A DNA stretch of 64,000 nt from an uncultured Caproiciproducens sp. Its GTDB lineage: Bacteria; Bacillota; Clostridia; Oscillospirales; Acutalibacteraceae. Location: the NCBI RefSeq assembly GCF_963664915.1, contig NZ_OY761810.1, forward strand, positions 310,001 to 374,000. The letters run 5' to 3'. This document shows, one piece after another, positions 1 to 64,000 of the stretch. The notes under the pieces are model-generated. The model searched no databases, was not told where the DNA came from, and worked only from the letters and a program-made list of their open reading frames with translations. Position 1 is the stretch's first letter; every line of letters begins with the position of its first letter. Made by a program: the position numbers and the translations under genes.

Positions 1-400
1 GTTCGCTTGTCGTCTTCCCGGGCCAGTACTTGAAAGCCTCATGCAGCTCCTGTGCGGTCTCCTTTGGTATCACAAACGGGTCGGCCATTCTTGTGGCCAT
101 TGTGTCGAATTCTTTTTCCACCCAGTCATAAGAAAATTCCGGGCAAATTTCTGTCGAGCGCGGATGTTTTGTAATAGCGCCCACAATCAATTCGTCATCG
201 CGAATGGTAATCGGCAGATTGCCAAAAATCTTTTCATCTGCTTTTGCGCGTCTCATGATCGGCGCCATGCCTTCTGTTTCCTTGTAAGCCTCTGTTACAA
301 GAACCGCTCTGTCCGACTCAACATAAGGGGTTGCATCCAGAATCATTCTTCTTAGTTTTTCAACCCTGGCCGTTGGTTTGGAAAATCCTTTTTCTATCAC
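1..400 (-). CDS. Glycyl radical enzyme, B12-independent glycerol/1,2-propanediol dehydratase type (N-terminal part)
   Basis: The first 133 residues are visible; the rest lies beyond the window edge. The reading begins at GTG (398-400) behind AAGGAGG, 8 bases upstream. The N-terminus (MIEKGFSKPTARV, then VESDRAVLVTEAYKETEG, then ITIRDDELIVGAITKHPRS) matches my memory of the Clostridium butyricum glycerol dehydratase DhaB1 much better than choline lyase CutC or hydroxyproline dehydratase. Family knowledge: these enzymes dehydrate glycerol or 1,2-propanediol to an aldehyde using a glycyl radical made by a radical-SAM activase. The catalytic Cys and C-terminal Gly are not in view, so the exact substrate is open. 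It is last in the visible leftward operon after shell and GTPase genes, which places it in a microcompartment. The preceding 257 bp (401-657) is AT-rich and holds no gene. Confidence 0.85.
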   Translation of the reverse strand, partial: MIEKGFSKPTARVEKLRRMILDATPYVESDRAVLVTEAYKETEGMAPIMRRAKADEKIFGNLPITIRDDELIVGAITKHPRSTEICPEFSYDWVEKEFDTMATRMADPFVIPKETAQELHEAFKYWPGKTTSE

Positions 401-657
401 TTTAAATACCTCCTTAAAAAAATTTGATCAGTTTATTTTGAACACCAAAGTCTGTCTCAACTTCTTGTGTTTGATTATATACCTCTCTCTGCTTGACCGT
501 ATAATACTATTCAAACTCAAAAAATGTAAAATTAAAACCAAAACATTTGCTAATTTAAAAACATTTTATGAAATAGTTACAAATATTTTCGAATTTTATT
601 TTCGGAATAATTTCTTCAATTCTACAGAAGTGTTCTGTTTTCTACAAAATATGCAGA

Positions 658-1245
658 TCAAAGCGAAACCGACACGCCCAGTAAAGCGATAAAATTTTTC
701 AGAATTGCCGTGTTGCCCGGCCATGCGGGCGAGGTGACCAAGTTCCCGTCAACAACAGATTCATCCGCTTCCTTTTCAATATAGATGCCCCCGGCCATTT
801 CGACTTCCGGTCTGACCGCGGGATACGCCGTCAGCCTTCTTCCTCTCACCACATCCGCTGCGGTAAGCAGCTGGACACCGTGGCAGATCGCTGCAACCGG
901 CTTGCTCAACTTCATGAAGTATCTCACAATGTCAAGCACTTCATCATTCAGCCGCAAATACTCCGGAGAACGCCCGCCCGTCAGATACAGACCCGCATAA
1001 TTCTCGATTTTCAGCGAGGAAAAAGAGGCATTCAGTAGGAACCTGTGCCCCGGTTTCTCGGTGTAAGTCTGATCCCCTTCAAAATCGTGGATCGCCGTTT
1101 TAATAAATTCACCGGCTTTTTTGTTCGGACACGCCACTTCCGCCTGAAGATCAAGCACACCCAATGTCTGAAAAGGTACCATCACTTCATAATCTTCCGT
1201 GAAGTCCCCTGCAAGAATCAGTATTTTTTTTCGAATTTGGTCCAT
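658..1245 (-). CDS. DJ-1/PfpI family protein
   Basis: 195 residues with a Rossmann-like DJ-1/PfpI fold. Strand-loop signatures are KILILAGDF near the start, [11 protein letters not shown] around residue 90, and the nucleophile elbow AAICHGVQ around residue 118, whose Cys is the usual reactive residue. Family members are glyoxalase/deglycase-like enzymes, chaperones or proteases; the sequence does not decide between these. It lies between eutP-like and the glycyl radical enzyme in the same operon, so a role in handling reactive aldehyde made in the microcompartment is a reasonable inference. The start ATG follows AGGAGG. PfpI-like genes in such loci are known, but the substrate here is unknown. 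Confidence 0.8.
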
Positions 1246-1274
1246 ATTTTTCTCCTCCTGATATTCAGGTAAAA

Positions 1275-1757
1275 TTAAGACCGATTTACTGCAAAATTAA
1301 GACTTTCTTCTTCCCACGGCAGAATGTCCCCCGGTTCCCTCAGATGATTGATTATGTCAGGAATGCCCTCTCCGGTGATGGAACTTACATGGAAAATCGT
1401 CTTGCACCCCGCAAGCCTCAGCCAGTTGTCCGCAAGATCCGGCCTTGCGCCTTCCACATCAATCTGGGTCACAATCCCAATGATCTCCCTCGTTGCTGCG
1501 GCCACAAAATTGGGACTGTAAAGTGAATATTTTTCTGTTGCATTCAGCAACAAGCCCACTACATCCGCTTCGTAGCCATAAAGAACCAACGCTCTTGCCA
1601 GCGTTCTGTTTTCCGCATACTCACCGGGTGTATCAATAATGACATCGTAACGATTCACATACTGCGTTTTATGATACTGAATTTTTTCACCCTTCAATGC
1701 CTGTGTCAGGGTAGTTTTTCCGCAGCCGGTTCTTCCGACCAACATGATTTTTTTCAT
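1275..1757 (-). CDS. eutP: EutP/PduV-type small GTPase
   Basis: 160 residues, the usual length of EutP/PduV. The P-loop GRTGCGKT is at residues 8-15, a G3-like DTPGEY is at about 43-48, a G4-like TQID follows near residue 117, and a G5-like VSS is near 144. EutP/PduV proteins accompany ethanolamine, propanediol and choline microcompartments; PduV is reported to associate with the compartment surface, while EutP has also been described as a kinase. The gene follows the shell gene by only 7 bp and is probably translated with it. No tail or extra domain is seen. The family call is firm; the precise role in this locus is not established. Confidence 0.85.
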
Positions 1758-1764
1758 GACGCGC

Positions 1765-2145
1765 CTATGCTTTTGTCAGGCTGCACACGGTAAATCCCAT
1801 TACATTTTCCGCATAATTCAAAACAGCCTCCAAAGCAGTCGATACATCGGATATCTTCCCTGTAATGATTAACGTGCCGCTGAACCTGTCTATAAATCCA
1901 ATATCAATGCTGGACTTTTTCAGCGCGATATCGGCGGCTATAATGGATGTTTCACTTGGAGACATCGTCAAGATACCGATTGCGGCTTTGGCATAATCTA
2001 TTTTGGGATCCAAACCAAGCTTTTGATAAATTACTGCATTGGGACTTGCAATTACATGCGCCATCGTGATCTGTTTGCCGGGCACGATTTCCTGTACAAT
2101 TCTCATCAATTTATCGCCCGACTGCTCCAAATCAACCAATTTCAC
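1765..2145 (-). CDS. Microcompartment shell protein, circularly permuted EutS/PduU type
   Basis: 126 residues. The segment from RIVQEIVPGKQITMAHVIA through GILTMSPSETSIIAADIAL and IGFIDRFSGTLIITG follows EutS/PduU closely. These are circularly permuted single-BMC-domain hexamers that form part of the protein shell. The assigned start is GTG (2143-2145) behind AAGAAGG; a shorter form from the internal ATG at MRIVQ would match EutS length better and cannot be excluded. It is the first gene of the leftward operon eutS-like, eutP, pfpI-like, glycyl radical enzyme, just downstream of a good sigma-A-type promoter. Further shell genes must lie to the left, outside the window. Confidence 0.88.
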   Translation of the reverse strand: MKLVDLEQSGDKLMRIVQEIVPGKQITMAHVIASPNAVIYQKLGLDPKIDYAKAAIGILTMSPSETSIIAADIALKKSSIDIGFIDRFSGTLIITGKISDVSTALEAVLNYAENVMGFTVCSLTKA

Positions 2146-2190
2146 AAAAAAACCTTCTTTGCTATAGAAATACTATAAATTTTCTTTAAC

Positions 2191-2220
2191 TATATAGTAC
2201 CATGATGGAAAATGTATCAA
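2191..2220 (-). promoter_or_regulatory. Predicted sigma-A promoter of the microcompartment operon
   Basis: On the minus strand TTGATA (2215-2220) and TATATA (2191-2196) are 18 bp apart. Transcription would begin near 2184, about 40 nt before the eutS-like start. No operator was recognised. Confidence 0.55.
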
Positions 2221-2275
2221 TAACACTATACAAACCAAATCATAGTAAATTTAAAGAGTGCGGGGACAAAAAACA

Positions 2276-2311
2276 GGCTGACTCAAAATGCTTTCGCCTT
2301 TTGAGTCAGCC
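2276..2311 (-). terminator. Intrinsic terminator after the HAD hydrolase gene
   Basis: A perfect 13-bp stem (GGCTGACTCAAAA and its complement) with a 10-nt loop is followed on the minus strand by CTGTTTTTTG. It lies 16 bp past the HAD gene stop and insulates the microcompartment operon promoter. Confidence 0.85.
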
Positions 2312-2327
2312 TTGTAATTCGATAGAT

Positions 2328-3215
2328 TTACTGCCCGTTGTTCAGAACGCCGGAGTCCGCACTGTTTGACTGTTCCTCCCGCAATGCCAGTAGACGGTCT
2401 TCCATCTGCATATCATTTGTACGGTTTGTCGCCTGAATCTGGTCAAGCACCGCGAAAACTGTCTTTTCTATTTTACTGCCTTCCGAATAATCAGCAGGAA
2501 CTACAAAATCCACCCTGCCCTGCAGAATCATTTTATTGGCATTCTCTTTCTGATCCTGATAAACCGCAATGGAGTGCCCGCCATTTACTTTAACCAGTTT
2601 CATGCAGGGCACATCGGTCAGCCCGTCGCCAATGTAAATCATGTTCCGAAAGGGAACCCTTCGGTTATTTTCAGGCGTGAATTCGTTTAAACCTTTATGC
2701 TCGGTGACATCCAGTACCCCTTTGTTAATGCGGAACAGAAACTGTGTTTTACTGGTATAATTTACCGCCATGGCCGGCCATATCGCAAGATTGTTTTCAT
2801 CATAGCAATACTCCGCCGCATAGATCTTTTTGAACTCCTCTGCGATTTCCGTTCCCATAATAATCTCTTTTAAACCGGAGGAAATAATATAATGCTCAAT
2901 TTTCACACCACAGGATTCCCCATACAGATTGACCCTTTTGAACCAGGATTCCACTCCGTGAAAGAGCTGGACGCTCTTCCCTAGTTTTTTAAATACTTCA
3001 CGGGTCAAAAGCATTTTGCCTTCCGCCTCCTGTTTCATAACCAGCATGTAGGCAAGAATCTGATCCATTTGATTCTCTTTCATAACGGCGCTGCATTTGC
3101 CCCAGAAAGTATTGGCATCCATACCGATGCCGGGAATGAACGCGTATTCCTGCATGTCTTTCGGAGAAAGTGTTTTATCAAAATCATATAGAATCGCAAC
3201 AATCAAATTTCCCAT
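2328..3215 (-). CDS. HAD-superfamily hydrolase (phosphatase-like)
   Basis: About 295 residues. HAD motif I is DFDKTLS near residue 11, a Ser motif II is in IISSGLKEII (middle of the protein), and motif IV is IGDGLTDVPCMK near residue 195. This suggests a soluble phosphoserine-phosphatase-like (HAD subfamily I) phosphohydrolase; the substrate cannot be read from sequence. ATG at 3215 is chosen over the upstream ATG (3224) because AGGA sits 9 bases before it, while it abuts the earlier one. The tail after residue 260 is polar and probably flexible. The gene is monocistronic, with terminators on either side. No link to the microcompartment can be shown beyond proximity. Confidence 0.75.
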   Translation of the reverse strand: MGNLIVAILYDFDKTLSPKDMQEYAFIPGIGMDANTFWGKCSAVMKENQMDQILAYMLVMKQEAEGKMLLTREVFKKLGKSVQLFHGVESWFKRVNLYGESCGVKIEHYIISSGLKEIIMGTEIAEEFKKIYAAEYCYDENNLAIWPAMAVNYTSKTQFLFRINKGVLDVTEHKGLNEFTPENNRRVPFRNMIYIGDGLTDVPCMKLVKVNGGHSIAVYQDQKENANKMILQGRVDFVVPADYSEGSKIEKTVFAVLDQIQATNRTNDMQMEDRLLALREEQSNSADSGVLNNGQ

Positions 3216-3403
3216 TTTTATCATTCCTCATTCACAGTAAAGGAGCCTTTTCAGAAACGAAATTTCATGCGGGCTTCTTTCCAAGATAATATAAATATAA
3301 CAATACATTCATTATACACATTTACCGGTTAAAATCCATCCTATTGCCACCGCACTGTGAATTGTTTTCTCAAGTATCCAATCCCCTTTCAATGCACCAT
3401 AAC

Positions 3404-3441
3404 AAAACAGCGCGGCCGTAAAACTCCGGCCGCGCTGTTTT
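3404..3441 (-). terminator. Intrinsic terminator after fucO
   Basis: 15-bp perfect stem (AAAACAGCGCGGCCG and complement) with an 8-nt loop, ending in U-rich sequence on the minus strand. It begins 5 bp after the fucO stop. The A/T-flanked stem could also act on the opposite strand. Confidence 0.88.
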
Positions 3442-3445
3442 ATTC

Positions 3446-4597
3446 TTACATCATGGATTTGTAGAGAGCGATGATCTCCTCCAATGTAGGATCTTTGGGA
3501 TTGCCGCCCATGCAGGCATCCGCCATGGCGGACTCGGCAAGGAATTGAATATCTTCCTCCTTTACGCCTACTTCGGAAACCTTCTGCGGAATTTCAACAT
3601 CTCTGGAAAGCTTCTTCACTGCGTCAATGGCAGCCTTGCGGTATTCTTCCTGCGTCATGCCGTCGACATCCTTCACACCCATGGCACGTGCGATTTCACG
3701 GTATTTTTCACCGGTGGACTCCGCATTGTACTCCAGCACGGTTGGCAGGATGGTGGCGCAGGCCACGCCATGGGGCGTGTCATACAGCGCGCTGAGCGGA
3801 TGCGCCATGGAATGTACCGCACCAAGGCCGACATTGGAGAATCCCATTCCCGCCACATACTGGCCCAGAGCCATTTCGCTGCGCCCCTGCGGGTCGCCCG
3901 CGACGGAGCTGCGCAATGCGCGGGAAACAATCTCAATTGCTTTCAAATGCATCATGTCTGTCAGTTCCCACGCACCTTTGGTGATATATCCCTCAATCGC
4001 GTGGGTCAGGGCATCCATGCCGGTCGCGGCACAGAGCCCCTTTGGCATAGAAGCGGACATTTCAGAGTCGATGATGGAAACCAGCGGAATGTCATGGGGA
4101 TCGACACACACGAATTTACGGTGCTTTTCCTCGTCGGTAATAACGTAGTTGATGGTCACTTCCGCGGCGGTGCCGGAAGTGGTGGAAACAGCCAGAAGAG
4201 GCAGACATTTATTTTTCGTCTGTATTGCTCCCTCAAGGCTGCGGACATCCGCATGCTCCGGGTTGGTCATGATCACCGCGATGGCCTTGCTGGTGTCGAT
4301 GGCGCTGCCGCCGCCCACAGCAATCAGGCAGTCCGCCTTTATTTTCTTGCAGGCCTTTACGCCGTCCTGCACATTATGTATCGTGGGGTTTGCCTTGATG
4401 TGGTCGAACACCTCATAAGAAATGGAGGCATCCTCCAACACCTTCATCACCTTGGTGGCAACATTGAACTTGATGAGATCCTTGTCGGTGACAAGCATCA
4501 CCTTCTTCAAACCACGGTTTTTCACTTCCGGAGCCAGCTCCGCGATGGCTCCCGGGCCAAAATAAGACGTTTCATTCAAGATGGTACGATAGGACAT
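3446..4597 (-). CDS. fucO: Iron-dependent alcohol dehydrogenase, lactaldehyde reductase (1,2-propanediol oxidoreductase) type
   Basis: 383 residues, the length of FucO. It follows E. coli FucO (from memory) nearly throughout: NADH-binding GGGSAIDT, then SLEGAIQTKNK, TVSTTSGTAAEVTINYV-like and RKFVCVDPHDIP. The metal site is visible as DALTHAIEG and HSMAHPL...DTPHG, giving the expected Asp and three His. FucO reduces L-lactaldehyde to 1,2-propanediol with NADH, the step that feeds a propanediol microcompartment. That fits the neighbouring glycyl-radical locus, though this gene has its own transcription unit. ATG 4597 is chosen because GGAGGG lies 7 bases upstream; the frame stays open for 32 more codons without family similarity. 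Confidence 0.88.
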   Translation of the reverse strand: MSYRTILNETSYFGPGAIAELAPEVKNRGLKKVMLVTDKDLIKFNVATKVMKVLEDASISYEVFDHIKANPTIHNVQDGVKACKKIKADCLIAVGGGSAIDTSKAIAVIMTNPEHADVRSLEGAIQTKNKCLPLLAVSTTSGTAAEVTINYVITDEEKHRKFVCVDPHDIPLVSIIDSEMSASMPKGLCAATGMDALTHAIEGYITKGAWELTDMMHLKAIEIVSRALRSSVAGDPQGRSEMALGQYVAGMGFSNVGLGAVHSMAHPLSALYDTPHGVACATILPTVLEYNAESTGEKYREIARAMGVKDVDGMTQEEYRKAAIDAVKKLSRDVEIPQKVSEVGVKEEDIQFLAESAMADACMGGNPKDPTLEEIIALYKSMM

Positions 4598-4812
4598 TAG
4601 AATTCCCTCCAAATTAATATTCCATCTAAACAGACCGGCGGTTTTCAGCCACCTGTCCGTAATGGTCGTCCGACAGGCATACTTAAAATCCACAACAAAT
4701 TTCCAATTAAAATGCTTATATATAATTATTTTATGATGGTTATTATATCATTGAGAAAAGATAAATGCAGGTAAATTTAAATACTTTGTCTTTTTATTTC
4801 ATCCGACAGCCC

Positions 4813-4847
4813 AATGGCCGTTGCAGCTTTATGCTGCAACGGCCATT
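4813..4847 (-). terminator. Hairpin downstream of the ABC substrate-binding gene
   Basis: 15-bp perfect inverted repeat (AATGGCCGTTGCAGC) with a 5-nt loop, 21 bp after the substrate-binding protein stop. There is no U-run on either side, so it may stabilise the 3' end rather than terminate. Confidence 0.5.
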
Positions 4848-4868
4848 AATGGAATCCACGCATTCCGC

Positions 4869-5888
4869 TTATTTTACCTCTTTCATTACCTGCTCTGCAA
4901 ATGAAGTATTAATCAACTTGTCGTAAGGAACATTTTGTTTCAGTTCACCGGCCTGCGTCATGACTTCCTGTAAAAGGGCAAAAGCCGCCGGCTTTACAAT
5001 GGGATCATGGCTCCATGCATTAATATCCTTATAATTCTGCGTTGCTGCAGTAAGCAGTTTTACGTCCGTGTCAGGGAAAGACGGGGCAATTGCTTTTGCA
5101 ATTTCCTCCGGAGTGTGTGTATCCACCCATTTTTGTCCCTTGTAGAACGCCTTCGTAAAGCGGGTGATTAAATCAGAGTTTTTCTCGATATAGCTTTTTT
5201 TCGCGCAGAAAGCGGTATAAGGAATTTCCCCACTTTCCTTGCCGATGGAAGCTACGATGTATCCTTTCCCCTGTGCCACGATCTGAGAGGCCGCCGGTTC
5301 AAACATCGTCACATAGTCCCCTGTGCCGTTCGTGAAGGCAGGCCCCATCAGCGCGTACTGAATGCTGTCATCCAGCTTGGTGTCTTTGAGCGGATCAATA
5401 CCGTTTTTTCTGATGACATACTGCAAGGTCATGTACGGTACGCCGCCCTTTCGCCCGGGAAGCACTACCTTATTGCGTATTTTATCCCATGAAAAATTCG
5501 GGTCGGGCTGGCGGCCGAGAAGGAAAGAACCGTCGCGCTGTGTTACCAGTGCGAAAATCTGTACGCTGTCTGTCTTTCCTTCATTATAGACATAAATGGA
5601 AGCCTCCGGTCCGGCTAAACCGATATCAGCGTTATTTGACAATACCGTCGACATCACCTTGTCTGTTCCCTCCGCAGTGGAAAGATCAATCTCAATCCCC
5701 TCATCCTTAAAATAACCCAGATTGATTGCCGCGTATTGAGGCGCGTAGAAAACAGAATGGGTAACCTCGCATACTTTTATTTTCACCTGTGCTTTACTTT
5801 CGGTTACGGTCTTTCCGCAGCCTGTCACCATTACCAGCATCATTGCAAGGCAAACGGCAGCGGCAAAAAATTTCAACACCTTCTTCAT
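4869..5888 (-). CDS. NitT/TauT-type ABC transporter substrate-binding lipoprotein
   Basis: 339 residues. A lipoprotein signal covers residues 1-24, ending in the lipobox VTGC (Cys24). The mature part has the NMT1/SsuA-like opening (VTHSVFYAPQYAAINLGYFKDEGI), in which the ligand lies between two lobes. Family members bring in sulfonates, nitrate, bicarbonate or thiamine precursors (HMP). The motif set here does not tell which, though the 'fetch to membrane' role is clear. It is the last gene of the operon ATPase-permease-binding protein on the minus strand. The start ATG follows AGGGG. A 4-thiazole/pyrimidine ligand is possible, but no riboswitch of the TPP type is seen upstream. Confidence 0.85.
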   Translation of the reverse strand: MKKVLKFFAAAVCLAMMLVMVTGCGKTVTESKAQVKIKVCEVTHSVFYAPQYAAINLGYFKDEGIEIDLSTAEGTDKVMSTVLSNNADIGLAGPEASIYVYNEGKTDSVQIFALVTQRDGSFLLGRQPDPNFSWDKIRNKVVLPGRKGGVPYMTLQYVIRKNGIDPLKDTKLDDSIQYALMGPAFTNGTGDYVTMFEPAASQIVAQGKGYIVASIGKESGEIPYTAFCAKKSYIEKNSDLITRFTKAFYKGQKWVDTHTPEEIAKAIAPSFPDTDVKLLTAATQNYKDINAWSHDPIVKPAAFALLQEVMTQAGELKQNVPYDKLINTSFAEQVMKEVK

Positions 5889-5976
5889 ACTCTTTACCCC
5901 TTTCGTAAAATGTGTTCCGGGGAAGTTCCCCTTTCATATAGAATAATCTGTTTTCATGCAGATTATAGTATCCATC

Positions 5977-6783
5977 TTAATGTCCGTACCACTTTAAAAC
6001 CAGCTTCTCCAGCAGTGCGACCGCTTCATACATCAGCGCTGCAACGACAGAAAGAATAATGACGCTGGTCATGACAAGATCCAGTTTAAAAACCTGCCCG
6101 CCGTAAACAATCAGATAGCCCAGTCCGGCCTTTGACACAAGGAACTCGCCGGCAATAACCCCGACCAGAGAAAGACCGATATTGATTTTCAAAGAATTAA
6201 ACAGCGTGGAAATATTGTAGGGGAAAACAATTTTACAAAAGATTTGTCTTTTGTTTGCCCCGAATGTGGCGGCCATACGAATATATTCATGATCCGTATG
6301 CCGAAATCCGTTTAGCATTTCAAGCACGGTTACAATGAGCGAAATTGCCAGTGCCATAAAAATAATTGCTTTGGTGCCCGCGCCGACAATGACAATGATA
6401 ACGGGGCCAAGCGCAATTTTCGGCAGGCTGTTCAGAACAACCAGATAAGGTTCACTCACTTTGGAAATAAAACTGCTCCACCATAAAACGATTGCTAACA
6501 AAGTACCAAAAACAACCCCAAGAAAAAAACCCACCAGCGTTTCATAAACCGTAACACCCACATGCATAAACAGATCATTCTGCGCCATATTGAGAAAAGT
6601 CTGCCAAATACGGGAAGGCTGACTCAGGATGAAACTATCAATCAGCCCCAGTCTCGCGGTAATCTCCCATTGCAGAATAAAAATAACCAAAACAGCAATT
6701 TGGCAGAAACGAATGATCTGTTTCCTTTGTTTTTTCTTATTCAGATATTTTGTGCGTTCTTGAGAAACCAGCGGCTTATTCAT
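5977..6783 (-). CDS. NitT/TauT-type ABC transporter permease
   Basis: 268 residues with about six hydrophobic segments. The first follows a Lys-rich cytoplasmic N-terminus. The coupling motif region EYIRMAATFGANKRQIFCKIVFP (EAA loop type, G spaced as usual) is around residues 175-200 and would contact the ATPase. It belongs to the SsuC/TauC/ThiX permease family, normally a homodimer. Its ATG overlaps the end of the ATPase gene by 8 bp (ATGAATAA), so translation is probably coupled. The ligand is defined by the partner binding protein and remains unknown. Confidence 0.87.
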   Translation of the reverse strand: MNKPLVSQERTKYLNKKKQRKQIIRFCQIAVLVIFILQWEITARLGLIDSFILSQPSRIWQTFLNMAQNDLFMHVGVTVYETLVGFFLGVVFGTLLAIVLWWSSFISKVSEPYLVVLNSLPKIALGPVIIVIVGAGTKAIIFMALAISLIVTVLEMLNGFRHTDHEYIRMAATFGANKRQIFCKIVFPYNISTLFNSLKINIGLSLVGVIAGEFLVSKAGLGYLIVYGGQVFKLDLVMTSVIILSVVAALMYEAVALLEKLVLKWYGH

Positions 6784-7540
6784 CGATAGACAACTCTTTC
6801 CATATATGGTCGAAGTAGGTTCTGAATTTGGGACTGTTCCTGCAGTTCAGGGGCGTCCTGTTTTCGTCCTCGAAGTCAACTTCAAGAATTTCTTTTACCC
6901 TGGCGGGCCGGGCGCTCATAACCATAATTTTATCCCCCATGCTGATACTTTCCGGTATGTCATGGGTCACCATCACGGTCGTAATCTTTTCCCTTTTCAA
7001 AATTCTGTAAACGTCATCGGTCACGGTCAGCCGTGTTTGGTAGTCCAGCGCAGAGAAGGCTTCATCCAGTAAAAGGATGTCTGGATTGATTGCTAAAGTT
7101 CGGATCAGAGCCACCCTTTGCCGCATTCCTCCCGACAGCTGCACCGGATATTTATCCTTAAATTCATACAGTCCGTAAGTCTTCAAAAGCTGAACCGCTC
7201 TCGCTTTATTTTCGGAAGACATCATGTTTCGTACTTCCAGACCAAACAGCACATTTTTGTAAATCGTGCGCCAGTCCAGAAGATTGTCGCGCTGCAGCAT
7301 ATATCCGATGTGCGGTGAAGTTCCCACAATTTTCTCCCCTTTTACAAACACTTCGCCCGCTGTCGGCTTCAACAGACCGGCAATAATTGAAAGCAAGGTG
7401 GACTTTCCGCAGCCGCTTGGCCCGACTATGCTGATAAATTCCCCTTTTTTCACAACAAAACTGATGTCGTTCAGCGCGGTTATTTCACCGTTTTCTGACT
7501 GATAGATTGCTTCTATATTCTGAACTCTGAGTACGTCCAA
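6776..7540 (-). CDS. NitT/TauT-type ABC transporter ATP-binding protein
   Basis: About 254 residues. Walker A GPSGCGKS, Q-loop MLQRDNLL, signature LSGGMRQR, Walker B ILLLDEAFSALD and switch His in VMVTHD are all present, so the ATPase should be active. The start is uncertain: the frame is open from TTG 7582, and GTG 7549 is possible. TTG 7540 (MDVLRVQNIEAIY) is preferred because GAGGTGA sits 5-6 bases upstream and the protein then begins at the first beta-strand. It heads the leftward operon. A short tail after the switch region (FEDENRTPLNCRNSPKFR) is typical of the family. Confidence 0.85.
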   Translation of the reverse strand: MDVLRVQNIEAIYQSENGEITALNDISFVVKKGEFISIVGPSGCGKSTLLSIIAGLLKPTAGEVFVKGEKIVGTSPHIGYMLQRDNLLDWRTIYKNVLFGLEVRNMMSSENKARAVQLLKTYGLYEFKDKYPVQLSGGMRQRVALIRTLAINPDILLLDEAFSALDYQTRLTVTDDVYRILKREKITTVMVTHDIPESISMGDKIMVMSARPARVKEILEVDFEDENRTPLNCRNSPKFRTYFDHIWKELSIDE

Positions 7541-7636
7541 CGGTATCACCTCATCTTTCTGTTCATCCCGTCCAAAGAGCAATACGCCGTAATGAAATAG
7601 TTCGCCTTTGGTATAAAATATGTGAAATATATTAAT

Positions 7637-7720
7637 TTGTGAAAATTGATTGATCGGCAGACTTTCACAAACCCGGAAATATCGGGTTGAAAAAAACGAA
7701 ATCCGTGTTACTATAGTAAC
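7637..7720. promoter_or_regulatory. Divergent control region with two inverted repeats
   Basis: Between the leftward ABC operon and the rightward thiolase gene. TTGTGAAA (7637-7644) is mirrored by TTTCACAA (7663-7670). A 14-bp perfect palindrome GTTACTATAGTAAC (7707-7720) overlaps a plausible -10 for the thiolase gene (TTGAAA at 7687-7692, then TACTAT 17 bp on or TATAGT 19 bp on). Both repeats look like operators, but the binding proteins are unknown. Confidence 0.45.
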
Positions 7721-7763
7721 GTAACTTTAGCCGGTGAAAAGACCGGCCGAAACAGAGGGAAAT

Positions 7764-8597
7764 ATGGAAAAATTCGAACAGGTTGAAACCAGCATCATTA
7801 AAAAATACCGGCGGGAAATCTGGATTCCGTTTATCGCGGCTATCAAGGACTATCAGCTGATTCAGAAGGGCGACCGGATCGCCGTGTGTATCTCCGGCGG
7901 AAAGGACTCCATGCTGATGGCGAAATGTGTACAGCATCTTCAAAAATACAGTGATTTCCCGTTTGAAGCGGAATATCTGGTAATGGATCCCGGCTACAAC
8001 CAGATAAACCGCCAGCGAATCGTGGAAAACGCGCAGGCACTTCATATCCCGATTAAAATTTTTGAAACGAGAATCTTTGACATCGTGGCCAAAACAAAAC
8101 AGTCGCCCTGCTATCTGTGCGCGAAAATGCGCAGAGGGCATCTGTACAAACAAGCACAGGATCTGGGCTGCAACAAAATCGCCCTGGGTCACCACTTTGA
8201 CGATGTGATCGAAACAATTCTGATGAGTATGCTGTACGGCGCGGAAATCAAAACTATGATGCCGAAGCTGCACAGCACAAATTTCGCCGGCATGGAGCTG
8301 ATCCGGCCGCTGTACATGGTGAAGGAAGCCGACATTCTTGCGTGGCGGCGCTACAATGACCTTCAGTTCATCCAGTGCGCCTGCCGGGTTACGGAAAACT
8401 GCGTGCTTGGCGACAACGGCGGCGGTTCGAAACGGCAGGAAATGAAGGAATTGATTAAAAAGTTCCGAAAAACCAGCCCGAACATCGACCGGAATATCTT
8501 TCACAGCATTCACAATGTCAATCTTGAAACCATCATTGGCTACCGCAAAGGCGGCGAACAGCACAACTTTCTGGACGATTACGATGAGCAGGGCTGA
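7764..8597 (+). CDS. TtcA-like tRNA 2-thiolation protein (PP-loop ATPase)
   Basis: 277 residues. The PP-loop SGGKDS activates the target base with ATP. CYLCAKMRR in the middle and a later CACR supply the Cys pairs that, in TtcA-type enzymes, bind a [4Fe-4S] cluster. GHHFDDVIET is a second family signature. Homologues place sulfur on tRNA cytidine 32 or related positions. The Clostridial branch is diverse, so the exact target is unproven. ATG 7764 is used because GAGGGA lies just upstream; an in-frame ATG 30 bases earlier has no such site. The gene stands alone and is followed by a large hairpin. Confidence 0.8.
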   Translation: MEKFEQVETSIIKKYRREIWIPFIAAIKDYQLIQKGDRIAVCISGGKDSMLMAKCVQHLQKYSDFPFEAEYLVMDPGYNQINRQRIVENAQALHIPIKIFETRIFDIVAKTKQSPCYLCAKMRRGHLYKQAQDLGCNKIALGHHFDDVIETILMSMLYGAEIKTMMPKLHSTNFAGMELIRPLYMVKEADILAWRRYNDLQFIQCACRVTENCVLGDNGGGSKRQEMKELIKKFRKTSPNIDRNIFHSIHNVNLETIIGYRKGGEQHNFLDDYDEQG

Positions 8598-8610
8598 AAC
8601 ACACAAATAA

Positions 8611-8659
8611 ACAGGCGCAGGATACGGGCAGTCTTTTGGACTGTTCCTCCTGCGCCTGT
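8611..8659. terminator. Branched hairpin between converging genes
   Basis: Outer 12-bp stem ACAGGCGCAGGA/TCCTGCGCCTGT encloses an inner CAGTC/GACTG stem. It lies between the rightward thiolase and the leftward holin gene. The T-run is weak; it may serve both directions. Confidence 0.6.
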
Positions 8660-8687
8660 CTATTGTTATCTTTAGTCAGATTGTATA

Positions 8688-9122
8688 TTATTTTATTTTG
8701 CTTTCCACCTGTGACTTTATACTGTCTGCTATTTTAACGAGGAACGGCGGAAGCGCCACACCGATGTCGGACATATTTTCAAGGATGCTGATGATTTCAT
8801 TGCAGATCAGCCATACCGCCACAAGCGATGCTACCGCGTATCCAAAGTTCAGGGTGGTGCCCGCCTGCTGTGCGGCAAATGTGAGCAAGGTATCAATTAT
8901 GGCTCCGACGGCGACCAACAGCCACATACACACTTTTTTGGCAATGCCGCGGAAACTTTTATAGCTGCTGATTTTCTGATCGCGGTATTTCGCCGCGGCA
9001 AGGCCTGTGCCATAATCAATCAGATTCACCGCTACCAGCAGTAGCACCGGAATGGCCAGAACGCCCAGCCATGCGGATAATGTGGTAAAGACTGCGACGA
9101 TGGCCGCCTTTAATTTATCCAT
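8688..9122 (-). CDS. Phage-type holin (toxin secretion/phage lysis holin family)
   Basis: About 144 residues with three to four hydrophobic segments (LAIPVLLLVAVNLIDYGTGLAAA; VCMWLLVAVGAIIDTLLTFAA; YAVASLVAVWLICNEIISILENM). The DYGTGLAAA and SFRGIAKK signatures are those of the Bacillota holin family that releases endolysin or toxin across the membrane. ATG 9122 is chosen since AAGGAGA is 6 bases upstream; the ATG two codons earlier touches the site. It lies 13 bp downstream of the lysozyme gene, forming a lysis pair. No other phage genes surround it. Confidence 0.85.
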   Translation of the reverse strand: MDKLKAAIVAVFTTLSAWLGVLAIPVLLLVAVNLIDYGTGLAAAKYRDQKISSYKSFRGIAKKVCMWLLVAVGAIIDTLLTFAAQQAGTTLNFGYAVASLVAVWLICNEIISILENMSDIGVALPPFLVKIADSIKSQVESKIK

Positions 9123-9135
9123 AATCATTCTCCTT

Positions 9136-10041
9136 CTATAGAATTTTAAATTTGAAACGTCTCAACGGTTTTTCTCCGGATGCGGCAGTGTAGATGCCCG
9201 TTTCCTGCCCGGTCTGCCCGATGGCGACCAGCGCGAACAGCTGGTCGTTTCCGGTGCGCGGAAAAGGCACAATCGTGACCACGCCCCCGGTACCGGCGGT
9301 AACAGCCACCTGCTGAGGCGATATGGTTTTTACCGTGTAGTACGTGCCGTGTGCAAATGAAATATCCATTGTGGTATCAATTTGCACAACCGTGCTCTGC
9401 GGCTTGGGATAGCCGTTGTACCCGCCGGCCTGAATGATGGTCGGATAGTCTTTATAGGCAATGTCCATATCCACATTGCCGCTGATTCCCGGCACGGTTC
9501 CGGTGCTGCCCGTCTGCTGGATGGTACAGGAATAATCCGGCGCGCCGCTGTAATCGGCAAGCCATACGTCATAGGCTTTGATAGTGGCCGCACTGAATTT
9601 TCCGGTTTTAATGAAGTCGATGTTGGTGTAAAGATTGACAAACCATCCGTCCGCTTTCATGGAGTCCATGAAAGCGCGGGCCATGCTGTCAATAGAAGCG
9701 GTTACTGTAATGTTGTTGTCTTTTGCCCAGTTGATACTTGCATATTCATAGTCATATGCTACCGGAAAATCGATTTTCCCTTTGTATGGTGCTATGACTT
9801 TCTTGCACACTTCCGCTTCCTTCCGGGCATCTTCCACCGACACTGCGTAACTGAACCAATATATCCCAACATGCATTTTTCGGTTAAGCGCTCCCTGCAT
9901 GTTCTCGTCAAACTTCGGATCTTTCTGTCCAATGTCGTTTCCATATCCGGCGCGGATCAATGCAAAATCAATACCGGAAGCATCGACCTTCGCCCAGTTG
10001 ATTGTACCATTGTGCTTGCTGACATCTATCCCATTTATCAT
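9136..10041 (-). CDS. GH25 family lysozyme (endolysin)
   Basis: About 301 residues. The GH25 domain covers roughly residues 1-190: GIDVSKHNGTINWAKV at the start (catalytic Asp region), ALIRAGYG, VGIYWFSYA, FPVAYDYEY (catalytic D/E) and WLADYSG. It cleaves peptidoglycan between MurNAc and GlcNAc. The last 100 residues, rich in Val/Thr/Gly, form an unassigned beta-rich tail that may bind the wall. There is no signal peptide, so release would need the adjacent holin. ATG 10041 is favoured by GGAGGAAACAGT immediately upstream. The gene and the holin form a small lysis cassette without visible phage relatives. Confidence 0.88.
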   Translation of the reverse strand: MINGIDVSKHNGTINWAKVDASGIDFALIRAGYGNDIGQKDPKFDENMQGALNRKMHVGIYWFSYAVSVEDARKEAEVCKKVIAPYKGKIDFPVAYDYEYASINWAKDNNITVTASIDSMARAFMDSMKADGWFVNLYTNIDFIKTGKFSAATIKAYDVWLADYSGAPDYSCTIQQTGSTGTVPGISGNVDMDIAYKDYPTIIQAGGYNGYPKPQSTVVQIDTTMDISFAHGTYYTVKTISPQQVAVTAGTGGVVTIVPFPRTGNDQLFALVAIGQTGQETGIYTAASGEKPLRRFKFKIL

Positions 10042-10151
10042 ACTGTTTCCTCCGTTCAATGTCCCTTTCATATAATAGGACGTCCCAGCTGAAAATGGCA
10101 CTGTTCAGGCTAATTTTAATACAGATATTTTTTTATTGCGTGAAAATAAGG

Positions 10152-10189
10152 AAAAGTGCCGGATTCCATTTCACGAAACCGGCACTTTT
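10152..10189. terminator. Hairpin upstream of the lysis pair
   Basis: AAAAGTGCCGG and CCGGCACTTTT form an 11-bp stem, with A- and T-runs on both sides. It lies between the lysis pair and the tetR promoter and may insulate both directions. Confidence 0.6.
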
Positions 10190-10260
10190 ATTGATTCAAG
10201 TTCGGAGTCAAAGCGTTACGCAGATTAGTCAAGAAAAATGCAATTTTGAATTTCCGTCTC

Positions 10261-10302
10261 TTGACAAAAAAATTTTTTAAGATTATAATGACTATAAAGT
10301 CA
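10261..10302 (+). promoter_or_regulatory. Consensus sigma-A promoter with TetR-type operator
   Basis: TTGACA (10261-10266), 17 bp, TATAAT (10284-10289): an exact consensus match. A palindrome TGACT-ATAA-AGTCA (10289-10302) covers the start region, and another AGTCA follows at 10312-10316. This suggests tight autorepression by the TetR protein encoded directly downstream. Confidence 0.85.
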
Positions 10303-10321
10303 GTGATTTAGGAGTCATTAA

Positions 10322-10921
10322 ATGAAAAAAACATCCCGCCAGTTACAAAAGGAGCACACAAAGGAAGTTCTTACAAAAACGGCCTTTGCGGTATTCTCGC
10401 AGCAGGGCATTATGAATACCCGCATTTCAGATCTTGCACAGGCAGCCGGAGTCTCCCACGGAACCGTATTTATCCATTTTCCAACACTGGACACGCTCAT
10501 TGCGGAAGTGATTGAGACATATGTCGGTAAAATTGCAAAACGCACGCACGAACTCGCTGATTCCTGCACAACCGTTCGGGAAGTACTGGCGGCTCATCTG
10601 ATTGGGATTCAGGAATTCGAGCCGTTCTATGCGAGACTTGTGATTGAAAACCGGCTGTTGCCCCAAACAGCGAGAGATACATGGATCACTCTTCAATCGG
10701 CAATCTCTTTTCATTTCGCACAGGCTGCGGAACGTGAAATGCAAGCGGGTAAACTGAAACAAATGCCCGTCGATTTGCTGTTCAACATATGGCTGGGACT
10801 GATCAACCATTACCTTGCAAACGCGGATTTATTTGCTCCCGATGGAAACGTGATTGACAGGTATGGTGAAACGCTTGTTGACGGGTATATGAAACTAATT
10901 CAAACAAAAGGAGCTGAATGA
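10322..10921 (+). CDS. TetR family transcriptional regulator
   Basis: 199 residues. The N-terminal HTH covers residues 10-60 (VLTKTAFAVFSQQGIMNTRISDLAQAAGVSHGTVFIHF), a classic TetR fold; the rest is an all-alpha ligand-binding and dimer domain without an assignable ligand. It starts 33 bp after a consensus -10, and the operator palindrome lies in between, so autoregulation is likely. The ATG is weakly served (AGGAGTCATTAA). Its stop overlaps the next start (ATGA), making it the first gene of a four-gene operon with a winged-helix protein, a CMD-family protein and a zinc-ribbon protein. Confidence 0.88.
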   Translation: MKKTSRQLQKEHTKEVLTKTAFAVFSQQGIMNTRISDLAQAAGVSHGTVFIHFPTLDTLIAEVIETYVGKIAKRTHELADSCTTVREVLAAHLIGIQEFEPFYARLVIENRLLPQTARDTWITLQSAISFHFAQAAEREMQAGKLKQMPVDLLFNIWLGLINHYLANADLFAPDGNVIDRYGETLVDGYMKLIQTKGAE

Positions 10922-11139
10922 AAATCGTGAATAAAATTTCTCCAGAACTGTTGAAAGCAACATCCTGCTATGGGCATCTCGGCGGAACACTGGGAAATCG
11001 GCTTTTTGAACGCTTGCTTGAACTGGGATGGTTTGAGCGGGACAAAGACAAAACGACTGTCTTTTCGTTGACGGAGCTTGGAAAGATGGAATTTTCAAAG
11101 CTTGATATTGACATTTACAAAAGGAGGCAAACAGAATGA
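10918..11139 (+). CDS. Small stand-alone winged-helix-like protein
   Basis: 73 residues. The motif SCYGHLGGTLGNRLFERLLELGWFERDKD resembles the C-terminal half found in some ArsR-family regulators (CYDHLAG-type), but the N-terminal helix-turn-helix is missing. A ribosome binding site AAAGGAG precedes the ATG, which overlaps the tetR stop by 4 bp, and the next gene starts before it ends. It therefore looks translated, not a chance frame. It may be a trimmed regulator or a redox/ligand-sensing half-domain working with the TetR protein. Function unknown. Confidence 0.6.
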   Translation: MKIVNKISPELLKATSCYGHLGGTLGNRLFERLLELGWFERDKDKTTVFSLTELGKMEFSKLDIDIYKRRQTE

Positions 11140-11456
11140 CCAATCAAAATCCGTTCGCGGTACTGAAAGAAGAAGCGCCCGATGTTGCCGAGGCCTTTGA
11201 TAAACTCATTGGGGCAATTTCCTCTTCCGGCGGACTTGACGCAAAAACCAGACAACTGATCTATATCGGTATAAAGGCATCGCAGGGAGATGCGGAAGCC
11301 GTTGCCGCCCATGTACCAATGGCGAAAATGGCCGGGGCGTCACGGGATGAAATCAGGGACACCATTCTGATGACAATGACCGTATCGGGCGTACTGGGAG
11401 TTACGCACTGTTTGATTCCCGCATTGGAAGCCTACGAAAATGATAAGAAAGTGTGA
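11136..11456 (+). CDS. Carboxymuconolactone decarboxylase (CMD/AhpD-like) family protein
   Basis: 106 residues, one CMD domain. LDAKTRQLIYIGIKASQGDAEAVAAHVPMAKMAGASRDEI is typical of the all-helical family, which forms hexamers. The redox CxxC of AhpD is absent; the aligned place has GDAEAVAAH, so a classical peroxidase-reductant role is unlikely. This CxxC-less variant is common in Clostridia and of unknown function. A strong AGGAGG precedes the ATG, and the gene overlaps its neighbour by 4 bp. Confidence 0.85.
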   Translation: MTNQNPFAVLKEEAPDVAEAFDKLIGAISSSGGLDAKTRQLIYIGIKASQGDAEAVAAHVPMAKMAGASRDEIRDTILMTMTVSGVLGVTHCLIPALEAYENDKKV

Positions 11457-11462
11457 TTGAAA

Positions 11463-11705
11463 ATGAAAACATGTATCGCCTGCGGTATGCCTATGACGAA
11501 ACCATCTGATTACCCGCTGGAAGATGAAAGCAAAGATTACTGTATTTATTGTGCAAAGCCGGACGGCTCCATGCAGTCCTATCCGAAAAAAATAGAAAGC
11601 ACCATACAATTTCTCATCCGCACACAGGGTATTGACAAGGAAGCCGCCCGGGAACTGGCTGTCAGAACGCTGTCAAAGCTGCCTGCATGGAAAGCAGGGA
11701 ATTAA
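11463..11705 (+). CDS. Putative zinc-ribbon protein
   Basis: 80 residues. Two Cys pairs, CIACGMPM at the N-terminus and YCIYCAKPDG about 25 residues on, form a treble-clef or ribbon zinc site (putative zinc ribbon domain). A charged helix follows, ending in AARELAVRTLSKLPAW. ATG 11463 is used; a TTG two codons earlier is possible, and neither has a strong ribosome site, so translation may be coupled to the CMD gene 6 bp upstream. Family members often sit with TetR/CMD genes and lack an assigned role. Confidence 0.7.
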   Translation: MKTCIACGMPMTKPSDYPLEDESKDYCIYCAKPDGSMQSYPKKIESTIQFLIRTQGIDKEAARELAVRTLSKLPAWKAGN

Positions 11706-11886
11706 TCCGGGTGATGTGCGGAGGAATCTCCTCATTTACCGAAGCGAGCAACAGGCAAAGCGCGTAGGGAATTACGAGTGTGGTCCCCTCAACATGGCTT
11801 TTCCTTTCCGCATACCAGACTGTGTATTCTTAAATTTCAGTATTTTTTATGTTTCTAAATTCTATAATTCTCAGAGGAATTTTTCA

Positions 11887-11918
11887 CCCTGCTTTCGTAA
11901 ATCCATACGGAAGCAGGG
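11887..11918. terminator. Hairpin between the TetR operon and the ABC exporter
   Basis: CCCTGCTTTCGT/ACGGAAGCAGGG pair over 12 bp (one G-T). TTCTTCTCATTT follows on the plus strand, a weak U-run. It probably closes the TetR operon; 11706-11886 and 11919-12001 hold no gene I can support. Confidence 0.5.
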
Positions 11919-12001
11919 TTCTTCTCATTTACGCAACAATTTGGAGGATATATCGATCTATGTACACAGTTTGGAGCATGCCTGATATCCGAAGCATCAA
12001 A

Positions 12002-13861
12002 TCAGGAAAGTTCAAACTGACCGGTATACAATTGATAGTACCGACCTTTCTGGGCGACGAGCTCGTCGTGGCTGCCGCGCTCCAGAATTTCACCGTTTTC
12101 CAGCACGATGATGGCCTTCGCATTTCGTACTGTGGAAAGCCGGTGTGCGATCACAAATACCGTTCTGTTCTCCATCAGATGATCCATTGCGGTTTCGATC
12201 AGCTTTTCGGTATGAGCGTCCACGGAGCTGGTCGCTTCATCCAGAATCAGCACCGGCGGATTGGAAACCGCAGCACGGGCAATGGCAATCAGCTGCCGCT
12301 GTCCCTGGCTCAGGTTCGTTCCGTCACCGGACAGCATCGTGTCATAGCCGTCCGGCAGTCTTTGAATAAAGGAGTGTGCATTTGCCAGCTTCGCCGCATC
12401 CAAGACCTGTTCCCTGCTCGCGTCCGGATTTCCGTAGCGGATATTGTCGGCGATGCTTCCCGTAAACAAGTGGGTATCCTGTAAAACGACGGCGAGCGAA
12501 TGCCGCAGATCATCTTTTTTCATATCCCGAACGTCGATGCCGTCGTAAGTAATGCTCCCGGAACTCACATCATAAAAGCGGTTAATCAGGTTGGCAATCG
12601 TCGTCTTTCCCGCGCCGGTAGAACCCACGAAAGCAATTTTCTGCCCCGGTTTCGCATAAAGATTGATACCCTTGAGTACCGCATTGTCAGGGATGTAGCC
12701 AAACACTACGTCGTGAAAACGAACGTCGCCCAAAAGCGGCACCAGTTCCGCAGTTCCGTCCCCATTCGGCCGGCGCCACGCCCATTTTCCCGTCTGCCCT
12801 TTACATTCCCGCAGTTCCCCGTCCGCACCCGCGGCCGCATGAACAAGAGTGACGGTACCGCTGTCCGTTTCCTCCGGTTCCTCCATAATTTCAAAAATCC
12901 GCTCCGCACCGGAGAGGGCGGCCAGAATAAAATTGAGCTGTTGAGAAAACTGGTTGACTGGCATCGCCGTCTGACGGACATAAACCAGATAGGAAGCAAG
13001 GCTGCCCAAATCGATCCGACCCGCAATGGCGAAGAATGCGCCGATGCAGGCGGAAAGAGCATAGTTAAAATAAGAAATGCTGACGACTACAGGAATTACA
13101 AGGCCCGAATAGGTCAGCGCCCCCGTGGCGGCCTCCTGTAACTTTTCGTTCCGCACGGAAAATTCTTCAAAGTCTTTCTCCTCGTGGTTGAAAACCTTGA
13201 CCACCTTCTGCCCTTCCACGGCTTCCTCCATGAAACCGTTCAGGCTGCCCATGTATTTTTGCTGATGGGAAAAATAAGCATGGCTTTTCTTTCCGCTGTA
13301 CCGCAGGAACAGAAACATGCCCAGAAAAGAGAGAAGCACGATAACAGAAAGTTCAAAATTCAGGATAATCAGCACTGTAAAGGTACCGACGATGATGATA
13401 AAGCTTTGGATGAGCACCGTAAAGCTATTGTTGAGCGCCTCTGCAATGGTGTCGATATCGTTCGTAAAGCGGCTCATCAGTTCACCATGCGTTTTTGCGT
13501 CAAAAAAACTCAGGGGCAGTTTCTGCACCTTGCGAAAAAGGTCGTCCCGGATTTCCTGAACAATTTTCTGCGCAACCTTCACCATGAGCTGGGAATATCC
13601 ATAAGACGCGGCCACGCCGGCAAGATAGACAGCTCCCATAAAAAGAAGGATTTTCACAAGCCCGGGAATATTCCCCGGGATAATGTAATCGTTGACTGCC
13701 GGTTTCAGCAGGTATGTACCGTAAACATTTGCCCCTGCGCTAACGGCTACCATCACAGAAACAAGCAGGAGGGCGGCGCCGTGTTTTCTTAGGTAACGCC
13801 ATAAGAATTTTAAGGTTTTGCGGATATCTTTCGGTTTTTTATGCAGCGTCGGCCTCGCCAT
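12002..13861 (-). CDS. ABC exporter, fused permease-ATPase subunit 2
   Basis: 619 residues. The N-terminal transmembrane domain (about residues 25-320, six helices) is followed by a nucleotide-binding domain with Walker A GSTGAGKT, Q-loop VVLQDTHLF, signature NLSQGQRQL, Walker B VLILDEATSSVD and switch His VIAHRLS. About 30 extra residues (GELRECKGQTGKWAWRRPNG) sit between the two domains. The ATG shares a base with the stop of the upstream ABC gene (TAATG), so the two are translated together as a heterodimer of the BmrCD/multidrug-lipid type. Substrate unknown; a MarR regulator heads the operon. Confidence 0.9.
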   Translation of the reverse strand: MARPTLHKKPKDIRKTLKFLWRYLRKHGAALLLVSVMVAVSAGANVYGTYLLKPAVNDYIIPGNIPGLVKILLFMGAVYLAGVAASYGYSQLMVKVAQKIVQEIRDDLFRKVQKLPLSFFDAKTHGELMSRFTNDIDTIAEALNNSFTVLIQSFIIIVGTFTVLIILNFELSVIVLLSFLGMFLFLRYSGKKSHAYFSHQQKYMGSLNGFMEEAVEGQKVVKVFNHEEKDFEEFSVRNEKLQEAATGALTYSGLVIPVVVSISYFNYALSACIGAFFAIAGRIDLGSLASYLVYVRQTAMPVNQFSQQLNFILAALSGAERIFEIMEEPEETDSGTVTLVHAAAGADGELRECKGQTGKWAWRRPNGDGTAELVPLLGDVRFHDVVFGYIPDNAVLKGINLYAKPGQKIAFVGSTGAGKTTIANLINRFYDVSSGSITYDGIDVRDMKKDDLRHSLAVVLQDTHLFTGSIADNIRYGNPDASREQVLDAAKLANAHSFIQRLPDGYDTMLSGDGTNLSQGQRQLIAIARAAVSNPPVLILDEATSSVDAHTEKLIETAMDHLMENRTVFVIAHRLSTVRNAKAIIVLENGEILERGSHDELVAQKGRYYQLYTGQFELS

Positions 13862-15585
13862 TACGCAGTCGCCCCCTTTTGCTGAAATTCATAAATATCC
13901 CGGTAAATAGGATTATGCGCCAGCAGTTCTTCATGCGTGCCGGTCTCGTTGATTTTACCGTCTTCCAGCACTACGATCAAGTCGGCGTTTTCAATAGAGC
14001 TGATGCGCTGCGTGATGATGATTTTCGTCGTATCCTTCAGATTCTCTGCCAGCCTTGTGCGGATTTTCGCCTCGGTGGCGGTGTCCACCGCGCTGGTGGA
14101 GTCATCAAAGATAAGTACCTTGGGGCGTTTCAGCAGAGCGCGGGCGATGCAGAGCCGCTGTTTTTGCCCGCCCGAAACATTCACGCCGCCCTGCCCGAGG
14201 TCTGTTTCATAGCCATCCGGCATACGGGTAAGAAATTCATCCGCACAGGCAATCCGGCAGGCCCAGCCCAGTTCCTCCTCCGTCGCGTTCTCATTGCCCC
14301 ATTTCAGGTTTTCGCGGATTGTACCGGAAAACAAGGTGTTTTTCTGCAGTACCATGCCGACAGCATCACGCAAATGGGTGAGCGGATATTCTTTTACATC
14401 ATGTCCGTCTATCTCCAGACTGCCGGAAGTTACATCGTAAAGTCTGGGAATCAGCTGCACCAGCGAAGACTTTGCGGAACCCGTCCCCCCGATGATCCCC
14501 ACCATCTGACCGGTCCCGATATGCAGGCAGATGTCGGAAAGCACATATTCCTTAGCTGCTTCCTGATATTTGAAAGATACATGCTTAAAATCGATGGTTC
14601 CCTGCTCCACCGCCCTGTCCCGCGTGCCGTCGGCAATTCCTGCCGGTTCGTCCATCACTTCAAAGATACGGCCGGCAGAGGTCATGGAACGGCTGAGCAT
14701 CAAAAAGACGTTGGAAATCATCATCAGGGAATTCAGAATCTGCAGAACATAGCTTAGAAAACCGGTCAGCTGCCCCACTCGCATGGTTCCCGTGTGGATA
14801 AAATTGCCTCCGAACCAGAGAATGCAGAGAATGGTGGCATACATGACAAACTGGAAACAGGGCATGTTCAGGGCCGCATAATGGAAGGCCATCTCCGAAG
14901 ACTCCCGGAATGTTTCATTGACTTCGCTGAACTTAAGGGATTCGCTGTCGCCCTTTACATACGATTTTACCGTGCGGATGGCCATCAGATTTTCCTGTAC
15001 AATCGAGTTCACTCTGTCCAGAGCTTTCTGCATTTTCCCGTACATCGGGCGCAGTCTTCGGAGGATCAGGAACAGGCACACGGCCAGCACAGGGATGGCC
15101 GTCAGGAAAACCAGTGCCAGCTTCGGGCTCATCACCACTGTCATTGCCAGCGCCATAACCATCATGACCGGGCCGCGCACCATGGGGCGGATGCCGTTGC
15201 AGACGGCATTCTGTAAAATCGTAATATCGCTGGTGAGCCGTGTAATCAGCGACGGAGTGCTGAAATGATCCATATTGGAAAAGGAAAAGCTCTGTATCTT
15301 TCTGTATTCGGCTTTTCTCAGCTCCGCGCCGAATCCCTGGCCTGCCCGGGCTGCCAAGCGCGCATAAATCACGCCCAAAAGCAGGGAGACCAGTGCACAG
15401 GCGACCATAGCAAGGCTTTTCTGAAGAATATAACCCCTGTCACGGTTCACGACGCCCACGTCGATGATATCGGCCATAATCAACGGTATCACCAGTTCGA
15501 ACACAGCTTCCAGCGCAACGCAGACAACGCCCCCGATCAAATGCTTCCGATATTTTTCAAAATAGACAAAAAAACGTTTAAACAC
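13861..15585 (-). CDS. ABC exporter, fused permease-ATPase subunit 1
   Basis: 574 residues. A six-helix transmembrane domain spans residues 15-300; the ATPase has Walker A GGTGSAKS, Q-loop MVLQKNTLF, signature NVSGGQKQR, Walker B VLIFDDSTSAVD and H-loop replaced by IITQRIS. The DD in place of DE after Walker B and the Q for the switch His are the usual marks of a degenerate site in heterodimeric exporters. So this subunit likely carries the non-catalytic half and its partner the active one. GTG start follows GGAGGGG. Probably drug or lipid efflux under MarR control. Confidence 0.9.
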   Translation of the reverse strand: MFKRFFVYFEKYRKHLIGGVVCVALEAVFELVIPLIMADIIDVGVVNRDRGYILQKSLAMVACALVSLLLGVIYARLAARAGQGFGAELRKAEYRKIQSFSFSNMDHFSTPSLITRLTSDITILQNAVCNGIRPMVRGPVMMVMALAMTVVMSPKLALVFLTAIPVLAVCLFLILRRLRPMYGKMQKALDRVNSIVQENLMAIRTVKSYVKGDSESLKFSEVNETFRESSEMAFHYAALNMPCFQFVMYATILCILWFGGNFIHTGTMRVGQLTGFLSYVLQILNSLMMISNVFLMLSRSMTSAGRIFEVMDEPAGIADGTRDRAVEQGTIDFKHVSFKYQEAAKEYVLSDICLHIGTGQMVGIIGGTGSAKSSLVQLIPRLYDVTSGSLEIDGHDVKEYPLTHLRDAVGMVLQKNTLFSGTIRENLKWGNENATEEELGWACRIACADEFLTRMPDGYETDLGQGGVNVSGGQKQRLCIARALLKRPKVLIFDDSTSAVDTATEAKIRTRLAENLKDTTKIIITQRISSIENADLIVVLEDGKINETGTHEELLAHNPIYRDIYEFQQKGATA

Positions 15586-15615
15586 ACATTCCCCTCCAAG
15601 TGCCCTATGCAGGCT

Positions 15616-16044
15616 TTATTCAATCTCTTTTCCCGCCAGATTTCGATACATGCGGCATAGAAAGTCAAGGAGCTGTTCCTGTTCGTTTTGGGTAAATCCC
15701 CGCATGGATATTTCCTCGATTCCTTCGCAAAGCTGCTGCCATTTTTCATAAAATTCACGGCCTTTTTCCGTAATGGAAACCGATTCGGCCCTTTTCCGCT
15801 CTGCCGGGGCCGACCGCTGGACCAGACCGGCCTGATCCATATTGTTCAAAATTTGCGAAACAGTGGCCGGTTCAATGTCCAGTGCAGCCGCAATCTCTTT
15901 TTGCATGCAGTGGTTCTGGCGTGAAAGATGGATTAAAATTTTCGGCTGTCCGGGCGAAAGGCCAATCTCCGCCATACCGGGCCGGGTCTTGTTCTTTTGC
16001 GCGTGAAATACTTTGTTTACAGCCATGTGCAGCGTAATCGGCAT
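15616..16044 (-). CDS. MarR family transcriptional regulator
   Basis: About 142 residues. The winged helix centres on IGLSPGQPKILIHLSRQNHCMQKEIAAALDIEPATVSQILNNMDQAGLVQR, with the recognition helix in ATVSQIL. The ATG at 16044 follows AGGAGGGG; the frame is open for 24 more codons with no ribosome site. It is the first gene of the leftward operon with the two exporter genes. Two palindromes lie between the -10 and the start codon, so it likely represses its own operon and is relieved by a small ligand exported by the pump. The ligand is not known. Confidence 0.88.
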   Translation of the reverse strand: MPITLHMAVNKVFHAQKNKTRPGMAEIGLSPGQPKILIHLSRQNHCMQKEIAAALDIEPATVSQILNNMDQAGLVQRSAPAERKRAESVSITEKGREFYEKWQQLCEGIEEISMRGFTQNEQEQLLDFLCRMYRNLAGKEIE

Positions 16045-16059
16045 AAAACCCCTCCTATT

Positions 16060-16116
16060 AATTAGCTTGCTAATTGTTAGTAAACTAATATTAACTCCAT
16101 ATTCTGGAACTGTCAA
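16060..16116 (-). promoter_or_regulatory. Promoter and MarR operator of the exporter operon
   Basis: On the minus strand TTGACA (16111-16116), 17 bp, TAATAT (16088-16093). Downstream are palindromes TTAGT-AA-ACTAA (16077-16088) and AATTAGC-TT-GCTAATT (16060-16075), two adjoining sites about 16 bp apart. Their position over the start site fits repression by the MarR protein. Confidence 0.8.
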
Positions 16117-16297
16117 GCCTTAAAATATTCCGCCCTTACTGAATCGAAACAGCTGAACAATGGCTCCATTTTCCCATAGAACACGACAATTCAGGCCATC
16201 GGCAATTATACTTTGAATGCTTATCAGCAAAAATTAAGCGCTAAAGCTTGCTTAAAGCAACAGCCTATTTCTGTTGATGTTTAATGGGGCTAATAAC

Positions 16298-16325
16298 ACC
16301 ATTTGTAATTACATTACATAATATG
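16298..16325 (+). promoter_or_regulatory. Candidate mother-cell (SigK/SigE-like) promoter of cotJ
   Basis: AC (16298-16299), 17 bp, CATAATATG (16317-16325). This agrees with the SigK pattern AC-N16/17-CATAnnnTA except at the last base. No sigma-A-like pair is closer to cotJA. In other spore-formers cotJ genes are read by mother-cell sigma factors. The rest of 16117-16364 holds no gene. Weak, motif-based call. Confidence 0.4.
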
Positions 16326-16364
16326 GCATGAGATAATACCAATGCTCACGAGAGGAGAAATACA

Positions 16365-16565
16365 ATGGCAGATAAAAATATGGATATGGACGGCCAGGGC
16401 TGCACAATGAGCCCTACTCCCCTTCCGGCAATGCCTGTTGTCGCGATGGCTTACATTCCATTTCAACAGTATAATTCTGTTTATGCGCCTGAAAAAGGGT
16501 TTGAGATGGGAACCATTTTCCCCGAGCTAGACAAACCGTTTTGGGGGGCAGGCGCAAATGAGTGA
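16365..16565 (+). CDS. cotJA: Spore coat-associated protein CotJA
   Basis: 66 residues. The block LPAMPVVAMAYIPFQQYNSVY then EKGFEMGTIFPELDKPFWG is the CotJA hallmark. CotJA is a small proline/aromatic-rich protein of the spore coat, made in the mother cell and needed with CotJC for coat assembly. GGAGAAATACA precedes the ATG. It is the first gene of cotJA-cotJB-cotJC, overlapping cotJB by 8 bp. Normal length; nothing missing. Confidence 0.93.
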   Translation: MADKNMDMDGQGCTMSPTPLPAMPVVAMAYIPFQQYNSVYAPEKGFEMGTIFPELDKPFWGAGANE

Positions 16566-16818
16566 ACAAGAAAGACTGATGCACAGAATTCATGCATATC
16601 ATTTTGCAGTCTGGGAACTTCATATTTATTTAGACACTCACCCCGGTGACTGCAAAGCAGCTAAACAACAGGAGGAATATCGCAAGATGGCAGACGATTT
16701 GATGACTCAGTATGAGACGGCCTATGGGCCGATGAATCATAGCAGTTCCGACACCAGCCGCTGGGCATGGATTAACGATCCATGGCCGTGGGATGTTAAC
16801 GAGGGGGGAAATAAATAA
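16558..16818 (+). CDS. cotJB: Spore coat protein CotJB
   Basis: 86 residues. HAYHFAVWELHIYLDTHPGDCKA and the C-terminal WAWINDPWPWDV are typical of CotJB, which is required for normal assembly of the CotJ group in the coat. It overlaps cotJA at its start and shares one base with the cotJC start (TAATG), showing tightly coupled translation of the three genes. Conserved length, so the disruption of this operon begins only in cotJC. Confidence 0.93.
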   Translation: MSEQERLMHRIHAYHFAVWELHIYLDTHPGDCKAAKQQEEYRKMADDLMTQYETAYGPMNHSSSDTSRWAWINDPWPWDVNEGGNK

Positions 16819-16931
16819 TGTGGACTTATGAGAAGCATTTGCAGTATCCAATAAATATAAAAAATACCAATCCAAAACTGGCGCAGCTTATTATTGCTCA
16901 GTATGGTGGTCCAGGTATCAATATGTTATAA
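16818..16931 (+). CDS. cotJC: cotJC 5' segment (interrupted manganese catalase of the spore coat)
   Basis: The frame opens with MWTYEKHLQYPINIKN and continues NPKLAQLIIAQYGGP, the CotJC N-terminus, but after Pro32 it runs into the element and stops five residues later (GINML). The expected next residues, DGEIGASLRYLSQ, stand 7.9 kb away at 24849-25367. Ligand Glu35 of the family falls just past the break, so this fragment has none of the manganese ligands. It is meaningful only after DNA excision, which would give 28 codons here plus 172 from the right part: 200 residues, a normal CotJC length. The ATG overlaps the cotJB stop. Confidence 0.92.
   Translation: MWTYEKHLQYPINIKNTNPKLAQLIIAQYGGPGINML
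16901..16930 (+). repeat. Left attachment site (attL) core and inner arm
   Basis: Core GTATGGTGGTCC at 16901-16912 within cotJC codons 28-32. The inner arm CAATATGTTATA (16919-16930) is the inverted complement, in 11 of 12 places, of the inner arm at the right end. On a circle the arms would flank one core as a serine-integrase attP. Confidence 0.85.
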
Positions 16932-17034
16932 ACAGAGTAGCCCGCCGAATAATCGAAGGGCTTATGATTAAGCTTGTGTTATTTTGTCCAATACGCTTAT
17001 TTCTACACGATCAATACAATATTTTCCATTCATC

Positions 17035-17063
17035 TTGACATCACGTCTTTTTACGAGTTTAAT
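17035..17063 (+). promoter_or_regulatory. Consensus promoter of the agr-like operon
   Basis: TTGACA (17035-17040), 17 bp, TTTAAT (17058-17063). Expected start near 17070, directly before GAGGTGG and the small membrane ORF. To the left, 16932-17034 holds only a weak hairpin (AGCCC/GGGCT, 16939-16962) and no gene. Confidence 0.75.
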
Positions 17064-17085
17064 AATTCTTGAGGTGGAATGAATT

Positions 17086-17232
17086 GTGAACATACTTTTT
17101 ATTATTTGCTGTGCCGTAATGTTTTCTTGCACCTTGTGTTCACTGCTTGGAATGGCGGCAGCCATGACGGTCACAAACTGTCGGCGGGCTTCCTATTATC
17201 ATCGAGTTCGCTCCAAAAAAAGATCTTATTAG
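17086..17232 (+). CDS. Possible 48-residue membrane peptide before the agr-like regulator
   Basis: Starts with GTG, 9 bases after GAGGTGG; ends 15 bp before the LytTR gene. The product begins MNILFIICCAVMFSCTLCSLL, one Cys-rich hydrophobic helix (about residues 2-26), then a basic tail (CRRASYYHRVRSKKRSY). The close promoter and ribosome site argue that it is translated in the same transcript as the regulator. I recognise no family. It could be a small membrane modulator of the kinase, or a leader peptide. The shortness and weak coding signal keep confidence low; overlapping longer frames on both strands look less likely. Confidence 0.45.
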   Translation: MNILFIICCAVMFSCTLCSLLGMAAAMTVTNCRRASYYHRVRSKKRSY

Positions 17233-17247
17233 GAAACAGGTGATTAT

Positions 17248-17976
17248 ATGTTGGAAATTGCTTTATGCGATGATGATGATGATGAACTGAACATACTCAA
17301 TTCCATGATTTTAAAATATGGCAAAGAAAAGAATATCAATGTTATTACGTTTACATACACAAATGGTGAGGATTTATTGCTGAGCACCAAAAATTTTCAT
17401 GTCATTTTTTTGGATATCAGAATGAATGGGTTAAACGGAATTGATGTAGGAAAAAAAGTCCGTGAAAATGATAAATACGTAAAAATAATATATGTAACCA
17501 ATTTTACTAACTATCAAACCGACGCCTTCACCGTAAGAGCATTTGGATATGTCACAAAGCCCTTCGCCTATGAAACAATCTGTAAACAGATGGACGATGT
17601 CATTGATTATACAGACAAGGAAAATAAAAAGATATCTTTCACCTTTCATACCGATCGGGGCATTAAAACACTAAATTTAGAAGATATTTATTATTTTGAA
17701 TCATACAACCACAGAATAAAAATTGTGTCAAAAAATGAAGTTCTAAGAATAACGGATAGTATCAATAATATTCTAAATAATTTAAAGTCTTTTGGTTTTT
17801 CAATGCCTCATAAAAGTTTTGTCATAAACTTGCTCTATGTAGCCAGCATAAAAGGATATGACATCACCTTGACAAATGGTTCTATAATCCCAATTTCACA
17901 GAAAAGATCCGTCGATTTTAAGGCTGAAGTTCATTCTTTTCTTAAAAGCAATTTTAATTTACTGATCAGGAGGTGA
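17248..17976 (+). CDS. AgrA-like LytTR response regulator
   Basis: 242 residues. Receiver domain: acidic pocket DDDDDE at 8-13, phospho-acceptor Asp56 in VIFLDIRM, Thr/Ser switch in IIYVTNF, Lys in VTKPF. LytTR DNA-binding domain from about residue 135: YFESYNHRIKIV, MPHKSFVINLLYV and ISQKRSVDFK. Such regulators bind tandem 9-bp repeats; repeat-like sequences appear before agrD. AGGTGATTAT precedes ATG. It is followed without gap by the kinase gene. By analogy with AgrA it would activate agrD-agrB after sensing pheromone through the kinase. Confidence 0.9.
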   Translation: MLEIALCDDDDDELNILNSMILKYGKEKNINVITFTYTNGEDLLLSTKNFHVIFLDIRMNGLNGIDVGKKVRENDKYVKIIYVTNFTNYQTDAFTVRAFGYVTKPFAYETICKQMDDVIDYTDKENKKISFTFHTDRGIKTLNLEDIYYFESYNHRIKIVSKNEVLRITDSINNILNNLKSFGFSMPHKSFVINLLYVASIKGYDITLTNGSIIPISQKRSVDFKAEVHSFLKSNFNLLIRR

Positions 17977-17981
17977 ATAAA

Positions 17982-19301
17982 ATGCTGGATTTTATAACGA
18001 AAATTCTTTCGTATGGTATTTCTTGTACGGCTGGGATGATCATTGTTTTTGATTTCATGAGGAAAATGTATCATCCACATTATCTAAACAAAATGGTTGA
18101 AGCGGTAACAGGCATTTTATTCTCCATTGTATGGTTCTTCATAACTATGAATAGTGTACCTATTTTAAATTTTTTATATTTACTTGTGGCTTCTTGCCTA
18201 GTGGGATTTTTTATCTATGATGCAAAGCACCTTAGCGAAGTCAACCAAATCGTAATCTTAATAGTTTCTTATGCTGGATGCGATGCAGTGACATCTTCCT
18301 TTCTTTCCATAATTACAAAAAGTGCCATCCCGTTATACAGTAATAATTCCATCCTGCTTTTGTTGAATGTTATATTACTCCAAGTCTTAATGATAGTTGT
18401 TTATAAATTGTTGATCGTTTTCTTTAAAAAGCAAAAATTGGCTTATCTATTCAAAAGACAATTTATCTTCCTGACAATTTTCCCAATTCTAAATATAGTG
18501 GTTATTTATATAATAACGATATTAGCCGCTTATAAGGTTGATCGAATTACTGCACATTTCACCATTATGGTAATGGCGATTATCTCCGCGATTTTAAACA
18601 TAACTGCTGTTTACTTTTTTGAGTACGTTTCTAAATCGGATCGGCTGGAAAATGAAATTTTATTAATCCAACAGAGAATGGACATGCAGTATAATTATTA
18701 TCAGCAGCTTGATTTGGAGTATGACAACTCCCAAAAAATCATGCATGACATAAAAAATCACATTGAGATTATCGAAAGGCTTTATAGAACAGAGCAAAAT
18801 GAGAAAGGCCTCGAATATACAAAAAAAATAACGAAAATAATTAACGAACAGGGAATGAAGTTCAAAAGTGACAACAGAATATTGAATATTATCGTGAATG
18901 AGAAAATCAAAGTATGTGAAACCCATAAAATTGTTTTTACATATTCCGTAGAGAATCTTGATCTCGATTTTCTTGATGAAATTGATGTTACTGCAATATT
19001 TGCGAATTTACTTGATAATGCAATAGAGTCCTGCGAAAAAATCACTTCCGGCAATAGGTTCATAGAACTTCGGATCTACCAATTTAATAAAATGATTATC
19101 ATTAATCTCATTAATTCAGTCGAAATAGTTCCCATAAAAAACGGCGGTGCATTCGTATCAAGCAAAAAAAACCATAAAGCCATCGGATTATCCAATGTTA
19201 AAAGGACAGTCAATAAATATAATGGGGATTTGAATATAGAAATAGAACAGAATAAATTTTCAGTGAGTATTATGTTTCCAATAGAAAATTATTATCGGTA
19301 A
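17982..19301 (+). CDS. AgrC-like GHKL sensor histidine kinase
   Basis: 439 residues with about six N-terminal hydrophobic helices (residues 5-215) forming the peptide-sensing part. A coiled stretch leads to IMHDIKNHIEIIERL with phospho-acceptor His255 (HDxxNH type), then the ATPase with N-box ANLLDNAIESC and AIGLSNVKRTV. The layout equals AgrC of the HPK10 group. ATG 17982 is preferred: GGAGG is 7 bases upstream, while the GTG 9 bases earlier overlaps it. It follows the regulator gene by 5 bp and precedes agrD. Very A/T-rich codon use compared with cotJ genes. Confidence 0.9.
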   Translation: MLDFITKILSYGISCTAGMIIVFDFMRKMYHPHYLNKMVEAVTGILFSIVWFFITMNSVPILNFLYLLVASCLVGFFIYDAKHLSEVNQIVILIVSYAGCDAVTSSFLSIITKSAIPLYSNNSILLLLNVILLQVLMIVVYKLLIVFFKKQKLAYLFKRQFIFLTIFPILNIVVIYIITILAAYKVDRITAHFTIMVMAIISAILNITAVYFFEYVSKSDRLENEILLIQQRMDMQYNYYQQLDLEYDNSQKIMHDIKNHIEIIERLYRTEQNEKGLEYTKKITKIINEQGMKFKSDNRILNIIVNEKIKVCETHKIVFTYSVENLDLDFLDEIDVTAIFANLLDNAIESCEKITSGNRFIELRIYQFNKMIIINLINSVEIVPIKNGGAFVSSKKNHKAIGLSNVKRTVNKYNGDLNIEIEQNKFSVSIMFPIENYYR

Positions 19302-19377
19302 TTGCTTTACTGTTATTACTAGAAAACATATTTATAGTTCCTAATAATTGGTTATTTCTGTATCTTAGTACAAAAAA

Positions 19378-19425
19378 CTGTAAGTTGGCGAAATCACTTG
19401 TAATTTGTAAGTTTATAATTATAAT
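19378..19425 (+). promoter_or_regulatory. LytTR-like repeats and promoter before agrD
   Basis: CTGTAAG (19378-19384), TTGTAAT (19398-19404) and TTGTAAG (19405-19411) lie ahead of two -10 candidates TATAAT (19414-19419 and 19420-19425). The first two are 20 bp apart, about two helical turns, as in AgrA sites. No good -35 exists, as expected for an activator-dependent promoter. Confidence 0.5.
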
Positions 19426-19459
19426 TGAATTAAAATAAATTATTAAGGGGTGTTCTGAA

Positions 19460-19609
19460 ATGAAAAACAACAGCATCAAAACAAAAGCATTATCAATGGC
19501 TTCCAAGGTTGCATTTCACGAGGCTCGCAAATCGGCAAATACATCCTGCCCGCTTTTTGCGTATCAGCCCCAAATCCCCGAAGCAGTTAAAAAACTCAGA
19601 AAATTCTAA
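19460..19609 (+). CDS. agrD: AgrD-like cyclic (thio)lactone autoinducer precursor
   Basis: 49 residues: an N-terminal basic amphipathic helix (MKNNSIKTKALSMASKV), a core SANTSCPLFAYQ with the ring-forming Cys30, and a C-terminal charged recognition tail PQIPEAVKKLRKF containing the AgrB-recognised PE motif. AgrB would cut after the core and close a thiolactone between Cys30 and a residue four or five places on, giving a product around TSCPLFAY; the exact ends are not predictable here. AAGGGGTG precedes the ATG, and the stop overlaps the agrB start (TAATG). Too short for automated gene callers, but its place and shape are characteristic. Confidence 0.9.
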   Translation: MKNNSIKTKALSMASKVAFHEARKSANTSCPLFAYQPQIPEAVKKLRKF

Positions 19610-20205
19610 TGTTCCAGAAAATTATTGACAGGATTGCCAATGCATTGTGTGAGAGTAGTCTTATTAACAATGAGGATAAAGCGATTTACCGATTTGGAAT
19701 TGAGGCCACTCTCCTCAAATGTATTCACATTATCACGATGTTGATAATGGGCGTTGCTTTTGGGTTGATATTAGAAACTTTTGTATTTATCATTACTTAT
19801 TCAATTCTTAGAATCTATGCAGGTGGGTTCCATTCAAAAACAAGGATCGGTTGTTATATTATATCATGGATAATGATACTATCTGTTTTACTTCTCATTA
19901 AATTCTGCTCAAACCAATTGATATTTGTTGTATTGATTGTCGTCTCGATTTTATCTTGTTTTATAATACTCATTTTGTCCCCTGTAGGGAACGTCAATAA
20001 ACAGCTTGATGATATTGAAATACAACATTATAAAGCAAAAACCAGAATAATTTTATCTATAGAAATAATCATATCAATGATATTTTTACTTGTAAATATC
20101 AGTCAAATTTCCATTAGTATAAGTTTTAGCATACTCTCAGTAGCAATAATGCTTATATTAGGAAAAGTCCAACTAAAGCACATAGCAAACGATTTCTCAG
20201 TGTGA
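19609..20205 (+). CDS. agrB: AgrB-like peptide-processing protease
   Basis: 198 residues, mostly membrane (about six helices). The catalytic pair stands at His75 (RIYAGGFHSKT) and Cys82 (RIGCYI), seven residues apart as in S. aureus AgrB (His77/Cys84). AgrB is a membrane endopeptidase that cleaves and cyclises AgrD. The start shares a base with the agrD stop. The order here, regulator-kinase-agrD-agrB, differs from the B-D-C-A order of staphylococci. The substrate peptide is next door, so the module is self-contained. Confidence 0.92.
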   Translation: MFQKIIDRIANALCESSLINNEDKAIYRFGIEATLLKCIHIITMLIMGVAFGLILETFVFIITYSILRIYAGGFHSKTRIGCYIISWIMILSVLLLIKFCSNQLIFVVLIVVSILSCFIILILSPVGNVNKQLDDIEIQHYKAKTRIILSIEIIISMIFLLVNISQISISISFSILSVAIMLILGKVQLKHIANDFSV

Positions 20206-20214
20206 GGTGTTCCT

Positions 20215-20409
20215 ATGTATTACAGTGAAATAACATGTGACAGAATCACGGAAATTGAAGCTCATATGCAGATACTCGCACTATGTGAAAGATGGCATAA
20301 TTTAGCTTATCCGAATGGAGATTTTATCAAATATTTAAAAAAACACACTAATTTACTTAACATTGAGCAGTGGCCATGTTTTATAAAAATAAAAGAGTAC
20401 AATTTATAA
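20215..20409 (+). CDS. Unknown 64-residue protein after agrB
   Basis: MYYSEITCDRITEIEAHMQILALCERWHNLAYPNGDFIKYLKKH then a short tail. Soluble, mildly acidic, no signal peptide or metal site. GAGGTG sits 5 bases before the ATG, 9 bp after the agrB stop, so it belongs to the agr-like transcript. I recognise no family. Being the last gene before a strong terminator, it could be an output gene or a modulator of the circuit. Confidence 0.65.
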   Translation: MYYSEITCDRITEIEAHMQILALCERWHNLAYPNGDFIKYLKKHTNLLNIEQWPCFIKIKEYNL

Positions 20410-20466
20410 TCTGAGTATGATCAAACCACATAAATACAAACATTTAGATATGCTTTGCATTTTAAA

Positions 20467-20501
20467 ATAGCCCTCCCAGCCGCAATGGATGGGAGGGCTA
20501 T
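20467..20501 (+). terminator. Intrinsic terminator of the agr-like operon
   Basis: 12-bp perfect stem ATAGCCCTCCCA/TGGGAGGGCTAT with an 11-nt loop, T-rich on the right. A related hairpin recurs at 22095-22125. The remaining sequence up to 20639 holds no gene. Confidence 0.85.
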
Positions 20502-20639
20502 CATCCTATCTATAGATAATTATTCCTCTACGGTGCTTACGCCTAACTCATTTATCATTTTTTTAATTTCGCAATTTTGGAACAGCATCTTTCTCACACT
20601 GTGCTATACTGGTTTTACCGTACGGTTGGAGGGAAGCTG

Positions 20640-21527
20640 ATGAATACCACAGAAATGCTGCAGGACATTCTGGAATATGTTGACGAACATATCACAGACA
20701 ATCTCAGTGCCGATCTTTTGGCGGCGCGCGCCGGTTTTTCCACATGGCATTTCTGCCGGATATTTCAGTGGGGAATCGGATACTCGGTAATGGGCTACGT
20801 GAGGAACCGCCGCCTTGCTTTTGCTGCCCACGAACTCAATTCCGGCCAGAGAATCCTCGATATTGCTCTGGAATACGGCTTTGAAACGCATTCGGGTTTC
20901 AGTAAGGCTTTCCGCCGCTATTTCAGAGCTTCTCCGGAAACCTATCGCCTACACGCACATTGCAGCCAGCCAACGCCGCCCAGTCTGCCCGGCATGAACA
21001 AATATCGAATTGGAGGAATTATTTTGGAACCTAAATTTGTTACCCTGCCTGCCGTAAAGCTTGCAGGTTTTGTCCTGAAAACCACCTCGTCCGAAGGCAA
21101 GAACAGCAAAGCCATCCCTGCCTTTTGGGGCGACTATATGAGTGATGGAAGGATGGAAAAGCTTCACGGCGAAAGTTTCGTCAAAAAGCACGACGAGTAC
21201 GGTGCATGCTTTTCAGAAGACACGGAAACCGGAGAATTTGAGTATGTCATCGGCATCGAGCCGAAGAATGGCGCGGCAATTCCGGACCAATACCATGTCT
21301 GCGAACTGCCACCTGCGACCTATGCTGTATTTTCGACGCCTCCCTGCACCGCTTCAACTTTTATATCCGCCATTCAAGGGGTATGGCAGTATATTTTCAA
21401 TGAATGGTTTCCAAAAGCCGGATACGAGTATGCACCGAATTGTGCGGACTTTGAGCTGTATAATGACCGCTGCATGTCGGAATCAGGAAAAATTTGCGAC
21501 ATTTATATCCCGGTTATAAAGAAATAA
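20640..21527 (+). CDS. AraC family regulator with GyrI-like effector domain
   Basis: 295 residues. N-terminal double HTH (about residues 8-105): LSADLLAARAGFSTWHFCRIFQWGIGYSVMGYVRNRRLAFAAHEL, then ILDIALEYGFETHSGFSKAFRRYFRASPETYR. The C-terminal half (about 125-295) matches the GyrI-like small-molecule-binding domain (YVIGIEPKNG, YAVFSTPPCT, CDIYIPVI), the same arrangement as Rob and similar drug-sensing activators. ATG 20640 follows GGAGGGAAGC. G/C content is nearer to the chromosome than the agr genes, so it may have been added separately. Its target genes are not evident; it may control element or host genes. Confidence 0.88.
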   Translation: MNTTEMLQDILEYVDEHITDNLSADLLAARAGFSTWHFCRIFQWGIGYSVMGYVRNRRLAFAAHELNSGQRILDIALEYGFETHSGFSKAFRRYFRASPETYRLHAHCSQPTPPSLPGMNKYRIGGIILEPKFVTLPAVKLAGFVLKTTSSEGKNSKAIPAFWGDYMSDGRMEKLHGESFVKKHDEYGACFSEDTETGEFEYVIGIEPKNGAAIPDQYHVCELPPATYAVFSTPPCTASTFISAIQGVWQYIFNEWFPKAGYEYAPNCADFELYNDRCMSESGKICDIYIPVIKK

Positions 21528-21536
21528 AAACAGCAG

Positions 21537-21566
21537 TCCCCCGTCAGCCAATCCGCCGGCGGGGGA
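21537..21566 (+). terminator. Hairpin after the AraC-type gene
   Basis: CCCCCG/CGGGGG stem (21538-21543 and 21560-21565) 10 bp past the stop, followed by mixed A/T sequence. Probable terminator. The interval to 21741 shows no gene. Confidence 0.55.
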
Positions 21567-21741
21567 TGAATTATATCTATTCCCTTTTTCGCTCTGGCCT
21601 TGATTGCGGTAAAGGTATTTTGACTTCTCCCTGATAGAAACATAAAAAAACTTAAATTTTCTTATTAATGTTAATTTTTATGTGAAGATACCGATATTAT
21701 TCATAGAAGGAATTTATAAATACAAAGGATAGTGATCAATT

Positions 21742-22083
21742 ATGAGCATTTCAGCGGTTTCAGGTGTCAGCACTTACACTGCGGCATCGAGCACCAGCAG
21801 CCAAAGTGAAATAAGTAAATTACGGGCACAGGAAAAACAATTGCAGCAGCAACTCACCGAATTGCAGACTGATTCCTCTGACAAAGATTCCGACCAAATT
21901 CAAGAGCAGGAAACTTTGATTCAACAGCAAATCTCACAGATTCAACAGCAAATTCAGCAGCTGCAGGACGAAGCAAATAAAAAGGCGCAAGAAACCCAAA
22001 TGACTCAGGCAGCACAGGCAAGTAATAGGATCGGTGATTCATTAAGTTCTTTAAACGATCATCTTCTTGACATCACTGTATAA
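21742..22083 (+). CDS. FlxA-like coiled-coil protein
   Basis: 113 residues. After a Ser/Thr-rich start (SGVSTYTAASSTSSQ), a Gln-rich coiled coil runs from about residue 25 to 85 (LRAQEKQLQQQLTELQ, IQQQISQIQQQIQQLQ). This matches the FlxA-like family, found in spore-forming and flagellated Bacillota with no known activity. The start lies behind GGATAGTGATC, a weak site. It is an isolated gene on the element, bounded by hairpins. No membrane or signal part is present. Confidence 0.7.
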   Translation: MSISAVSGVSTYTAASSTSSQSEISKLRAQEKQLQQQLTELQTDSSDKDSDQIQEQETLIQQQISQIQQQIQQLQDEANKKAQETQMTQAAQASNRIGDSLSSLNDHLLDITV

Positions 22084-22094
22084 GATTACGGAAA

Positions 22095-22125
22095 AGCCCT
22101 CCCAACCGTCACGGCTGAGAGGGCC
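22095..22125 (+). terminator. Hairpin after the FlxA-like gene, related to the agr terminator
   Basis: GCCCTC/GAGGGC stem with inner CCGT/ACGG, 12 bp past the stop. The 29 bases from GCCCTCCCA onward match those at 20469 apart from about seven changes, so both may derive from one sequence. Confidence 0.65.
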
Positions 22126-22187
22126 GAATTGTATCTATATGTTATTTTGCGGTTTCTTTCCGACAGCGTCAACGGTCTGCAGGATGC

Positions 22188-22436
22188 TTAATCCAGATGG
22201 CATGCAAGATATTCGGACATAACCTCGCCGGCATGTTTCATCATTCTTTTGTCATACTCAATTTGCTCTTCTTCCGGCATAAATATTGTTCTTTTTATTG
22301 ATTTAAACTGATATGTACCTTTCGGTGATGGAATCTGTTCAAACACAATTTCCTCCCGGCAGCGCACGGAGCCGTCGCCGGTTTTATCCACTATGTAACT
22401 GACGGAGGTAAAGGTAAACGGTTTTTTGGCTGCCAA
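22188..22436 (-). CDS. Unknown 82-residue protein
   Basis: MAAKKPFTFTSVSYIVDKTGDGS then charged segments ending MMKHAGEVMSEYLACHLD. It has no membrane helix. TTG 22436 is preferred because GAGGTGA is 5 bases upstream; GTG 22445 is an alternative that overlaps this site. It is the only leftward gene I accept on the element. I recognise no family; it looks like a small soluble alpha/beta protein. A possible promoter for it lies in the repressor operator region to the right. Confidence 0.55.
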   Translation of the reverse strand: MAAKKPFTFTSVSYIVDKTGDGSVRCREEIVFEQIPSPKGTYQFKSIKRTIFMPEEEQIEYDKRMMKHAGEVMSEYLACHLD

Positions 22437-22593
22437 GATAATCACCTCACTTCATGTGTATTGTGAAAGCGGATTGTCCTATGCATCTTCGTTATAAAGA
22501 TCATCTATATGGCAATGATTAAACCCCGCTTTTTCGCGGCAATGTCTGATCTCTCTTCTAATTATCACCTACAATGATACATTATCGTCAAAA

Positions 22594-22665
22594 TTGATAA
22601 AATAGGCATTTATCAATGATTTATCAAAAACAAATCGCTGCTATTGCTAAATCAATCAAATTGAT
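22594..22665. promoter_or_regulatory. Operator cluster of the XRE repressor
   Basis: TTGATAAA (22594-22601) faces TTTATCAA (22609-22616), and TTTATCAA recurs at 22620-22627, 11 bp (one helical turn) on. A related palindrome ATCAA-A-TTGAT is at 22655-22665, just before the repressor gene. This is the expected layout of a phage-like repressor controlling itself and a divergent promoter. The wider gap 22437-22688 holds no gene. Confidence 0.65.
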
Positions 22666-22688
22666 ATATTGTTTTTATAGGTGATTTA

Positions 22689-23024
22689 ATGAATAATTTA
22701 AAAGAATTAAGAATCTCTAAAAGGCTTACACAAGCTGAATTGGCACAGATGATAGGCATTGGTCAAAATACTTATTCTTACTGGGAAAACGATAAAGTAA
22801 AAATTGATAATCTGTCCCTTTCAAAATTATCAAAGCTTTTTGGTGTTTCAATAGATTACATTTTAGGAAATGAGCAAAAAAATAAACCCTTTGTCGAAGC
22901 AAAGAGTTATTCAAAAGAGGCTACTGACCTACTTGACCGAATTGATCGGCTTTCTCCCGCCAATCGTGACAAATTGTCTGAACTAATTGATCTTTATCTA
23001 TCCTCTCAAGGTAAAAAACAATGA
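22689..23024 (+). CDS. XRE family repressor (SknR-like role)
   Basis: 111 residues. The HTH (residues 5-60) reads LRISKRLTQAELAQMIGIGQNTYSYWENDK, followed by LFGVSIDYILGN. The C-terminal 40 residues (LDRIDRLSPANRDKLSELIDLYLSSQ) form a helical dimerising tail. TAGGTGATTTA precedes ATG. Repressors of this kind keep prophage-like elements silent; in B. subtilis skin the SknR protein does so. Operator-like repeats lie upstream, so this is probably the element's maintenance repressor. Confidence 0.85.
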   Translation: MNNLKELRISKRLTQAELAQMIGIGQNTYSYWENDKVKIDNLSLSKLSKLFGVSIDYILGNEQKNKPFVEAKSYSKEATDLLDRIDRLSPANRDKLSELIDLYLSSQGKKQ

Positions 23025-23075
23025 ATTTCTAGCCCTACAATTAGAGATCCGCAATACCAATTAAGGAGATTGGTT

Positions 23076-23258
23076 ATGAAACATTTTAAATTTCAGAGAG
23101 CGATTTGGACATTTTCAGGTATCTGCTTTTTGTCCGCGTTTCTGCTGAATCTGATAGAAGGAAAAAACCACTCATTGATTTATGTCTGTCAAGCCATTGC
23201 GGCAATTGCTTCATTCCTGAATGCTTACCAGGCGCATAAAAAAATCGTAAAAGAATAG
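23076..23258 (+). CDS. Small two-helix membrane protein
   Basis: 60 residues: WTFSGICFLSAFLLNLI and SLIYVCQAIAAIASFLNAY are two membrane helices with a short linker; basic ends (MKHFKFQR, HKKIVKE). AAGGAG lies 7 bases before ATG 23076. Similar tiny proteins occur next to XRE repressors on mobile elements of Bacillota, usually of unknown role; a holin-like, toxin or anchoring function is conceivable. No partner antitoxin RNA was identified. Confidence 0.65.
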   Translation: MKHFKFQRAIWTFSGICFLSAFLLNLIEGKNHSLIYVCQAIAAIASFLNAYQAHKKIVKE

Positions 23259-23396
23259 CACTACCCCACGTCCTAACCGATGTGGAGATAATTCGAAAAA
23301 TAAGCGTATGCTGATTTTACATTTGAAGACGGTAAACTTGATATGAAGATACAATTTGGCTTAAAATAAATTCTCTTATTCTTTGGAGGTGAGTGC

Positions 23397-24830
23397 GTGA
23401 AAATTGCCGCTGCTTATATTCGCGTATCAACCGACGACCAGATGGAATACAGCCCGGACAGCCAGCTCGAAAAGATCCGTGAATATGCAAAGAATAATGA
23501 TATGATCCTTCCGGAAGAATTTGTATTCCGCGAGGATGAGGGCATCAGCGGAAAAAAGGCTGAAAAACGGCCGGAATTTATGCATATGATTGGTACCGCC
23601 AAAAAGAAGCCAAAACCTTTTGATGTGATCATTGTCTGGAAATTCAGCCGCTTTGCCCGTAACCGGCAGGACAGCATCGTGTATAAGTCCATGCTCCGGA
23701 AGCAGTGCGACATTGATATCATATCCGTTACGGAGCAGCTGGGCGACGATAAGATGTCCATCATCGTCGAGGCCATGATCGAGGCCATGGACGAATACTA
23801 CAGCATCAACCTTGCTGAAGAAGTGCGGCGCGGCATGAATGAAAAGGTATCCCGCGGGGAACCGGTAACGGCCCCGGCTTTCGGATACCTCATCAAAGAT
23901 AAAAAGTATTATATTGACCAGGACACCGCTCCGCTAGTGCGTATGATCTACACCGATTATATTGCCGGCATGGGATACCGGGCCATCGCTACGAAACTAA
24001 ACACGATGGGGATCCGAACCAAGCGCGGCGGCCTATGGGAAAACCGCACCGTGGAATATATCCTGCGCAATCCGGTCTACATAGGAAAAATCCGATGGAA
24101 CGCCAAAGGAAAAACACGCCGCAATTTTGATGACCCCAATATCATTTTAATTGATGGTGATCATGAACAACTGATTGATAATTATACATGGCAACTGGCA
24201 CAGGCCCGCCTGCTCGAAAACAAAATGATGTACGGTAAATATGCCGGCCAGAAAAATCCAGCCGCATTCTTGCTGCAAGGGCTGGTGAAATGCAGCAACT
24301 GCGGGAGTACCCTTACCAGAACCGTTGGAACTTCCATGCAATGTCAGGCATACGCGCACGGTAAATGCAATGTATCGCACGGAGTGTCAATCAGCAAACT
24401 GGAAGAAATGGTTTTAACCACTCTCGACATGAACATCAGATATGGTAATATTCCCCTGGTTCAAAAAGCTGTGCCGAAAGTCGAATATGAAGCCGAGGCC
24501 ATCGAAAAGCAGATCCTCCGTGAGAAGCAGAAGCTAATCCGGGTGAAGGAAGCATATGAGAACGGCATCGATTCTCTGGAAGAATATCGAGTAAACAAGC
24601 AGAAGATCACAGAGAGGATTGAGCAGCTGCAGACCGAGAAACCGGTCAGGAAAGTCCCGCCGCAAGATGAGCTGATAAAAAAATTTCGCTCAGCTCACAA
24701 GAATACAGTTAAGCGGCTGCGGGATCCTAAAATCAGTGTGGAAGAAAAGAACGCCCTTCTGAGAACCTTTATCGATAAAGTTGTATTTGACAGAATAAAG
24801 TGTCAGATACAAATTTTTTATTACATCTAA
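23397..24830 (+). CDS. Large serine recombinase (SpoIVCA-like)
   Basis: 477 residues. Resolvase domain: AAYIRVSTDDQ with catalytic Ser11, then EDEGISGKKAEKRP and WKFSRFARN. A recombinase domain (residues 165-265, YRAIATKLNTMGIRTKRGG), a zinc ribbon (CSNCGSTLTRT, then CQAYAHGKCN), and a coiled coil (residues 345-420) follow. These are the parts of large serine integrases. GTG start behind GGAGGTGA. The stop is 17 bp from the right repeat, as usual for an integrase next to its site. By analogy with SpoIVCA it would excise the element in the mother cell. In 23259-23396 GATACAAT resembles a SigE -10 but lacks a good -35. Confidence 0.92.
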   Translation: MKIAAAYIRVSTDDQMEYSPDSQLEKIREYAKNNDMILPEEFVFREDEGISGKKAEKRPEFMHMIGTAKKKPKPFDVIIVWKFSRFARNRQDSIVYKSMLRKQCDIDIISVTEQLGDDKMSIIVEAMIEAMDEYYSINLAEEVRRGMNEKVSRGEPVTAPAFGYLIKDKKYYIDQDTAPLVRMIYTDYIAGMGYRAIATKLNTMGIRTKRGGLWENRTVEYILRNPVYIGKIRWNAKGKTRRNFDDPNIILIDGDHEQLIDNYTWQLAQARLLENKMMYGKYAGQKNPAAFLLQGLVKCSNCGSTLTRTVGTSMQCQAYAHGKCNVSHGVSISKLEEMVLTTLDMNIRYGNIPLVQKAVPKVEYEAEAIEKQILREKQKLIRVKEAYENGIDSLEEYRVNKQKITERIEQLQTEKPVRKVPPQDELIKKFRSAHKNTVKRLRDPKISVEEKNALLRTFIDKVVFDRIKCQIQIFYYI

Positions 24831-24833
24831 TAC

Positions 24834-24859
24834 TATAACAAATTGGTGTATGGTGGTCC
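24834..24859 (+). repeat. Right attachment site (attR): inner arm and core
   Basis: TATAACAAATTG (24834-24845) is the inner arm; the core GTATGGTGGTCC (24848-24859) joins cotJC at its Tyr codon (TAT, 24849). The sequence just right of the core belongs to cotJC. Confidence 0.85.
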
Positions 24860-25367
24860 GGACGGGGAAATAGGAGCTTCCCTGCGCTATTTAAGTCAGC
24901 GCTACAGCATGCCCTATCCGGAGTTGAAGGCTATTCTTACTGATATTGGAACAGAAGAACTCGCCCATTTGGAGATGGTCGGGACAATTGTCCACCAGCT
25001 TACCAGGAATTTAACCGAAGAGCAGATCAGGGAAGGCGGGTTTGCCGCTTACTTTGTAAACCATACCAACGGAGTTTACCCTGCCGATGCAGGAGGAGCC
25101 GCATTCACCGCAGCTTATTTACAAGTTAAGGGCGACCCGATCACTGACATTCATGAGGATTTAGCCGCGGAACAAAAAGCACGAAGCACCTATGATAATA
25201 TCCTGCGCTTTGCAGATGATCCGGATGTCCGTGACCCGATCAAGTTCCTTCGTGAACGTGAAGTCGTGCATTATCAGCGCTTTGGTGAAGGTCTTCGTAT
25301 CATTACCGATCAACTGGATTCAAAAAATTTCTATGCCTTTAATCCGGCATTCGATATAAAAAAATAA
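24849..25367 (+). CDS. cotJC: cotJC 3' segment (manganese catalase core of the spore coat)
   Basis: 172 residues from YGGPDGEIGASLRYLSQRY to the stop. Ligand candidates of the Mn-catalase family are in place when numbered on the joined protein: Glu35 (DGEIGA), Glu65 and His68 (EELAHLEM), and Glu and His in REREVVHYQRF. No start or ribosome site stands in front, so without excision it is silent. After excision it fuses in frame with 16818-16900. CotJC is a catalase-like enzyme protecting the spore or aiding coat formation. A terminator follows 19 bp downstream. Confidence 0.93.
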   Translation, partial: YGGPDGEIGASLRYLSQRYSMPYPELKAILTDIGTEELAHLEMVGTIVHQLTRNLTEEQIREGGFAAYFVNHTNGVYPADAGGAAFTAAYLQVKGDPITDIHEDLAAEQKARSTYDNILRFADDPDVRDPIKFLREREVVHYQRFGEGLRIITDQLDSKNFYAFNPAFDIKK

Positions 25368-25386
25368 AAATTTTCTACAAAATAAG

Positions 25387-25420
25387 GCCTTCTTAACACC
25401 TGTTTGTTAAGAAGGCTTTT
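25387..25420 (+). terminator. Intrinsic terminator of the cotJ operon
   Basis: 12-bp perfect stem GCCTTCTTAACA with a 6-nt loop and TTTT at the 3' side. It lies right after cotJC. Confidence 0.9.
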
Positions 25421-25433
25421 AATAGTATAAAAT

Positions 25434-25452
25434 CCACCAGCTCTGCTGGTGG
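25434..25452. repeat. Short strong hairpin of unknown meaning
   Basis: CCACCAGC-TCT-GCTGGTGG, 8 bp with 3-nt loop, flanked by A-runs. It might end the leftward PTS operon, or be an old IS200/IS605-type end; no transposase is visible. The 25453-25605 stretch holds only short frames without support. Confidence 0.35.
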
Positions 25453-25605
25453 GAAAAAACTTAAGCTATGGACAAAAGTAAATTCCCCGATATATTAAAA
25501 TTACGGTTTGCCAATCGAACGTAAATATCAAGGAGGCCTTTACAATCAAAGATGTACCTTTTTCATCAGAATGCCGTTCACATTCATAATAATGTTTTGA
25601 AATTA

Positions 25606-26298
25606 TCATTTCACCTCTAAAATACGCTTGTCATTTATTGCCTGTTCGACAATATTTTGCCATGACGTGCCCTGTAAATTTTGTTTGGCCAAAGCAAGAA
25701 ATCGATTCATTAATTTATCGTTTTTTTTGTAATAAGCAAGTTTTGCCACCCGATACTGTGTGATTCCTTTCATACAGTTGTCTGTTTGTTGTTCTGAATC
25801 TGCAATCAGCCTGCCGATTAGTTCTGTGTTTCTGTTAATGTAAATTTCAATCAGCAGAGTTGCGTCGTCCATTATCTTCTGATATTTTACTATTTCGGTT
25901 TTTCCGATAAAACGATCTAAGCTTTGATATGAAGCAATCGACTGTTCTTTGTTTTGTGTATCTATATAATAGGATAGTTTTTTCTGAAGATAATCAAGTC
26001 TTTCGGCGGGCTTTAACTTGGCAGAATCAAGACGCCGGATCAAACCGTCGATTTCAACTTCGCTGCCTTTGTACAGCAGTCCTTCCAACTCCAAAAGTAG
26101 GATACTGTTTTTACGAAGGAGAAGAGCAAGATGACTGCTTTGCAGCGCCTCAAAATAAAGTGCGGAGTTATTTTGAATATATAAAATATTTTTTAGTTTT
26201 GCCAATACCCTTTGCCGTAAAACATTGAGTGACAGCAGGATTATAAGAATCAATGTAAAAAGAATGATACCGTATATAGTTTGATTCAAAGCGATCAC
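25606..26298 (-). CDS. Membrane-anchored helical-repeat protein of unknown function
   Basis: 230 residues. One N-terminal membrane helix (IYGIILFTLILIILLSLNVL), then a cytoplasmic all-helical part rich in Leu/Tyr/Lys, with short helices resembling tetratricopeptide repeats (LDYLQKKLSYYIDT, IVKYQKIMDDATLLIEIYI). I recognise no family. It is the last gene of the leftward mannose-type PTS operon, 18 bp after the EIIA gene, so it may help organise the transporter. No signal for export. The start is supported by position only. Confidence 0.65.
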   Translation of the reverse strand: MIALNQTIYGIILFTLILIILLSLNVLRQRVLAKLKNILYIQNNSALYFEALQSSHLALLLRKNSILLLELEGLLYKGSEVEIDGLIRRLDSAKLKPAERLDYLQKKLSYYIDTQNKEQSIASYQSLDRFIGKTEIVKYQKIMDDATLLIEIYINRNTELIGRLIADSEQQTDNCMKGITQYRVAKLAYYKKNDKLMNRFLALAKQNLQGTSWQNIVEQAINDKRILEVK

Positions 26299-26316
26299 CC
26301 CAGATCTATCAATAAT

Positions 26317-26706
26317 TTATTCGTTTTCAGGGAATATCTTTATGGTATCTTTTGCCACGTCTACGGCCATCTTAGCCAGTTTGTTTGCCGACAATTCTAA
26401 ATTATAAACCATTTCTGTATAAGCTGCCGCATTTAATCCGGCTACCGTGCAATAGTCGGAACTTTCCGCGCTTTTTACTGCAGCTAGTCGGAATGGGGAG
26501 CCTCCGGCAAGGTCACAGGCGAACAGAACCTGATTTCCCTCAATTTCTTTTAATACTTCATCAATTTTTTTTTCAAAATCATCCAGATTATCATTTTGAA
26601 AAAAATCGAGATAGTAAAAGCCTTCGGTATCACCGAGAAGCATAGCTAGGTTGTTCTTAACCCCTTGGGCATAACCCCCGTGTCCGAGTACAATTACATT
26701 CGTCAT
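26317..26706 (-). CDS. PTS system mannose-family EIIA component
   Basis: 129 residues. MTNVIVLGHGGYAQG has the phosphorylated His9 of EIIA-Man; FACDLAGGSPFRLAA is the second signature. It accepts phosphate from HPr and passes it to EIIB. In this operon EIIA is a separate short protein, split from EIIB, as in agaF-type systems. It lies after the SIS-domain gene, separated by a hairpin at 26728-26757. AAGGAGAAAT is the ribosome site. Confidence 0.88.
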   Translation of the reverse strand: MTNVIVLGHGGYAQGVKNNLAMLLGDTEGFYYLDFFQNDNLDDFEKKIDEVLKEIEGNQVLFACDLAGGSPFRLAAVKSAESSDYCTVAGLNAAAYTEMVYNLELSANKLAKMAVDVAKDTIKIFPENE

Positions 26707-26727
26707 TTCATTTCTCCTTATTTCATG

Positions 26728-26757
26728 TAAGCCCCTGTCGTAACAGACAGGGGCTTA
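26728..26757 (-). terminator. Intra-operon hairpin between the SIS and EIIA genes
   Basis: TAAGCCCCTGTC/GACAGGGGCTTA, 12 bp, 6-nt loop. The U-run exists only on the plus strand, so on the operon strand it more likely stabilises or partly attenuates the transcript. Confidence 0.5.
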
Positions 26758-26788
26758 TTTTTATACAGTTTAGAAAATCGGATCAAAA

Positions 26789-27547
26789 TCAGTTTCGATT
26801 GTCTCTCACTAATTTGGTGTAATTCGTATACACATCATCGTTGTTTGACTGCGGACACTCAACTACGTTGGGAGACACGAAAATGGACATATTATACCCC
26901 GATTTTTCCAGTAGCAGTGCAGTTTCACTAGCAATGGACTGGGTTACTGTAATCGCAGCGATGGTTGAGCTCGCCCCCACCTTTTGAGCATAACCCGGAA
27001 TTGGAACAAGAGAATCTTCGAGTGGACAGCAGTTGTCAATCAACACATCAGCCAAATCACCCAGTTTTTTGCCCGAAGAATGAGTTGCTTTCGCTTTTTT
27101 GAAGTTTTCGCCGGAAGTTACGACAATCACTTTCATTCCATGATCTTTCGCATACATAGCACACTCAATCGGAGCGGCGTTGAGGCCACCGTGAGAGTAA
27201 ACAATCATGACTTCGCCTTCTTGAAAATTGTAGCTTTGGAGGAAATTTTTAATATAGCCTTCTTGTCTTTCAATCCAAAGAAGTTCGCGAGCACCGCCCG
27301 CTCCGATGACATTATTCCACATCAGGCGAGGATCCATACACGGATGGAATCCGACAACTCCGCCGTATCTCGGGAACATATCTTGTGTTGGAAGTACGGA
27401 ATGGCCACTTCCAAAAAGATGGACTAGCTTACCGGTATGAATTGTATCAGCGCAAAGCTTTGCGGCTGCGCGAATGTTCTCCGTTTGTGTGGCATCAATC
27501 TTTTCGATTACTTTTGTTACTTCTTCTACATACTTTAAATTGTTCAT
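26789..27547 (-). CDS. SIS-domain phosphosugar-binding protein (UPF0309-like)
   Basis: 252 residues. One SIS fold: GKLVHLFGSGHSVLPTQ (sugar-phosphate loop), VMIVYSHGGLNAAPIE and VIVVTSGEN, ending NNDDVYTNYTKL. It matches the UPF0309 type of isomerase-like proteins beside amino-sugar genes. It probably isomerises or deaminates the phosphosugar delivered by this PTS, but the catalytic base cannot be named. ATG 27547 is selected since AAAGGT is 9 bases upstream; the ATG at 27556 abuts that site. It sits between EIID and EIIA. Confidence 0.75.
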   Translation of the reverse strand: MNNLKYVEEVTKVIEKIDATQTENIRAAAKLCADTIHTGKLVHLFGSGHSVLPTQDMFPRYGGVVGFHPCMDPRLMWNNVIGAGGARELLWIERQEGYIKNFLQSYNFQEGEVMIVYSHGGLNAAPIECAMYAKDHGMKVIVVTSGENFKKAKATHSSGKKLGDLADVLIDNCCPLEDSLVPIPGYAQKVGASSTIAAITVTQSIASETALLLEKSGYNMSIFVSPNVVECPQSNNDDVYTNYTKLVRDNRN

Positions 27548-27577
27548 TTTTAACATACCTTTCTAAATAATAAATAT

Positions 27578-28393
27578 TTAAAAAATCCCCAGCAGCACGC
27601 CAATTGCGGCAACAATAAAGATGGCAGCCATGACGAAAATCGGGGACTTTTTTTTCTTGGAAAGTAGCCAATATACAAAGAAAGTCAATGCCAGTGGGAG
27701 GAGATTTGGCATAATGCTATCTAAAATCTTTTGAATTTGAACGGTCATTTTACCGCTTGTAAAGGCCAATTTAGTGGATAAAGAAATGTATCCAGCACCC
27801 AATGCACCCATTACCAATAGACCAAGGATATTCAGAGCCGTGGTAACAATATCAATTGTTCCCTCGCCCATGATCTTATGAATTCCCTCCAGTCCAGTGT
27901 TATAGCCAGCTTTAAACAGAAACCAAGCGTACAAAATAGTGATAACAGGGTAGACAACCATATAGAAAAGTGGCCCGAAGACACCAGCTGCTTGAGTGAT
28001 GCCGATGCTGATTGCCAATAGAATTGGAACGAGCGTACCAGGTATAAGAGTGTCGCCAATACCGGACAGCGGGCCCATTAGGGCGACCTTGATGGTATTG
28101 ATGGTATCGTCGTCAAGATCTGCGCCATTGGCCCTCTGTTCCTCCAGTGCGGCTGTAACTCCGGGAATAATTGAGCCCAACTGCGGCTCAACATTGAACA
28201 ATACTAGATGTCGTTTTAATGCGGATACAGTTTCTTCTTTACTTTCTCCGTATAATTCTTCGATAGCCGGAGTCATTGCCTGTGCAAATGCAATGCCCTG
28301 CATACGCTCCCCGCTTTGGGAACAGCCGTTGAACAGCAACCAGTTCCAAAAAATCTTTTTGAGCGTGGAAGCGCTTAATTTTTTATCAGCCAT
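27578..28393 (-). CDS. PTS system mannose-family EIID component
   Basis: 271 residues. LSASTLKKIFWNWLLFNGCSQSGERMQGIAFAQAM and VEPQLGSIIPGVTAALEEQRANG, then MGPLSGIGDTLIPGTLVPILLAI, are EIID-Man features. With EIIC it forms the membrane channel. ATG 28393 follows GGAGGAAGGAAAC; upstream frame extension has no homology. It overlaps the EIIC gene end by 8 bp. Two to three membrane helices lie near the C-terminus. Confidence 0.88.
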   Translation of the reverse strand: MADKKLSASTLKKIFWNWLLFNGCSQSGERMQGIAFAQAMTPAIEELYGESKEETVSALKRHLVLFNVEPQLGSIIPGVTAALEEQRANGADLDDDTINTIKVALMGPLSGIGDTLIPGTLVPILLAISIGITQAAGVFGPLFYMVVYPVITILYAWFLFKAGYNTGLEGIHKIMGEGTIDIVTTALNILGLLVMGALGAGYISLSTKLAFTSGKMTVQIQKILDSIMPNLLPLALTFFVYWLLSKKKKSPIFVMAAIFIVAAIGVLLGIF

Positions 28394-29165
28394 TGTTTCC
28401 TTCCTCCTTCTTTGCGAACCCAGAAGCAATTTTGTAGTAGAATATAGCAATTACGGTACCGATGATGGCAATTGCTATAATTGGAAGCTTTAAGTAGGTA
28501 ACAAGAACAAATCCGACGATAAACAGGCCGATGAAGCTTTTATCCTTGACAATCATGTTTAACAATAGCCCAATTCCGAGTGCGGGAAGCATGCCGGAAA
28601 CAACGGTAAGATAGGATTGAATTCCAGCAGGAATAGAAGAAATAAATCCTTCTAACATGGTACTGCCAAAGAACAGAATTAAGAAAGCAGGAATAAAACG
28701 GCAAATGAAGTTGAGCACTTGGCCGCCGCCGACATTACAAAGTTTCATACCCTTGAGGTTTCCCTCTTCGGCATATTTATCTGCGCGGTGTACGAAAACA
28801 ACATTCAATACCCAAGTAAGATTCCAGAGAAGAACGCCGATCATTGCAACAGGGACTGCAAGTGTGGCCGCAATAGAGGAATTAGCCTTTGCCATAATAA
28901 TCAGTGCCGGTACAAGGTATCCAGCATAGTTCACATCAAAAGGCAGAACCGCGCCAGGGGTGATAACTCCTATGTACATAGCCTGAAGTGTAATACCGAT
29001 CGCAAGTGCGGTTGGTACATCTCCCAGAATTAAACCAACGATTAAAGAAGCAACCAGTGGCCTGCCCAGTGTGTACCATCCGCCTGTTAAACCGACTATC
29101 CATGGGGAACCGATGGAACCGAGATAGGCAAAGAGAGCAATTAAAATAATTTGAAATATATGCAT
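28386..29165 (-). CDS. PTS system mannose-family EIIC component
   Basis: 259 residues, strongly hydrophobic. GGWYTLGRPLVASLIVGLILGDVPTALAIGITLQAMYIG and PGAVLPFDVNYAGYL are EIIC-Man hallmarks. It translocates the sugar while EIIB phosphorylates it. The next gene (EIID) overlaps its end. It lies 50 bp after EIIB. The exact sugar is unknown; an amino sugar is suggested by the SIS-domain partner. Confidence 0.88.
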   Translation of the reverse strand: MHIFQIILIALFAYLGSIGSPWIVGLTGGWYTLGRPLVASLIVGLILGDVPTALAIGITLQAMYIGVITPGAVLPFDVNYAGYLVPALIIMAKANSSIAATLAVPVAMIGVLLWNLTWVLNVVFVHRADKYAEEGNLKGMKLCNVGGGQVLNFICRFIPAFLILFFGSTMLEGFISSIPAGIQSYLTVVSGMLPALGIGLLLNMIVKDKSFIGLFIVGFVLVTYLKLPIIAIAIIGTVIAIFYYKIASGFAKKEEGNNG

Positions 29166-29215
29166 TTACTAACCCTTCCTTCAATTTTTATGTTAATAAA
29201 GTAAAGCCACCTTTG

Positions 29216-29707
29216 TTAATGTTTGCTTTTCATAAATCCCTCCCAACTTTTCTCTGAACTTGTTGGAACTGTTCTAAATATTACTTTCATGCCGCCTTGG
29301 GAAAATGCGTTGAGCACTTCAACATCCTTTTCCGTCAGGAAAAAGATTGAAGTACCGGAACTGGCTTCATACTTACTATCCGGCTTTTTGGCCACATTGC
29401 CAATGATAATCATTTCAGCTCCTTTTAACTCTTCACGTAATTCTTCCAACTTTTCAGGAAAGCGAAGAATCACCAGGCGGTTGCCAGAAGTTTCTTGATT
29501 TAACTTTTCTTTTGCCTCTGCGATTGTAATTATGCTGCATTGATACTTTTTAGGAACTGACATCGTCATGATTTGTTTTAGCATCTGATTATTGGCTGTT
29601 TTATCATCGATTCCAACAATCTCGGTAACGTCAAGATAATTGCACCAAGCAGCCATGATCTGGCCATGAATTAGGCGATCATCAATTCTTACATAAACTT
29701 TTCCCAT
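29216..29707 (-). CDS. PTS system mannose-family EIIB component
   Basis: 163 residues. MGKVYVRIDDRLIHGQIMAAWC contains the phospho-His14 in the invariant RIDDRLIHGQ. It passes phosphate from EIIA to the sugar at EIIC/EIID. First gene of the leftward operon EIIB-EIIC-EIID-SIS-EIIA-unknown. A promoter candidate starts about 84 bp upstream, and a 36-bp palindrome lies beyond it. Confidence 0.9.
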   Translation of the reverse strand: MGKVYVRIDDRLIHGQIMAAWCNYLDVTEIVGIDDKTANNQMLKQIMTMSVPKKYQCSIITIAEAKEKLNQETSGNRLVILRFPEKLEELREELKGAEMIIIGNVAKKPDSKYEASSGTSIFFLTEKDVEVLNAFSQGGMKVIFRTVPTSSEKSWEGFMKSKH

Positions 29708-29790
29708 AGTTATGCTTCTCCTCTTCTTTTTATTTAAGTTGTATCGAAATTCAAATTTTAGTAGATGTGTATTGTTTGTTATGCCTATAC

Positions 29791-29818
29791 ATTATCATAA
29801 AGATCATGCGACTTTCAA
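29791..29818 (-). promoter_or_regulatory. Predicted promoter of the PTS operon
   Basis: On the minus strand TTGAAA (29813-29818), 16 bp, GATAAT (29791-29796). Spacing is one base short of ideal. Confidence 0.5.
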
Positions 29819-29846
29819 CTAATTACCGTTTTTGGGCAAAAATTAT

Positions 29847-29882
29847 TATACTCGCCAATGTATGCATACATTGGCGAGTATA
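29847..29882. promoter_or_regulatory. 36-bp perfect palindrome between the divergent PTS units
   Basis: Half-site TATACTCGCCAATGTATG at 29847-29864 is exactly mirrored in 29865-29882, with no central gap. It lies upstream of both promoters. It resembles a dimeric or tetrameric operator, perhaps of the RpiR protein encoded at 32071. Confidence 0.7.
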
Positions 29883-29938
29883 TCTTATCGCAGAATATAA
29901 TACTGTCAATATTTTATAAAATCCGTAAAAAAGCCACC

Positions 29939-29967
29939 TTGAAGCTCTGTTTCATGTATAGTATAGA
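29939..29967 (+). promoter_or_regulatory. Predicted promoter of the HPr-EI genes
   Basis: TTGAAG (29939-29944), 17 bp, TATAGA (29962-29967). It lies 40 bp before the HPr start and is suitably spaced from the palindrome for activation or repression. Confidence 0.6.
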
Positions 29968-30006
29968 AAACAACACAAAATTCGATTATTTATGGAGGAA
30001 TTATTC

Positions 30007-30264
30007 ATGAGCAGTTTTGTTTATTTGGTTCAGGAACCAATGGGACTGCACGCCAGACCCGTTGGTATGCTGGTAAAACAATTAAAAAATTATGCATGTG
30101 ATATTCAAGTCATTTGTGGGAAACGACAGGCGGATGCAAAGCGACTTTTTGCGGTGATGGGAATGGCCGTGAAATGCGGCGAAACCGTCACCGTTGTCTT
30201 TACAGGCGAGGATGAACAGGAGGCTTACAAGGAAACGAAGATTTTCTTTGAGAAGAATTTTTAA
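30007..30264 (+). CDS. HPr-like phosphocarrier protein
   Basis: 85 residues. QEPMGLHARPVG puts the catalytic His at position 15, as in HPr. However, the place of Ser46 (normally K-S-I/M) holds KRLF, so Arg46 replaces the serine used by HPr kinase for carbon control. This copy can carry phosphate but should not signal to CcpA. ATG 30007 follows GGAGGAATTATTC; the upstream ATG at 29992 overlaps it. It begins an operon with Enzyme I, opposite to the PTS genes, and likely serves that transporter. Confidence 0.85.
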   Translation: MSSFVYLVQEPMGLHARPVGMLVKQLKNYACDIQVICGKRQADAKRLFAVMGMAVKCGETVTVVFTGEDEQEAYKETKIFFEKNF

Positions 30265-30314
30265 ATAATATGTCTTTTTTACCGTATTATTATAAGAAGA
30301 GAAGTGCACTACTT

Positions 30315-31979
30315 ATGCTTATATTAGAGGGTATGGGAACTTCCAGAGGAATAGCAGATGGAAAAATTATTTTAATAAAAAACGAAAACAGTCCGCCGGA
30401 AATTACCGAAATATCTAGTTTTGAAGACGAACTTAAAAGACTTAATCGGGCATTGGATACCGCAGAATCGCAAATTATGGCACTGCAGGACAAAGCAAAC
30501 AAAGATATTGGGAAAGAAGACGCATCAATTTTTGAAATTCATGTGATGATGCTGCACGATCAAGACTATTTGGATTCGATTACCGGAATAATCCGGAGCG
30601 ATAACAGGAATGCAGAATATGCGGTTTATTTGGCGGGACAGCAGTTTTCACAAAGTTTCATGGAAATGAAAGACAGCTATATGAAAGAGCGAGCCGCCGA
30701 TGTGATTGATATTTCGCGCAGGCTCATCCATATTTTGACCGGCAAATGTAATAATCCGCTTGACGGTGTAGAAGAAAAAGTAATTATAGCAGCTGAAGAA
30801 TTGATGCCAAGCCAGACAGCACAGTTCGATATGGGAAAAATAGCTGCTTTTGTTACCCGCAACAGTTCGAATGCATCTCATAGTTCCATTCTGTCACGCA
30901 GTTTGGGAATTCCTTCGGTATCAGCTTTGGGAGACGGATTTTCCAAACTGCAAAGTGGGGATTACGTCATTGTGGACGGCATAGACGGAATCGTAATTAT
31001 TAATCCCGATGTGATCACTAATGCGCAATACACAGTCAAACAACTTGACCTTACCAAACAGAAGGAGCGGCTTAAAAAGCTGAAAGGTACGCCAGCTATT
31101 TCCAAAGACGGAATTAGAATTGAGCTATGTGCAAATATCGGACATCCAAACGATGTCTCATTTGCATTAGAGAACGATGCGGATGGTATCGGACTTTTCC
31201 GAAGCGAATTTGTATTTTTGGGAAGAAACGATTTTCCGTCTGAGGAGGTTCAGTTTGAAGCGTATAAAGCGACGTTGAGCGCAATGAAAGACAAACGGGT
31301 TGTCGTGCGTACTCTGGACTTGGGGGCCGATAAACAAGCGTCTTACCTTGGAATCTCCGAGGAAGATAATCCGGCGCTGGGGTATCGGGCAATCCGAATT
31401 CAGCTCGACAGAACAGATCTTCTTATTACTCAGTTGCGCGCACTGTACCGTGCCTCTGTGTATGGAAAGCTGGCAATTATGTTTCCCATGATTGTATCTG
31501 TGTCTGAAGTGCGGATAATAAAGAAACTGGCTGAAGAGGTTCGAAATACTCTAAAAGAAGAAGGAATCCCTTTTACTCCCGATGTAGAGTTGGGAATTAT
31601 GGTAGAAACCCCGTCAGCAGCCGTTACAGCCGATCGACTTGCCGCTGAAGTCGATTTTTTCAGTATCGATACCAATGATTTAACCCAATACATGCTTGCC
31701 GCCGACCGAATGAATTCAAAGGTTTCCTACCTCTTTGACAGCGGCCACGTCTCCGTGCTGCGTATGATACGCTATATCACGCAGCAGGCGCACAAATACG
31801 GAATATGGGTTGGCATTTGCGGTGAAAGCGCGGCCGACTTGAATCTCACAAAATATTATCTCTATTTTGGTGTGGATGAACTCTCTGTTTCAGCTCCGTC
31901 TATTTTGGAACTGAAAGAAAAAATACAAAGTCTTACTGTTTCCACCTTGCGGGAAGATATTGATAAATATCTTGATTAA
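30315..31979 (+). CDS. PTS Enzyme I (phosphoenolpyruvate-protein phosphotransferase)
   Basis: About 554 residues. The N-terminal domain holds the phospho-His in SSNASHSSILSRSLGIPSV (about residue 190); the C-terminal PEP-binding barrel has VRTLDLGADKQ, NPALGYRAIRI, IMVETPSAA, FFSIDTNDLTQY and GICGESA. Enzyme I moves phosphate from PEP to HPr. Usual bacterial Enzyme I is about 570 residues. The start is uncertain: ATG 30315 (MLILEGMGTSRGIADG) fits the family N-terminus; an earlier ATG at 30270 adds 15 unlike residues. It follows HPr by 50 bp. Confidence 0.88.
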   Translation: MLILEGMGTSRGIADGKIILIKNENSPPEITEISSFEDELKRLNRALDTAESQIMALQDKANKDIGKEDASIFEIHVMMLHDQDYLDSITGIIRSDNRNAEYAVYLAGQQFSQSFMEMKDSYMKERAADVIDISRRLIHILTGKCNNPLDGVEEKVIIAAEELMPSQTAQFDMGKIAAFVTRNSSNASHSSILSRSLGIPSVSALGDGFSKLQSGDYVIVDGIDGIVIINPDVITNAQYTVKQLDLTKQKERLKKLKGTPAISKDGIRIELCANIGHPNDVSFALENDADGIGLFRSEFVFLGRNDFPSEEVQFEAYKATLSAMKDKRVVVRTLDLGADKQASYLGISEEDNPALGYRAIRIQLDRTDLLITQLRALYRASVYGKLAIMFPMIVSVSEVRIIKKLAEEVRNTLKEEGIPFTPDVELGIMVETPSAAVTADRLAAEVDFFSIDTNDLTQYMLAADRMNSKVSYLFDSGHVSVLRMIRYITQQAHKYGIWVGICGESAADLNLTKYYLYFGVDELSVSAPSILELKEKIQSLTVSTLREDIDKYLD

Positions 31980-32070
31980 GAATACAATATGAATATAAAA
32001 GCTCGTATTTTAACGGTGAGATGCGGGCTTTCGTTGCTTTCCGAAATGATAATGTGATGGGGTGGGCTAA

Positions 32071-32937
32071 TTGAATTTATTAATGAAGATGAAACGTATT
32101 AAAGACCTTTCTCCTTCTGAGCGCCAGGTAGTTAACTTTATCCTGAATAATCCAAGCGAGGCTGCCAACATGGGTGTTGTTGAGATTGCCAAAAAAACCT
32201 ATACAAGCACCAGCACCGTAATGAGAGTAAGCAAAAAGCTTGACATGGATAGTTTTATTGACTTTCGCATACAATTAGCCGCCGATATCAATGAGTATTT
32301 GGAAAGCTCGGTCATGTACACCGCTCAGACTCAAATTGAAAAAGATGACTCACTGGAATCCATCATCGATAAGGTTTCGTCCAATAACGCGCGCGCGGCA
32401 ATCGATGCGAAGACACTCAATGACACTACGGTGATACAAAAGGTGGTTACCATGATGGGCGCCGCAAAGCAACTCGATTTTTATGGAACAGGCGTATCTA
32501 ATTTGATTGCAAAAGACGCTTTGATGAAGGCGCTTCGACTGGGTCTTTGCGCCACCGCCTATTCCTATTATGCTGAGATGGCAATTATATCCAAGACGTC
32601 CACCAAGGAAAATCTTGCTTTTTTTATATCCTATACGGGTCAAACAGCGGATACTCTCAGCATCGCGAAAAATGTGCAGCAGTTAGGTATTCCGTCAATT
32701 TCCATTACCAGCATGACAGACAATCCGTTGGTTGAGCTTTGCTCAGTCAACTTATTTGTTGATTCTTTTGAATCCGTCTATCGTGTTGGAGGAATGAGTA
32801 GTCGCATTTCTACGCTTAATATTCTTGATATCCTGTTTACTGCTTATATTAACTCTAATTATAAAGAGATTAACGATATTATTTCAAAGACATTTGTACG
32901 GGAAACCTTCAGCAATAATTTTGATCTACGCAAATAA
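32071..32937 (+). CDS. RpiR family regulator (HTH plus SIS domain)
   Basis: 288 residues. The HTH (residues 1-80) contains LSPSERQVVNFILNNP and VVEIAKKTYTSTSTVMRVSKKL; the SIS domain (about 110-250) includes LDFYGTGVSNLIAKDA and AFFISYTGQTADTLSIAKN for binding a sugar phosphate. It reads from TTG with GGGGTGG upstream. It is the third gene of the HPr-EI side, 91 bp on, and is the likely regulator of both PTS units. A weak hairpin (GCTCG/CGGGC) lies in front. Confidence 0.86.
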   Translation: MNLLMKMKRIKDLSPSERQVVNFILNNPSEAANMGVVEIAKKTYTSTSTVMRVSKKLDMDSFIDFRIQLAADINEYLESSVMYTAQTQIEKDDSLESIIDKVSSNNARAAIDAKTLNDTTVIQKVVTMMGAAKQLDFYGTGVSNLIAKDALMKALRLGLCATAYSYYAEMAIISKTSTKENLAFFISYTGQTADTLSIAKNVQQLGIPSISITSMTDNPLVELCSVNLFVDSFESVYRVGGMSSRISTLNILDILFTAYINSNYKEINDIISKTFVRETFSNNFDLRK

Positions 32938-32949
32938 TCCATACCTAGA

Positions 32950-33012
32950 AAATGCTCCCCTTACAGTAACCAGTTGAAACACAAACAATTGGTTACGAAA
33001 GGGGAGCATTTT
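32950..33012 (+). terminator. Intrinsic terminator after the RpiR gene
   Basis: Long stem AAAATGCTCCCCTT/AAGGGGAGCATTTT with inner GTAACCA/TGGTTAC, TTTT end. Strong, and flanked by the remnant genes. Confidence 0.88.
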
Positions 33013-33029
33013 GAATCTATTGCAGCGTA

Positions 33030-33213
33030 CTCAGGCAGGCAACAGCCTCAAGGGATAACTATTCAATTGCTCAAACTTACCTTCATCCAACAACTTCCGC
33101 GGGAAATAGTTTTACAACTTTTAACCCCATCCGCATACAGTGCTCTATTTCACTCGGTGTAGCACATCCGGGAATTACAGGGATACCGTTAGTCATACAC
33201 CACTTGATTGCCG
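33030..33213 (-). pseudogene. Remnant of a KDPG aldolase gene (eda-like)
   Basis: The minus-strand frame at 33083-33205 reads VIPGCATPSEIEHCMRMG and LKVVKLFPAEVVG, nearly the same as the full eda gene at 57017-57649. The 33030-33095 part matches the 3' end of that gene (shared ATAACT, ATTCAAT, ATCCAACA). About 150 bp between these parts are missing, apparently joined at the shared CCAACA/CAACTTC stretch, and the N-terminal half is absent. It cannot encode a working enzyme. Confidence 0.85.
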
Positions 33214-33494
33214 CCGAAAGTCTGAATATCGGGTCTGTTTGGCTGGGGATGCTGAGGTTTTTCTTTGAGCAGAAAGAAGAAGTCAATAAATTAGGGATAT
33301 CGCAAGGCTACGAACCGTTTTACGGGGTTGCTTTCGGTATTAAAGAAAAAGAGCAAGCTGCTCCAAAAAGAAATCCGGATGTTGTAAACTACATCAGATT
33401 GTTGACATTCCCGAAGGCTTCTGACGATCTCGTTATAGCTGCAAAGAGGATTTTTTACTACCTTTCTGGGGAATATATACTTTATAAATTCTGA
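33204..33494 (+). pseudogene. Nitroreductase C-terminal fragment
   Basis: The translation AAESLNIGSVWLGMLRFFF, then YEPFYGVAFGIKEKE, matches the C-terminal half of nitroreductase-family FMN proteins (the IGSxWLG and GYG-type motifs). The N-terminal flavin-binding part is absent; the frame starts where the eda remnant ends near 33205, so two decayed genes were fused by a deletion. No ribosome site. A few residues at the end (YLSGEYILYKF) look unrelated. Confidence 0.75.
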
Positions 33495-33509
33495 TGAAGG
33501 GGCATTTCA

Positions 33510-34859
33510 TTGAAGGTAGTAAAAAAAGGCTTTAACAGGAATCGCCTTATTATTATGGCACTCGGGAACATTATAGGTTCCGGTATATTCCTCGGCAGTT
33601 CTACGGTGATATCCGTCGCTGGGCCTGCCGCTATCATTTCCTATCTGATTGGCGGATTGATTATGACGCTTCAGGTTATGTTTGTCACAGAAATGTCGAT
33701 TATTAATCCTGCGCCGGGTTCATTCCGGGTGCATACTTCTGAGATATTCGGCCCATGGATTGGCTTTGTCAACGGATGGATGTTTTGGCTCAGCGGAATT
33801 TTGGGCATGTCAGGCGAAGTCACGGCTGCTGCAATCTTCACACGATTCTGGCTGCCTAAAATACCGCTCTGGATTTTCTGTATCGTATATACCGTAATAA
33901 TAGCTGCAATAAACCTGAATGATTTAAAAGGGTTAAGCAGAATTGAAAGTTTTCTCGCTTCAATAAAAGTAATCGCACTGATTCTGTTTATCCTTTTTGG
34001 TTTCCTCATTTTGACAGGCAGAGTGCACTTTCATTCGTTGGCGCTTAACAATCCCTTTGTATCCGCAAACAGCTTTATGCCACAAGGAATCAAGGGCATT
34101 GCATCTTCAATGATAATGGTAATGTTCTCTTATATGAGAACAGGAATCATCGGCCTGGCTATTGCAGACACCGAAAGTCCGGAAAAAAATGCGCCTCAAG
34201 CCATATCGGTCATTACTATTTCCGTAATTACTATCTATGCACTTTCAATCTTTTTTTTGGTCTTGTTGACTCCGTGGCAGACATTATCCGCGTCAGCAAG
34301 CCCCTTTGTGTTGCTGTTTCAACGGATAGGAATCCCTTTTGCGGACGGCATCTTGAACTTTATCGTTTTAACTGCGGCGCTTTCAGGGCTTAATTCCGCC
34401 ATGTACAGTTCATCAAGAATGCTTAATTCCTTAAGCCGCGACAATCAGGCGCCAAAACTGTTTCTCAAAACAAATAAGAACCAAGTCCCTGCCTATGCTT
34501 TGGGAATGAGCAGCGCCGCACTTCTCCTCACGGCAGTGTTATCTTATTTTCTGCCGGACAAAGTCTTTGTCATACTGGCGGTAACGAGCGGTTTTCTAGC
34601 AATGTTTAACTGGCTGACAATATGTATCACTCATTATTTTTACAGAAAAAAAACGTTAAAAGAAAGGCCCGAAAAACTCAAATTCAAAGTCCCGGGCTAC
34701 CCATATACTTCTTTTTTTGCCGCTCTGCTGATTCTTGCGGTTCTAGCTACTTCTCCGCTTTATCCGGGTCAGCTTGCAGGCTTAATCGGGAGCATTTTAC
34801 TGTTTGCTTTACTTGTAATCATTTATTCCATATTGAAAAAAACTAAAATTTTACGTTGA
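33510..34859 (+). CDS. APC-family amino acid permease
   Basis: 449 residues with about 12 hydrophobic helices. N-terminal GNIIGSGIFLGSS is the APC substrate-binding helix; later EVTAAAIFTRFW, and LSGLNSAMYSSSRMLNSLSRDNQAPKLF is the conserved loop of helix 8. It belongs near amino acid/H+ symporters of the AroP/GabP type. TTG 33510 starts 7 bases after AAGGGG. Its substrate is not set by sequence. It stands alone, between remnants and a thioesterase gene read the other way. Confidence 0.87.
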   Translation: MKVVKKGFNRNRLIIMALGNIIGSGIFLGSSTVISVAGPAAIISYLIGGLIMTLQVMFVTEMSIINPAPGSFRVHTSEIFGPWIGFVNGWMFWLSGILGMSGEVTAAAIFTRFWLPKIPLWIFCIVYTVIIAAINLNDLKGLSRIESFLASIKVIALILFILFGFLILTGRVHFHSLALNNPFVSANSFMPQGIKGIASSMIMVMFSYMRTGIIGLAIADTESPEKNAPQAISVITISVITIYALSIFFLVLLTPWQTLSASASPFVLLFQRIGIPFADGILNFIVLTAALSGLNSAMYSSSRMLNSLSRDNQAPKLFLKTNKNQVPAYALGMSSAALLLTAVLSYFLPDKVFVILAVTSGFLAMFNWLTICITHYFYRKKTLKERPEKLKFKVPGYPYTSFFAALLILAVLATSPLYPGQLAGLIGSILLFALLVIIYSILKKTKILR

Positions 34860-34860
34860 C

Positions 34861-35301
34861 TCAATCCACCGTGTCGGTCCCGGTTTTTGCTTCTTCTTCC
34901 GTTTGCGGCTGCTCAATGCAGAACATGGTGAAGTCTCCCTCCGCCAAAAGGGCATCCTTTTCATCAGTGATATCCACATGAAGGATGCAGGTTGTACGCC
35001 CGCGGTGAATAACAGAACCTTTTGCGGTCACGGTTCCTTCGGAAACCGATTTGATATAGTTCAGCCCGCCGCTTAACGTAACATAATGTCCTCCGTCGCT
35101 TTTTGCCGCTGCTCCGGCCGCACAATCCGCCATTGTATAATATGCACCGCCGTGAAGAAGTCCGTATGTATTGAGAGAATGAGGCCCAATTTGCAGACTC
35201 ACTTCCACACAGTCCTTTTTTGCAGATTTGATGCGTATCCCATTGTAAATCATAAATTCATTTTTTTTGCCATTAAATTCGATCAATTTTTCAATATCCA
35301 C
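34861..35301 (-). CDS. PaaI-like hotdog thioesterase
   Basis: 146 residues. The hotdog helix and turn LLHGGAYYTMADCAAGAAA, preceded by NTYG, and the later YVTLSGGLNYIKSV, mark the PaaI/YdiI group. These proteins hydrolyse aryl- or acyl-CoA esters; the catalytic acid in this family is an Asp/Glu in the helix (here Asp in TMADCAAG). ATG near GGAGGAAAATAAG. Its stop abuts the permease stop. The C-terminal tail (QPQTEEEAKTGTDTVD) is flexible. Confidence 0.85.
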   Translation of the reverse strand: MDIEKLIEFNGKKNEFMIYNGIRIKSAKKDCVEVSLQIGPHSLNTYGLLHGGAYYTMADCAAGAAAKSDGGHYVTLSGGLNYIKSVSEGTVTAKGSVIHRGRTTCILHVDITDEKDALLAEGDFTMFCIEQPQTEEEAKTGTDTVD

Positions 35302-35434
35302 TTATTTTCCTCCGGGTAAAATCATTTCTGGATTAATTGATTTATTATATTATATATTTTAATTTTAGCTTATTTTTTGACTAATTGTCAAGTTAAGTGC
35401 GATCTTTCGCGTAAAACGCATGAAGTGGAGGATT

Positions 35435-36292
35435 TTAGCCTGTGGCTTCATTGTGAGCAATGACACAAGCTTTTATGGTATCATCCAAGCTGTCTGCCGA
35501 TATTAAAAACCGCCCCTTATGGCAGAATTTCAATGTTTTTATCCCTGAAATTTTCTGCAGCTCATCCTCAGGTTTGCCCGCCCATTCCTGAGGGAAATTG
35601 CATTTTACCTCTTTCGTGTCAAAATCGATTGGAATAACCTGCGCATTATACCCGCCCCTTTGTGAGGGATATACTACAAATTCTGCGGCAGACGGTATAA
35701 GAACCATTTTCCATGGGGCAAATCTTGGCAATATTACAATAGTATCCTTTGAATCGGTAAGAGCCATTTCAACAAGTTTTTTTGCCCTTTGTGCGCTCAT
35801 TACGCTGTCAAGTTTCTTTTTCAAAATAACAGCCGCAAAACCTAAAGCCTCTGCAAAGCACTGATCCGGCAACTGGCTTGAGTCCCAATTTGGATTGAAT
35901 GTGCCAATAACGCTTGCCAGCTGATTACCACAGCCTGTATTATCATCTTCATCCAACGACTGAATAAAATTTTCATCAAAGTGAGCTGCTTCCTTAGCCG
36001 CTTCTTCTGACGGGCAGCCATTGCTTATTAATACGCTTACTCCGAACTCACGCCATAATAAACCAAATGCCGCATATGGCACGCCGTTTTCCCGTACTTC
36101 GGCATTCTCCTGATGATGATCAAATTCACCCCATCCTATGTCAAAAGCAATTCCGTCAAAATCATCCGGAACTTCAAAAGCGCGTATAATTTTAATGTTC
36201 GGATTTACTGTTTTTAATAGTGCAGCTGAAAACACATCATCAGCATGAAATTTCCCGCCGTGCGTGATAGCAATATTCTTGTTTTTTACCAT
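35435..36292 (-). CDS. MYG1-like metal-dependent hydrolase (UPF0160)
   Basis: 285 residues. ITHGGKFHADDVFSAALL and FDIGWGEFDHHQ provide the His/Asp residues of the DHH-like metal site of MYG1 proteins. Eukaryotic MYG1 is a 3'-5' RNA exonuclease; bacterial members are conserved but mostly uncharacterised. A C-terminal block (LIPSAAEFVVYPSQRGGYNAQ, FCHKGRFLISAD) is typical as well. Standalone, with a shared terminator downstream of pepV and upstream of this unit. Start follows a weak GGAAATGATAATAA. Confidence 0.85.
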   Translation of the reverse strand: MVKNKNIAITHGGKFHADDVFSAALLKTVNPNIKIIRAFEVPDDFDGIAFDIGWGEFDHHQENAEVRENGVPYAAFGLLWREFGVSVLISNGCPSEEAAKEAAHFDENFIQSLDEDDNTGCGNQLASVIGTFNPNWDSSQLPDQCFAEALGFAAVILKKKLDSVMSAQRAKKLVEMALTDSKDTIVILPRFAPWKMVLIPSAAEFVVYPSQRGGYNAQVIPIDFDTKEVKCNFPQEWAGKPEDELQKISGIKTLKFCHKGRFLISADSLDDTIKACVIAHNEATG

Positions 36293-36387
36293 TTTATTAT
36301 CATTTCCTTCTGTCTTATTATGATTTTATTTTTTCACTTCATTCAAAATTATCCCCCAATGGTCAGTCCCAAGCGGACAATACACTA

Positions 36388-36427
36388 AACAAAAACATGC
36401 CGTCCAATAGGATGGCATGTTTTTGTT
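36388..36427. terminator. Bidirectional-looking terminator
   Basis: 14-bp stem AACAAAAACATGCC/GGCATGTTTTTGTT. U-runs lie inside the stem on both sides. It ends the pepV-M42-iadA operon on the minus strand, 28 bp beyond the stop. Confidence 0.8.
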
Positions 36428-36454
36428 AGCCGCCACTAAAAATATTTTCAGAAT

Positions 36455-37858
36455 TCAGGAACAAAGATCAATGATAACCTGCGCAAAAATTTTTGCGCTC
36501 AGCACAAGTTCTTCCACCACGGCAAACTCGTCCGCGCCATGCATGTGATTGTCCGTTTCCGGCATGGAACAGCCGAATCCTACCCCGTTTTTCAGGCGGT
36601 GCGCATACGTCCCGCCGCCGATAGAAAGGCATTGGCCCTTTTTACCGGAATACTGTTCAAAACATTTAAGCAGCGTTTTAATAAAATCGGAGTCCTGAGG
36701 CACATGATGCGCGGGGGAAACGCCCTTGTTTTCCGTTTCAATTTTCAATGCCTTGGCACGCGCACAAAACGGTTCACGCAGGTTTTCGTCGGTTGCGCAA
36801 ACAGGGGTGCGGCCGTCAAAAAATCCCTTTAATCCGGTAAGGCCGTATTCGAACAGGTTCAGGCTCATTGTCAGCGAACCCGAAATACCGTCCTGCATCG
36901 CCACTCCGGCTGCTTTACCGGCCCAGTCCCCGTGCGGAAATAAGGTATTGACCGCGCAGAGCCGTTCAAACCCAGCGGAGCGCGCAAACGGCATCCCGGA
37001 CAGAAGCGCGAGCAAGCCTGTAATCGCGTTGTTTCCGTCCCCGGGAGTCGAAGCATGCGCACACGCGCCTTTTGCCTCAACTACCGCCGTTCCGTTTTTT
37101 TCATTCACACAAAAGCGGATTCCGGTTGTTTTAAATGCAAGATCGCAAAAGCCGGAGAGTTCCTTTACTGAAAAGCCTTCCAGCACCGCGCGGGCAGTGT
37201 CCGGAACCACATTGCTCTTTACGCCGCCGCTCACAGAGAGGATGCGCGGCAATGCAGTATCCTCTTCCCAGTGTGCTTCTATCCAGTTGCTGAACCGTCC
37301 TTTTTCAATATTGACTACCGGAAAGGCAGCATCCGGTGAAAAGGTCATCGGTGCTTCCTGTTCCTGTCCATAATAATAGGTGATATCATGACTGCCGCAC
37401 TCTTCGTCCGTCCCAAGAATCAGACGCACATTCTTTTTCAGCGGAACCTGAAGGTCGCGCACGGCTTTCATCGCGTACAGCGCGGCGACAGCCGGGCCTT
37501 TGTCGTCCGCGGAACCTCTGCCGTATAATTTTCCATCCTTTACAACCGGCTCGAACGGCTGCGTAACCGACCATCCGTTTCCGGCAGGGACAACGTCCAG
37601 ATGTGCCAGCATATCGAGCTGCTTCGGAAGATCATTTAGATCTACCGCCGCAACATAATTTTCATAGTTTTTCACTCTAAATCCTATGCCCTTTGCAAGC
37701 TCTATGGCGGCTGCAAGGGCTTTGGCAGTGTCTTCCCCAAACGGCATGCCCGATTTGGGTTCACCCTTTTCGCTCGGAATACGGATCAGGGCGCAAATGT
37801 CACGGAGCAGCTCCTCCCGATGCGCGGTAAAATATTCTTCAATTTGTTTTTGATACAT
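36455..37858 (-). CDS. pepV: PepV-like dipeptidase (M20 family, Sapep type)
   Basis: 467 residues. Metal site: LAHLDVVPAG (His), GRGSADDKGP (Asp bridging), GTDEECGS (Glu pair), PDAAFPV and a C-terminal His in DNHMHGADE. PepV-like M20 enzymes cleave dipeptides, including beta-Ala or D-Ala types, with two Zn or Mn ions. It is the last gene of the iadA-M42-pepV operon, 47 bp after M42. It would finish breakdown of peptides brought in by Opp, encoded next to it. Confidence 0.88.
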   Translation of the reverse strand: MYQKQIEEYFTAHREELLRDICALIRIPSEKGEPKSGMPFGEDTAKALAAAIELAKGIGFRVKNYENYVAAVDLNDLPKQLDMLAHLDVVPAGNGWSVTQPFEPVVKDGKLYGRGSADDKGPAVAALYAMKAVRDLQVPLKKNVRLILGTDEECGSHDITYYYGQEQEAPMTFSPDAAFPVVNIEKGRFSNWIEAHWEEDTALPRILSVSGGVKSNVVPDTARAVLEGFSVKELSGFCDLAFKTTGIRFCVNEKNGTAVVEAKGACAHASTPGDGNNAITGLLALLSGMPFARSAGFERLCAVNTLFPHGDWAGKAAGVAMQDGISGSLTMSLNLFEYGLTGLKGFFDGRTPVCATDENLREPFCARAKALKIETENKGVSPAHHVPQDSDFIKTLLKCFEQYSGKKGQCLSIGGGTYAHRLKNGVGFGCSMPETDNHMHGADEFAVVEELVLSAKIFAQVIIDLCS

Positions 37859-37904
37859 CCTGTTACAGCTCCTTTATAAAATCAAGCACAGTCAAAAATT
37901 CCAT

Positions 37905-38981
37905 TTAAAAGCTTTTTATCCGATCAGCATCGAGAGACTCAATTACCGCGCAGGCCAGCTTCACGGCGTTCTGAAAATCGCTGAACGACGCAATGCCGTA
38001 ATGAGTGTGGATATAACGTACCGGCAGTCCTATAACAATAACCGGAACGCCCGCATTGGAAAGATGGATGGGTGCGCCGTTGGTAGAACCGCCCGTGCGG
38101 ACGGACTGCTGCACCGGAATTCCGAGTTTCTCCCCCAGATCAAGCGCGTAACGCTGGTAACGCGGATTCGTAATCATGCGGGCATCAATATGGCGAAGCA
38201 TGGGCCCTTTTTTAATCGCCGTCTGCGTCAGGTATTCTTCCGAAAATGTATCATCTGCGGGGCAGCCCTCAAATACGATGGCAATATCCGGGTGAATGGT
38301 GTTGCAGGTTACGCCCGCCCCACGCAGGCCCACTTCCTCCTGCACGGCAAAGCCGCCGACTACATCCACATTCAACCTTTTGTCCTTGAGTTCTTTCATC
38401 GTTTCCAAAATTGCCGCGCAGCCCAGTCGGCAGTCAAACGCCTTGCCGATCATCAAATCCTTTTCCGCAACGTATTCAAAATCGACATCCGGAACCACCG
38501 GCTCGCCTATACGGATCTTAAAGTCAGAGATGGCCTCTTCCCTGGATGTTGCGCCGATGTCGATCACCATGCCGGAGAGACTGGCGGGCGCGTTCTTTTC
38601 CGCTTCGCTCATAAAATGAGGCGGCTTGCTGGCAACAATGCCGGGTATGTATTTCCCTTCGGCATTGCGCACACGTGCCTTGTGCGCCGGAACATTGTTC
38701 GGAACCCAGCCGCCAAGCGGAATAAACACAAGCGTTCCGTTTGGCTTGACCGCCTGAACCATGAAAGAGACTTCATCACTGTGAGCATCCAGCTGAATCA
38801 CAGGACGCTTTCCGGTGTTTTCCGCGCCGCGCAGATAAAGGTTGCGCAGGGAATCCTCCGAAATCTTACCTAATCCGTCTCCGTTCTTCCGAAGAACCTT
38901 CAAGACATCATCCTCAAACCCGGAAGCCCCGTTTGCATTGGACAGCTCCCGGATAACTTGCAGCGCATTTTGCGTATCCAT
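37905..38981 (-). CDS. M42 family metallopeptidase (glutamyl/deblocking aminopeptidase type)
   Basis: 358 residues. Metal ligands: QLDAHSDEVSFMV (His and Asp), KAFDCRLGCAAIL (Asp), VQEEVGLRGA (Glu pair), VFEGCPADD, THYGI near the end (His). These form the di-metal core of M42 tetrahedral aminopeptidases. ATG 38981 is served by GGAGAT, 6 bases upstream; the earlier ATG (39017) overlaps the preceding gene. Middle gene of the operon with iadA and pepV. Likely removes N-terminal residues from imported oligopeptides. Confidence 0.87.
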   Translation of the reverse strand: MDTQNALQVIRELSNANGASGFEDDVLKVLRKNGDGLGKISEDSLRNLYLRGAENTGKRPVIQLDAHSDEVSFMVQAVKPNGTLVFIPLGGWVPNNVPAHKARVRNAEGKYIPGIVASKPPHFMSEAEKNAPASLSGMVIDIGATSREEAISDFKIRIGEPVVPDVDFEYVAEKDLMIGKAFDCRLGCAAILETMKELKDKRLNVDVVGGFAVQEEVGLRGAGVTCNTIHPDIAIVFEGCPADDTFSEEYLTQTAIKKGPMLRHIDARMITNPRYQRYALDLGEKLGIPVQQSVRTGGSTNGAPIHLSNAGVPVIVIGLPVRYIHTHYGIASFSDFQNAVKLACAVIESLDADRIKSF

Positions 38982-39006
38982 ATCATAATCTCCTTTGATT
39001 CGTCTT

Positions 39007-40137
39007 TTAAACTTCAAAATGACCCTTTTTCAGGATCTCTTTTTCCTGCATCATTAACTCACCCTGTGCAAAGACGGTATTAATATCATAATCTTTATCC
39101 AGTAATATAATATCCGCATCGCCGCCGACTTTCAAGCATCCCTTTCGTGGAAAAAGCTCAAGAGCGCCCGCAACCGTCGCGGTACAGGGAAGAATTGCTT
39201 TGGCAAGCGGAACTCCATACTCCAGCACCATGGTTTTTACCACATTGTGAAGAGCGGTAATCTGCCCGACATCCATCCCAATCATTTCTTTTTTCTCGTT
39301 CCATCTGGGCGCACTTCCGTTAGCATCCGTGCTGAGGGTAATGCGGTCAACGGGAGCCTGCCCGAACGCGCACTGCAGCATTTGTGCGGTCTTCCGGGTA
39401 TCATCCCCCGCAGTAAAGTCAATGTATCCGCCCATATTGGCAAACCGGACGGCCTCGTCAAACACCCTGCCTACATGGGTGGGGCGAAAAGTTGAAATCG
39501 GTATGTCTTCCGTATTTAAAATATCAAAAAGCATATCCAGCTTCCTTTTTCCGCTGCCGACATGCAGATGCACAATTCCCGGTTTTTTGGAAAGAATACC
39601 CGCCACCCTTGCCTGTGACGCCAGCCGCACCAGATCTTCTTTGGAAAGGTTGGAGGACCGATGGTCGGAAATCGCAATTTTCACGCCGATGACCTCATCG
39701 ATAAAGACTATATCATCTTTCACCGAACCCGTAAGGGTAGGCGACGGATATTCATAGGAACCGGTCAGGCAGTAAGCGGTAAGGCCGTATTCCCGGAGTT
39801 CCTTTGTTTTAGCAACCAGATTTGCGACGCTGCGGGTGGTTGCATCCGTTCCCAGCAGGCCGACCAGCGTCGTCACTCCGCCGCAGATGCAGTCCGAAAG
39901 ACGGATTTCGGGAACACGGCTGGCAAAGCCCGCTTCCCCGCCCCCGCCCGTAATATGTACATGCTGGTCTATATATCCCGGAATTCCCATTTTACCGTTT
40001 CCGTCAATCACCTTAACATCCGGAAACGGGCATTGCAAATTTTTACCGATTTCCTGAATTTTACCACCGGCAATAAACAGGTCTGTTATCTGTGCCGGAT
40101 CTTCTAAATCGATTCTTATATTTTTTAGTAGTATCAT
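39007..40137 (-). CDS. iadA: Isoaspartyl dipeptidase
   Basis: 376 residues. Amidohydrolase fold: YIDQHVHITGGGGE (two metal His), VHLHVGSGK (His), HVGR, STDANGSAP (catalytic Asp) and VKIAISDHR, where the metal-bridging Lys or carboxylated Lys stands around VKIA. IadA hydrolyses beta-Asp-X dipeptides arising from damaged Asn/Asp. Start: GGAGC before ATG. First gene of the leftward operon iadA-M42-pepV, divergent from an RpiR regulator. Confidence 0.88.
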   Translation of the reverse strand: MILLKNIRIDLEDPAQITDLFIAGGKIQEIGKNLQCPFPDVKVIDGNGKMGIPGYIDQHVHITGGGGEAGFASRVPEIRLSDCICGGVTTLVGLLGTDATTRSVANLVAKTKELREYGLTAYCLTGSYEYPSPTLTGSVKDDIVFIDEVIGVKIAISDHRSSNLSKEDLVRLASQARVAGILSKKPGIVHLHVGSGKRKLDMLFDILNTEDIPISTFRPTHVGRVFDEAVRFANMGGYIDFTAGDDTRKTAQMLQCAFGQAPVDRITLSTDANGSAPRWNEKKEMIGMDVGQITALHNVVKTMVLEYGVPLAKAILPCTATVAGALELFPRKGCLKVGGDADIILLDKDYDINTVFAQGELMMQEKEILKKGHFEV

Positions 40138-40300
40138 ATTTGCTCCAATACGCCGCTGAAGATTATTCGGGCTGACGATAAAGCCGAAAGCCCGAGCGGC
40201 TGCCGCTTTTGGGTGTGCGGTGCGCCTTAATTTGTTTCGGTATAGGATTACCGCTGCTGCGGTTCTTTTTTGGAATTTACTTTCTTTTCCGGATAATTTC

Positions 40301-40309
40301 TGATATAAT
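40301..40309 (+). promoter_or_regulatory. Extended -10 promoter of the RpiR gene at 40356
   Basis: TG-A-TATAAT at 40301-40309 (TATAAT 40304-40309), about 40 bp before the ATG; no clear -35. In the divergent region, inverted repeats TCGGGCT/AGCCCGA (40167-40195) and GCGGC/GCCGC lie between the two starts and might be operators. Confidence 0.45.
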
Positions 40310-40355
40310 GATGCATATTATCTTCTTAATTGGAATGTGAAGCGGAGGCCTATTT

Positions 40356-41240
40356 ATGCCGAATGACACCTTTGGAAATATCAACAAAAATTATCATAAC
40401 CTAACCCGCAAGCAAAAGGATATTCTGGACTTTCTCATGTTAAATCCAGAGGATGTGTGCTACATTTCCCTAAAAGATTTGAGCAAACGTACGATGGCCT
40501 CCGAGGTCACCATCCTGCGCATGTGCAAAAGGCTTGGATTCGATAGCTTTATTGATATGAAAAAGGCATTCCGCATTCACACGGAGCGGCTGGTAAAGAA
40601 CTTTTTGGAAACCAGCTATTTTTCACTTGATATGCCGATTTCCAATCAGAGCGACAAAAAAGGAGCCATGGAACAGATCTGCCAGACTGCCAGCCAGCAG
40701 GGCAATGAATTTTACAGCACTGTTCAACCCGATGAAATTCTGAAGGCTGCCCGTCAGATTCTTCAGGCCAAAACGGTTCTGATCTGTGGGGAAGGCGTTT
40801 CCGCGATCGTGGCGGATTTTTTCTATCGGCGGATTTCTCCCCTGATTCCAAATGCCATTCTGGTGCACCCGGAAGACATGGACAATGTACAGGCCAACCT
40901 TGTAAAGCTGCGCCCGGGCGACCATATGATTGCCATTTCATTTCCCAGGTATTACTCGCCGATGCAGAACATTGTGCAGTATGCGGAATACAAAGGTGCC
41001 ACCGTCACTTCGATTACAGACAGCATCAATTCTCCTGTCGTAACACAGAAGAGTCTGAATTTCCTATGCAAAACCTCAACCAAGGTTTTTTACAATTCCT
41101 TTTCCCTGCCGATTGAACTGGTAAACCTGATTGCTTCGGGCATTGTTCTGGAAATGGGCACACGGTATGACGAACTGGTTGCCGATGCCCACGAGGTGAT
41201 TCATTTCATTAACGAGGCGGAATCCAACCGGAAATTATAG
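40356..41240 (+). CDS. RpiR family regulator beside the peptide-scavenging genes
   Basis: 294 residues. HTH: LTRKQKDILDFLMLNP, ISLKDLSKRTMASEVTILRMCKRLGF. SIS domain: VLICGEGVSAIVADFFYRRI and HMIAISFPRYYSPMQNIVQYAEYKG. RpiR proteins normally sense sugar phosphates, including MurNAc-6-P. It is divergent from iadA and convergent with the Opp operon, both for peptide use, so a muropeptide or amino-sugar signal is possible but unproven. GGAGG lies before ATG. Confidence 0.85.
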   Translation: MPNDTFGNINKNYHNLTRKQKDILDFLMLNPEDVCYISLKDLSKRTMASEVTILRMCKRLGFDSFIDMKKAFRIHTERLVKNFLETSYFSLDMPISNQSDKKGAMEQICQTASQQGNEFYSTVQPDEILKAARQILQAKTVLICGEGVSAIVADFFYRRISPLIPNAILVHPEDMDNVQANLVKLRPGDHMIAISFPRYYSPMQNIVQYAEYKGATVTSITDSINSPVVTQKSLNFLCKTSTKVFYNSFSLPIELVNLIASGIVLEMGTRYDELVADAHEVIHFINEAESNRKL

Positions 41241-41273
41241 CCGGTTCCGGCATTTGCATTGTTCCGAAAAACA

Positions 41274-41301
41274 GCGGGCGGTTTCGTGTAAACCGGCCCG
41301 C
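41274..41301. terminator. Bidirectional terminator between rpiR and oppF
   Basis: GCGGGCGGTTT/AAACCGGCCCGC stem (one bulge), with ATTTTTAATTT on the plus side and TGTTTTTCGG on the minus side. It closes both converging units. Confidence 0.85.
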
Positions 41302-41310
41302 ATTTTTAAT

Positions 41311-42291
41311 TTAACTCTGTATTGCACCATCCTCATACAAATGGCATGCCACCCAGTGCCCGGGCTCGACTTCCCTGAATGCGGGACGCATTTTTTTGCA
41401 GATATCTTTTGAATGACCGCAGCGGGAACAAAATCTGCAGCCGGCGGGCAAGTCCACCGGATTCGGCACGGTTCCTTCGAGAACAACACGTCCGCGTGCG
41501 CGCTCCACCTTAGGGTCGGGCAGGGGAATTGCCGCCAAAAGCGCCTGCGTGTAGGGGTGCAGCGGTTTGTCAAACATGGATTCACTTTCCGCCAGTTCAA
41601 CCATACCGCCAAGATACATGACGCCCACACGGTTGCTGATATATTTGACCATGGAGATATCGTGTGCAATAAACAGATAGGTAAAGCTGAACTCATCCTG
41701 CAGCTTTTTCAGCAGATTGACCACCTGTGCCTGAATCGACACATCCAGTGCGGAGATCGGTTCGTCGGCGACAATAAATTCCGGGTTGATTGCCAGCGCG
41801 CGTGCAATGCCGATTCGCTGCCGCTGTCCGCCGGAAAACTCATGGGGAAATCGGCCCGCATGTTCCTTTTGCAGTCCGACCATTTTCAGCAGACGAATCA
41901 CCATTTGTTCCCGTTCTTCATGACTTTTTGCACTGCCCAGCGCATCAATACCTTCGGCCACAATATCCATTACCTTCATGCGCTGATCCAGAGAAGAGTA
42001 CGGATCCTGGAAAATCATCTGCATTTTCCTGCAGCATTCTTTGGATTCTTCCGTTGAAAGCTGTCCGCTGATTTTTTTGCCGCTGTAAAGAACCTCACCT
42101 TCCGTGGGATGGTACAGGCGCATAATCGTTCTTCCGAGAGTGGACTTTCCGCAGCCGGATTCCCCGACCAAACCCAGTGTTTCCCCTTTGTAAATCTGAA
42201 AGGAAACGTCGTCCACCGCTTTGAGCAGCTGTTTGCCGCCAATCTGAAAATATTTCTTTAAATTTTTTACTTCCAGTAGTACTTCGCTCAT
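41311..42291 (-). CDS. oppF: Oligopeptide ABC transporter ATP-binding protein OppF
   Basis: 326 residues. Walker A GESGCGKS, Q-loop MIFQDPYSSLDQR, signature FSGGQRQR, Walker B FIVADEPISALD, H-loop FIAHD, then the family-specific C-terminal zone CRFCSRCGHSKDICKKMRP with clustered Cys that may bind an iron-sulfur cluster. Works with OppD. Its ATG overlaps the oppD stop (ATGA). Last gene of oppABCDF; the stop precedes a terminator. Confidence 0.92.
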   Translation of the reverse strand: MSEVLLEVKNLKKYFQIGGKQLLKAVDDVSFQIYKGETLGLVGESGCGKSTLGRTIMRLYHPTEGEVLYSGKKISGQLSTEESKECCRKMQMIFQDPYSSLDQRMKVMDIVAEGIDALGSAKSHEEREQMVIRLLKMVGLQKEHAGRFPHEFSGGQRQRIGIARALAINPEFIVADEPISALDVSIQAQVVNLLKKLQDEFSFTYLFIAHDISMVKYISNRVGVMYLGGMVELAESESMFDKPLHPYTQALLAAIPLPDPKVERARGRVVLEGTVPNPVDLPAGCRFCSRCGHSKDICKKMRPAFREVEPGHWVACHLYEDGAIQS

Positions 42292-43301
42292 AGCTGCTCT
42301 CCTTTCTGCTCCTTCGCCATCGCTCTCTTGTGCACCAATTCATGCTGAAGCCAGCAGGCCGAAACATGGGTGCCGGTAATCTGTGTGTATTCCGGCTGCA
42401 TCATGTGGCAAATCTTCATTGCCTTTTCGCAGCGCGGGGCGAACGGGCAGCCCTCCGGAGGATCGGTCAGATCCGGCGGGGTTCCCGGAATGGTTTTGAG
42501 CTCGTTTGTCTTTTCATGAATCTTCGGAATGGAAGCAATCAGCCCCAGTGTGTACGGATGCTGCGCATGATAAAAAATCTCATCCACGAGGCCGTTTTCC
42601 ACAATCCGGCCGCCGTACATGACAGCAACTTTATTCGCAATGTTTGCAACAACCCCAAGGTTGTGTGTAATTAATATAATGGAGGTGTTCACCCTGCTCT
42701 GCAGCGACTTCATCAGGTCGAGAATCTGCGCCTGTATGGTTACGTCCAGCGCCGTGGTCGGTTCATCTGCCACCAGAATCTTCGGATTGCAGGCAAGCGC
42801 AATGGCGATAACCACACGCTGGCGCATTCCGCCGGAAAGCTGATGCGGATACTGCTTAAACCGTTTTTCCGGGTAGGAAATGCCCACCAGCTCCAGCAGC
42901 TCCATTGCCCTTGCCTTCATTTCCTGTGCGTTCATCTTTTCGTGTTCGCGCAGCACTTCCATGATCTGCCTGCCAATGGTCATGGTCGGGTTCAGTGAAG
43001 TCATTGGATCCTGAAAGATCATGGATATTTCAGACCCGTTGATTTTGCGCATCTGTTTGTCATTCAGTCCGGTAATATCCCGGCCGTCAAACTCTATTTT
43101 ACCGCCCACAATGCGCCCGGTCTTTGGCAAAAGCTTCATAATTCCTTTTACCATCATGGTTTTCCCCGAACCGGACTCCCCCACTACCGCCAGCGTATCT
43201 TTGGGTTCAATGGAAAAGCTGGCGCCCCGCACCGCCTGTACGGCGCCATGCTGGGTATAAAGACTGACTTCAAGATTATTTACTTCTAATAAATTACTCA
43301 T
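42288..43301 (-). CDS. oppD: Oligopeptide ABC transporter ATP-binding protein OppD
   Basis: 337 residues. Walker A GESGSGKT, MIFQDPMTSLNPT, LSGGMRQR, ILVADEPTTALD and LITHN are all present. The C-terminal CPFAPRCEKAMKICHMMQP is the oligopeptide-transporter tail with clustered Cys. It pairs with OppF to power import. The next gene overlaps by 4 bp; oppC ends 20 bp upstream. Complete. Confidence 0.92.
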   Translation of the reverse strand: MSNLLEVNNLEVSLYTQHGAVQAVRGASFSIEPKDTLAVVGESGSGKTMMVKGIMKLLPKTGRIVGGKIEFDGRDITGLNDKQMRKINGSEISMIFQDPMTSLNPTMTIGRQIMEVLREHEKMNAQEMKARAMELLELVGISYPEKRFKQYPHQLSGGMRQRVVIAIALACNPKILVADEPTTALDVTIQAQILDLMKSLQSRVNTSIILITHNLGVVANIANKVAVMYGGRIVENGLVDEIFYHAQHPYTLGLIASIPKIHEKTNELKTIPGTPPDLTDPPEGCPFAPRCEKAMKICHMMQPEYTQITGTHVSACWLQHELVHKRAMAKEQKGEQL

Positions 43302-43321
43302 ACTCTGGCTCCATTTCTGAG

Positions 43322-44254
43322 TTAAATACGCATCCGCGGGTCAAACGCGTCGCGAAGGCCGTCGCCCAGAATGCTGAAGCACACCATAATGAGAACAATG
43401 ACGATGGCCGGAATAAACAACAGATACACATGGCTGTTAATGACCTGAAAGCCGCTGTTGATGAGAACGCCCAGTGAAGCTTTCGGCTCCTGAAGGCCGA
43501 TACCGATAAAGCTGAGAAACGCTTCCGTAAAAATCGCGGAAGGTATGGTAAACATGGTATTGATGACAATGACTCCGACGGTGTTGGGAATAAGATGCCT
43601 TAAAATAATATTTTTATTGGACGTTCCCAGAACACGCGCCGCCAGAATAAACTCCTGATCCTTCATCTTCAGGATTTCCGCCCGAACCAGCCGTGCCATG
43701 TTGACCCAGCCGGAAATGGACATGGCGACCACCAGCGTCCAGACACTTGCCGGCATAACCATCATCAGTAAAATGACAATAATCAGATTCGGGATACCTA
43801 CCAGCACTTCAATAATCCGCTGCATCACGGAGTCCACTTTCCCCCCCAGCAGAGCGGAAACCGAACCGTAGGTAACACCCACCACAAGGTCAAGCGCTGC
43901 GGCGATGACGGCAATTAAAAGAGAAATGCGGGTACCGTACCAAATACGCGCCCACTGGTCGCGGCCGAATTTATCGGTTCCAAACCAGTGTTCCGCGCTG
44001 GGCGACTGAAACGCCGCCTGAAAGTTGGTGTCATAGTAAGTAAACTTTGTAAACAACGGACCCAAAAGCGCCAGTGCGACAACCAAAAGAAGCACCGCCA
44101 GAGCAATTACAGAACCTTTATTCTGTTTCAGGCGAAGCCACCCGTCCTGAAAGGCCGACAGCGTTGGGTGGGATATTTTTTCCATGTCGCCTTCATTTGC
44201 TTCAGCCGGGTCAAACAAGTCCGCTGTTATTTCTTTCGTCTGCAATTTCATCAC
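43322..44254 (-). CDS. oppC: Oligopeptide ABC transporter permease OppC
   Basis: 310 residues. A cytoplasmic N-terminus (about 35 residues), then helix 1, a large loop TDKFGRDQWARIWYGTRISL (the OppC signature GTDxxGRD), and five helices with the coupling EAA loop ARVLGTSNKNIILRHLIPN. The start is ambiguous: GTG 44254, ATG 44251 or TTG 44245; TTG has AAGGAG at the best distance. It overlaps the end of oppB, so translation is coupled. Confidence 0.9.
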   Translation of the reverse strand: MMKLQTKEITADLFDPAEANEGDMEKISHPTLSAFQDGWLRLKQNKGSVIALAVLLLVVALALLGPLFTKFTYYDTNFQAAFQSPSAEHWFGTDKFGRDQWARIWYGTRISLLIAVIAAALDLVVGVTYGSVSALLGGKVDSVMQRIIEVLVGIPNLIIVILLMMVMPASVWTLVVAMSISGWVNMARLVRAEILKMKDQEFILAARVLGTSNKNIILRHLIPNTVGVIVINTMFTIPSAIFTEAFLSFIGIGLQEPKASLGVLINSGFQVINSHVYLLFIPAIVIVLIMVCFSILGDGLRDAFDPRMRI

Positions 44255-45186
44255 TCCTTTGAAGGTGCAAGCCGGATTCTCGGGTCAACGACACAGTACA
44301 TGATATCCACAAGCAGAATCACCACCACATAGAAGGCACTGTAAAAAATAGTCAGGCCCAGAACGGTGGAATAGTCGTTCGCCTTAATGGAATCCACAAA
44401 GAGACTGCCGATACCCGGCACACTGTAAATACTTTCTACGGCAAGGGAACCGGTAAGCAGATTCACCGTTATGGAACCAAGAATGGTGATAACCGGGAGA
44501 ATGGAATTACGCAGCGCATGGCGCAGTAAAATTTTCACCGGACTGAGGCCCTTTGCCTTTGCCATCAGAATATAGTCCTGCTGTAAAACCGTGAGCATTT
44601 CCGTCCGGATAAACCTCGCTATTTGTGCAATCACCCCGAACGAAAGCGCAAGTGACGGCAAAATGGAATTGGCGTAGCTTTCCCAGTAAGCCACCGGGAG
44701 CAGTCCCCACTTTAAACCAAAGAAGTACTGCAGGAGCGCAGCTACAACAAAGTTAGGAATGGAAATTCCAAGAACCGAAAGAACCATCGTCATATAATCC
44801 ATTGAGGAGTTGTGCCGGTAAGCCGCAACAATGCCGAGTACAAGTCCGATCATCAGACCGAACAGGACTGCCTGAATTCCCACCAGCGCAGAGGGTTCAA
44901 TACGGCTTATGATAATATCCTGCACCGATTGTCCAGAATACAAGGTGGATGTGCCGAAATCCCCGTGGAATATATTGGAAATATATTTGAAGTACTGAAC
45001 ATACAGGGGTTTATCAAGCCCGTAGTTTGCATAAACCTGCTGCTGCTGTTCCGCGGTTAATCTGCTGATTTTGTCTTCATCAAACGGAGTTCCCGGAAGG
45101 CTGTGCATCAGAAAAAATGTTGCGGTCGTGATCACAAGTAAGGTAATAAAAAGATAAACGAGACGTTTCGCTATGTACCTTTTCAA
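44251..45186 (-). CDS. oppB: Oligopeptide ABC transporter permease OppB
   Basis: About 311 residues with six helices; FFLMHSLPGTPFDED is the OppB signature near the start, and AKAKGLSPVKILLRHALRNSI is the coupling loop. TTG 45186 (MKRYIAKRLVYLF) is chosen because GGAGGAGG stands just upstream and the N-terminus then matches the family; the frame is open 26 codons further. Forms the channel with OppC. Separated from oppA by a hairpin. Confidence 0.9.
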   Translation of the reverse strand: MKRYIAKRLVYLFITLLVITTATFFLMHSLPGTPFDEDKISRLTAEQQQQVYANYGLDKPLYVQYFKYISNIFHGDFGTSTLYSGQSVQDIIISRIEPSALVGIQAVLFGLMIGLVLGIVAAYRHNSSMDYMTMVLSVLGISIPNFVVAALLQYFFGLKWGLLPVAYWESYANSILPSLALSFGVIAQIARFIRTEMLTVLQQDYILMAKAKGLSPVKILLRHALRNSILPVITILGSITVNLLTGSLAVESIYSVPGIGSLFVDSIKANDYSTVLGLTIFYSAFYVVVILLVDIMYCVVDPRIRLAPSKE

Positions 45187-45231
45187 TGTACCTCCTCCTT
45201 CAATAATGGATTCTAACATAGAACGAAAGAT

Positions 45232-45258
45232 AAGGGCCGCTGCGCAGCAACAGCCCTT
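45232..45258 (-). terminator. Attenuating hairpin between oppA and oppB
   Basis: AAGGGC/GCCCTT outer stem with GCTG/CAGC inside. No U-run; it probably reduces read-through so that oppA exceeds the channel genes, as usual in binding-protein operons. Confidence 0.55.
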
Positions 45259-45282
45259 CATCAATCACCTTAAAATAAATGC

Positions 45283-46926
45283 TTACCCAACGGTCACGTA
45301 TTTCAGTTCCAGCGTGCCGGCGTTGGTTTCAACAAGATTTTTCACGTCGGACTTAATCAGATAAGCGGATCCCATGTAGTACAGCGGAACCAGAACCGCA
45401 TTGTCGCCAACAAGGGACTTTTCAGCGTTTACGAGCATTTCGGCACGTTTCGCATTATCCGTTTCATTATGTGCATCTTTGATAAGCTTGTCATACGCAT
45501 CATTCACAAAGTTGCCGCGGAAGCCGTTTTTGGCAATATGCTCGGACCACAGCTGCAGGTAGGTCATCGGGTCGTTATAGTCAGCGCCCCAGGCGTTAAT
45601 ACCCATCTGATAATCATTGGATTTCATCAGCGCCCTTCTGGCTTCCTTTGTTTTGGAATCAAGTTTAACATCTATGCCGAGGTTTGTCCTAAACTGACTT
45701 TGAATAAAGGTACCAACGTCCTTGCTCTCGGTGTCATCATCCAGAACAATGGAAAGCTCCGGTGCTTTTCCAAGCTCCGCAACACCCTTATTCCAGTATT
45801 CTTTTGCTTTAGCGGCATCAAAGGTCTTCAGTTCGCCCTGCAGGCTGCCCATGATTTGATTGGTAACGCCGCTGCTCATAGCCTTCGGAACAACACCGTT
45901 CGCTGCTTCGGAGCCGTTGTTGAGGATGCTGGTTGTCAGTGTAGTATTATCGATTGCAAGGCTAAGTGCCTTGCGGATATTTAAGTTGCTGACACCTTTT
46001 GCCGTTGTATTGAATTGGAGGAAGGTAGTGCGGAAAATAGCATGTGTTTTAAATTCAGCGTTGTCTTTATAAGACGGAACATCCGCTGCGGAAAGCTGAA
46101 CACGGCTTAGCTGACCCGCTTTGTACAGGTTCAGCGCAGTGCTCTGCTCTTTAATAATCTTAATATTAATAGTGTCCACCTTTACATTGGCGGCATCCCA
46201 ATAGGTAGGATTCTTGACGAGGGTAAGGCCGGCAGCGGCATCATACTGAGAAATGGTGTATGGACCGGAAAAAACCAGATTATCTTTGCCAATCGCGTAG
46301 TTCTTGCCCTGCGCCGCCACGAAATTCATATCAAGCGCATAGTAAGGAACGAATGTAGTGAGGAACAGAAAATACGGTGTGGGTGCCTTCAGCTTGACCA
46401 CCAGCGTTTTGTCGTCCGGTGCTTCAACGCCAACAGTTTCCGCGGCAGCTTTGCCTTCGGAGTATTCGACCGCATTTACAATATAGTCCGTCATAATAAA
46501 TGCATAGTTGTTGGTGGCGTCTGCTGTCATTTGCTTGAGCCATGTGGATTTAAAATCCTTGGATGTGAGCGGATCGCCGTTGCTCCACTTCAGGCCGTCC
46601 CTAAGTGTGAACGTATAGGTCAGTTTATCATCCGAAATCTTGACCTCTTTTGCAAGAGCGGGCTGTGGTTCATTGTTGTTGTCCAACCGGTACAAACCTT
46701 CTGATATATTGTTCAGAACATTGAACGCAATATTATCAGAAGCCGCAAATTGATTCAGCGTGGGAATCTCGTTGTTCAGATACAGGGTGATGGCCGAAGT
46801 TTTGGTTTGACCGCTTTGTCCGGTCTGCCCTGCGGTACCGGTTGTTTTGCCACTAAAGGAGGAACATCCGGTCGCCATGGAAAAAACGAGCGCAGTGGAT
46901 AGAATTGCCGCAATAACTTTTTTCAT
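45283..46926 (-). CDS. oppA: Oligopeptide-binding lipoprotein OppA
   Basis: 547 residues. Lipoprotein signal with lipobox MATGC (Cys21), a Gly/Thr/Gln linker (TTGTAGQTGQSGQTK), then the SBP family 5 fold: LNNEIPTLNQFAASDN, YTFTLRDGLKWSNGDPLTSKDF, NAWGADYNDPMTYLQLW. It captures peptides of several residues at the cell surface. ATG 46926 follows GAGGTG; the ATG at 46935 overlaps it. First gene of the operon, preceded by a 260-nt structured leader and a sigma-A promoter. Confidence 0.92.
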   Translation of the reverse strand: MKKVIAAILSTALVFSMATGCSSFSGKTTGTAGQTGQSGQTKTSAITLYLNNEIPTLNQFAASDNIAFNVLNNISEGLYRLDNNNEPQPALAKEVKISDDKLTYTFTLRDGLKWSNGDPLTSKDFKSTWLKQMTADATNNYAFIMTDYIVNAVEYSEGKAAAETVGVEAPDDKTLVVKLKAPTPYFLFLTTFVPYYALDMNFVAAQGKNYAIGKDNLVFSGPYTISQYDAAAGLTLVKNPTYWDAANVKVDTINIKIIKEQSTALNLYKAGQLSRVQLSAADVPSYKDNAEFKTHAIFRTTFLQFNTTAKGVSNLNIRKALSLAIDNTTLTTSILNNGSEAANGVVPKAMSSGVTNQIMGSLQGELKTFDAAKAKEYWNKGVAELGKAPELSIVLDDDTESKDVGTFIQSQFRTNLGIDVKLDSKTKEARRALMKSNDYQMGINAWGADYNDPMTYLQLWSEHIAKNGFRGNFVNDAYDKLIKDAHNETDNAKRAEMLVNAEKSLVGDNAVLVPLYYMGSAYLIKSDVKNLVETNAGTLELKYVTVG

Positions 46927-47189
46927 ATTTAACACCTCTTCTTAATTAATGCACGGGATGGTACCCAATCGAAACACCTACACCGGCAGGCAGTGCCTGA
47001 ACAGGAAGAAACCCGCCTAACCATATTAGGGAAAAGATTCCCTCTTCCCTGTTCCCGGGCGGCGTAACCGACCCGGAAATTGGCAAAAATGAATAAAGCA
47101 TTGGCAAAGGCTTCAAAATTTTCGTTAAAATCATTTTGACGCCTTTGCCAATATAAAAATAATAGTACCTTCAATTGAATTAATTTGTT
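46927..47189 (-). promoter_or_regulatory. Structured 5' leader of the opp operon
   Basis: Between the predicted start near 47189 and oppA. On the minus strand a 19-bp stem with one mismatch joins 47133-47151 and 47101-47119 (TTGGCAAAGGC at the base). TTGGCAAA repeats a third time near 47090. Further hairpins: AGGGAA/TTCCCT near 47028-47043 and CAGGCA/TGCCTG (46988-47000). No match to a known riboswitch consensus was found by eye. Long frames here (e.g. 46929-47174) have no ribosome site. Confidence 0.5.
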
Positions 47190-47195
47190 GTTTTA

Positions 47196-47224
47196 ATGAT
47201 ATCACTGCAAAGTGCTAAAGTCAA
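47196..47224 (-). promoter_or_regulatory. Predicted promoter of oppABCDF
   Basis: On the minus strand TTGACT (47219-47224), 17 bp, TATCAT (47196-47201). Confidence 0.7.
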
Positions 47225-47571
47225 CAAAGACTTTACAATATAATGTAATTTGTTTATTTTACTGGTATATTGCTTTAACAATAAACATATTTGTTGTTTT
47301 ATTTTTCAGTTTCAATGAATCTGGATTAAGCACTATGAATGAGTGGGATTATTTTTTTAATTTTCTGCATAATTGCATCTTGAATATTTTTATACGACTT
47401 GTGTCATTATTGCTGAGTAAAGTCTTCTTTATCATTGTCTATAAGTATCTTAAAGCCTATTGCGCAATATTAGTCAACAACTAGCATACCTTAGCTCCCT
47501 TTCGAGCAAAATAAGCTTTCAGGAGTTGTTGTATCAAGAAGAAATCATAAACCCCACAAAGGAAATTTAAC
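47225..47571. other. AT-rich intergenic stretch without recognisable genes
   Basis: Between the opp promoter and the metallophosphatase gene. A hydrophobic frame of 90 codons (47212-47484) lacks a ribosome site and overlaps the opp promoter. No repeat or terminator of note. Confidence 0.5.
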
Positions 47572-48447
47572 ATGTACACTTTTTATCGTTTGAGTGAAGT
47601 ATTTAAATCATCATTAGAAATTCCTTTTGACAATTCATCAAAAATAGTCATCATCAGCGATTGTCATAGAGGCGATGGAAGTTGGGTTGATGATTTCAGC
47701 CATAACGAAGACCTATATTATTGTGCTATTAAACATTATTATAAGAATGGATTTACTTATATCGATCTCGGTGATAGTGATGAATTATGGAAGAATCAAA
47801 AGTATTCTGACATCAGCAGCATTTACAACGATATTTTTCGTTTACTTCACAAATTCTACGAAGAAAACAGGTTCTATATGATCTACGGTAATCATGACAT
47901 TGTAAAAAGATATCCCCAATTTATTAGGAAAAATTTACAGAGGTACTATGATACCCAGACTGATAAAGATCAACCCTTATTTGAAAATATAGAGGTTCAT
48001 GAAGGCCTAATATTGAAGAATTCCGAAACGCAGTCAAAAATATTTTTGGTACACGGCCACCAGGGTGATTTGCTGAACGATATATTTTGGAGGCTTGGCA
48101 GATTTTTTACAAGATATGTTTGGCGGAGGTTAGAGTTTTTTGGTTATAAGGATCCCACCAGCGCCGCGAAAAACTATGCGAAAAAAAAGAAGGTAGAAAG
48201 AAAGATTATAGAATGGGTAACAATCAATAAACAGCCTGTCATAGCCGGGCATACGCATAGACCGACATGTCCGTCTGAAGACGAACAGCCATATTTTAAT
48301 GACGGAAGCTGCATACACCCAAATTGTATTACCTGCATCGAAATTGTAAATTCGGAGATAACCCTTATAAAATGGGACATCAAAACCAAAGAAGACAGAA
48401 CTGTTTATGTTGACAGAGAGCCTATTGCTCTTCCTAGAAAAATATAA
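47572..48447 (+). CDS. Metallophosphoesterase
   Basis: 291 residues. Calcineurin-type motifs in order: SDCHRGDG (I), YIDLGDSDELW (II), MIYGNHD (III), VHGHQGD (IV), AGHTHRP (V). Two metal ions would be held by these Asp/His/Asn residues. LpxH-like and serine/threonine phosphatases share the pattern; the substrate is unknown. A cluster of aromatic residues (RFFTRYVWRRLEFFGYKD) near residue 180 could lie on the membrane. AAAGGAAATTTAAC precedes ATG. The gene is A/T-rich compared with its left neighbours. Confidence 0.85.
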   Translation: MYTFYRLSEVFKSSLEIPFDNSSKIVIISDCHRGDGSWVDDFSHNEDLYYCAIKHYYKNGFTYIDLGDSDELWKNQKYSDISSIYNDIFRLLHKFYEENRFYMIYGNHDIVKRYPQFIRKNLQRYYDTQTDKDQPLFENIEVHEGLILKNSETQSKIFLVHGHQGDLLNDIFWRLGRFFTRYVWRRLEFFGYKDPTSAAKNYAKKKKVERKIIEWVTINKQPVIAGHTHRPTCPSEDEQPYFNDGSCIHPNCITCIEIVNSEITLIKWDIKTKEDRTVYVDREPIALPRKI

Positions 48448-48526
48448 CCAGCATGAAAGACATTGAACGATTCAACGGTTGTATTGCCTTTATTTTTACT
48501 GTATAATTTACCCGAGGTGATTTTTT

Positions 48527-48841
48527 ATGCATAGCCTGGATTTTGATGAATCAGAATGTAATTTGATATGCTTCGCACTTGGAAAATTAAATGAAAACGT
48601 CAGAAACACGATCAAAAATTCCGGAAATACGGAAAATGAATTAGTACGTTTCGCTTCGGCCTATTCTGATATAATTAATGATCTATATTTGATATTTAAC
48701 CAAAGAGATTCTTTTACTGCTTCCGAAATCAAGATAATCTACAAAGCGCTTAAGCAATTCCCTGAGTCGGATAAAAATGCAATTGCTCTTCAAAACTCCA
48801 TAGCGGATTATTGTAAAGACTTTGAAATAGAGCTGCCTTAA
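48527..48841 (+). CDS. Unknown 104-residue helical protein
   Basis: MHSLDFDESECNLICFALGKLNENVRNTIKNSGNTENELVRF and on: acidic, all-helical, no membrane part. Ribosome site GAGGTG lies 7 bases before ATG. A terminator overlaps its end. I recognise no family. Likely a small cytosolic protein, read alone; no clear link to the phosphatase 79 bp upstream. Confidence 0.7.
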   Translation: MHSLDFDESECNLICFALGKLNENVRNTIKNSGNTENELVRFASAYSDIINDLYLIFNQRDSFTASEIKIIYKALKQFPESDKNAIALQNSIADYCKDFEIELP

Positions 48842-48860
48842 AACGGCAACTCTATTTTTT
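48829..48860 (+). terminator. Intrinsic terminator overlapping the end of the 104-residue gene
   Basis: AGAGcTGCC pairs with GGCAaCTCT over a 7-nt loop, followed by ATTTTTT. It overlaps the stop codon. Confidence 0.75.
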
Positions 48861-48950
48861 AGCGCACTCTGCAAAACAGGTACAGCTATTACTCATCCAT
48901 CATTTTACATGGTTACTCCCATAATTTTAATATTTTTCCATCATTTGCAT

Positions 48951-49085
48951 TTGCTAACGGGCTGTACATTTTGTTATCATAGTGTTGTGCTATGAGAATA
49001 AATAACTGTGGAGGTGATACCTGGTTACAAGTCCTTCGGGTGAAAATTTCTCCATTCGCCGCTCTGTAAAAAGGGCGGTTTTTTG
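48951..49085 (+). ncRNA. Possible small transcript with its own promoter and terminator
   Basis: TTGCTA and TATCAT lie 18 bp apart about 48951-48980; then a dyad TCATAG-TGTTGTG-CTATGA, a strong GGAGGTG (about 49011) without a normal start codon in place, and a terminator CCGCTCT/AGGGCGG with TTTTTT (49059-49084). This is the layout of a short RNA or of a peptide under 30 codons (VTSPSGENFSIRRSVKRA frame open from CTG 49021). Nothing longer fits. Speculative. Confidence 0.35.
49059..49085 (+). terminator. Intrinsic terminator of the small transcript
   Basis: CCGCTCT (49059-49065) pairs AGGGCGG (49072-49078) with one G-U; six T follow. Confidence 0.7.
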
Positions 49086-49108
49086 TAAACACAGCATCTG
49101 AATGCATG

Positions 49109-49145
49109 AAAAAAGCAGCCAGTCTTTATGACTGAGCTGCTTTTT
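49109..49145 (-). terminator. Terminator downstream of the secA2-like gene
   Basis: AAAAAGCAGC/GCTGCTTTTT outer stem with CAGTC/GACTG inside, ending in T-run on both strands. The U-run on the minus strand suits the gene at 49246. Confidence 0.8.
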
Positions 49146-49245
49146 GTTCTACTCATACTGCTGTAAAATCTTTTCAATATACCATAGTACAACTGTATAG
49201 GGAATTACACAAGGCCTGCAAATAAGAAATCCTGCCTTACATTTC

Positions 49246-51624
49246 TTAATTGATCTTTGCCCATTTGCGGCAAACATCTTTTAAACTGTACAGCAATCCC
49301 GAAACCGTAAAAACAGTCCCGCTTATCTTATTTGAAATATTCTTCGCCAAATACGGAATTCTGCTGAATTGACTGCTCCTTTCATCAATTAAATAGGTCC
49401 ATGTGGTGGTCGCGCCGCCCAACCCAGCTGCTTTCAAATCAATGCCGTCTTCTGTAATTTTATATTTCTTCATTGCAGATACGATATCATTTTTAATATC
49501 CTTCACCATTTCATCAAATGCGGCAATGGCGACACGATGATACTCGTCAAGTGGGTTTTTCGCTGCAAGCAGTGTTAAATGAATGCCGTCCCTAACATAT
49601 TCCATGGATTCCAGATACTGCGCCCAGCGAAGATTGATGAAATATAAAGCCAACTGTTTTTCTGCTTTTTCTGCACCGGCTTTCCCCACTGAATTGATAA
49701 GGCCTTGATAATATTCCGGCTCTCTTTCCGGAAAAAGCCCAAAAGGCTTTGAGTCAAGCAGCACTTCGTTGCGGATACTGGTGATGACTCTTCTCTGCTC
49801 TTCCTGAATATACGCATATTTTTCCAGCATATAACGGGTTTCAGCATCATTGCCTTCCGCGTGCTTCTGAACCTCGCGAACCGCTTTTTTCACACGCCGG
49901 TCGGTGACCAAAGAATCACTTTGTTTAAGTCCGGTGATATTCTGACCAATACCGTATTGTACCATCAGCGTATCATCAAGACTGATGAAAAACCGGCTTT
50001 CTCCTGCGTCACCCTGCCTCCCCGCCCGCCCGCGAAGTTGATGATCAATACGAATGCTGCGGTTAATACCCACTCCAATGACGTACAGACCTCCAGCAGC
50101 CTGCACTTTTGATTTTTCTAATTCATTTTCACCACCAAGTTTAATATCTACCCCTCTTCCGGCCATATTGGTAGACACCGTCACTCGATTCAGTTTCCCC
50201 GCCTTTGCAATCAATTCCGCCTCGTTCTCATCGTTTTTGGCATTTAATACGGAATACGGGATTTCCGCGCTGTTCAACAGGGTAGAAAGCGTTTCCGATT
50301 CCTGTACACTCTGTGTACCGATCAGCACCGGCTGTCCCTTTACATGGACACGCTTCACTTCTTCGACAACAGCCGCATACTTGTCTGTATCCGTATGATA
50401 TAAAACATCCTCGTGGTCAATACGTACGCATGGTTCGTGCGGCCCAATGACATCCACCTTCAAACCGTACATATATTCCATTTCTTTCGCAGAGGTTTGG
50501 GCTGTTCCCGTCATGCCGCACAGCTTTTTATACTGCTGAAGAAAATTCTGTACGGTAATCGAATTGTAAATCAAAGAATTGATGCTCCCGCCTAAATGCT
50601 CTTTTGCCTCTACCGCGCTGTGGAGAATATCGGGATACCGACGGTTTTCTGATACCCTGCCGGTAAATTCATCAATAATTTTGATGGAATCTTCTTTGAC
50701 AAGATAGTCCTTATCGCGTTCCAAAAGAAATTGTGCCTGGAGCGCAGCATTCACCGTGGACAAAAGATTGAGATTCTCTGCCTCATACAGATTCTGAACA
50801 TTTAAAATGGTTTCCATCCTGTTGATTCCGGAATCCGTTAAGTACACCTGATTTGCAGCATTGTTGATTTGCACTTCATCGGGTGCAAGGCTTTTTACCG
50901 CATGGGAGATAGCTGCCGCGGAACACAGTTCTTCCGGTGTGTCCCCTGCGATCACCAGTGGGATTTTTGCCTCATCAATCAAAATCGAATCCGCTTCGTC
51001 AATAATGGCATAATCAAATTGGGTGCACAAAAGTTCCTCTTTTGTCAGACAAAGGAAATTTCTCAAAAAATCGAACCCGGCTTCTTTAGCGGAAAGGTAC
51101 ACAACATCACGGTCATACATGATCTTCCGTTCTTTGGCCGGCATGGATTGCTGAATCAACCCGACCGTCAGCCCACAGAATTCATAAATCGGTTTCGTAA
51201 TGAGATAATCTCTTTTTGCCAGATAGTCATTAAAAACAAGCACATGCACACCATGACCGCACATTCCGTGAAACGCAGCAGCAAGCACGGCGGCAAGTGT
51301 TTTTCCTTCTCCCGTGGGAAGCTGCGCGATATTCCCTTTTTGCAGAGAAATCGCGGTGGCCAGTTGCGTATCAAACAGATGAAGCCCCGTCTGCCTGAAA
51401 ATGAGTTCTTTCAGCAATGCAAAGATGATGACAGGGTCGTTATCCTGAATCTGGCCGGCACGAAAAAGCTGTACCGTCTCTCTTAATCGGTCAAGAGAAT
51501 ACTCACGATAATGATTACTGTTGATACGGGACACCAATTCTGCATATAGCAAACAAGACTGCTCGTTTAAAAGCAGTTTATTTTTCTGTTTTTTCAAATC
51601 AAACACTCCTAATCTATTTTTCAA
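49246..51624 (-). CDS. SecA2-like accessory preprotein translocase ATPase
   Basis: 792 residues. Nucleotide site: QLPTGEGKT (Walker A, 101-109), IIDEADSILIDEA (199-211). Then VSENRRYPDILHSAVEAKE, MTGTAQTSAKEMEYMYGLKV, TNMAGRGVDIKLGG and RIDHQLRGRAGRQGD, all SecA helicase motifs. It lacks the C-terminal zinc finger (CxCxxxC) of housekeeping SecA and is shorter than usual (SecA about 840). Such proteins export a small set of substrates in Gram-positives. No SecY2 or glycoprotein substrate is nearby; a small membrane protein starts the operon. Probably export of unknown proteins. Confidence 0.85.
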   Translation of the reverse strand: MKNRLGVFDLKKQKNKLLLNEQSCLLYAELVSRINSNHYREYSLDRLRETVQLFRAGQIQDNDPVIIFALLKELIFRQTGLHLFDTQLATAISLQKGNIAQLPTGEGKTLAAVLAAAFHGMCGHGVHVLVFNDYLAKRDYLITKPIYEFCGLTVGLIQQSMPAKERKIMYDRDVVYLSAKEAGFDFLRNFLCLTKEELLCTQFDYAIIDEADSILIDEAKIPLVIAGDTPEELCSAAAISHAVKSLAPDEVQINNAANQVYLTDSGINRMETILNVQNLYEAENLNLLSTVNAALQAQFLLERDKDYLVKEDSIKIIDEFTGRVSENRRYPDILHSAVEAKEHLGGSINSLIYNSITVQNFLQQYKKLCGMTGTAQTSAKEMEYMYGLKVDVIGPHEPCVRIDHEDVLYHTDTDKYAAVVEEVKRVHVKGQPVLIGTQSVQESETLSTLLNSAEIPYSVLNAKNDENEAELIAKAGKLNRVTVSTNMAGRGVDIKLGGENELEKSKVQAAGGLYVIGVGINRSIRIDHQLRGRAGRQGDAGESRFFISLDDTLMVQYGIGQNITGLKQSDSLVTDRRVKKAVREVQKHAEGNDAETRYMLEKYAYIQEEQRRVITSIRNEVLLDSKPFGLFPEREPEYYQGLINSVGKAGAEKAEKQLALYFINLRWAQYLESMEYVRDGIHLTLLAAKNPLDEYHRVAIAAFDEMVKDIKNDIVSAMKKYKITEDGIDLKAAGLGGATTTWTYLIDERSSQFSRIPYLAKNISNKISGTVFTVSGLLYSLKDVCRKWAKIN

Positions 51625-51642
51625 ACCGACGCTTAGGAGTGC

Positions 51643-51846
51643 TTATTCTCTTTTTCGAGTAAACAAAACGATATTCGTATATGACTGAATGCTGATAAAA
51701 GAAAAAATTGTGATGCTCAGCGCAGAAACAAATAAAATCAGCAGAGACAGAAAAACGACAGTAGGAAACAGGATTGGAATCATCACAGAAAACAGAAGTC
51801 CTAATGTAAAGAAATACTTCTCAATCGATTTTAGGCTCATCTTCAT
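51643..51846 (-). CDS. Small two-helix membrane protein before secA2
   Basis: 67 residues: KYFFTLGLLFSVMIPILFPTVVFLSLLILFVSALSITIFSFISI, two long helices, then a basic end (VLFTRKRE). AGGAGGCGGG stands before the ATG. It ends 18 bp before the SecA2-like start, so it is co-transcribed. It may be a small partner of the translocase, in the manner of SecE/SecG-type subunits, but the sequence does not match these. Confidence 0.7.
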   Translation of the reverse strand: MKMSLKSIEKYFFTLGLLFSVMIPILFPTVVFLSLLILFVSALSITIFSFISIQSYTNIVLFTRKRE

Positions 51847-52061
51847 CTGTTCCCGCCTCCTACCTTTAATATTAAATATCTAACAATTTCTATTCTACCA
51901 GTTAAACCTTCGTTATACAAGCCGGAGTCGCAAAATAGGGTAGTTTTACAATAAGTTAGATATTCGTTAGGCATTATTTTGCTGATTTTCTTCTTCTATA
52001 GAACCCCTTCATCCATGTTGTATAACTATATTTGGAAAAGGCAGCAAACAGCGGACCCATC

Positions 52062-52871
52062 CTATAAATAATGATCTGCAGCCCAAGCAATGCCGCGATT
52101 GCATTCTTCTTTTGGAACCACAACGGCATGGGCAGACAATTGCGGTATTGTGAAGCCTCGGTTGACAAAGACCGCATTACCTGCGAAATCCAGCATAGGC
52201 AAATCGGTTTCACCGTCTCCAATCGCCATTACCTCATCCGGAGAGATACCCAGCCGTTCGCACACAATGGATAATGCACCGCCCTTGTTGGCAACAGTTG
52301 TATTGACTTCACCAAGATAGGGATAGGAACGTCCAGTGGCAAGATGGCTGATTTTCTCCGGCCATGTATTCAGCAGCGCTTTGGCTATCGACTGCTCATC
52401 ACCCAAATACATCACTTTATTAACTCGTTCAAGCGGAAGATCCCCGGGTAGAGGAACATCAAAACGTTTGTAGAGTTTAAAAGAATCCAAGATATTGGAC
52501 AACCAGTCTTTGTCCATATCTGCCGGGAACCAATATTGGATAATATCGGGCTGAAAGGCCAGCATTGATATATTTCCGGTCTTTTCTCCATGCTCATAAA
52601 CAGCCTGTAAATCGTTTGAAGATAAAAAATCTTCAAACCACACTTCGGTTCCTGACAGGATCAATGACCCGTTTGCGAGTATCAGCGGTCCGCTCATCCC
52701 CAATTCCTGACAGATTGATTCCACACCCTGGAGCGGCCTTCCCGTAGCCAGAATCACCTTAATGCCCGCTGCCAGCGCCGCCCTTACTGCTGAAGCATTT
52801 TCCGGACTGATTCTTCCCTCTTCATCGGTTAGAGTACCATCCACGTCCAGCGCCATGAGTTTGATAGACAT
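52062..52871 (-). CDS. Cof-type HAD phosphatase
   Basis: 269 residues. Motif I ALDVDGTLTDEEG, motif II ILATGRP, cap domain C2 (about 85-190), motif III region NKGGALSIVCERLG and motif IV IGDGETDLPML. Class IIB (Cof) phosphatases remove phosphate from sugar phosphates or cofactors. It stands alone, about 200 bp before the SecA2-coupled small gene. Start: GAGGG before ATG. Nearby is a remnant of another HAD protein. Confidence 0.88.
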   Translation of the reverse strand: MSIKLMALDVDGTLTDEEGRISPENASAVRAALAAGIKVILATGRPLQGVESICQELGMSGPLILANGSLILSGTEVWFEDFLSSNDLQAVYEHGEKTGNISMLAFQPDIIQYWFPADMDKDWLSNILDSFKLYKRFDVPLPGDLPLERVNKVMYLGDEQSIAKALLNTWPEKISHLATGRSYPYLGEVNTTVANKGGALSIVCERLGISPDEVMAIGDGETDLPMLDFAGNAVFVNRGFTIPQLSAHAVVVPKEECNRGIAWAADHYL

Positions 52872-52917
52872 TAATCCAACCCTCTTTCAGAGCTCATTCT
52901 TTCACTTTATTGCTAGT

Positions 52918-53100
52918 TTAAAGATATGGGATGATTTCTTTGACGGAGTCAAAAATAAGATGAGGTTTAACATCTGAACCCGGTAAATCTTTCATCTGTG
53001 CTTCTCCGCTGAGGACAAAAATTCCGGTCAGTCCGTTATTTACGCCGGCAGCAATATCCGTGTAAAGACGATCGCCGACCATAGCGGTTTCTTCAGCCAT
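52918..53100 (-). pseudogene. Remnant of a NagD-like HAD phosphatase
   Basis: 60 residues only: AMVGDRLYTDIAAGVNNGLTGIFVLSGEAQ, then DLPGSDVKPHLIFDSVKEIIPYL. It matches the C-terminal part of NagD/HAD-IIA phosphatases (motif IV, GDR-YTDI). Motif I and the cap domain are missing; the frame ends beside the SorC gene start. A deletion or rearrangement at about 53100 is likely. No ribosome site; not functional. Confidence 0.85.
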
Positions 53101-53150
53101 AATATGATGGACTTTATTATGTGTCGGACAACACTGTGGAGGGGTTAGTC

Positions 53151-53930
53151 ATGAAGAGCGAAGTGTACAATCAGTCTGTTTGCATCATGGACTCGGTGGC
53201 ATACCTATATTACATTGAAAAAAGAACTGTAGAAGAAATTTCGCAGAATCTTAATATCTCCAAGCCCACCGTTTCAAGACTTTTAAAGAGGGCCGTAGAA
53301 GAGGGAATTGTTGAATTTAAAATTTCCAAACCTTTTGCGGAGTGTATTGAACTTGAAAAAAAAATTAAGCTCCAATATGGTTTAAAAACGGTTATTGTTG
53401 TTCCGGTTTTGGAACCGGAGAAGCTCATAAACGCGGAAGAATTAAAGAAAAGAGTTGCTCTGGAAGGAGCGCGCTATGTACAGCGTATGATTACGGATAA
53501 AGATATACTCGGACTTGCCTGGGGCGGTACAATGTATCATCTGATTCAGTACTTAAATCCATGCAGGAAAGTAAACGCAAATGTAATCACACTGCATGGC
53601 AGCATTGCCGATTGTGATGAAAAACTTGCCGTCACCAACCTTGTGCGGCGCGCTGCAATGGCTTTTGGCGGAAAAAATGTTTCTCTATGCGTGAACGGTC
53701 TTGCAGAAGACAAGGAGCATTTCGATAAAATTCGAAACGACTTAAAGTATAAACAGTATTTTTCCCTATTAAAATACGTGAGTATCGCAGTAAGCGGTGT
53801 TGGATCATTTTACCCGAATTTGGATTTACTTGCTGACATTGCAGAAAGTACGCAATCCTTACTTCTTTTCTTAGCGACAGAGTTCCGGCTATCGCAATCA
53901 TTCCCGCAATTGTATTCCTTTCTTTTATGA
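53151..53930 (+). pseudogene. SorC-family regulator gene, truncated and fused at its 3' end
   Basis: The first 225 residues look normal: HTH in VEEISQNLNISKPTVSRLLKRAVEEGI, then the sugar-binding domain with LGLAWGGTMYHL and VSGVGSFYPNLDLLADIAE. The last 30 residues (TQSLLLFLATEFRLSQSFP) do not fit SorC, and about 80 residues are missing compared with the normal length of 310-340. In another frame, the DNA after 53875 reads RVPAIAIIPAIVFLSFMKV, like the end of a membrane protein. So a deletion joined regulator and transporter genes. ATG 53151 follows GGAGGGG. Confidence 0.7.
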
Positions 53931-53967
53931 AGGTTAGTATTTTTACTGACTCCGTACAAATCCGTTC

Positions 53968-54852
53968 TTAGTTTTTGCCATTCATCTTCCTATTTAGAAC
54001 TCTGCCGAATACACGGGAGCCAATAGTAAATAGAAAAACCATAATAATTAACACAGCTGAAGAAAAATTCGCTATTTGCGTCGCGTTGGGGGCCACTGCT
54101 TCTGTTCTGGATGCCCAAATATGCAACGCCAGTGTTTCGCCCGGCCGAAACGGATTCAGCGGACACAGCGGAGAACTCAAATTCCAGTTAGACCAGTTGA
54201 TATCTGTACTCATCCCGGCAGTATAAAGCAGCGCAGCTGCTTCTCCAAAGCCGCGTCCCGCAGCCAGAATAATTCCTGTTAGGATGCGTGGAAAACATGC
54301 AGGAATTAATACTTTGATAATTGTCTGCGCATGGGTCGCCCCCAGTGCGTAACTTCCTTCCTTATAGCTGACCGGAACAGCCCGCATCGCATCTTCTGTT
54401 ACCGTTGTGATGAGCGGAAGGCACAAAACAGAAACAGACATTGCACCGGCCATCAGATTCCATCTTGAATGTGTCATCACCACAAACACGAGATATCCAA
54501 AAAGGCCCACCACAATAGACGGAAGTGACGAAAGCGTTTCAACACAAGTTCTTATAAAATTTAACAACCATCCCGTTTTGGCATATTCAGCCATATATAC
54601 TCCGGACATAATGCCGATTGGTACACTAATGAGCAAAGACAGAACCACCAGATAAACCGTATTAAAAAACTGGTTTCCAATTCCATTTTCATCAAAGTTT
54701 AATAATGAAATATTAAAATCGGCGAAACCTTTTACCAATATGTAAATCGTAAACGTGGCAAGCAATAACAGGAAAAATCCCGCGACACAGTAAAGAACAG
54801 CAGTCATGACTTTGTCAGTTCTTTTCGCGAGGGAATGCAGACGACTATTCAT
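53968..54852 (-). CDS. pstA: Phosphate ABC transporter permease PstA
   Basis: 294 residues, six helices. GIMSGVYMAEYAKTGWLL, LSSLPSIVVGLFGYLVFV and the coupling loop VSYKEGSYALGATHAQTIIKVLIPACFPRI are PstA marks. It overlaps pstC by 8 bp. PstA and PstC make the phosphate channel. The gene should be followed by pstB (ATPase) and phoU, but only 38 bp separate its stop from the end of the SorC remnant. Confidence 0.9.
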   Translation of the reverse strand: MNSRLHSLAKRTDKVMTAVLYCVAGFFLLLLATFTIYILVKGFADFNISLLNFDENGIGNQFFNTVYLVVLSLLISVPIGIMSGVYMAEYAKTGWLLNFIRTCVETLSSLPSIVVGLFGYLVFVVMTHSRWNLMAGAMSVSVLCLPLITTVTEDAMRAVPVSYKEGSYALGATHAQTIIKVLIPACFPRILTGIILAAGRGFGEAAALLYTAGMSTDINWSNWNLSSPLCPLNPFRPGETLALHIWASRTEAVAPNATQIANFSSAVLIIMVFLFTIGSRVFGRVLNRKMNGKN

Positions 54853-55735
54853 TTGTTTTCGCTCCTTTTGAAGAAAGTTTGCGAACGGTCATGATAAAGA
54901 CAAACGAAATAATTAAAAGAAGTAACGCCATTGTCCAAAGTGCAAGATTGTATTCTCCACCTTCGGTTGCGCCGCCCATATCGGACGCGATTGCAGCGGT
55001 CAGGTTATTCGTCGGGGAAAGTATATTTTCGGGAAATGCTTTCATTTTACCTATTACCATAGCGACGGCCAAAGCTTCCCCGAACGCCCGCGCCAGGCCT
55101 AAGATAATCGCAGTTAAAATTCCCGGCCGCGCACAGGGTAATACGACACGTCGGACGACCTGCCACCGTGTCGAGCCGAGTCCGTACGCGGCCTCCCTGT
55201 ATTCGTCGGAAACATTTCTCAATGAATCGGCAGAAACACTCGTAATAGACGGAAAAATCATTACTGCAAGAACAATACCGCCGGCCAGTACCGAAAAACC
55301 ATACTGCAGATGAAATAGATTTTCAATAAAAGGAACAAGGATCGTCAGTCCAACCCAGCCATAAACGACGGACGGAATTCCAACAAAAATTTCAACTGCA
55401 GGCTGTAAAAGCCGTGAACTGAATTTCGGGGATATTTCAGACATGAAGACCGCCGTGGCCAGGCTGAATGGCGTTGCAATAAGAAGGGCGAGAAAGCAAA
55501 TAACAATGGAACCGAATATGAATATCGCTGCGCCGACCTGGCCACCACCTGTAAAGTCATCCGAAGGATTCCAATCCGATGAGAATAAGAATTCCGCGAT
55601 GCTGTGATGAAAAACAGTAAATGTTCCAATGCCTTTATAGAATAAAAAGGCGCCAATCGCTATTGTAAGCACAACGATGAATAATCCGCATATTGAAACA
55701 AGCGTGCGCCACAAATAATTCCTTTTTTTATTCAT
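54845..55735 (-). CDS. pstC: Phosphate ABC transporter permease PstC
   Basis: 296 residues, six helices. FYKGIGTFTVFHHSIAEFLFSSDWNP, IVICFLALLIATPFSLATAVFMSEISP, VEIFVGIPSVVYGWVGLTILVP and DEYREAAYGLGSTRWQVVRRVVLP are typical. It pairs with PstA. It starts 96 bp after pstS and is in the same operon. Complete. Confidence 0.9.
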   Translation of the reverse strand: MNKKRNYLWRTLVSICGLFIVVLTIAIGAFLFYKGIGTFTVFHHSIAEFLFSSDWNPSDDFTGGGQVGAAIFIFGSIVICFLALLIATPFSLATAVFMSEISPKFSSRLLQPAVEIFVGIPSVVYGWVGLTILVPFIENLFHLQYGFSVLAGGIVLAVMIFPSITSVSADSLRNVSDEYREAAYGLGSTRWQVVRRVVLPCARPGILTAIILGLARAFGEALAVAMVIGKMKAFPENILSPTNNLTAAIASDMGGATEGGEYNLALWTMALLLLIISFVFIMTVRKLSSKGAKTNE

Positions 55736-55831
55736 ACTTCACATCCTTGATGAAAAGGAAAAAGACCGGGCGGACACGCCCGCCGGCCTTTAACCTGTAC
55801 TTAAAAACTGGGGATATCATAAAACGGGGCA

Positions 55832-56773
55832 CTATTTCGAGGTCGTCATTTTTGATGTGACGTTGTAACCAAGGGTTTCTACGGAGCCGGCATATTCCTC
55901 GGACTGCATATAGTCCAAGAATGCTTTGACAGCACCGGTGGCTTCGCCCTTTGTATACATGTGCTCATAGCCCCAAACGTTGTATTTACCGCCATATACA
56001 TTTTCCAGTGTGGGTTCTACCCCATCAATACTCAAAGTGCGTACACTGGTGTTGTTGATTAAGTAAGAGAGAGCTACATATCCGATTGCCCCTTTGTGGC
56101 TGGATACGTTCTGCAGTAATGTACCGGAATCATCTGTTTCAAGAGATTTGTTGGAAGCTTCCTCGGTATTATTAAGAGCGTACTGCTTGAATAATGCCCG
56201 TGTACCGGATGTGGTCGGACGGGTAACAAGTGTAATCGGTTCATCCGGGCCGCCGACTTCTTTCCAATTCTTTGTTTTAGCCGAGAAAATATCTGCTAAC
56301 TGTTGCGTTGTAAGGCTTTTTACTGTCTTTGCAACATCCGGATTGACAATCGGTGCCATGGCAATCACGCAAACTTTGTGATCAATAAGCTGAGACGCTT
56401 GGTCTGCCGGCAGTTTGCTTGCAGCCTCAACGTCGGAGTTGCCGATATTCACTGTGCCGTCTGCAACCTGTTTTAGGCCTGTACCAGAACCACCGGCATT
56501 CAGTGTAATGGAAACATCCGGGTTGCTTTTCTTGAATTTACCAGCTGCGTCTTTGACCAGAGGATAAAGCGCAGAGGAGCCGGATGCGGTAATGCTGCCC
56601 GTAACGGCTTCGGGAACTGTAGAGGAAGCGGGTACTTCGGAAGCAGCAGCGGATACACCCGCTGTTGAGGCCTCAGGAGCCGCTGATGAAGCATTGGTTG
56701 ATGTACTGGTGCAGGCTGTTGCCATAAAGCAGATTGTAACTGCTGCCAAAAGCATTGAAATCGCTTTTTTCAT
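55832..56773 (-). CDS. pstS: Phosphate-binding lipoprotein PstS
   Basis: 313 residues. Lipobox MATAC (Cys21), then an Ala/Ser/Pro-rich linker to about residue 60. Mature fold: GSITASGSSALYPLVKDAA, SITLNAGGSGTGLKQV (phosphate loop), LVTRPTTSGTRALFKQY and VSSHKGAIGYVAL. It binds phosphate for PstCA. ATG after AGGAGAGACAAAC. First gene of the operon; four PhoP-like repeats lie upstream. Confidence 0.93.
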   Translation of the reverse strand: MKKAISMLLAAVTICFMATACTSTSTNASSAAPEASTAGVSAAASEVPASSTVPEAVTGSITASGSSALYPLVKDAAGKFKKSNPDVSITLNAGGSGTGLKQVADGTVNIGNSDVEAASKLPADQASQLIDHKVCVIAMAPIVNPDVAKTVKSLTTQQLADIFSAKTKNWKEVGGPDEPITLVTRPTTSGTRALFKQYALNNTEEASNKSLETDDSGTLLQNVSSHKGAIGYVALSYLINNTSVRTLSIDGVEPTLENVYGGKYNVWGYEHMYTKGEATGAVKAFLDYMQSEEYAGSVETLGYNVTSKMTTSK

Positions 56774-56815
56774 GTTTGTCTCTCCTTTTATTCTTAATGT
56801 TTATGTACAAACATG

Positions 56816-56868
56816 ATTATAAGGGCTGACGGTTACAATTAGATTATGTTAAGGTAAAGAATTGTTAA
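56816..56868 (-). promoter_or_regulatory. Pho-box-like repeats and -10 of the pst operon
   Basis: Read on the minus strand: TTAACA (56863-56868), TTACCT (56852-56857), TAATCT (56841-56846), TAACCG (56830-56835), each 11 bp apart, then TATAAT (56816-56821). This agrees with PhoP-binding TTAACA-like tandem repeats of Bacillus. The stretch 56869-57016 holds no gene. Confidence 0.7.
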
Positions 56869-57016
56869 ATCCAGATTGTTTTTCATCATATGTGTTTGTT
56901 TAGAATTAAACTCGGGACAATGGATCTCTCAGCATTCGTGTTTATGATACTTCCATGATGAAATCGGCGTTCTTTCCGAAGCCCTAAACATGCATTTCAA
57001 GAGCTTCTAAAAATTA

Positions 57017-57649
57017 TTACTGCCGGTTCAACCCCGCTGTTGCCTCAGAAGATAACTTTTCAATCTGTGCAAAGTCGCCTTGATCCAACAGCTTTTCAGG
57101 AACCATCCAACTGCCTCCGCAGGCGACAACATTCGGAAGTTTCAAATATTCACTCACGTTGGATGCATTGATTCCTCCGGTTGGCATAAACTGAATGCCT
57201 GCGTAAGGGCCGGAGAGTGCTTTCAACATTTTTACGCCTCCCACAACTTCCGCGGGAAACAGCTTTACAACTTTCAAACCCATACGCATACAGCGCTCAA
57301 TTTCACTCGGCGTGGCGCATCCGGGTATTACAGTCACATGGTTAGCCAAACACCAAGATACGACTTCCGGGTTCGTCCCCGGGCTGATAATCGCCTGCGC
57401 GCCGGCTTCTACCGCTCTCTTTGCGTTTTCAATATTGAGCACGGTTCCTGCACAGACCATAAAATCTAATCCATTTTTGGTAATTTCGGAGATAGATTCT
57501 GCCGCTGCGTCGCTCCGAAAAGTAATTTCCGCCGCAGGAAGACCACCTCTGCTAAGCGCCTTCGCCAGCTCTACTGCCTGCTTTGCGTTGTTGATCTTGA
57601 CCACCGGAATAATTCCGATTTTGTGTAATTTCTCAAAAATATTTTCCAT
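57017..57649 (-). CDS. eda: 2-dehydro-3-deoxy-phosphogluconate (KDPG) aldolase
   Basis: 210 residues. IIPVVKINNAKQAVELAKAL, AEITFRSDAA (general base Glu), CAGTVL, VIPGCATPSE and VVKLFPAEVVGG with the Schiff-base Lys; GIQFMPTGGI ends the phosphate loop. It splits KDPG into pyruvate and glyceraldehyde-3-P, the last step of uronate degradation. ATG at 57649 is 14 bp after kdgK. A decayed copy lies at 33030-33213. Confidence 0.92.
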   Translation of the reverse strand: MENIFEKLHKIGIIPVVKINNAKQAVELAKALSRGGLPAAEITFRSDAAAESISEITKNGLDFMVCAGTVLNIENAKRAVEAGAQAIISPGTNPEVVSWCLANHVTVIPGCATPSEIERCMRMGLKVVKLFPAEVVGGVKMLKALSGPYAGIQFMPTGGINASNVSEYLKLPNVVACGGSWMVPEKLLDQGDFAQIEKLSSEATAGLNRQ

Positions 57650-57663
57650 ATAGATTTCTTCTC

Positions 57664-58617
57664 CTAAATCTCAGGTCGATTTTCCTGCATGAATTTATAA
57701 AGCTTACCTCGCGTCGGCAGCCCTTCGTTGTCACCGACATTCATCACCTGAATTGCGCCAATTGCATTTCCGCGGTCTACGGCTTCCTCAAGAGAAAGAC
57801 CTTCCGCAACGGCACTGATAATTCCCGCCGCAAATCCGTCCCCGGCGCCTACGGTATCCACAATTTCTTTTGCCGGATAGGTCGGCAATGAGAAAGACTT
57901 ATCCCTGGTTGCCGCAAACGCACCCGCCTTCCCGGTTTTCACAATAACCGCCTTCGTCCCAAGGCTCAAATAATACTTGGCTATTTCCTCTGGTTTTGAA
58001 CTGCCCATTAGAATTTCGCCCTCTTTGCAGCCGGGCAGAATGTAATCGGCCATTCGCGCAAGCTCATTTACTGTTGAGACCATGGTCTGTTTATCCGGCC
58101 ATAGCTGTGGTCGAAGATTCGGGTCGAAAAAGATAACCATACCGTTTTCCCTGGCTTTTTCCATTAAATAGTAAGAAGCTTCCCGAGTAGTTGCGGAGAG
58201 TGCGGGGGTGATCCCTGTCATATGCAGATAACCGTATTGGGAGAAATCAACGGCACCAATATCCATCTTACTGATAGTGGAAGCCGCTGAGTTTTTTCGA
58301 TAGTAATAGATTTCCGGATCTCCCGAAAAGACCTTTGATTTTAACATAAATCCTGTTTTTTGGTTTTCACTGAAAGTAATGAGCGTGGTATCAATTCCAA
58401 TCTCTTTCATGGTGTTCACAATGCGCTTTCCAAATGGATCCGTACCAAGCTTTGTCAAATAACCCACACCGTGCCCTAAACGGGTTAACCCGATTGCGAC
58501 ATTAAGTTCTGCACCCGCAACCGCAGTGGAAAACTGATTTACCCGTTCCAGCAGATTCTCGTCCTGCGCAATAAACAACCCCATCGGTTCGCCGACCAGC
58601 ATGATCTTTTGGCTCAT
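57664..58617 (-). CDS. kdgK: 2-dehydro-3-deoxygluconate kinase
   Basis: 317 residues, PfkB ribokinase fold. N-terminal GEPMGLFIAQDENLLERVNQFSTAVAGAELNVAIGLTRLG, the C-terminal DTVGAGDGFAAGI with the catalytic Asp and anion hole, and AVIVKTGKAGAFA. It phosphorylates KDG to KDPG, feeding eda, which follows by 14 bp. Full length. Confidence 0.9.
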   Translation of the reverse strand: MSQKIMLVGEPMGLFIAQDENLLERVNQFSTAVAGAELNVAIGLTRLGHGVGYLTKLGTDPFGKRIVNTMKEIGIDTTLITFSENQKTGFMLKSKVFSGDPEIYYYRKNSAASTISKMDIGAVDFSQYGYLHMTGITPALSATTREASYYLMEKARENGMVIFFDPNLRPQLWPDKQTMVSTVNELARMADYILPGCKEGEILMGSSKPEEIAKYYLSLGTKAVIVKTGKAGAFAATRDKSFSLPTYPAKEIVDTVGAGDGFAAGIISAVAEGLSLEEAVDRGNAIGAIQVMNVGDNEGLPTRGKLYKFMQENRPEI

Positions 58618-58656
58618 GTTATTCCTCCATTCTAAAATTTACTTTTGCAGATATTT

Positions 58657-59880
58657 CTAGCCGTCCTCAGTTTTTCTCGTTTTTCCGGCTTCCGCCGTAA
58701 CCTGTGATTTATGGTTCGGTTGGCCTGTTAAGTTGGCAATGGTACAGATAATCATGGCTGTAATGGCGAAACCGATCGCAGCCATCCCGCCGGATATTCC
58801 AGTTGTCTGAGCCACCGCCCCAGTAATTGCAGGCATAATAATGCCTCCGGCACTGCCCAATGACAGCAGTACCGACAGGGCGGCCGGCGCAGTATACTTT
58901 TGATCCAGGTTCGCAAGTGCGGTAGGTTGTATTCCAGCAATGCTCAGTGCAAACAAGCATAGAAAAACAATGATGAGAACAGGGCGCTTGCAAAAAAGCA
59001 TCAACGCAAAAAATAAGGCGACGGCAACGGACATCCAAGCGATTAGCTTTTTGCGGCCTAACTTGGCAGGCAGATACGCTATTGTCAAACGTCCTATCAT
59101 CATGAGACCCCAAGTCAGTGAAAGCATCAGCTGTGCCATGGTCAGAGACATCAGACCACTGTCGGTAAAATAGGTTACCAACCAGCCTGTTACGCTGACT
59201 TCAGTACTGATTTCAAAAAAAATAATGCCTGTACTGACCCAGAACCCCTTGTTGTGAAGAAAACCCCAGTCTGTGTTAACATGCTCTTTTGCGGGAGGCT
59301 TTCCTCCCAAATCTGATTTTAAATACATTAATTGAAGACAGAAGGCAACCGCGGCGATCCCGTAGCAACTGGTTCTCCACCCTAAAGGCCCCTTGGAGCA
59401 GGCCGCAACTACGAAGGGACAAAGCAGAGAACCAATGGCAAAGCTGGCATGCAGCAAATTCAAGCCTTTTGTCCTATTGGAACTTTCTTCAGAAATTACT
59501 ATATTACTAATGTTGTAAACTGCGCCTTTTGAAATGCCGATTAAAAAAAACGCCAGCAGCAAATACACAGGATTGGCCGTCAAAGCAGTTAAAACATAAC
59601 CTATTGCGGAATTGACTGACAGCAGCATTGCGCTTGCCTTACGACCGACAAACGCAGGGAGAATGCCTGCGAAAAAACTGGCAAGAAGGTTCCCAACGCT
59701 TAACGCGGACAGCAGCATTCCACCCATATTGTAGGAAAATCCGTATTCCGTGCGTAAAAACGGCATGACAAGACTTGATGAGGTTGCGTAAAAGCCGCTA
59801 ATTGTCATGGTTGCAAAGCATAGGATACTCAGCCGTTTGGAAACGCCGGAAATTTTCATCGCGTTCAATGTATAAATCAC
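58657..59880 (-). CDS. MFS transporter in the uronate cluster
   Basis: About 407 residues with 12 hydrophobic segments. FAGILPAFVGRKASAMLL is the MFS loop 2-3 signature; SNRTKGLNLLHASFAIGSLLCP is a helix-5 motif typical of sugar MFS proteins. The start is uncertain (GTG 59880 or ATG 59859); the ribosome site is weak. It lies between kdgK and the HpaI aldolase, so uptake or efflux of a sugar acid is likely. A TRAP transporter in the same cluster may share or complement the task. Confidence 0.82.
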   Translation of the reverse strand: MIYTLNAMKISGVSKRLSILCFATMTISGFYATSSSLVMPFLRTEYGFSYNMGGMLLSALSVGNLLASFFAGILPAFVGRKASAMLLSVNSAIGYVLTALTANPVYLLLAFFLIGISKGAVYNISNIVISEESSNRTKGLNLLHASFAIGSLLCPFVVAACSKGPLGWRTSCYGIAAVAFCLQLMYLKSDLGGKPPAKEHVNTDWGFLHNKGFWVSTGIIFFEISTEVSVTGWLVTYFTDSGLMSLTMAQLMLSLTWGLMMIGRLTIAYLPAKLGRKKLIAWMSVAVALFFALMLFCKRPVLIIVFLCLFALSIAGIQPTALANLDQKYTAPAALSVLLSLGSAGGIIMPAITGAVAQTTGISGGMAAIGFAITAMIICTIANLTGQPNHKSQVTAEAGKTRKTEDG

Positions 59881-59890
59881 TCACTTGTTT

Positions 59891-59929
59891 CTGAAAAGGC
59901 ATCTCCAAAAAAGGGAGATGCCTTTTCAG
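59891..59929 (-). terminator. Hairpin between the aldolase and MFS genes
   Basis: CTGAAAAGGCATCTCC/GGAGATGCCTTTTCAG, 16 bp with a small A-rich loop, no U-run after it on the minus strand. Probably attenuates the operon. Confidence 0.6.
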
Positions 59930-59943
59930 ATGTATGTATGTTT

Positions 59944-60738
59944 TTATCTGTCCAGTTTTTTGCAGACAGGATTAATGCTTGTATTCATCATATCTTTCAG
60001 CGCCTTTTGGAAATGCCACATGTCATTACCTAAAATCAGCATATTATAGCCGTTTTCAATTGCATTCTGTACATTTTCTTTTGTAGGCGGCACAACAGGG
60101 CCAAGCCGGCCAAGCCCTTTTGCTTTTGCTTTTTTCACAAGAATGTCGAAAGCCTTTTGTACATCCTCACCCATAGAATATCCAATTTTCAAATTGAGTG
60201 AATTGGCATAGTCAATCGGGCCAAAATTGATGGCGTCAACACCGGGAACCGCTAAAATTTCATCGATATTGTCAGTAAACTCATAGTCTTCATCCATCGG
60301 GATAACCAAAGTATCGCGATTTTGCTGGGCCATGTATTCATTCCAGTCGAAATGGTCATATCCAAATCCAGCCGCGCGTACATTGCTTTCGCCTCCGCGC
60401 CGGCCCATCGGAGAAAACTTAGCAGCCTCCACACATTTTTCGGTCATTTCTTTGGTTTTGCAGTGCGGGATCACCACGCCGTCCGCACCCCATTCAAGAA
60501 CCTTACGGATGGCGACCTCATCATCATCGGCCATCCTGACAAGCACCGAAATATCATGCAGTCTGGCAGCCATAATCTGCTTTTCAAAATCGGAATCCAA
60601 CATCCAATCGGTGTGTTCCAGATCAAGATAAATAAAGTCCAGTCCTGAAAGGCCAATACTTTCAATGATACAGGTGGAACCGGTAAAGCAAGCCATACCG
60701 AAAACCGGTCCCTTTGCCATTTTTTCTTTTAAAGTCAT
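59944..60738 (-). CDS. HpcH/HpaI-family class II aldolase
   Basis: 264 residues. GLSGLDFIYLDLEHTDW (substrate-binding E/H), RMADDDEVAIRKVLEWGADGVVIPH, and VDAINFGPIDYANSL (metal Asp). The family retro-aldol splits 2-keto-3-deoxy sugar acids, using a divalent metal. The usual IE(T/S) metal Glu stands here in VIPMDEDYEFT, so the site is slightly altered. Possible substrates include KDG-like or keto-deoxy aldarates. It lies between the TRAP genes and the MFS gene. Exact role inferred. Confidence 0.83.
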   Translation of the reverse strand: MTLKEKMAKGPVFGMACFTGSTCIIESIGLSGLDFIYLDLEHTDWMLDSDFEKQIMAARLHDISVLVRMADDDEVAIRKVLEWGADGVVIPHCKTKEMTEKCVEAAKFSPMGRRGGESNVRAAGFGYDHFDWNEYMAQQNRDTLVIPMDEDYEFTDNIDEILAVPGVDAINFGPIDYANSLNLKIGYSMGEDVQKAFDILVKKAKAKGLGRLGPVVPPTKENVQNAIENGYNMLILGNDMWHFQKALKDMMNTSINPVCKKLDR

Positions 60739-60786
60739 GATAAGTACCTTCTTTTATTTTATAAATAAATTTCTGAATGCTCTATG

Positions 60787-62076
60787 TTAAGAAACGAGAC
60801 CCAGTGCATGCGGGAGCCATGACGTAAGAGAAGGAATGAGGCTGATGCTTAACAGAACGATGATATTGCAAACAACATATGGCGACGCGCCCTTGAAAAT
60901 CTCGACTACCGGCATACGGTTAATTTTATTGCAGGCGTTGAGGCACATGCCGACAGGCGGCGTAACCAAACCAATGGCAAGGCCCACGATCACCATGGCA
61001 CCGAACTGCAAATCGCTAATTCCCGCCACTCGAATAATTGGCAACAGGATTGGACACAGCAGAAGGATGGCAGGCGTAACATCGATGAAAAATCCCGCAA
61101 GCAGAATGATTACGTCAAACAGAAGCGCCGTCCCCCACATGGGCAAATTCATTTGAGTGAAAAGTGCCGCGACAATTTGAGGAATCTTTTCAACTGTCAT
61201 AATCCATGTGAAAATGGTAGAAAAACCAATGATGATCATGATGGAAGCGGAAGAAATTAACGTCTTGAGCAATGTGTCAACAACCGATTTCCATGTCAGT
61301 TCTTTGTAGAACAGGAATCCCAGGACTATGGCATACAAAACGGCAATGCCGGCGCTTTCGCTGGCAGTACAAACACCGCCTGCGATGCAGACAATAATCA
61401 GCACAGGCATCAGGATGGCCGGCAGACCGGTAACCATTGTATGGATAAAATCCTTTTTGTCAAAGGCAGTACGTGCCGGGTGATATCCCTTTTTATACGA
61501 AATAGCATAAACAAGGATTAGCTGAGTCACACCGATTAAAATGCCGGGGATAGCGGCCGCCATGAACAGCGCTCCAATGGAAGCACCGGAAACCATTCCG
61601 AAAACAATCATTGGCACACTGGGGGGAATAATCATTCCCATGGTGGAAGCTGCCACGGTGATTCCGGCTGCCACCTTTGGCGGGAAGCCTTTATCTTCCA
61701 TTGCCGGAATTAAGATGGAGCCAAGAGCCGAAGTATCGGCGACCGAGGAACCGGAGATGCCTCCGAAAATCATACTTGCGACTACGGTAACCTCACCCAA
61801 TCCACCTCTAACAGGTCTGACAAGATAAAGGCAGAAATTTATGATGCGTTGTGTAATGCCTCCTGTATTCATTAATTCACCTGCCATGATAAATAACGGC
61901 ATGGCAATCATTAAATCGCTGAAGGTCCCGTTCCAAACCCGCTGCGGAATCATGGGTAAAAACTGGGGCGCATTTGTGAGCAGATAACTTATGCTGGACC
62001 CGCCAATGGCAAATGCCAGCGGTACACCGATTATACAGAAAACAATGAGAGCAACAAGCAAAAAAATCATTGCCAT
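60787..62076 (-). CDS. TRAP transporter large permease (DctM)
   Basis: 429 residues, 12 helices. GVPLAFAIGGSSISYLL, FIMAGELMNTGGITQRIINF, GGISGSSVADTSALGSILIPAMEDKGF, PPSVPMIVFGMVSGASIGALF and TPPVGMCLNACNKI are DctM hallmarks. It carries sugar acids with sodium. It follows dctQ by 26 bp. Specificity is set by the binding protein DctP. Confidence 0.9.
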   Translation of the reverse strand: MAMIFLLVALIVFCIIGVPLAFAIGGSSISYLLTNAPQFLPMIPQRVWNGTFSDLMIAMPLFIMAGELMNTGGITQRIINFCLYLVRPVRGGLGEVTVVASMIFGGISGSSVADTSALGSILIPAMEDKGFPPKVAAGITVAASTMGMIIPPSVPMIVFGMVSGASIGALFMAAAIPGILIGVTQLILVYAISYKKGYHPARTAFDKKDFIHTMVTGLPAILMPVLIIVCIAGGVCTASESAGIAVLYAIVLGFLFYKELTWKSVVDTLLKTLISSASIMIIIGFSTIFTWIMTVEKIPQIVAALFTQMNLPMWGTALLFDVIILLAGFFIDVTPAILLLCPILLPIIRVAGISDLQFGAMVIVGLAIGLVTPPVGMCLNACNKINRMPVVEIFKGASPYVVCNIIVLLSISLIPSLTSWLPHALGLVS

Positions 62077-62102
62077 AGTGTATTCAGCTCCTTTGATATA
62101 AT

Positions 62103-62549
62103 CTATTTTGTAATTTCTTGATTTTTGTTTTCAAAAAAACTAATGGGAGCCGAAATGTTTTCAATAATTTTAATCAGGATGCACACGGCGCAAATCAGAC
62201 TGCTGACCGGCATGATGCCGTACATGAACACCATTGGAATTCCCATGCCCAATGATATTTGACTGCCCGCCAGTTGCGCATAGCCAATGCTGTAGTAGAA
62301 AAAGATCAGATCGATAGCCAGTACAATAACACCGTCAAAAACAGCAATCCAGCGTTTTACCGCAGGTTTGATTACATTGTAAAGAACATCAATAACAATA
62401 TGTTCGTTTTTCAACACGCAGATTCCCATTCCCCAAAAGGTAGTAAAGGCAAAAAGCGTTGTTGTAAATTCTGCCAGCTCTTTCCAGGAAAGAGAAAAAA
62501 AATATCTGGCAATGACTGCAAAGATTGAACACACGGCCAATAGACCCAT
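62103..62549 (-). CDS. TRAP transporter small permease (DctQ)
   Basis: At least 148 residues with three to four helices; FFSLSWKELAEFTTTLFAFTTFWGMGICVLKNEHIVIDVL is the DctQ signature. The given ATG (62549) starts in the middle of the first helix and has no ribosome site. The frame extends 24 codons upstream (IAINRIKQFGKTLFRVYEGIGIFS), and AAAGGAG sits right there at about 62630; the only start candidates are ATT 62621 or CTG 62624. A nonstandard start, or a sequencing slip, is likely. Works with DctM. Confidence 0.82.
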   Translation of the reverse strand: MGLLAVCSIFAVIARYFFSLSWKELAEFTTTLFAFTTFWGMGICVLKNEHIVIDVLYNVIKPAVKRWIAVFDGVIVLAIDLIFFYYSIGYAQLAGSQISLGMGIPMVFMYGIMPVSSLICAVCILIKIIENISAPISFFENKNQEITK

Positions 62550-62636
62550 AGAAAAGATTCCAATACCCTCGTAGACCCGAAAAAGCGTTTTCCCAAATTG
62601 TTTAATTCTGTTTATTGCAATCAGCTCCTTTATAAG

Positions 62637-62665
62637 CGGAAAGGGAACCCGATGCTCCCTTTCCG
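62637..62665 (-). terminator. Attenuating hairpin between dctP and dctQ
   Basis: CGGAAAGGGA/TCCCTTTCCG, 10 bp. No U-run. It separates the abundant binding protein from the permeases. Confidence 0.55.
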
Positions 62666-62689
62666 TTACGAGAATAGAATTTAAGGCAC

Positions 62690-63751
62690 TTACTTCGCTT
62701 TTGCTACAATATCCTGCATGGTGGCAAGTTCTTCCTTTGTGATCTTGCCTTCCTTAACATAGTTGTCATAAACAACTTTTGTGGCGTCTTTGAACTGCTG
62801 AAGCTCCTCTGCCGTTGGAGTATAGACATCGGCATTTTTTTCAATTACCTTAAGTGCTTCTGCTTCCTGTTTTGCGATAGAATCATTGTTGAGTATCATC
62901 ATATTGGACGTAGCCGTCTTAATAATACTCTGATAATCTGCCGGAAGAGCGTTAAACCATTGCATGTTTACATAAAACGGATCCGGATGGAACATATAGT
63001 TTACGATGGTGATGTATTTTTGCACTTCAAACAGCTTTAGGCTTGAAACATTAACCAGAGGATTTTCCTGCCCGTCGGCCACTCCCGTCTTCAAGCTCAT
63101 ATAAAGGTCGGAATAAGGCACTGAGACCGTTGATGCGCCCATTGCCTTTAAAGCACCGTCTATTGTATCCATACCTGGAGTGCGTATTTTCAACCCTTTC
63201 AGGTCGGAGGGTGATTTAATCGCGTGCTTGTTGTTCGTGAACTGGCGGAAACCGCCCGCATTTCCAAGGCCAAGAATCAGTATATTATCTTTTTGTGATC
63301 CTTCACAAACTTTCAGTGCGAAATCGGAACTGGTCAGAGCATCGACCTGTTTATTGTTTTCACAAAGGAACGGGAGTGTGAAAATCAATAGTTTTGGCAG
63401 CATGTCAAACTGGCCGCCGCGCATGCCCTGTAAGGTATTCATTTTGACGGATTCCAACATTTCCTTTTCAGTGCCAAGCTGACCGGCAGGATAGATTTCA
63501 ACTGAAATGCCGCCGTTACTTTTTTCTTCAACCTCTTTTTTAAAGGCTTCGACGGAAGTATAGCGGGGATTCCCTTCCGGCTGGCTATGGCCAATCTTCA
63601 TGATGTACTTTGGTGTGCCGGCTTTTGCAGCGGTACCCGTGGAAGCGGCATCCGCAACGGAAGCCGTTTTACCTGCCCCGCCGCAGCCTGCCATAGAGAC
63701 AGTCATCGCGCCGCAGAGCAACAGTGCAAGAATCGATTTTTTACTAAACAT
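62690..63751 (-). CDS. TRAP transporter solute-binding lipoprotein (DctP)
   Basis: 353 residues. Lipobox SMAGC (Cys23), linker SVADAASTGTAAKAG, then the DctP fold: KIGHSQPEGNPRYTSVEAFKKEVEEKSNGGISVEIYPAGQLGTEKEMLESVK and LKGLKIRTPGMDTIDGALKAMGA, with the ligand Arg in KIRTPG. It binds a sugar acid, probably a uronate or its oligomer, judged by kduI next to it. ATG after AGGAGGAGTATT. Confidence 0.92.
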   Translation of the reverse strand: MFSKKSILALLLCGAMTVSMAGCGGAGKTASVADAASTGTAAKAGTPKYIMKIGHSQPEGNPRYTSVEAFKKEVEEKSNGGISVEIYPAGQLGTEKEMLESVKMNTLQGMRGGQFDMLPKLLIFTLPFLCENNKQVDALTSSDFALKVCEGSQKDNILILGLGNAGGFRQFTNNKHAIKSPSDLKGLKIRTPGMDTIDGALKAMGASTVSVPYSDLYMSLKTGVADGQENPLVNVSSLKLFEVQKYITIVNYMFHPDPFYVNMQWFNALPADYQSIIKTATSNMMILNNDSIAKQEAEALKVIEKNADVYTPTAEELQQFKDATKVVYDNYVKEGKITKEELATMQDIVAKAK

Positions 63752-63819
63752 AATACTCCTCCTACTGATGATATATTTTTCTCATCCGGTTTATGGACCG
63801 GTTGATATTAAAATACTGT

Positions 63820-64000
63820 TTATCTTAGTTCTTCGGTCGGGATATTGTCCATGTCGTCGAAAGCGCGGTTTTCACCCGCCATAGCCCAGATAAACGTATA
63901 GTTGGATGTTCCGCAGCCGGAGTGGATTGACCAGCTCGGGTTAATGATGGCCTGTTCGTCGTGCATAATAACGTGGCGCGTTTCATTTCCTTCACCCATT
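63820..64000 (-). CDS. kduI: 5-keto-4-deoxyuronate isomerase (C-terminal part)
   Basis: The last 60 residues: [40 protein letters not shown], then [14 protein letters not shown], ending ELR. This matches the KduI C-terminus, including the cupin metal residues in the TRH and WSIHSG segments. KduI isomerises 4-deoxy-5-keto-uronate from unsaturated pectin or glycan units, leading to KDG. The rest lies to the right. It heads or continues the operon before dctP, 68 bp on. Confidence 0.92.

Follow-up and report, generated by a model that had tools for sequence, protein, structure and literature searches.

Is a spore-coat manganese catalase gene that lies in two parts simply broken, or is it put together again during sporulation? 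The question is raised by cotJC in a 64,000-nucleotide stretch of a Caproiciproducens sp. genome (hereafter the window), where the gene is interrupted by 7,947 bp. We put at roughly 85% the probability that a skin-like element is excised here in the mother cell by its recombinase together with a small directionality factor, which would restore cotJC.

Two halves of cotJC and the element between them

The interrupted gene directly follows cotJA and then cotJB, and the region is organized as follows (strand in parentheses):

16365..16565 (+), cotJA (Pfam CotJA 2e-17)
16558..16818 (+), cotJB (Pfam CotJB 3e-26)
16818..16912 (+), cotJC 5' part, codons 1-31 and part of codon 32
16901..24847 (no strand), cotJC-intervening element, 7,947 bp
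16901..16912 (+), attL, left core GTATGGTGGTCC
17248..17976 (+), cargo, LytTR-type response regulator (Pfam LytTR 3.9e-16, Response_reg 5.9e-15)
17973..19301 (+), cargo, GHKL histidine kinase (Pfam HATPase_c_5 3.1e-21)
19609..20205 (+), cargo, AgrB-like protein (Pfam AgrB 1.5e-37)
20577..21527 (+), cargo, AraC-type regulator with GyrI-like/Cass2 domain (Pfam Cass2 2.9e-25, HTH_18 2e-20)
21742..22083 (+), cargo, FlxA-like small protein (Pfam FlxA 9.9e-11)
22188..22445 (-), candidate recombination directionality factor, 85 aa, with homologues at other loci and no match in PHROG or Pfam
22473..22482 (-), ATAGGACAAT, upstream of the candidate factor
22689..23024 (+), XRE-type regulator (Pfam HTH_3 5.3e-16)
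23070..23258 (+), 62-aa ORF without family match
23397..24830 (+), large serine recombinase, 477 aa, of the site A family by tree (Pfam Resolvase, Recombinase, Zn_ribbon_recom; phrog_95 integrase 2.3e-111)
24848..24859 (+), attR, right core
24849..25367 (+), cotJC 3' part, beginning at codon 29 when the core is counted in (Pfam Mn_catalase, PF05067, 7.4e-43)

The Mn_catalase match of the 3' part and the upstream cotJA and cotJB confirm the original prediction that two cotJC halves are parted here. Left unjoined, the 5' part (start 16818) runs into a stop after 37 codons. Joined at the core, the two parts give a manganese-catalase gene of 603 nt, in frame and without internal stop, as expected for the predicted 200-codon gene. 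The predicted marking of both joints by a 12-bp repeat also held: with at most one mismatch, the window contains GTATGGTGGTCC at these two places alone, against 0.13 matches expected, and two matches were reached in 1 of 100 shuffles. In attB as in attP, the best dyad is centred on the GG at 16908-16909, with 15 of 26 pairs in attP (as high in 17 of 500 shuffles of attP); this is weak evidence that the GG may be the cross-over point.

Uninterrupted relatives, which the prediction had named as a check, do exist, among them a genome of the same genus (G213) with an unsplit, 86% identical cotJC and an uninterrupted site. The locus thus has the marks of skin-type elements: a sporulation gene split with a core at both joints, a frame restored by joining, and unsplit relatives. 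It is not skin proper, the interrupted gene being cotJC instead of sigK; the best sigK-model match in the same genome spans positions 1-213 of 227 as a single open frame (279.6 bits, below the cut-off of 298.65), and no split of sigK was seen. A backup Mn catalase was rejected, as no second match was found in the window's genome. Downstream of a further cotJA-cotJB pair, at C1:523309, the next 1.5 kb contain no cotJC.

G+C content is 31-43% in the element (1-kb bins from 17001 to 23000), 48-53% in the left flank (13001-16000) and just 38-45% in the right flank (25001-29000). No convincing phage structural or packaging gene was found among the 10 element ORFs scanned, the weak phage-type matches being to a scaffold (0.0014, FlxA-like ORF) and a terminase small subunit (0.001, XRE regulator), and by these genes the element is not a prophage. 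The same absence of phage structural genes characterizes gin in gerE of B. cereus, which at 28.6 kb carries three recombinases, whereas the present element has one in 7.9 kb. The last gene of the insert, ending 17 bp ahead of the right-hand core, is indeed the predicted large serine recombinase, with the three expected domains (Resolvase, Recombinase and zinc ribbon). It also weakly matches the NCBIfam model of XisF (96 bits, where the cut-off is 375). XisF belongs to the heterocyst elements of cyanobacteria, which likewise cut developmental genes and excise in a terminal cell, in a different lineage and a different development.

A recombinase family tied to cotJC, and four break sites

Relatives of the recombinase lie almost exclusively beside cotJC. 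In 68 of 72 family-recombinase loci (L012, L014, L034, L035, L061 and L063 included) a cotJC part is found within 1.2 kb of the recombinase 3' end, in 67 of these within 250 bp; two further loci (L004, L068) stop at a contig end, and no cotJC was found in L024 and L026. In the tree, the recombinases sort by break site: the 69 rows of site A fall into a single clade (SH-aLRT 99), as do the 5 of site C (100) and the 4 of site D (100), and those of site B into two. The recombinases of site A are thus dedicated to their site. Orientation was rejected as a clade marker, the near-identical recombinases L039 and L060 facing opposite cotJC parts.

Breaks in cotJC are also common. The survey covered 397 genomes of the family, with a match in 312 and none in 85. 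The gene was in pieces in 139 and unsplit in 144, a group that takes in one gene slightly cut by a contig end (G272), some stop-flagged genes, genes of 52-53% identity (G094, G302) and one with an extra piece (G088). With generous site windows, the breaks in the 139 genomes cluster at four sites, near codons 30 (A), 62 (B), 136 (C) and 173 (D), each close to a metal-ligand motif and served by separate recombinase lineages. Several sites are occupied within one gene copy in 34 of the 139; up to three are broken at once, leaving cotJC in three or four pieces, and the gaps between pieces range from 2.3 to 164 kb. The same break points were found again elsewhere in the class. This class-wide four-site pattern and the smallest elements, of 2.3 kb, lay beyond the view of the original prediction. 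An assembly artefact was rejected: the window's genome is a single contig, the gene is split in 17 of the 20 genomes with a match and at most about 10 contigs, and the break points are clustered.

An in-frame joint is not peculiar to the window. Among 23 tabulated joint pairs, 15 stay open through the joint, namely 11 at A, 3 at B and 1 at C (with L048 and L161 identical in sequence), two site-D joints are open up to the gene's own stop, and one site-C joint (L148/L149) is open over the stretch inspected, though flagged for a stop. The register had slipped in five pairs, two of which (L147/L148, L164/L165) are in frame by eye; the other three (L005, L051, L166) were left out of the count. No recombinase was found at the joint in G096 and G309 (site B), G270 (site C) and G163 (site D). 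In the one-contig genome G361 the two cotJC parts are separated by 2.1 Mb and face opposite ways, an arrangement that no deletion can mend.

Selection on the split genes

The most informative lineage comprises four genomes with a common 2.3-kb element. Here omega ranges from 0.013 to 0.066 over codons 2-28 (6 pairs) and from 0.031 to 0.035 over codons 35-197 (3 pairs under dS 2), and the recombinases give 0.16-0.22; all these values come from comparisons among the four genomes. Since both halves are under such strong purifying selection (omega 0.01-0.07), split cotJC copies probably get rejoined. Outside this lineage, a weaker test that includes some pairs of one sequence under two locus ids gave omega up to 0.29 for site-A 3' parts. 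Among distant genomes codons 2-28 often show omega of 0.2-0.6, whether the gene is split or not, and in pooled pN/pS the parts at sites B, C and D resemble unsplit genes. Selection on the host gene is thus strong in the 2.3-kb lineage and elsewhere on a par with unsplit genes.

These data bear directly on the reading that the elements are plain parasites in a dispensable gene, with split cotJC dead and excision serving transfer alone. The wide range of gap sizes, 13 recombinase relatives on predicted viral contigs, another from a phage record (at 52% identity), cotJC pieces with an end near site B or C in six faecal "Bacteriophage sp." records, and the family genomes without any cotJC match would all fit. 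A dead gene, however, would hardly keep its frame and nearly all its ligands in split halves, nor would both halves and the recombinase remain under purifying selection through dS of about 1 in the 2.3-kb lineage, and we regard this reading as rather improbable. Use of the 3' part alone as a shortened catalase (possible start TTG 24843), with no developmental excision, appears hardly credible: the site-A 3' part does hold all five ligand positions behind a possible start codon, but in the 2.3-kb lineage codons 2-28 are constrained like the remainder, and breaks at B, C and D divide the ligands between parts whose pooled pN/pS is still that of unsplit genes. A skin-like element able to restore cotJC exactly, as originally predicted, is supported instead by the unsplit same-genus copy and the recombinases nearly always beside cotJC, and further by the in-frame joints at other sites and the selection on both halves in the best-tested lineage.

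Proposed excision and what it would mean

In the scenario we favour, attB is at home in the conserved Tyr-Gly-Gly-Pro codons of cotJC, immediately ahead of ligand Glu35. Growing cells and the spore genome would retain the element, with cotJC off. During sporulation the mother cell would produce a directionality factor, most likely the product of 22188-22445 (-), that turns the serine recombinase to attL x attR recombination; the element would exit as a circle and unbroken cotJC would be made for the coat. As the mother cell dies, the germ line would lose nothing. cotJC would then be a recurrent docking gene for relatives of the window's recombinase and for other lineages, at four ligand-motif sites in many Clostridia.

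Counting the window itself, 13 of the 94 loci searched have a homologue of the candidate factor (two pairs of these proteins being identical), accompanying recombinases of the window's branch and of the branch of the 2.3-kb elements. A single universal factor was rejected, other recombinase branches adjoining other small ORFs. ATAGGAC is present in 12 of the 13 upstream regions (expected 0.1); genome-wide the upstream motif is not enriched, with 3 sites against 11 for a reversed-pattern control. ATAGGACAATC resembles a SpoIIID consensus, WWRRACARNY, a string not found together with SpoIIID in the literature searched; lacking support from the genome-wide count, it is not relied on as a SpoIIID site. 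Upstream of the recombinases, CATA.A[AT]T occurs in 10 of 66 cases (expected 2.4) and CATA..[AT]T in 15 of 66 (expected 6.7), which is suggestive only of a sigma-E/K -10 motif.

Excision might alternatively be random or stress-driven in a few cells, outside sporulation control. Both forms of the C. botulinum yabG element are described at every time point in the available part of the report (PMC10747680), and the C. difficile skin recombinase is, in the sections available, constitutively made (PMC5025042). Membership of cotJC in a coat operon and the conserved promoter-like stretch before the candidate factor may speak against it, and we consider it unlikely. Developmental excision, the reading preferred here, has its closest parallel in skin of B. 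subtilis and C. difficile, where an element with a large serine recombinase and a short repeated core likewise splits a mother-cell sporulation gene, sigK. The C. difficile directionality factor, described in the accessible text as 72 aa long and under sigma-E and SpoIIID (PMC5025042), compares with the 85 aa of our candidate. sigK is interrupted at different sites in the two species, according to the portion available (PMC6957869); cotJC has four recurrent sites, multiply occupied in 34 of the 139 fragmented genomes. SP-beta/spsM, vfbin/spoVFB, vrin/spoVR, gin/gerE, yin/yabG and phi3T-type/kamA also interrupt sporulation genes, restored by a recombinase and directionality factor as far as the available sections describe (PMC4191935, PMC5595907, PMC6957869, PMC10747680), and these sections describe no case of several elements in one gene copy. 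Neither PMC5595907 nor PMC4191935 mentions cotJC in its main text, and the available parts of PMC6957869 and PMC10747680 do not count it among the interrupted genes they describe. No report of a split cotJC was found in the literature searched, part of it in partial text; nearest comes the C. difficile prophage phi027, integrated and excising at a CotJC-like gene (cotG, CDR20291_1465) that the passages available place 678 bp downstream of attR, with no mention of a split (PMC11222575, PMC12122855). The same passages refer to mutants of cotJC type, in C. difficile and in B. subtilis, that show no marked coat defect, so the benefit of rejoining may be small.

For the class as a whole we think it fairly likely that cotJC is a multi-site docking gene on which separate serine-recombinase lineages have each become specialised for one of the four ligand motifs, that in many Clostridia it is present solely as two to four pieces, to be reassembled by one to three DNA deletions per sporulating mother cell, and that the selected 2.3-kb elements resemble introns at the DNA level. 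Seven genes, namely sigK, spsM, spoVFB, spoVR, gerE, kamA and yabG, are known from the source portions available to be interrupted in this way. cotJC is in pieces nearly as often as whole in this family, at four fixed sites and sometimes at three together. Annotations of cotJC as missing or as fragments may be frequent, and its elements are a source of many recombinases with a readable target site. The 2.3-kb elements carry just a recombinase, a small factor and a single cargo gene, which makes them test systems of unusual simplicity; one is present in a cultured relative, Caproicibacter fermentans EA1 (L074). Together, the cotJC elements offer many natural replicates for an old question, whether such elements belong to the developmental programme or are parasites, tolerated because the mother cell is doomed.

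A split cotJC in the window genome

The window genome (3.13 Mb, a single contig) carries cotJA, cotJB (assigned by Pfam) and then codons 1-31 of cotJC. As originally predicted, the remainder of cotJC resumes 7,947 bp beyond these 31 codons. The 12-bp repeat GTATGGTGGTCC is indeed confined to the two joints within the window, with up to one mismatch allowed, and the proposed exact restoration holds at the sequence level, cotJC joined at this core being an open gene of 200 codons.

16818..16912, 5' part of cotJC
16901..24847, interrupting element
22188-22445, minus strand, candidate directionality factor ORF
23397-24830, plus strand, large serine recombinase
24849..25367, 3' part of cotJC

Serine recombinases cross over at the central dinucleotide, and a dyad centred on the GG of the core is what this mechanism leads one to expect; this GG is the best dyad centre of both deduced sites, attB and attP, as a weak signal (17 of 500 shuffles were equally high for attP). 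No further Mn-catalase match was found in the window genome besides the split cotJC, and its best match to the sigK model is unsplit. A second cotJA-cotJB pair lies at G000:C1:523309 (locus L002 of the window's own genome), with tandem repeats after its CotJB frame; no cotJC was seen adjoining this pair.

Four recurrent break sites

From the window's family, 397 genomes, each 80% complete or better, were searched with the joined CotJC protein, and 312 gave a match. By hand tally, cotJC is whole in 144 of these 312, which are the uninterrupted relatives that the original prediction had proposed to look for, fragmented in 139 and cut by a contig end in 3; the other 26 fall outside these classes (paralogue only, or not re-examined). 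Breaks lie near codon 30 (site A, as in the window; 60 genomes), codon 62 (site B; 62), codon 136 (site C; 24) and codon 173 (site D; 31), with other end positions in 5 genomes. One site is used in 103 fragmented genomes, two in 28, three in 6 and none of the four in 2. Contig ends might mimic single breaks in drafts, but 17 of the 20 matching genomes with at most about 10 contigs carry a split cotJC. Genome G096 holds cotJC in four ordered pieces on one contig (48 kb span) and the one-contig genome G225 in three pieces across 47 kb; gaps between pieces range from 2.3 to 164 kb. The break sites adjoin E35, E65/H68, E136 and H169, which align to conserved positions of solved Mn catalases and which we take to be metal ligands.

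In a class-wide sample 195 of 293 genomes matched cotJC, and among the rows listed, without a tally, matches in other families start and end at similar positions. Matches to cotJC were also present in twelve phage records; in six faecal 'Bacteriophage sp.' records the cotJC piece has one of its ends close to site B or C.

In G361 (one contig) the site-B parts (loci L158 and L159, C1:446947 + and 2556906 -) are widely separated and on opposite strands, so that recombination would invert rather than delete; an old inversion or the assembly is a possible cause. Extra copies of the last ~28 cotJC codons occur in two genomes of the L160/L162/L163 locus set, G107 (same contig, tens of kb away) and G312 (three copies, one contig), as if site-D elements stack or bring their own 3' end. 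No recombinase was found beside these copies.

Recombinases and cargo of the elements

In the stretches fetched around breaks, most elements examined have a large serine recombinase at one joint. Both orientations occur at A, B and D and so far one at C; several B elements have the recombinase at the left joint and none at the right. Within the stretches around the breaks, no recombinase was found at a joint for B in G096 and G309 (where recombinases stand 1.8 and 2.6 kb away), C in G270 or D in G163; some site-B cases stop at contig ends. Where register held, the longest exact runs at joints are 4-19 bp. A tree of 101 recombinases, obtained by a quick search and having long branches, places site A in one clade (69 rows), C in one, D in one and B in two, with one unrelated long-branch recombinase inside B. 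At L152:6074-8125 a site-B recombinase and the cotJC 3' part are fused into a single in-frame ORF of 683 aa. At L229:1-1326 a chromosome record begins within another large serine recombinase, near a presumably smpB-like gene.

With the recombinase as query and one genome per species scanned, 73 loci were obtained; L075, a distant match (26% identity), was set aside. Among the remaining 72, the recombinase 3' end faces the cotJC 3' part in 38 and, in opposite orientation, the 5' part in 30. The distance is at most 250 bp in 67 of 68 loci and 903 bp in L013. L004 and L068 stop at a contig end, and no cotJC was seen in the 660-750 bases available at L024 and L026. This association is not built in, because the search patterns derived from the recombinase alone. 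Hosts include, per their records, Oscillospiraceae, Butyricicoccaceae and Caproicibacter, with one genome each of Lachnospiraceae and Peptococcaceae. Loci L039 and L060 have near-identical recombinases, and their elements are inserted in opposite orientation at one site, the same element end joining opposite site halves (by eye); we read such flips as polarity fixed solely by the central dinucleotide. A viral collection yielded 13 recombinase relatives, of which 4 adjoin cotJC and the remainder lack host flank or a visible cotJC.

The window element encodes a response regulator, a GHKL kinase, an AgrB-like protein, an AraC/GyrI regulator, a FlxA-like protein, an XRE regulator, small ORFs and the 477-aa recombinase; a scan of ten ORFs turned up no convincing phage structural gene. 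Its G+C is below that of the left flank, the contrast with the right flank being less clear. The agr-like cargo (regulator, kinase, AgrB; 17248-20205) sits inside a sporulation-gene element. A small ORF on the strand opposite the recombinase and near it (85 aa in the window) has homologues in 13 of 94 loci, accompanying recombinases of identity down to ~45%, and ATAGGAC stands upstream in 12 of the 13. The directionality factor of the C. difficile skin element is 72 aa and under sigma-E and SpoIIID (PMC5025042); the small ORF is similar to it in position and size and is a candidate directionality factor.

Selection on split copies and relation to skin elements

Four genomes have in common an orthologous 2.3-kb element, laid out as cotJC 5' part, Amidase_6 gene, small ORF, recombinase and 3' part. 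In this lineage codons 2-28 of cotJC have an omega of 0.013-0.066 and codons 35-197 one of 0.031-0.035; that of the recombinase is 0.16-0.22. Site-A 3' parts overall have a median of 0.035 and a maximum of 0.29 (15 pairs, repeats of the same sequences included), and unsplit cotJC a median of 0.13 (8 pairs). For the other split sets pooling gives a pN/pS of 0.14-0.26, versus 0.18-0.22 for unsplit genes. Each of the five ligand positions is retained in 34 of 34 whole genes, and in 92/105, 102/104, 93/95, 87/96 and 88/91 cells of the pieces, nearly all misses, as listed, being at break-facing piece ends. Low omega and pN/pS together with retained ligands argue that cotJC is not cut for good. The Amidase_6 gene (L048:9196-9681), directly 3' of the cotJC 5' part, is possibly co-read with the cotJ operon.

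Interrupted genes named in the accessible portions of PMC4191935, PMC5595907, PMC6957869 and PMC10747680 are sigK, spsM, spoVFB, spoVR, gerE, kamA and yabG. Among the listings from literature searches (main texts of open-access papers) none tells of a split cotJC, nor do those from a search linking Mn catalase with serine recombinases; the cotJC mentions looked at, apart from the phi027 case below, are incidental, and the accessible text of the large recombinase survey PMC10083194 has no match to catalase or cotJ. The C. difficile prophage phi027 adjoins a CotJC-like gene placed downstream of attR (PMC11222575, PMC12122855); unlike the window cotJC, this gene is not described as split in the text available.

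The cotJC elements are of the skin kind, with putative excision. To this kind they add a new host gene, four sites and several elements per gene, and they are class-wide, with very small members.
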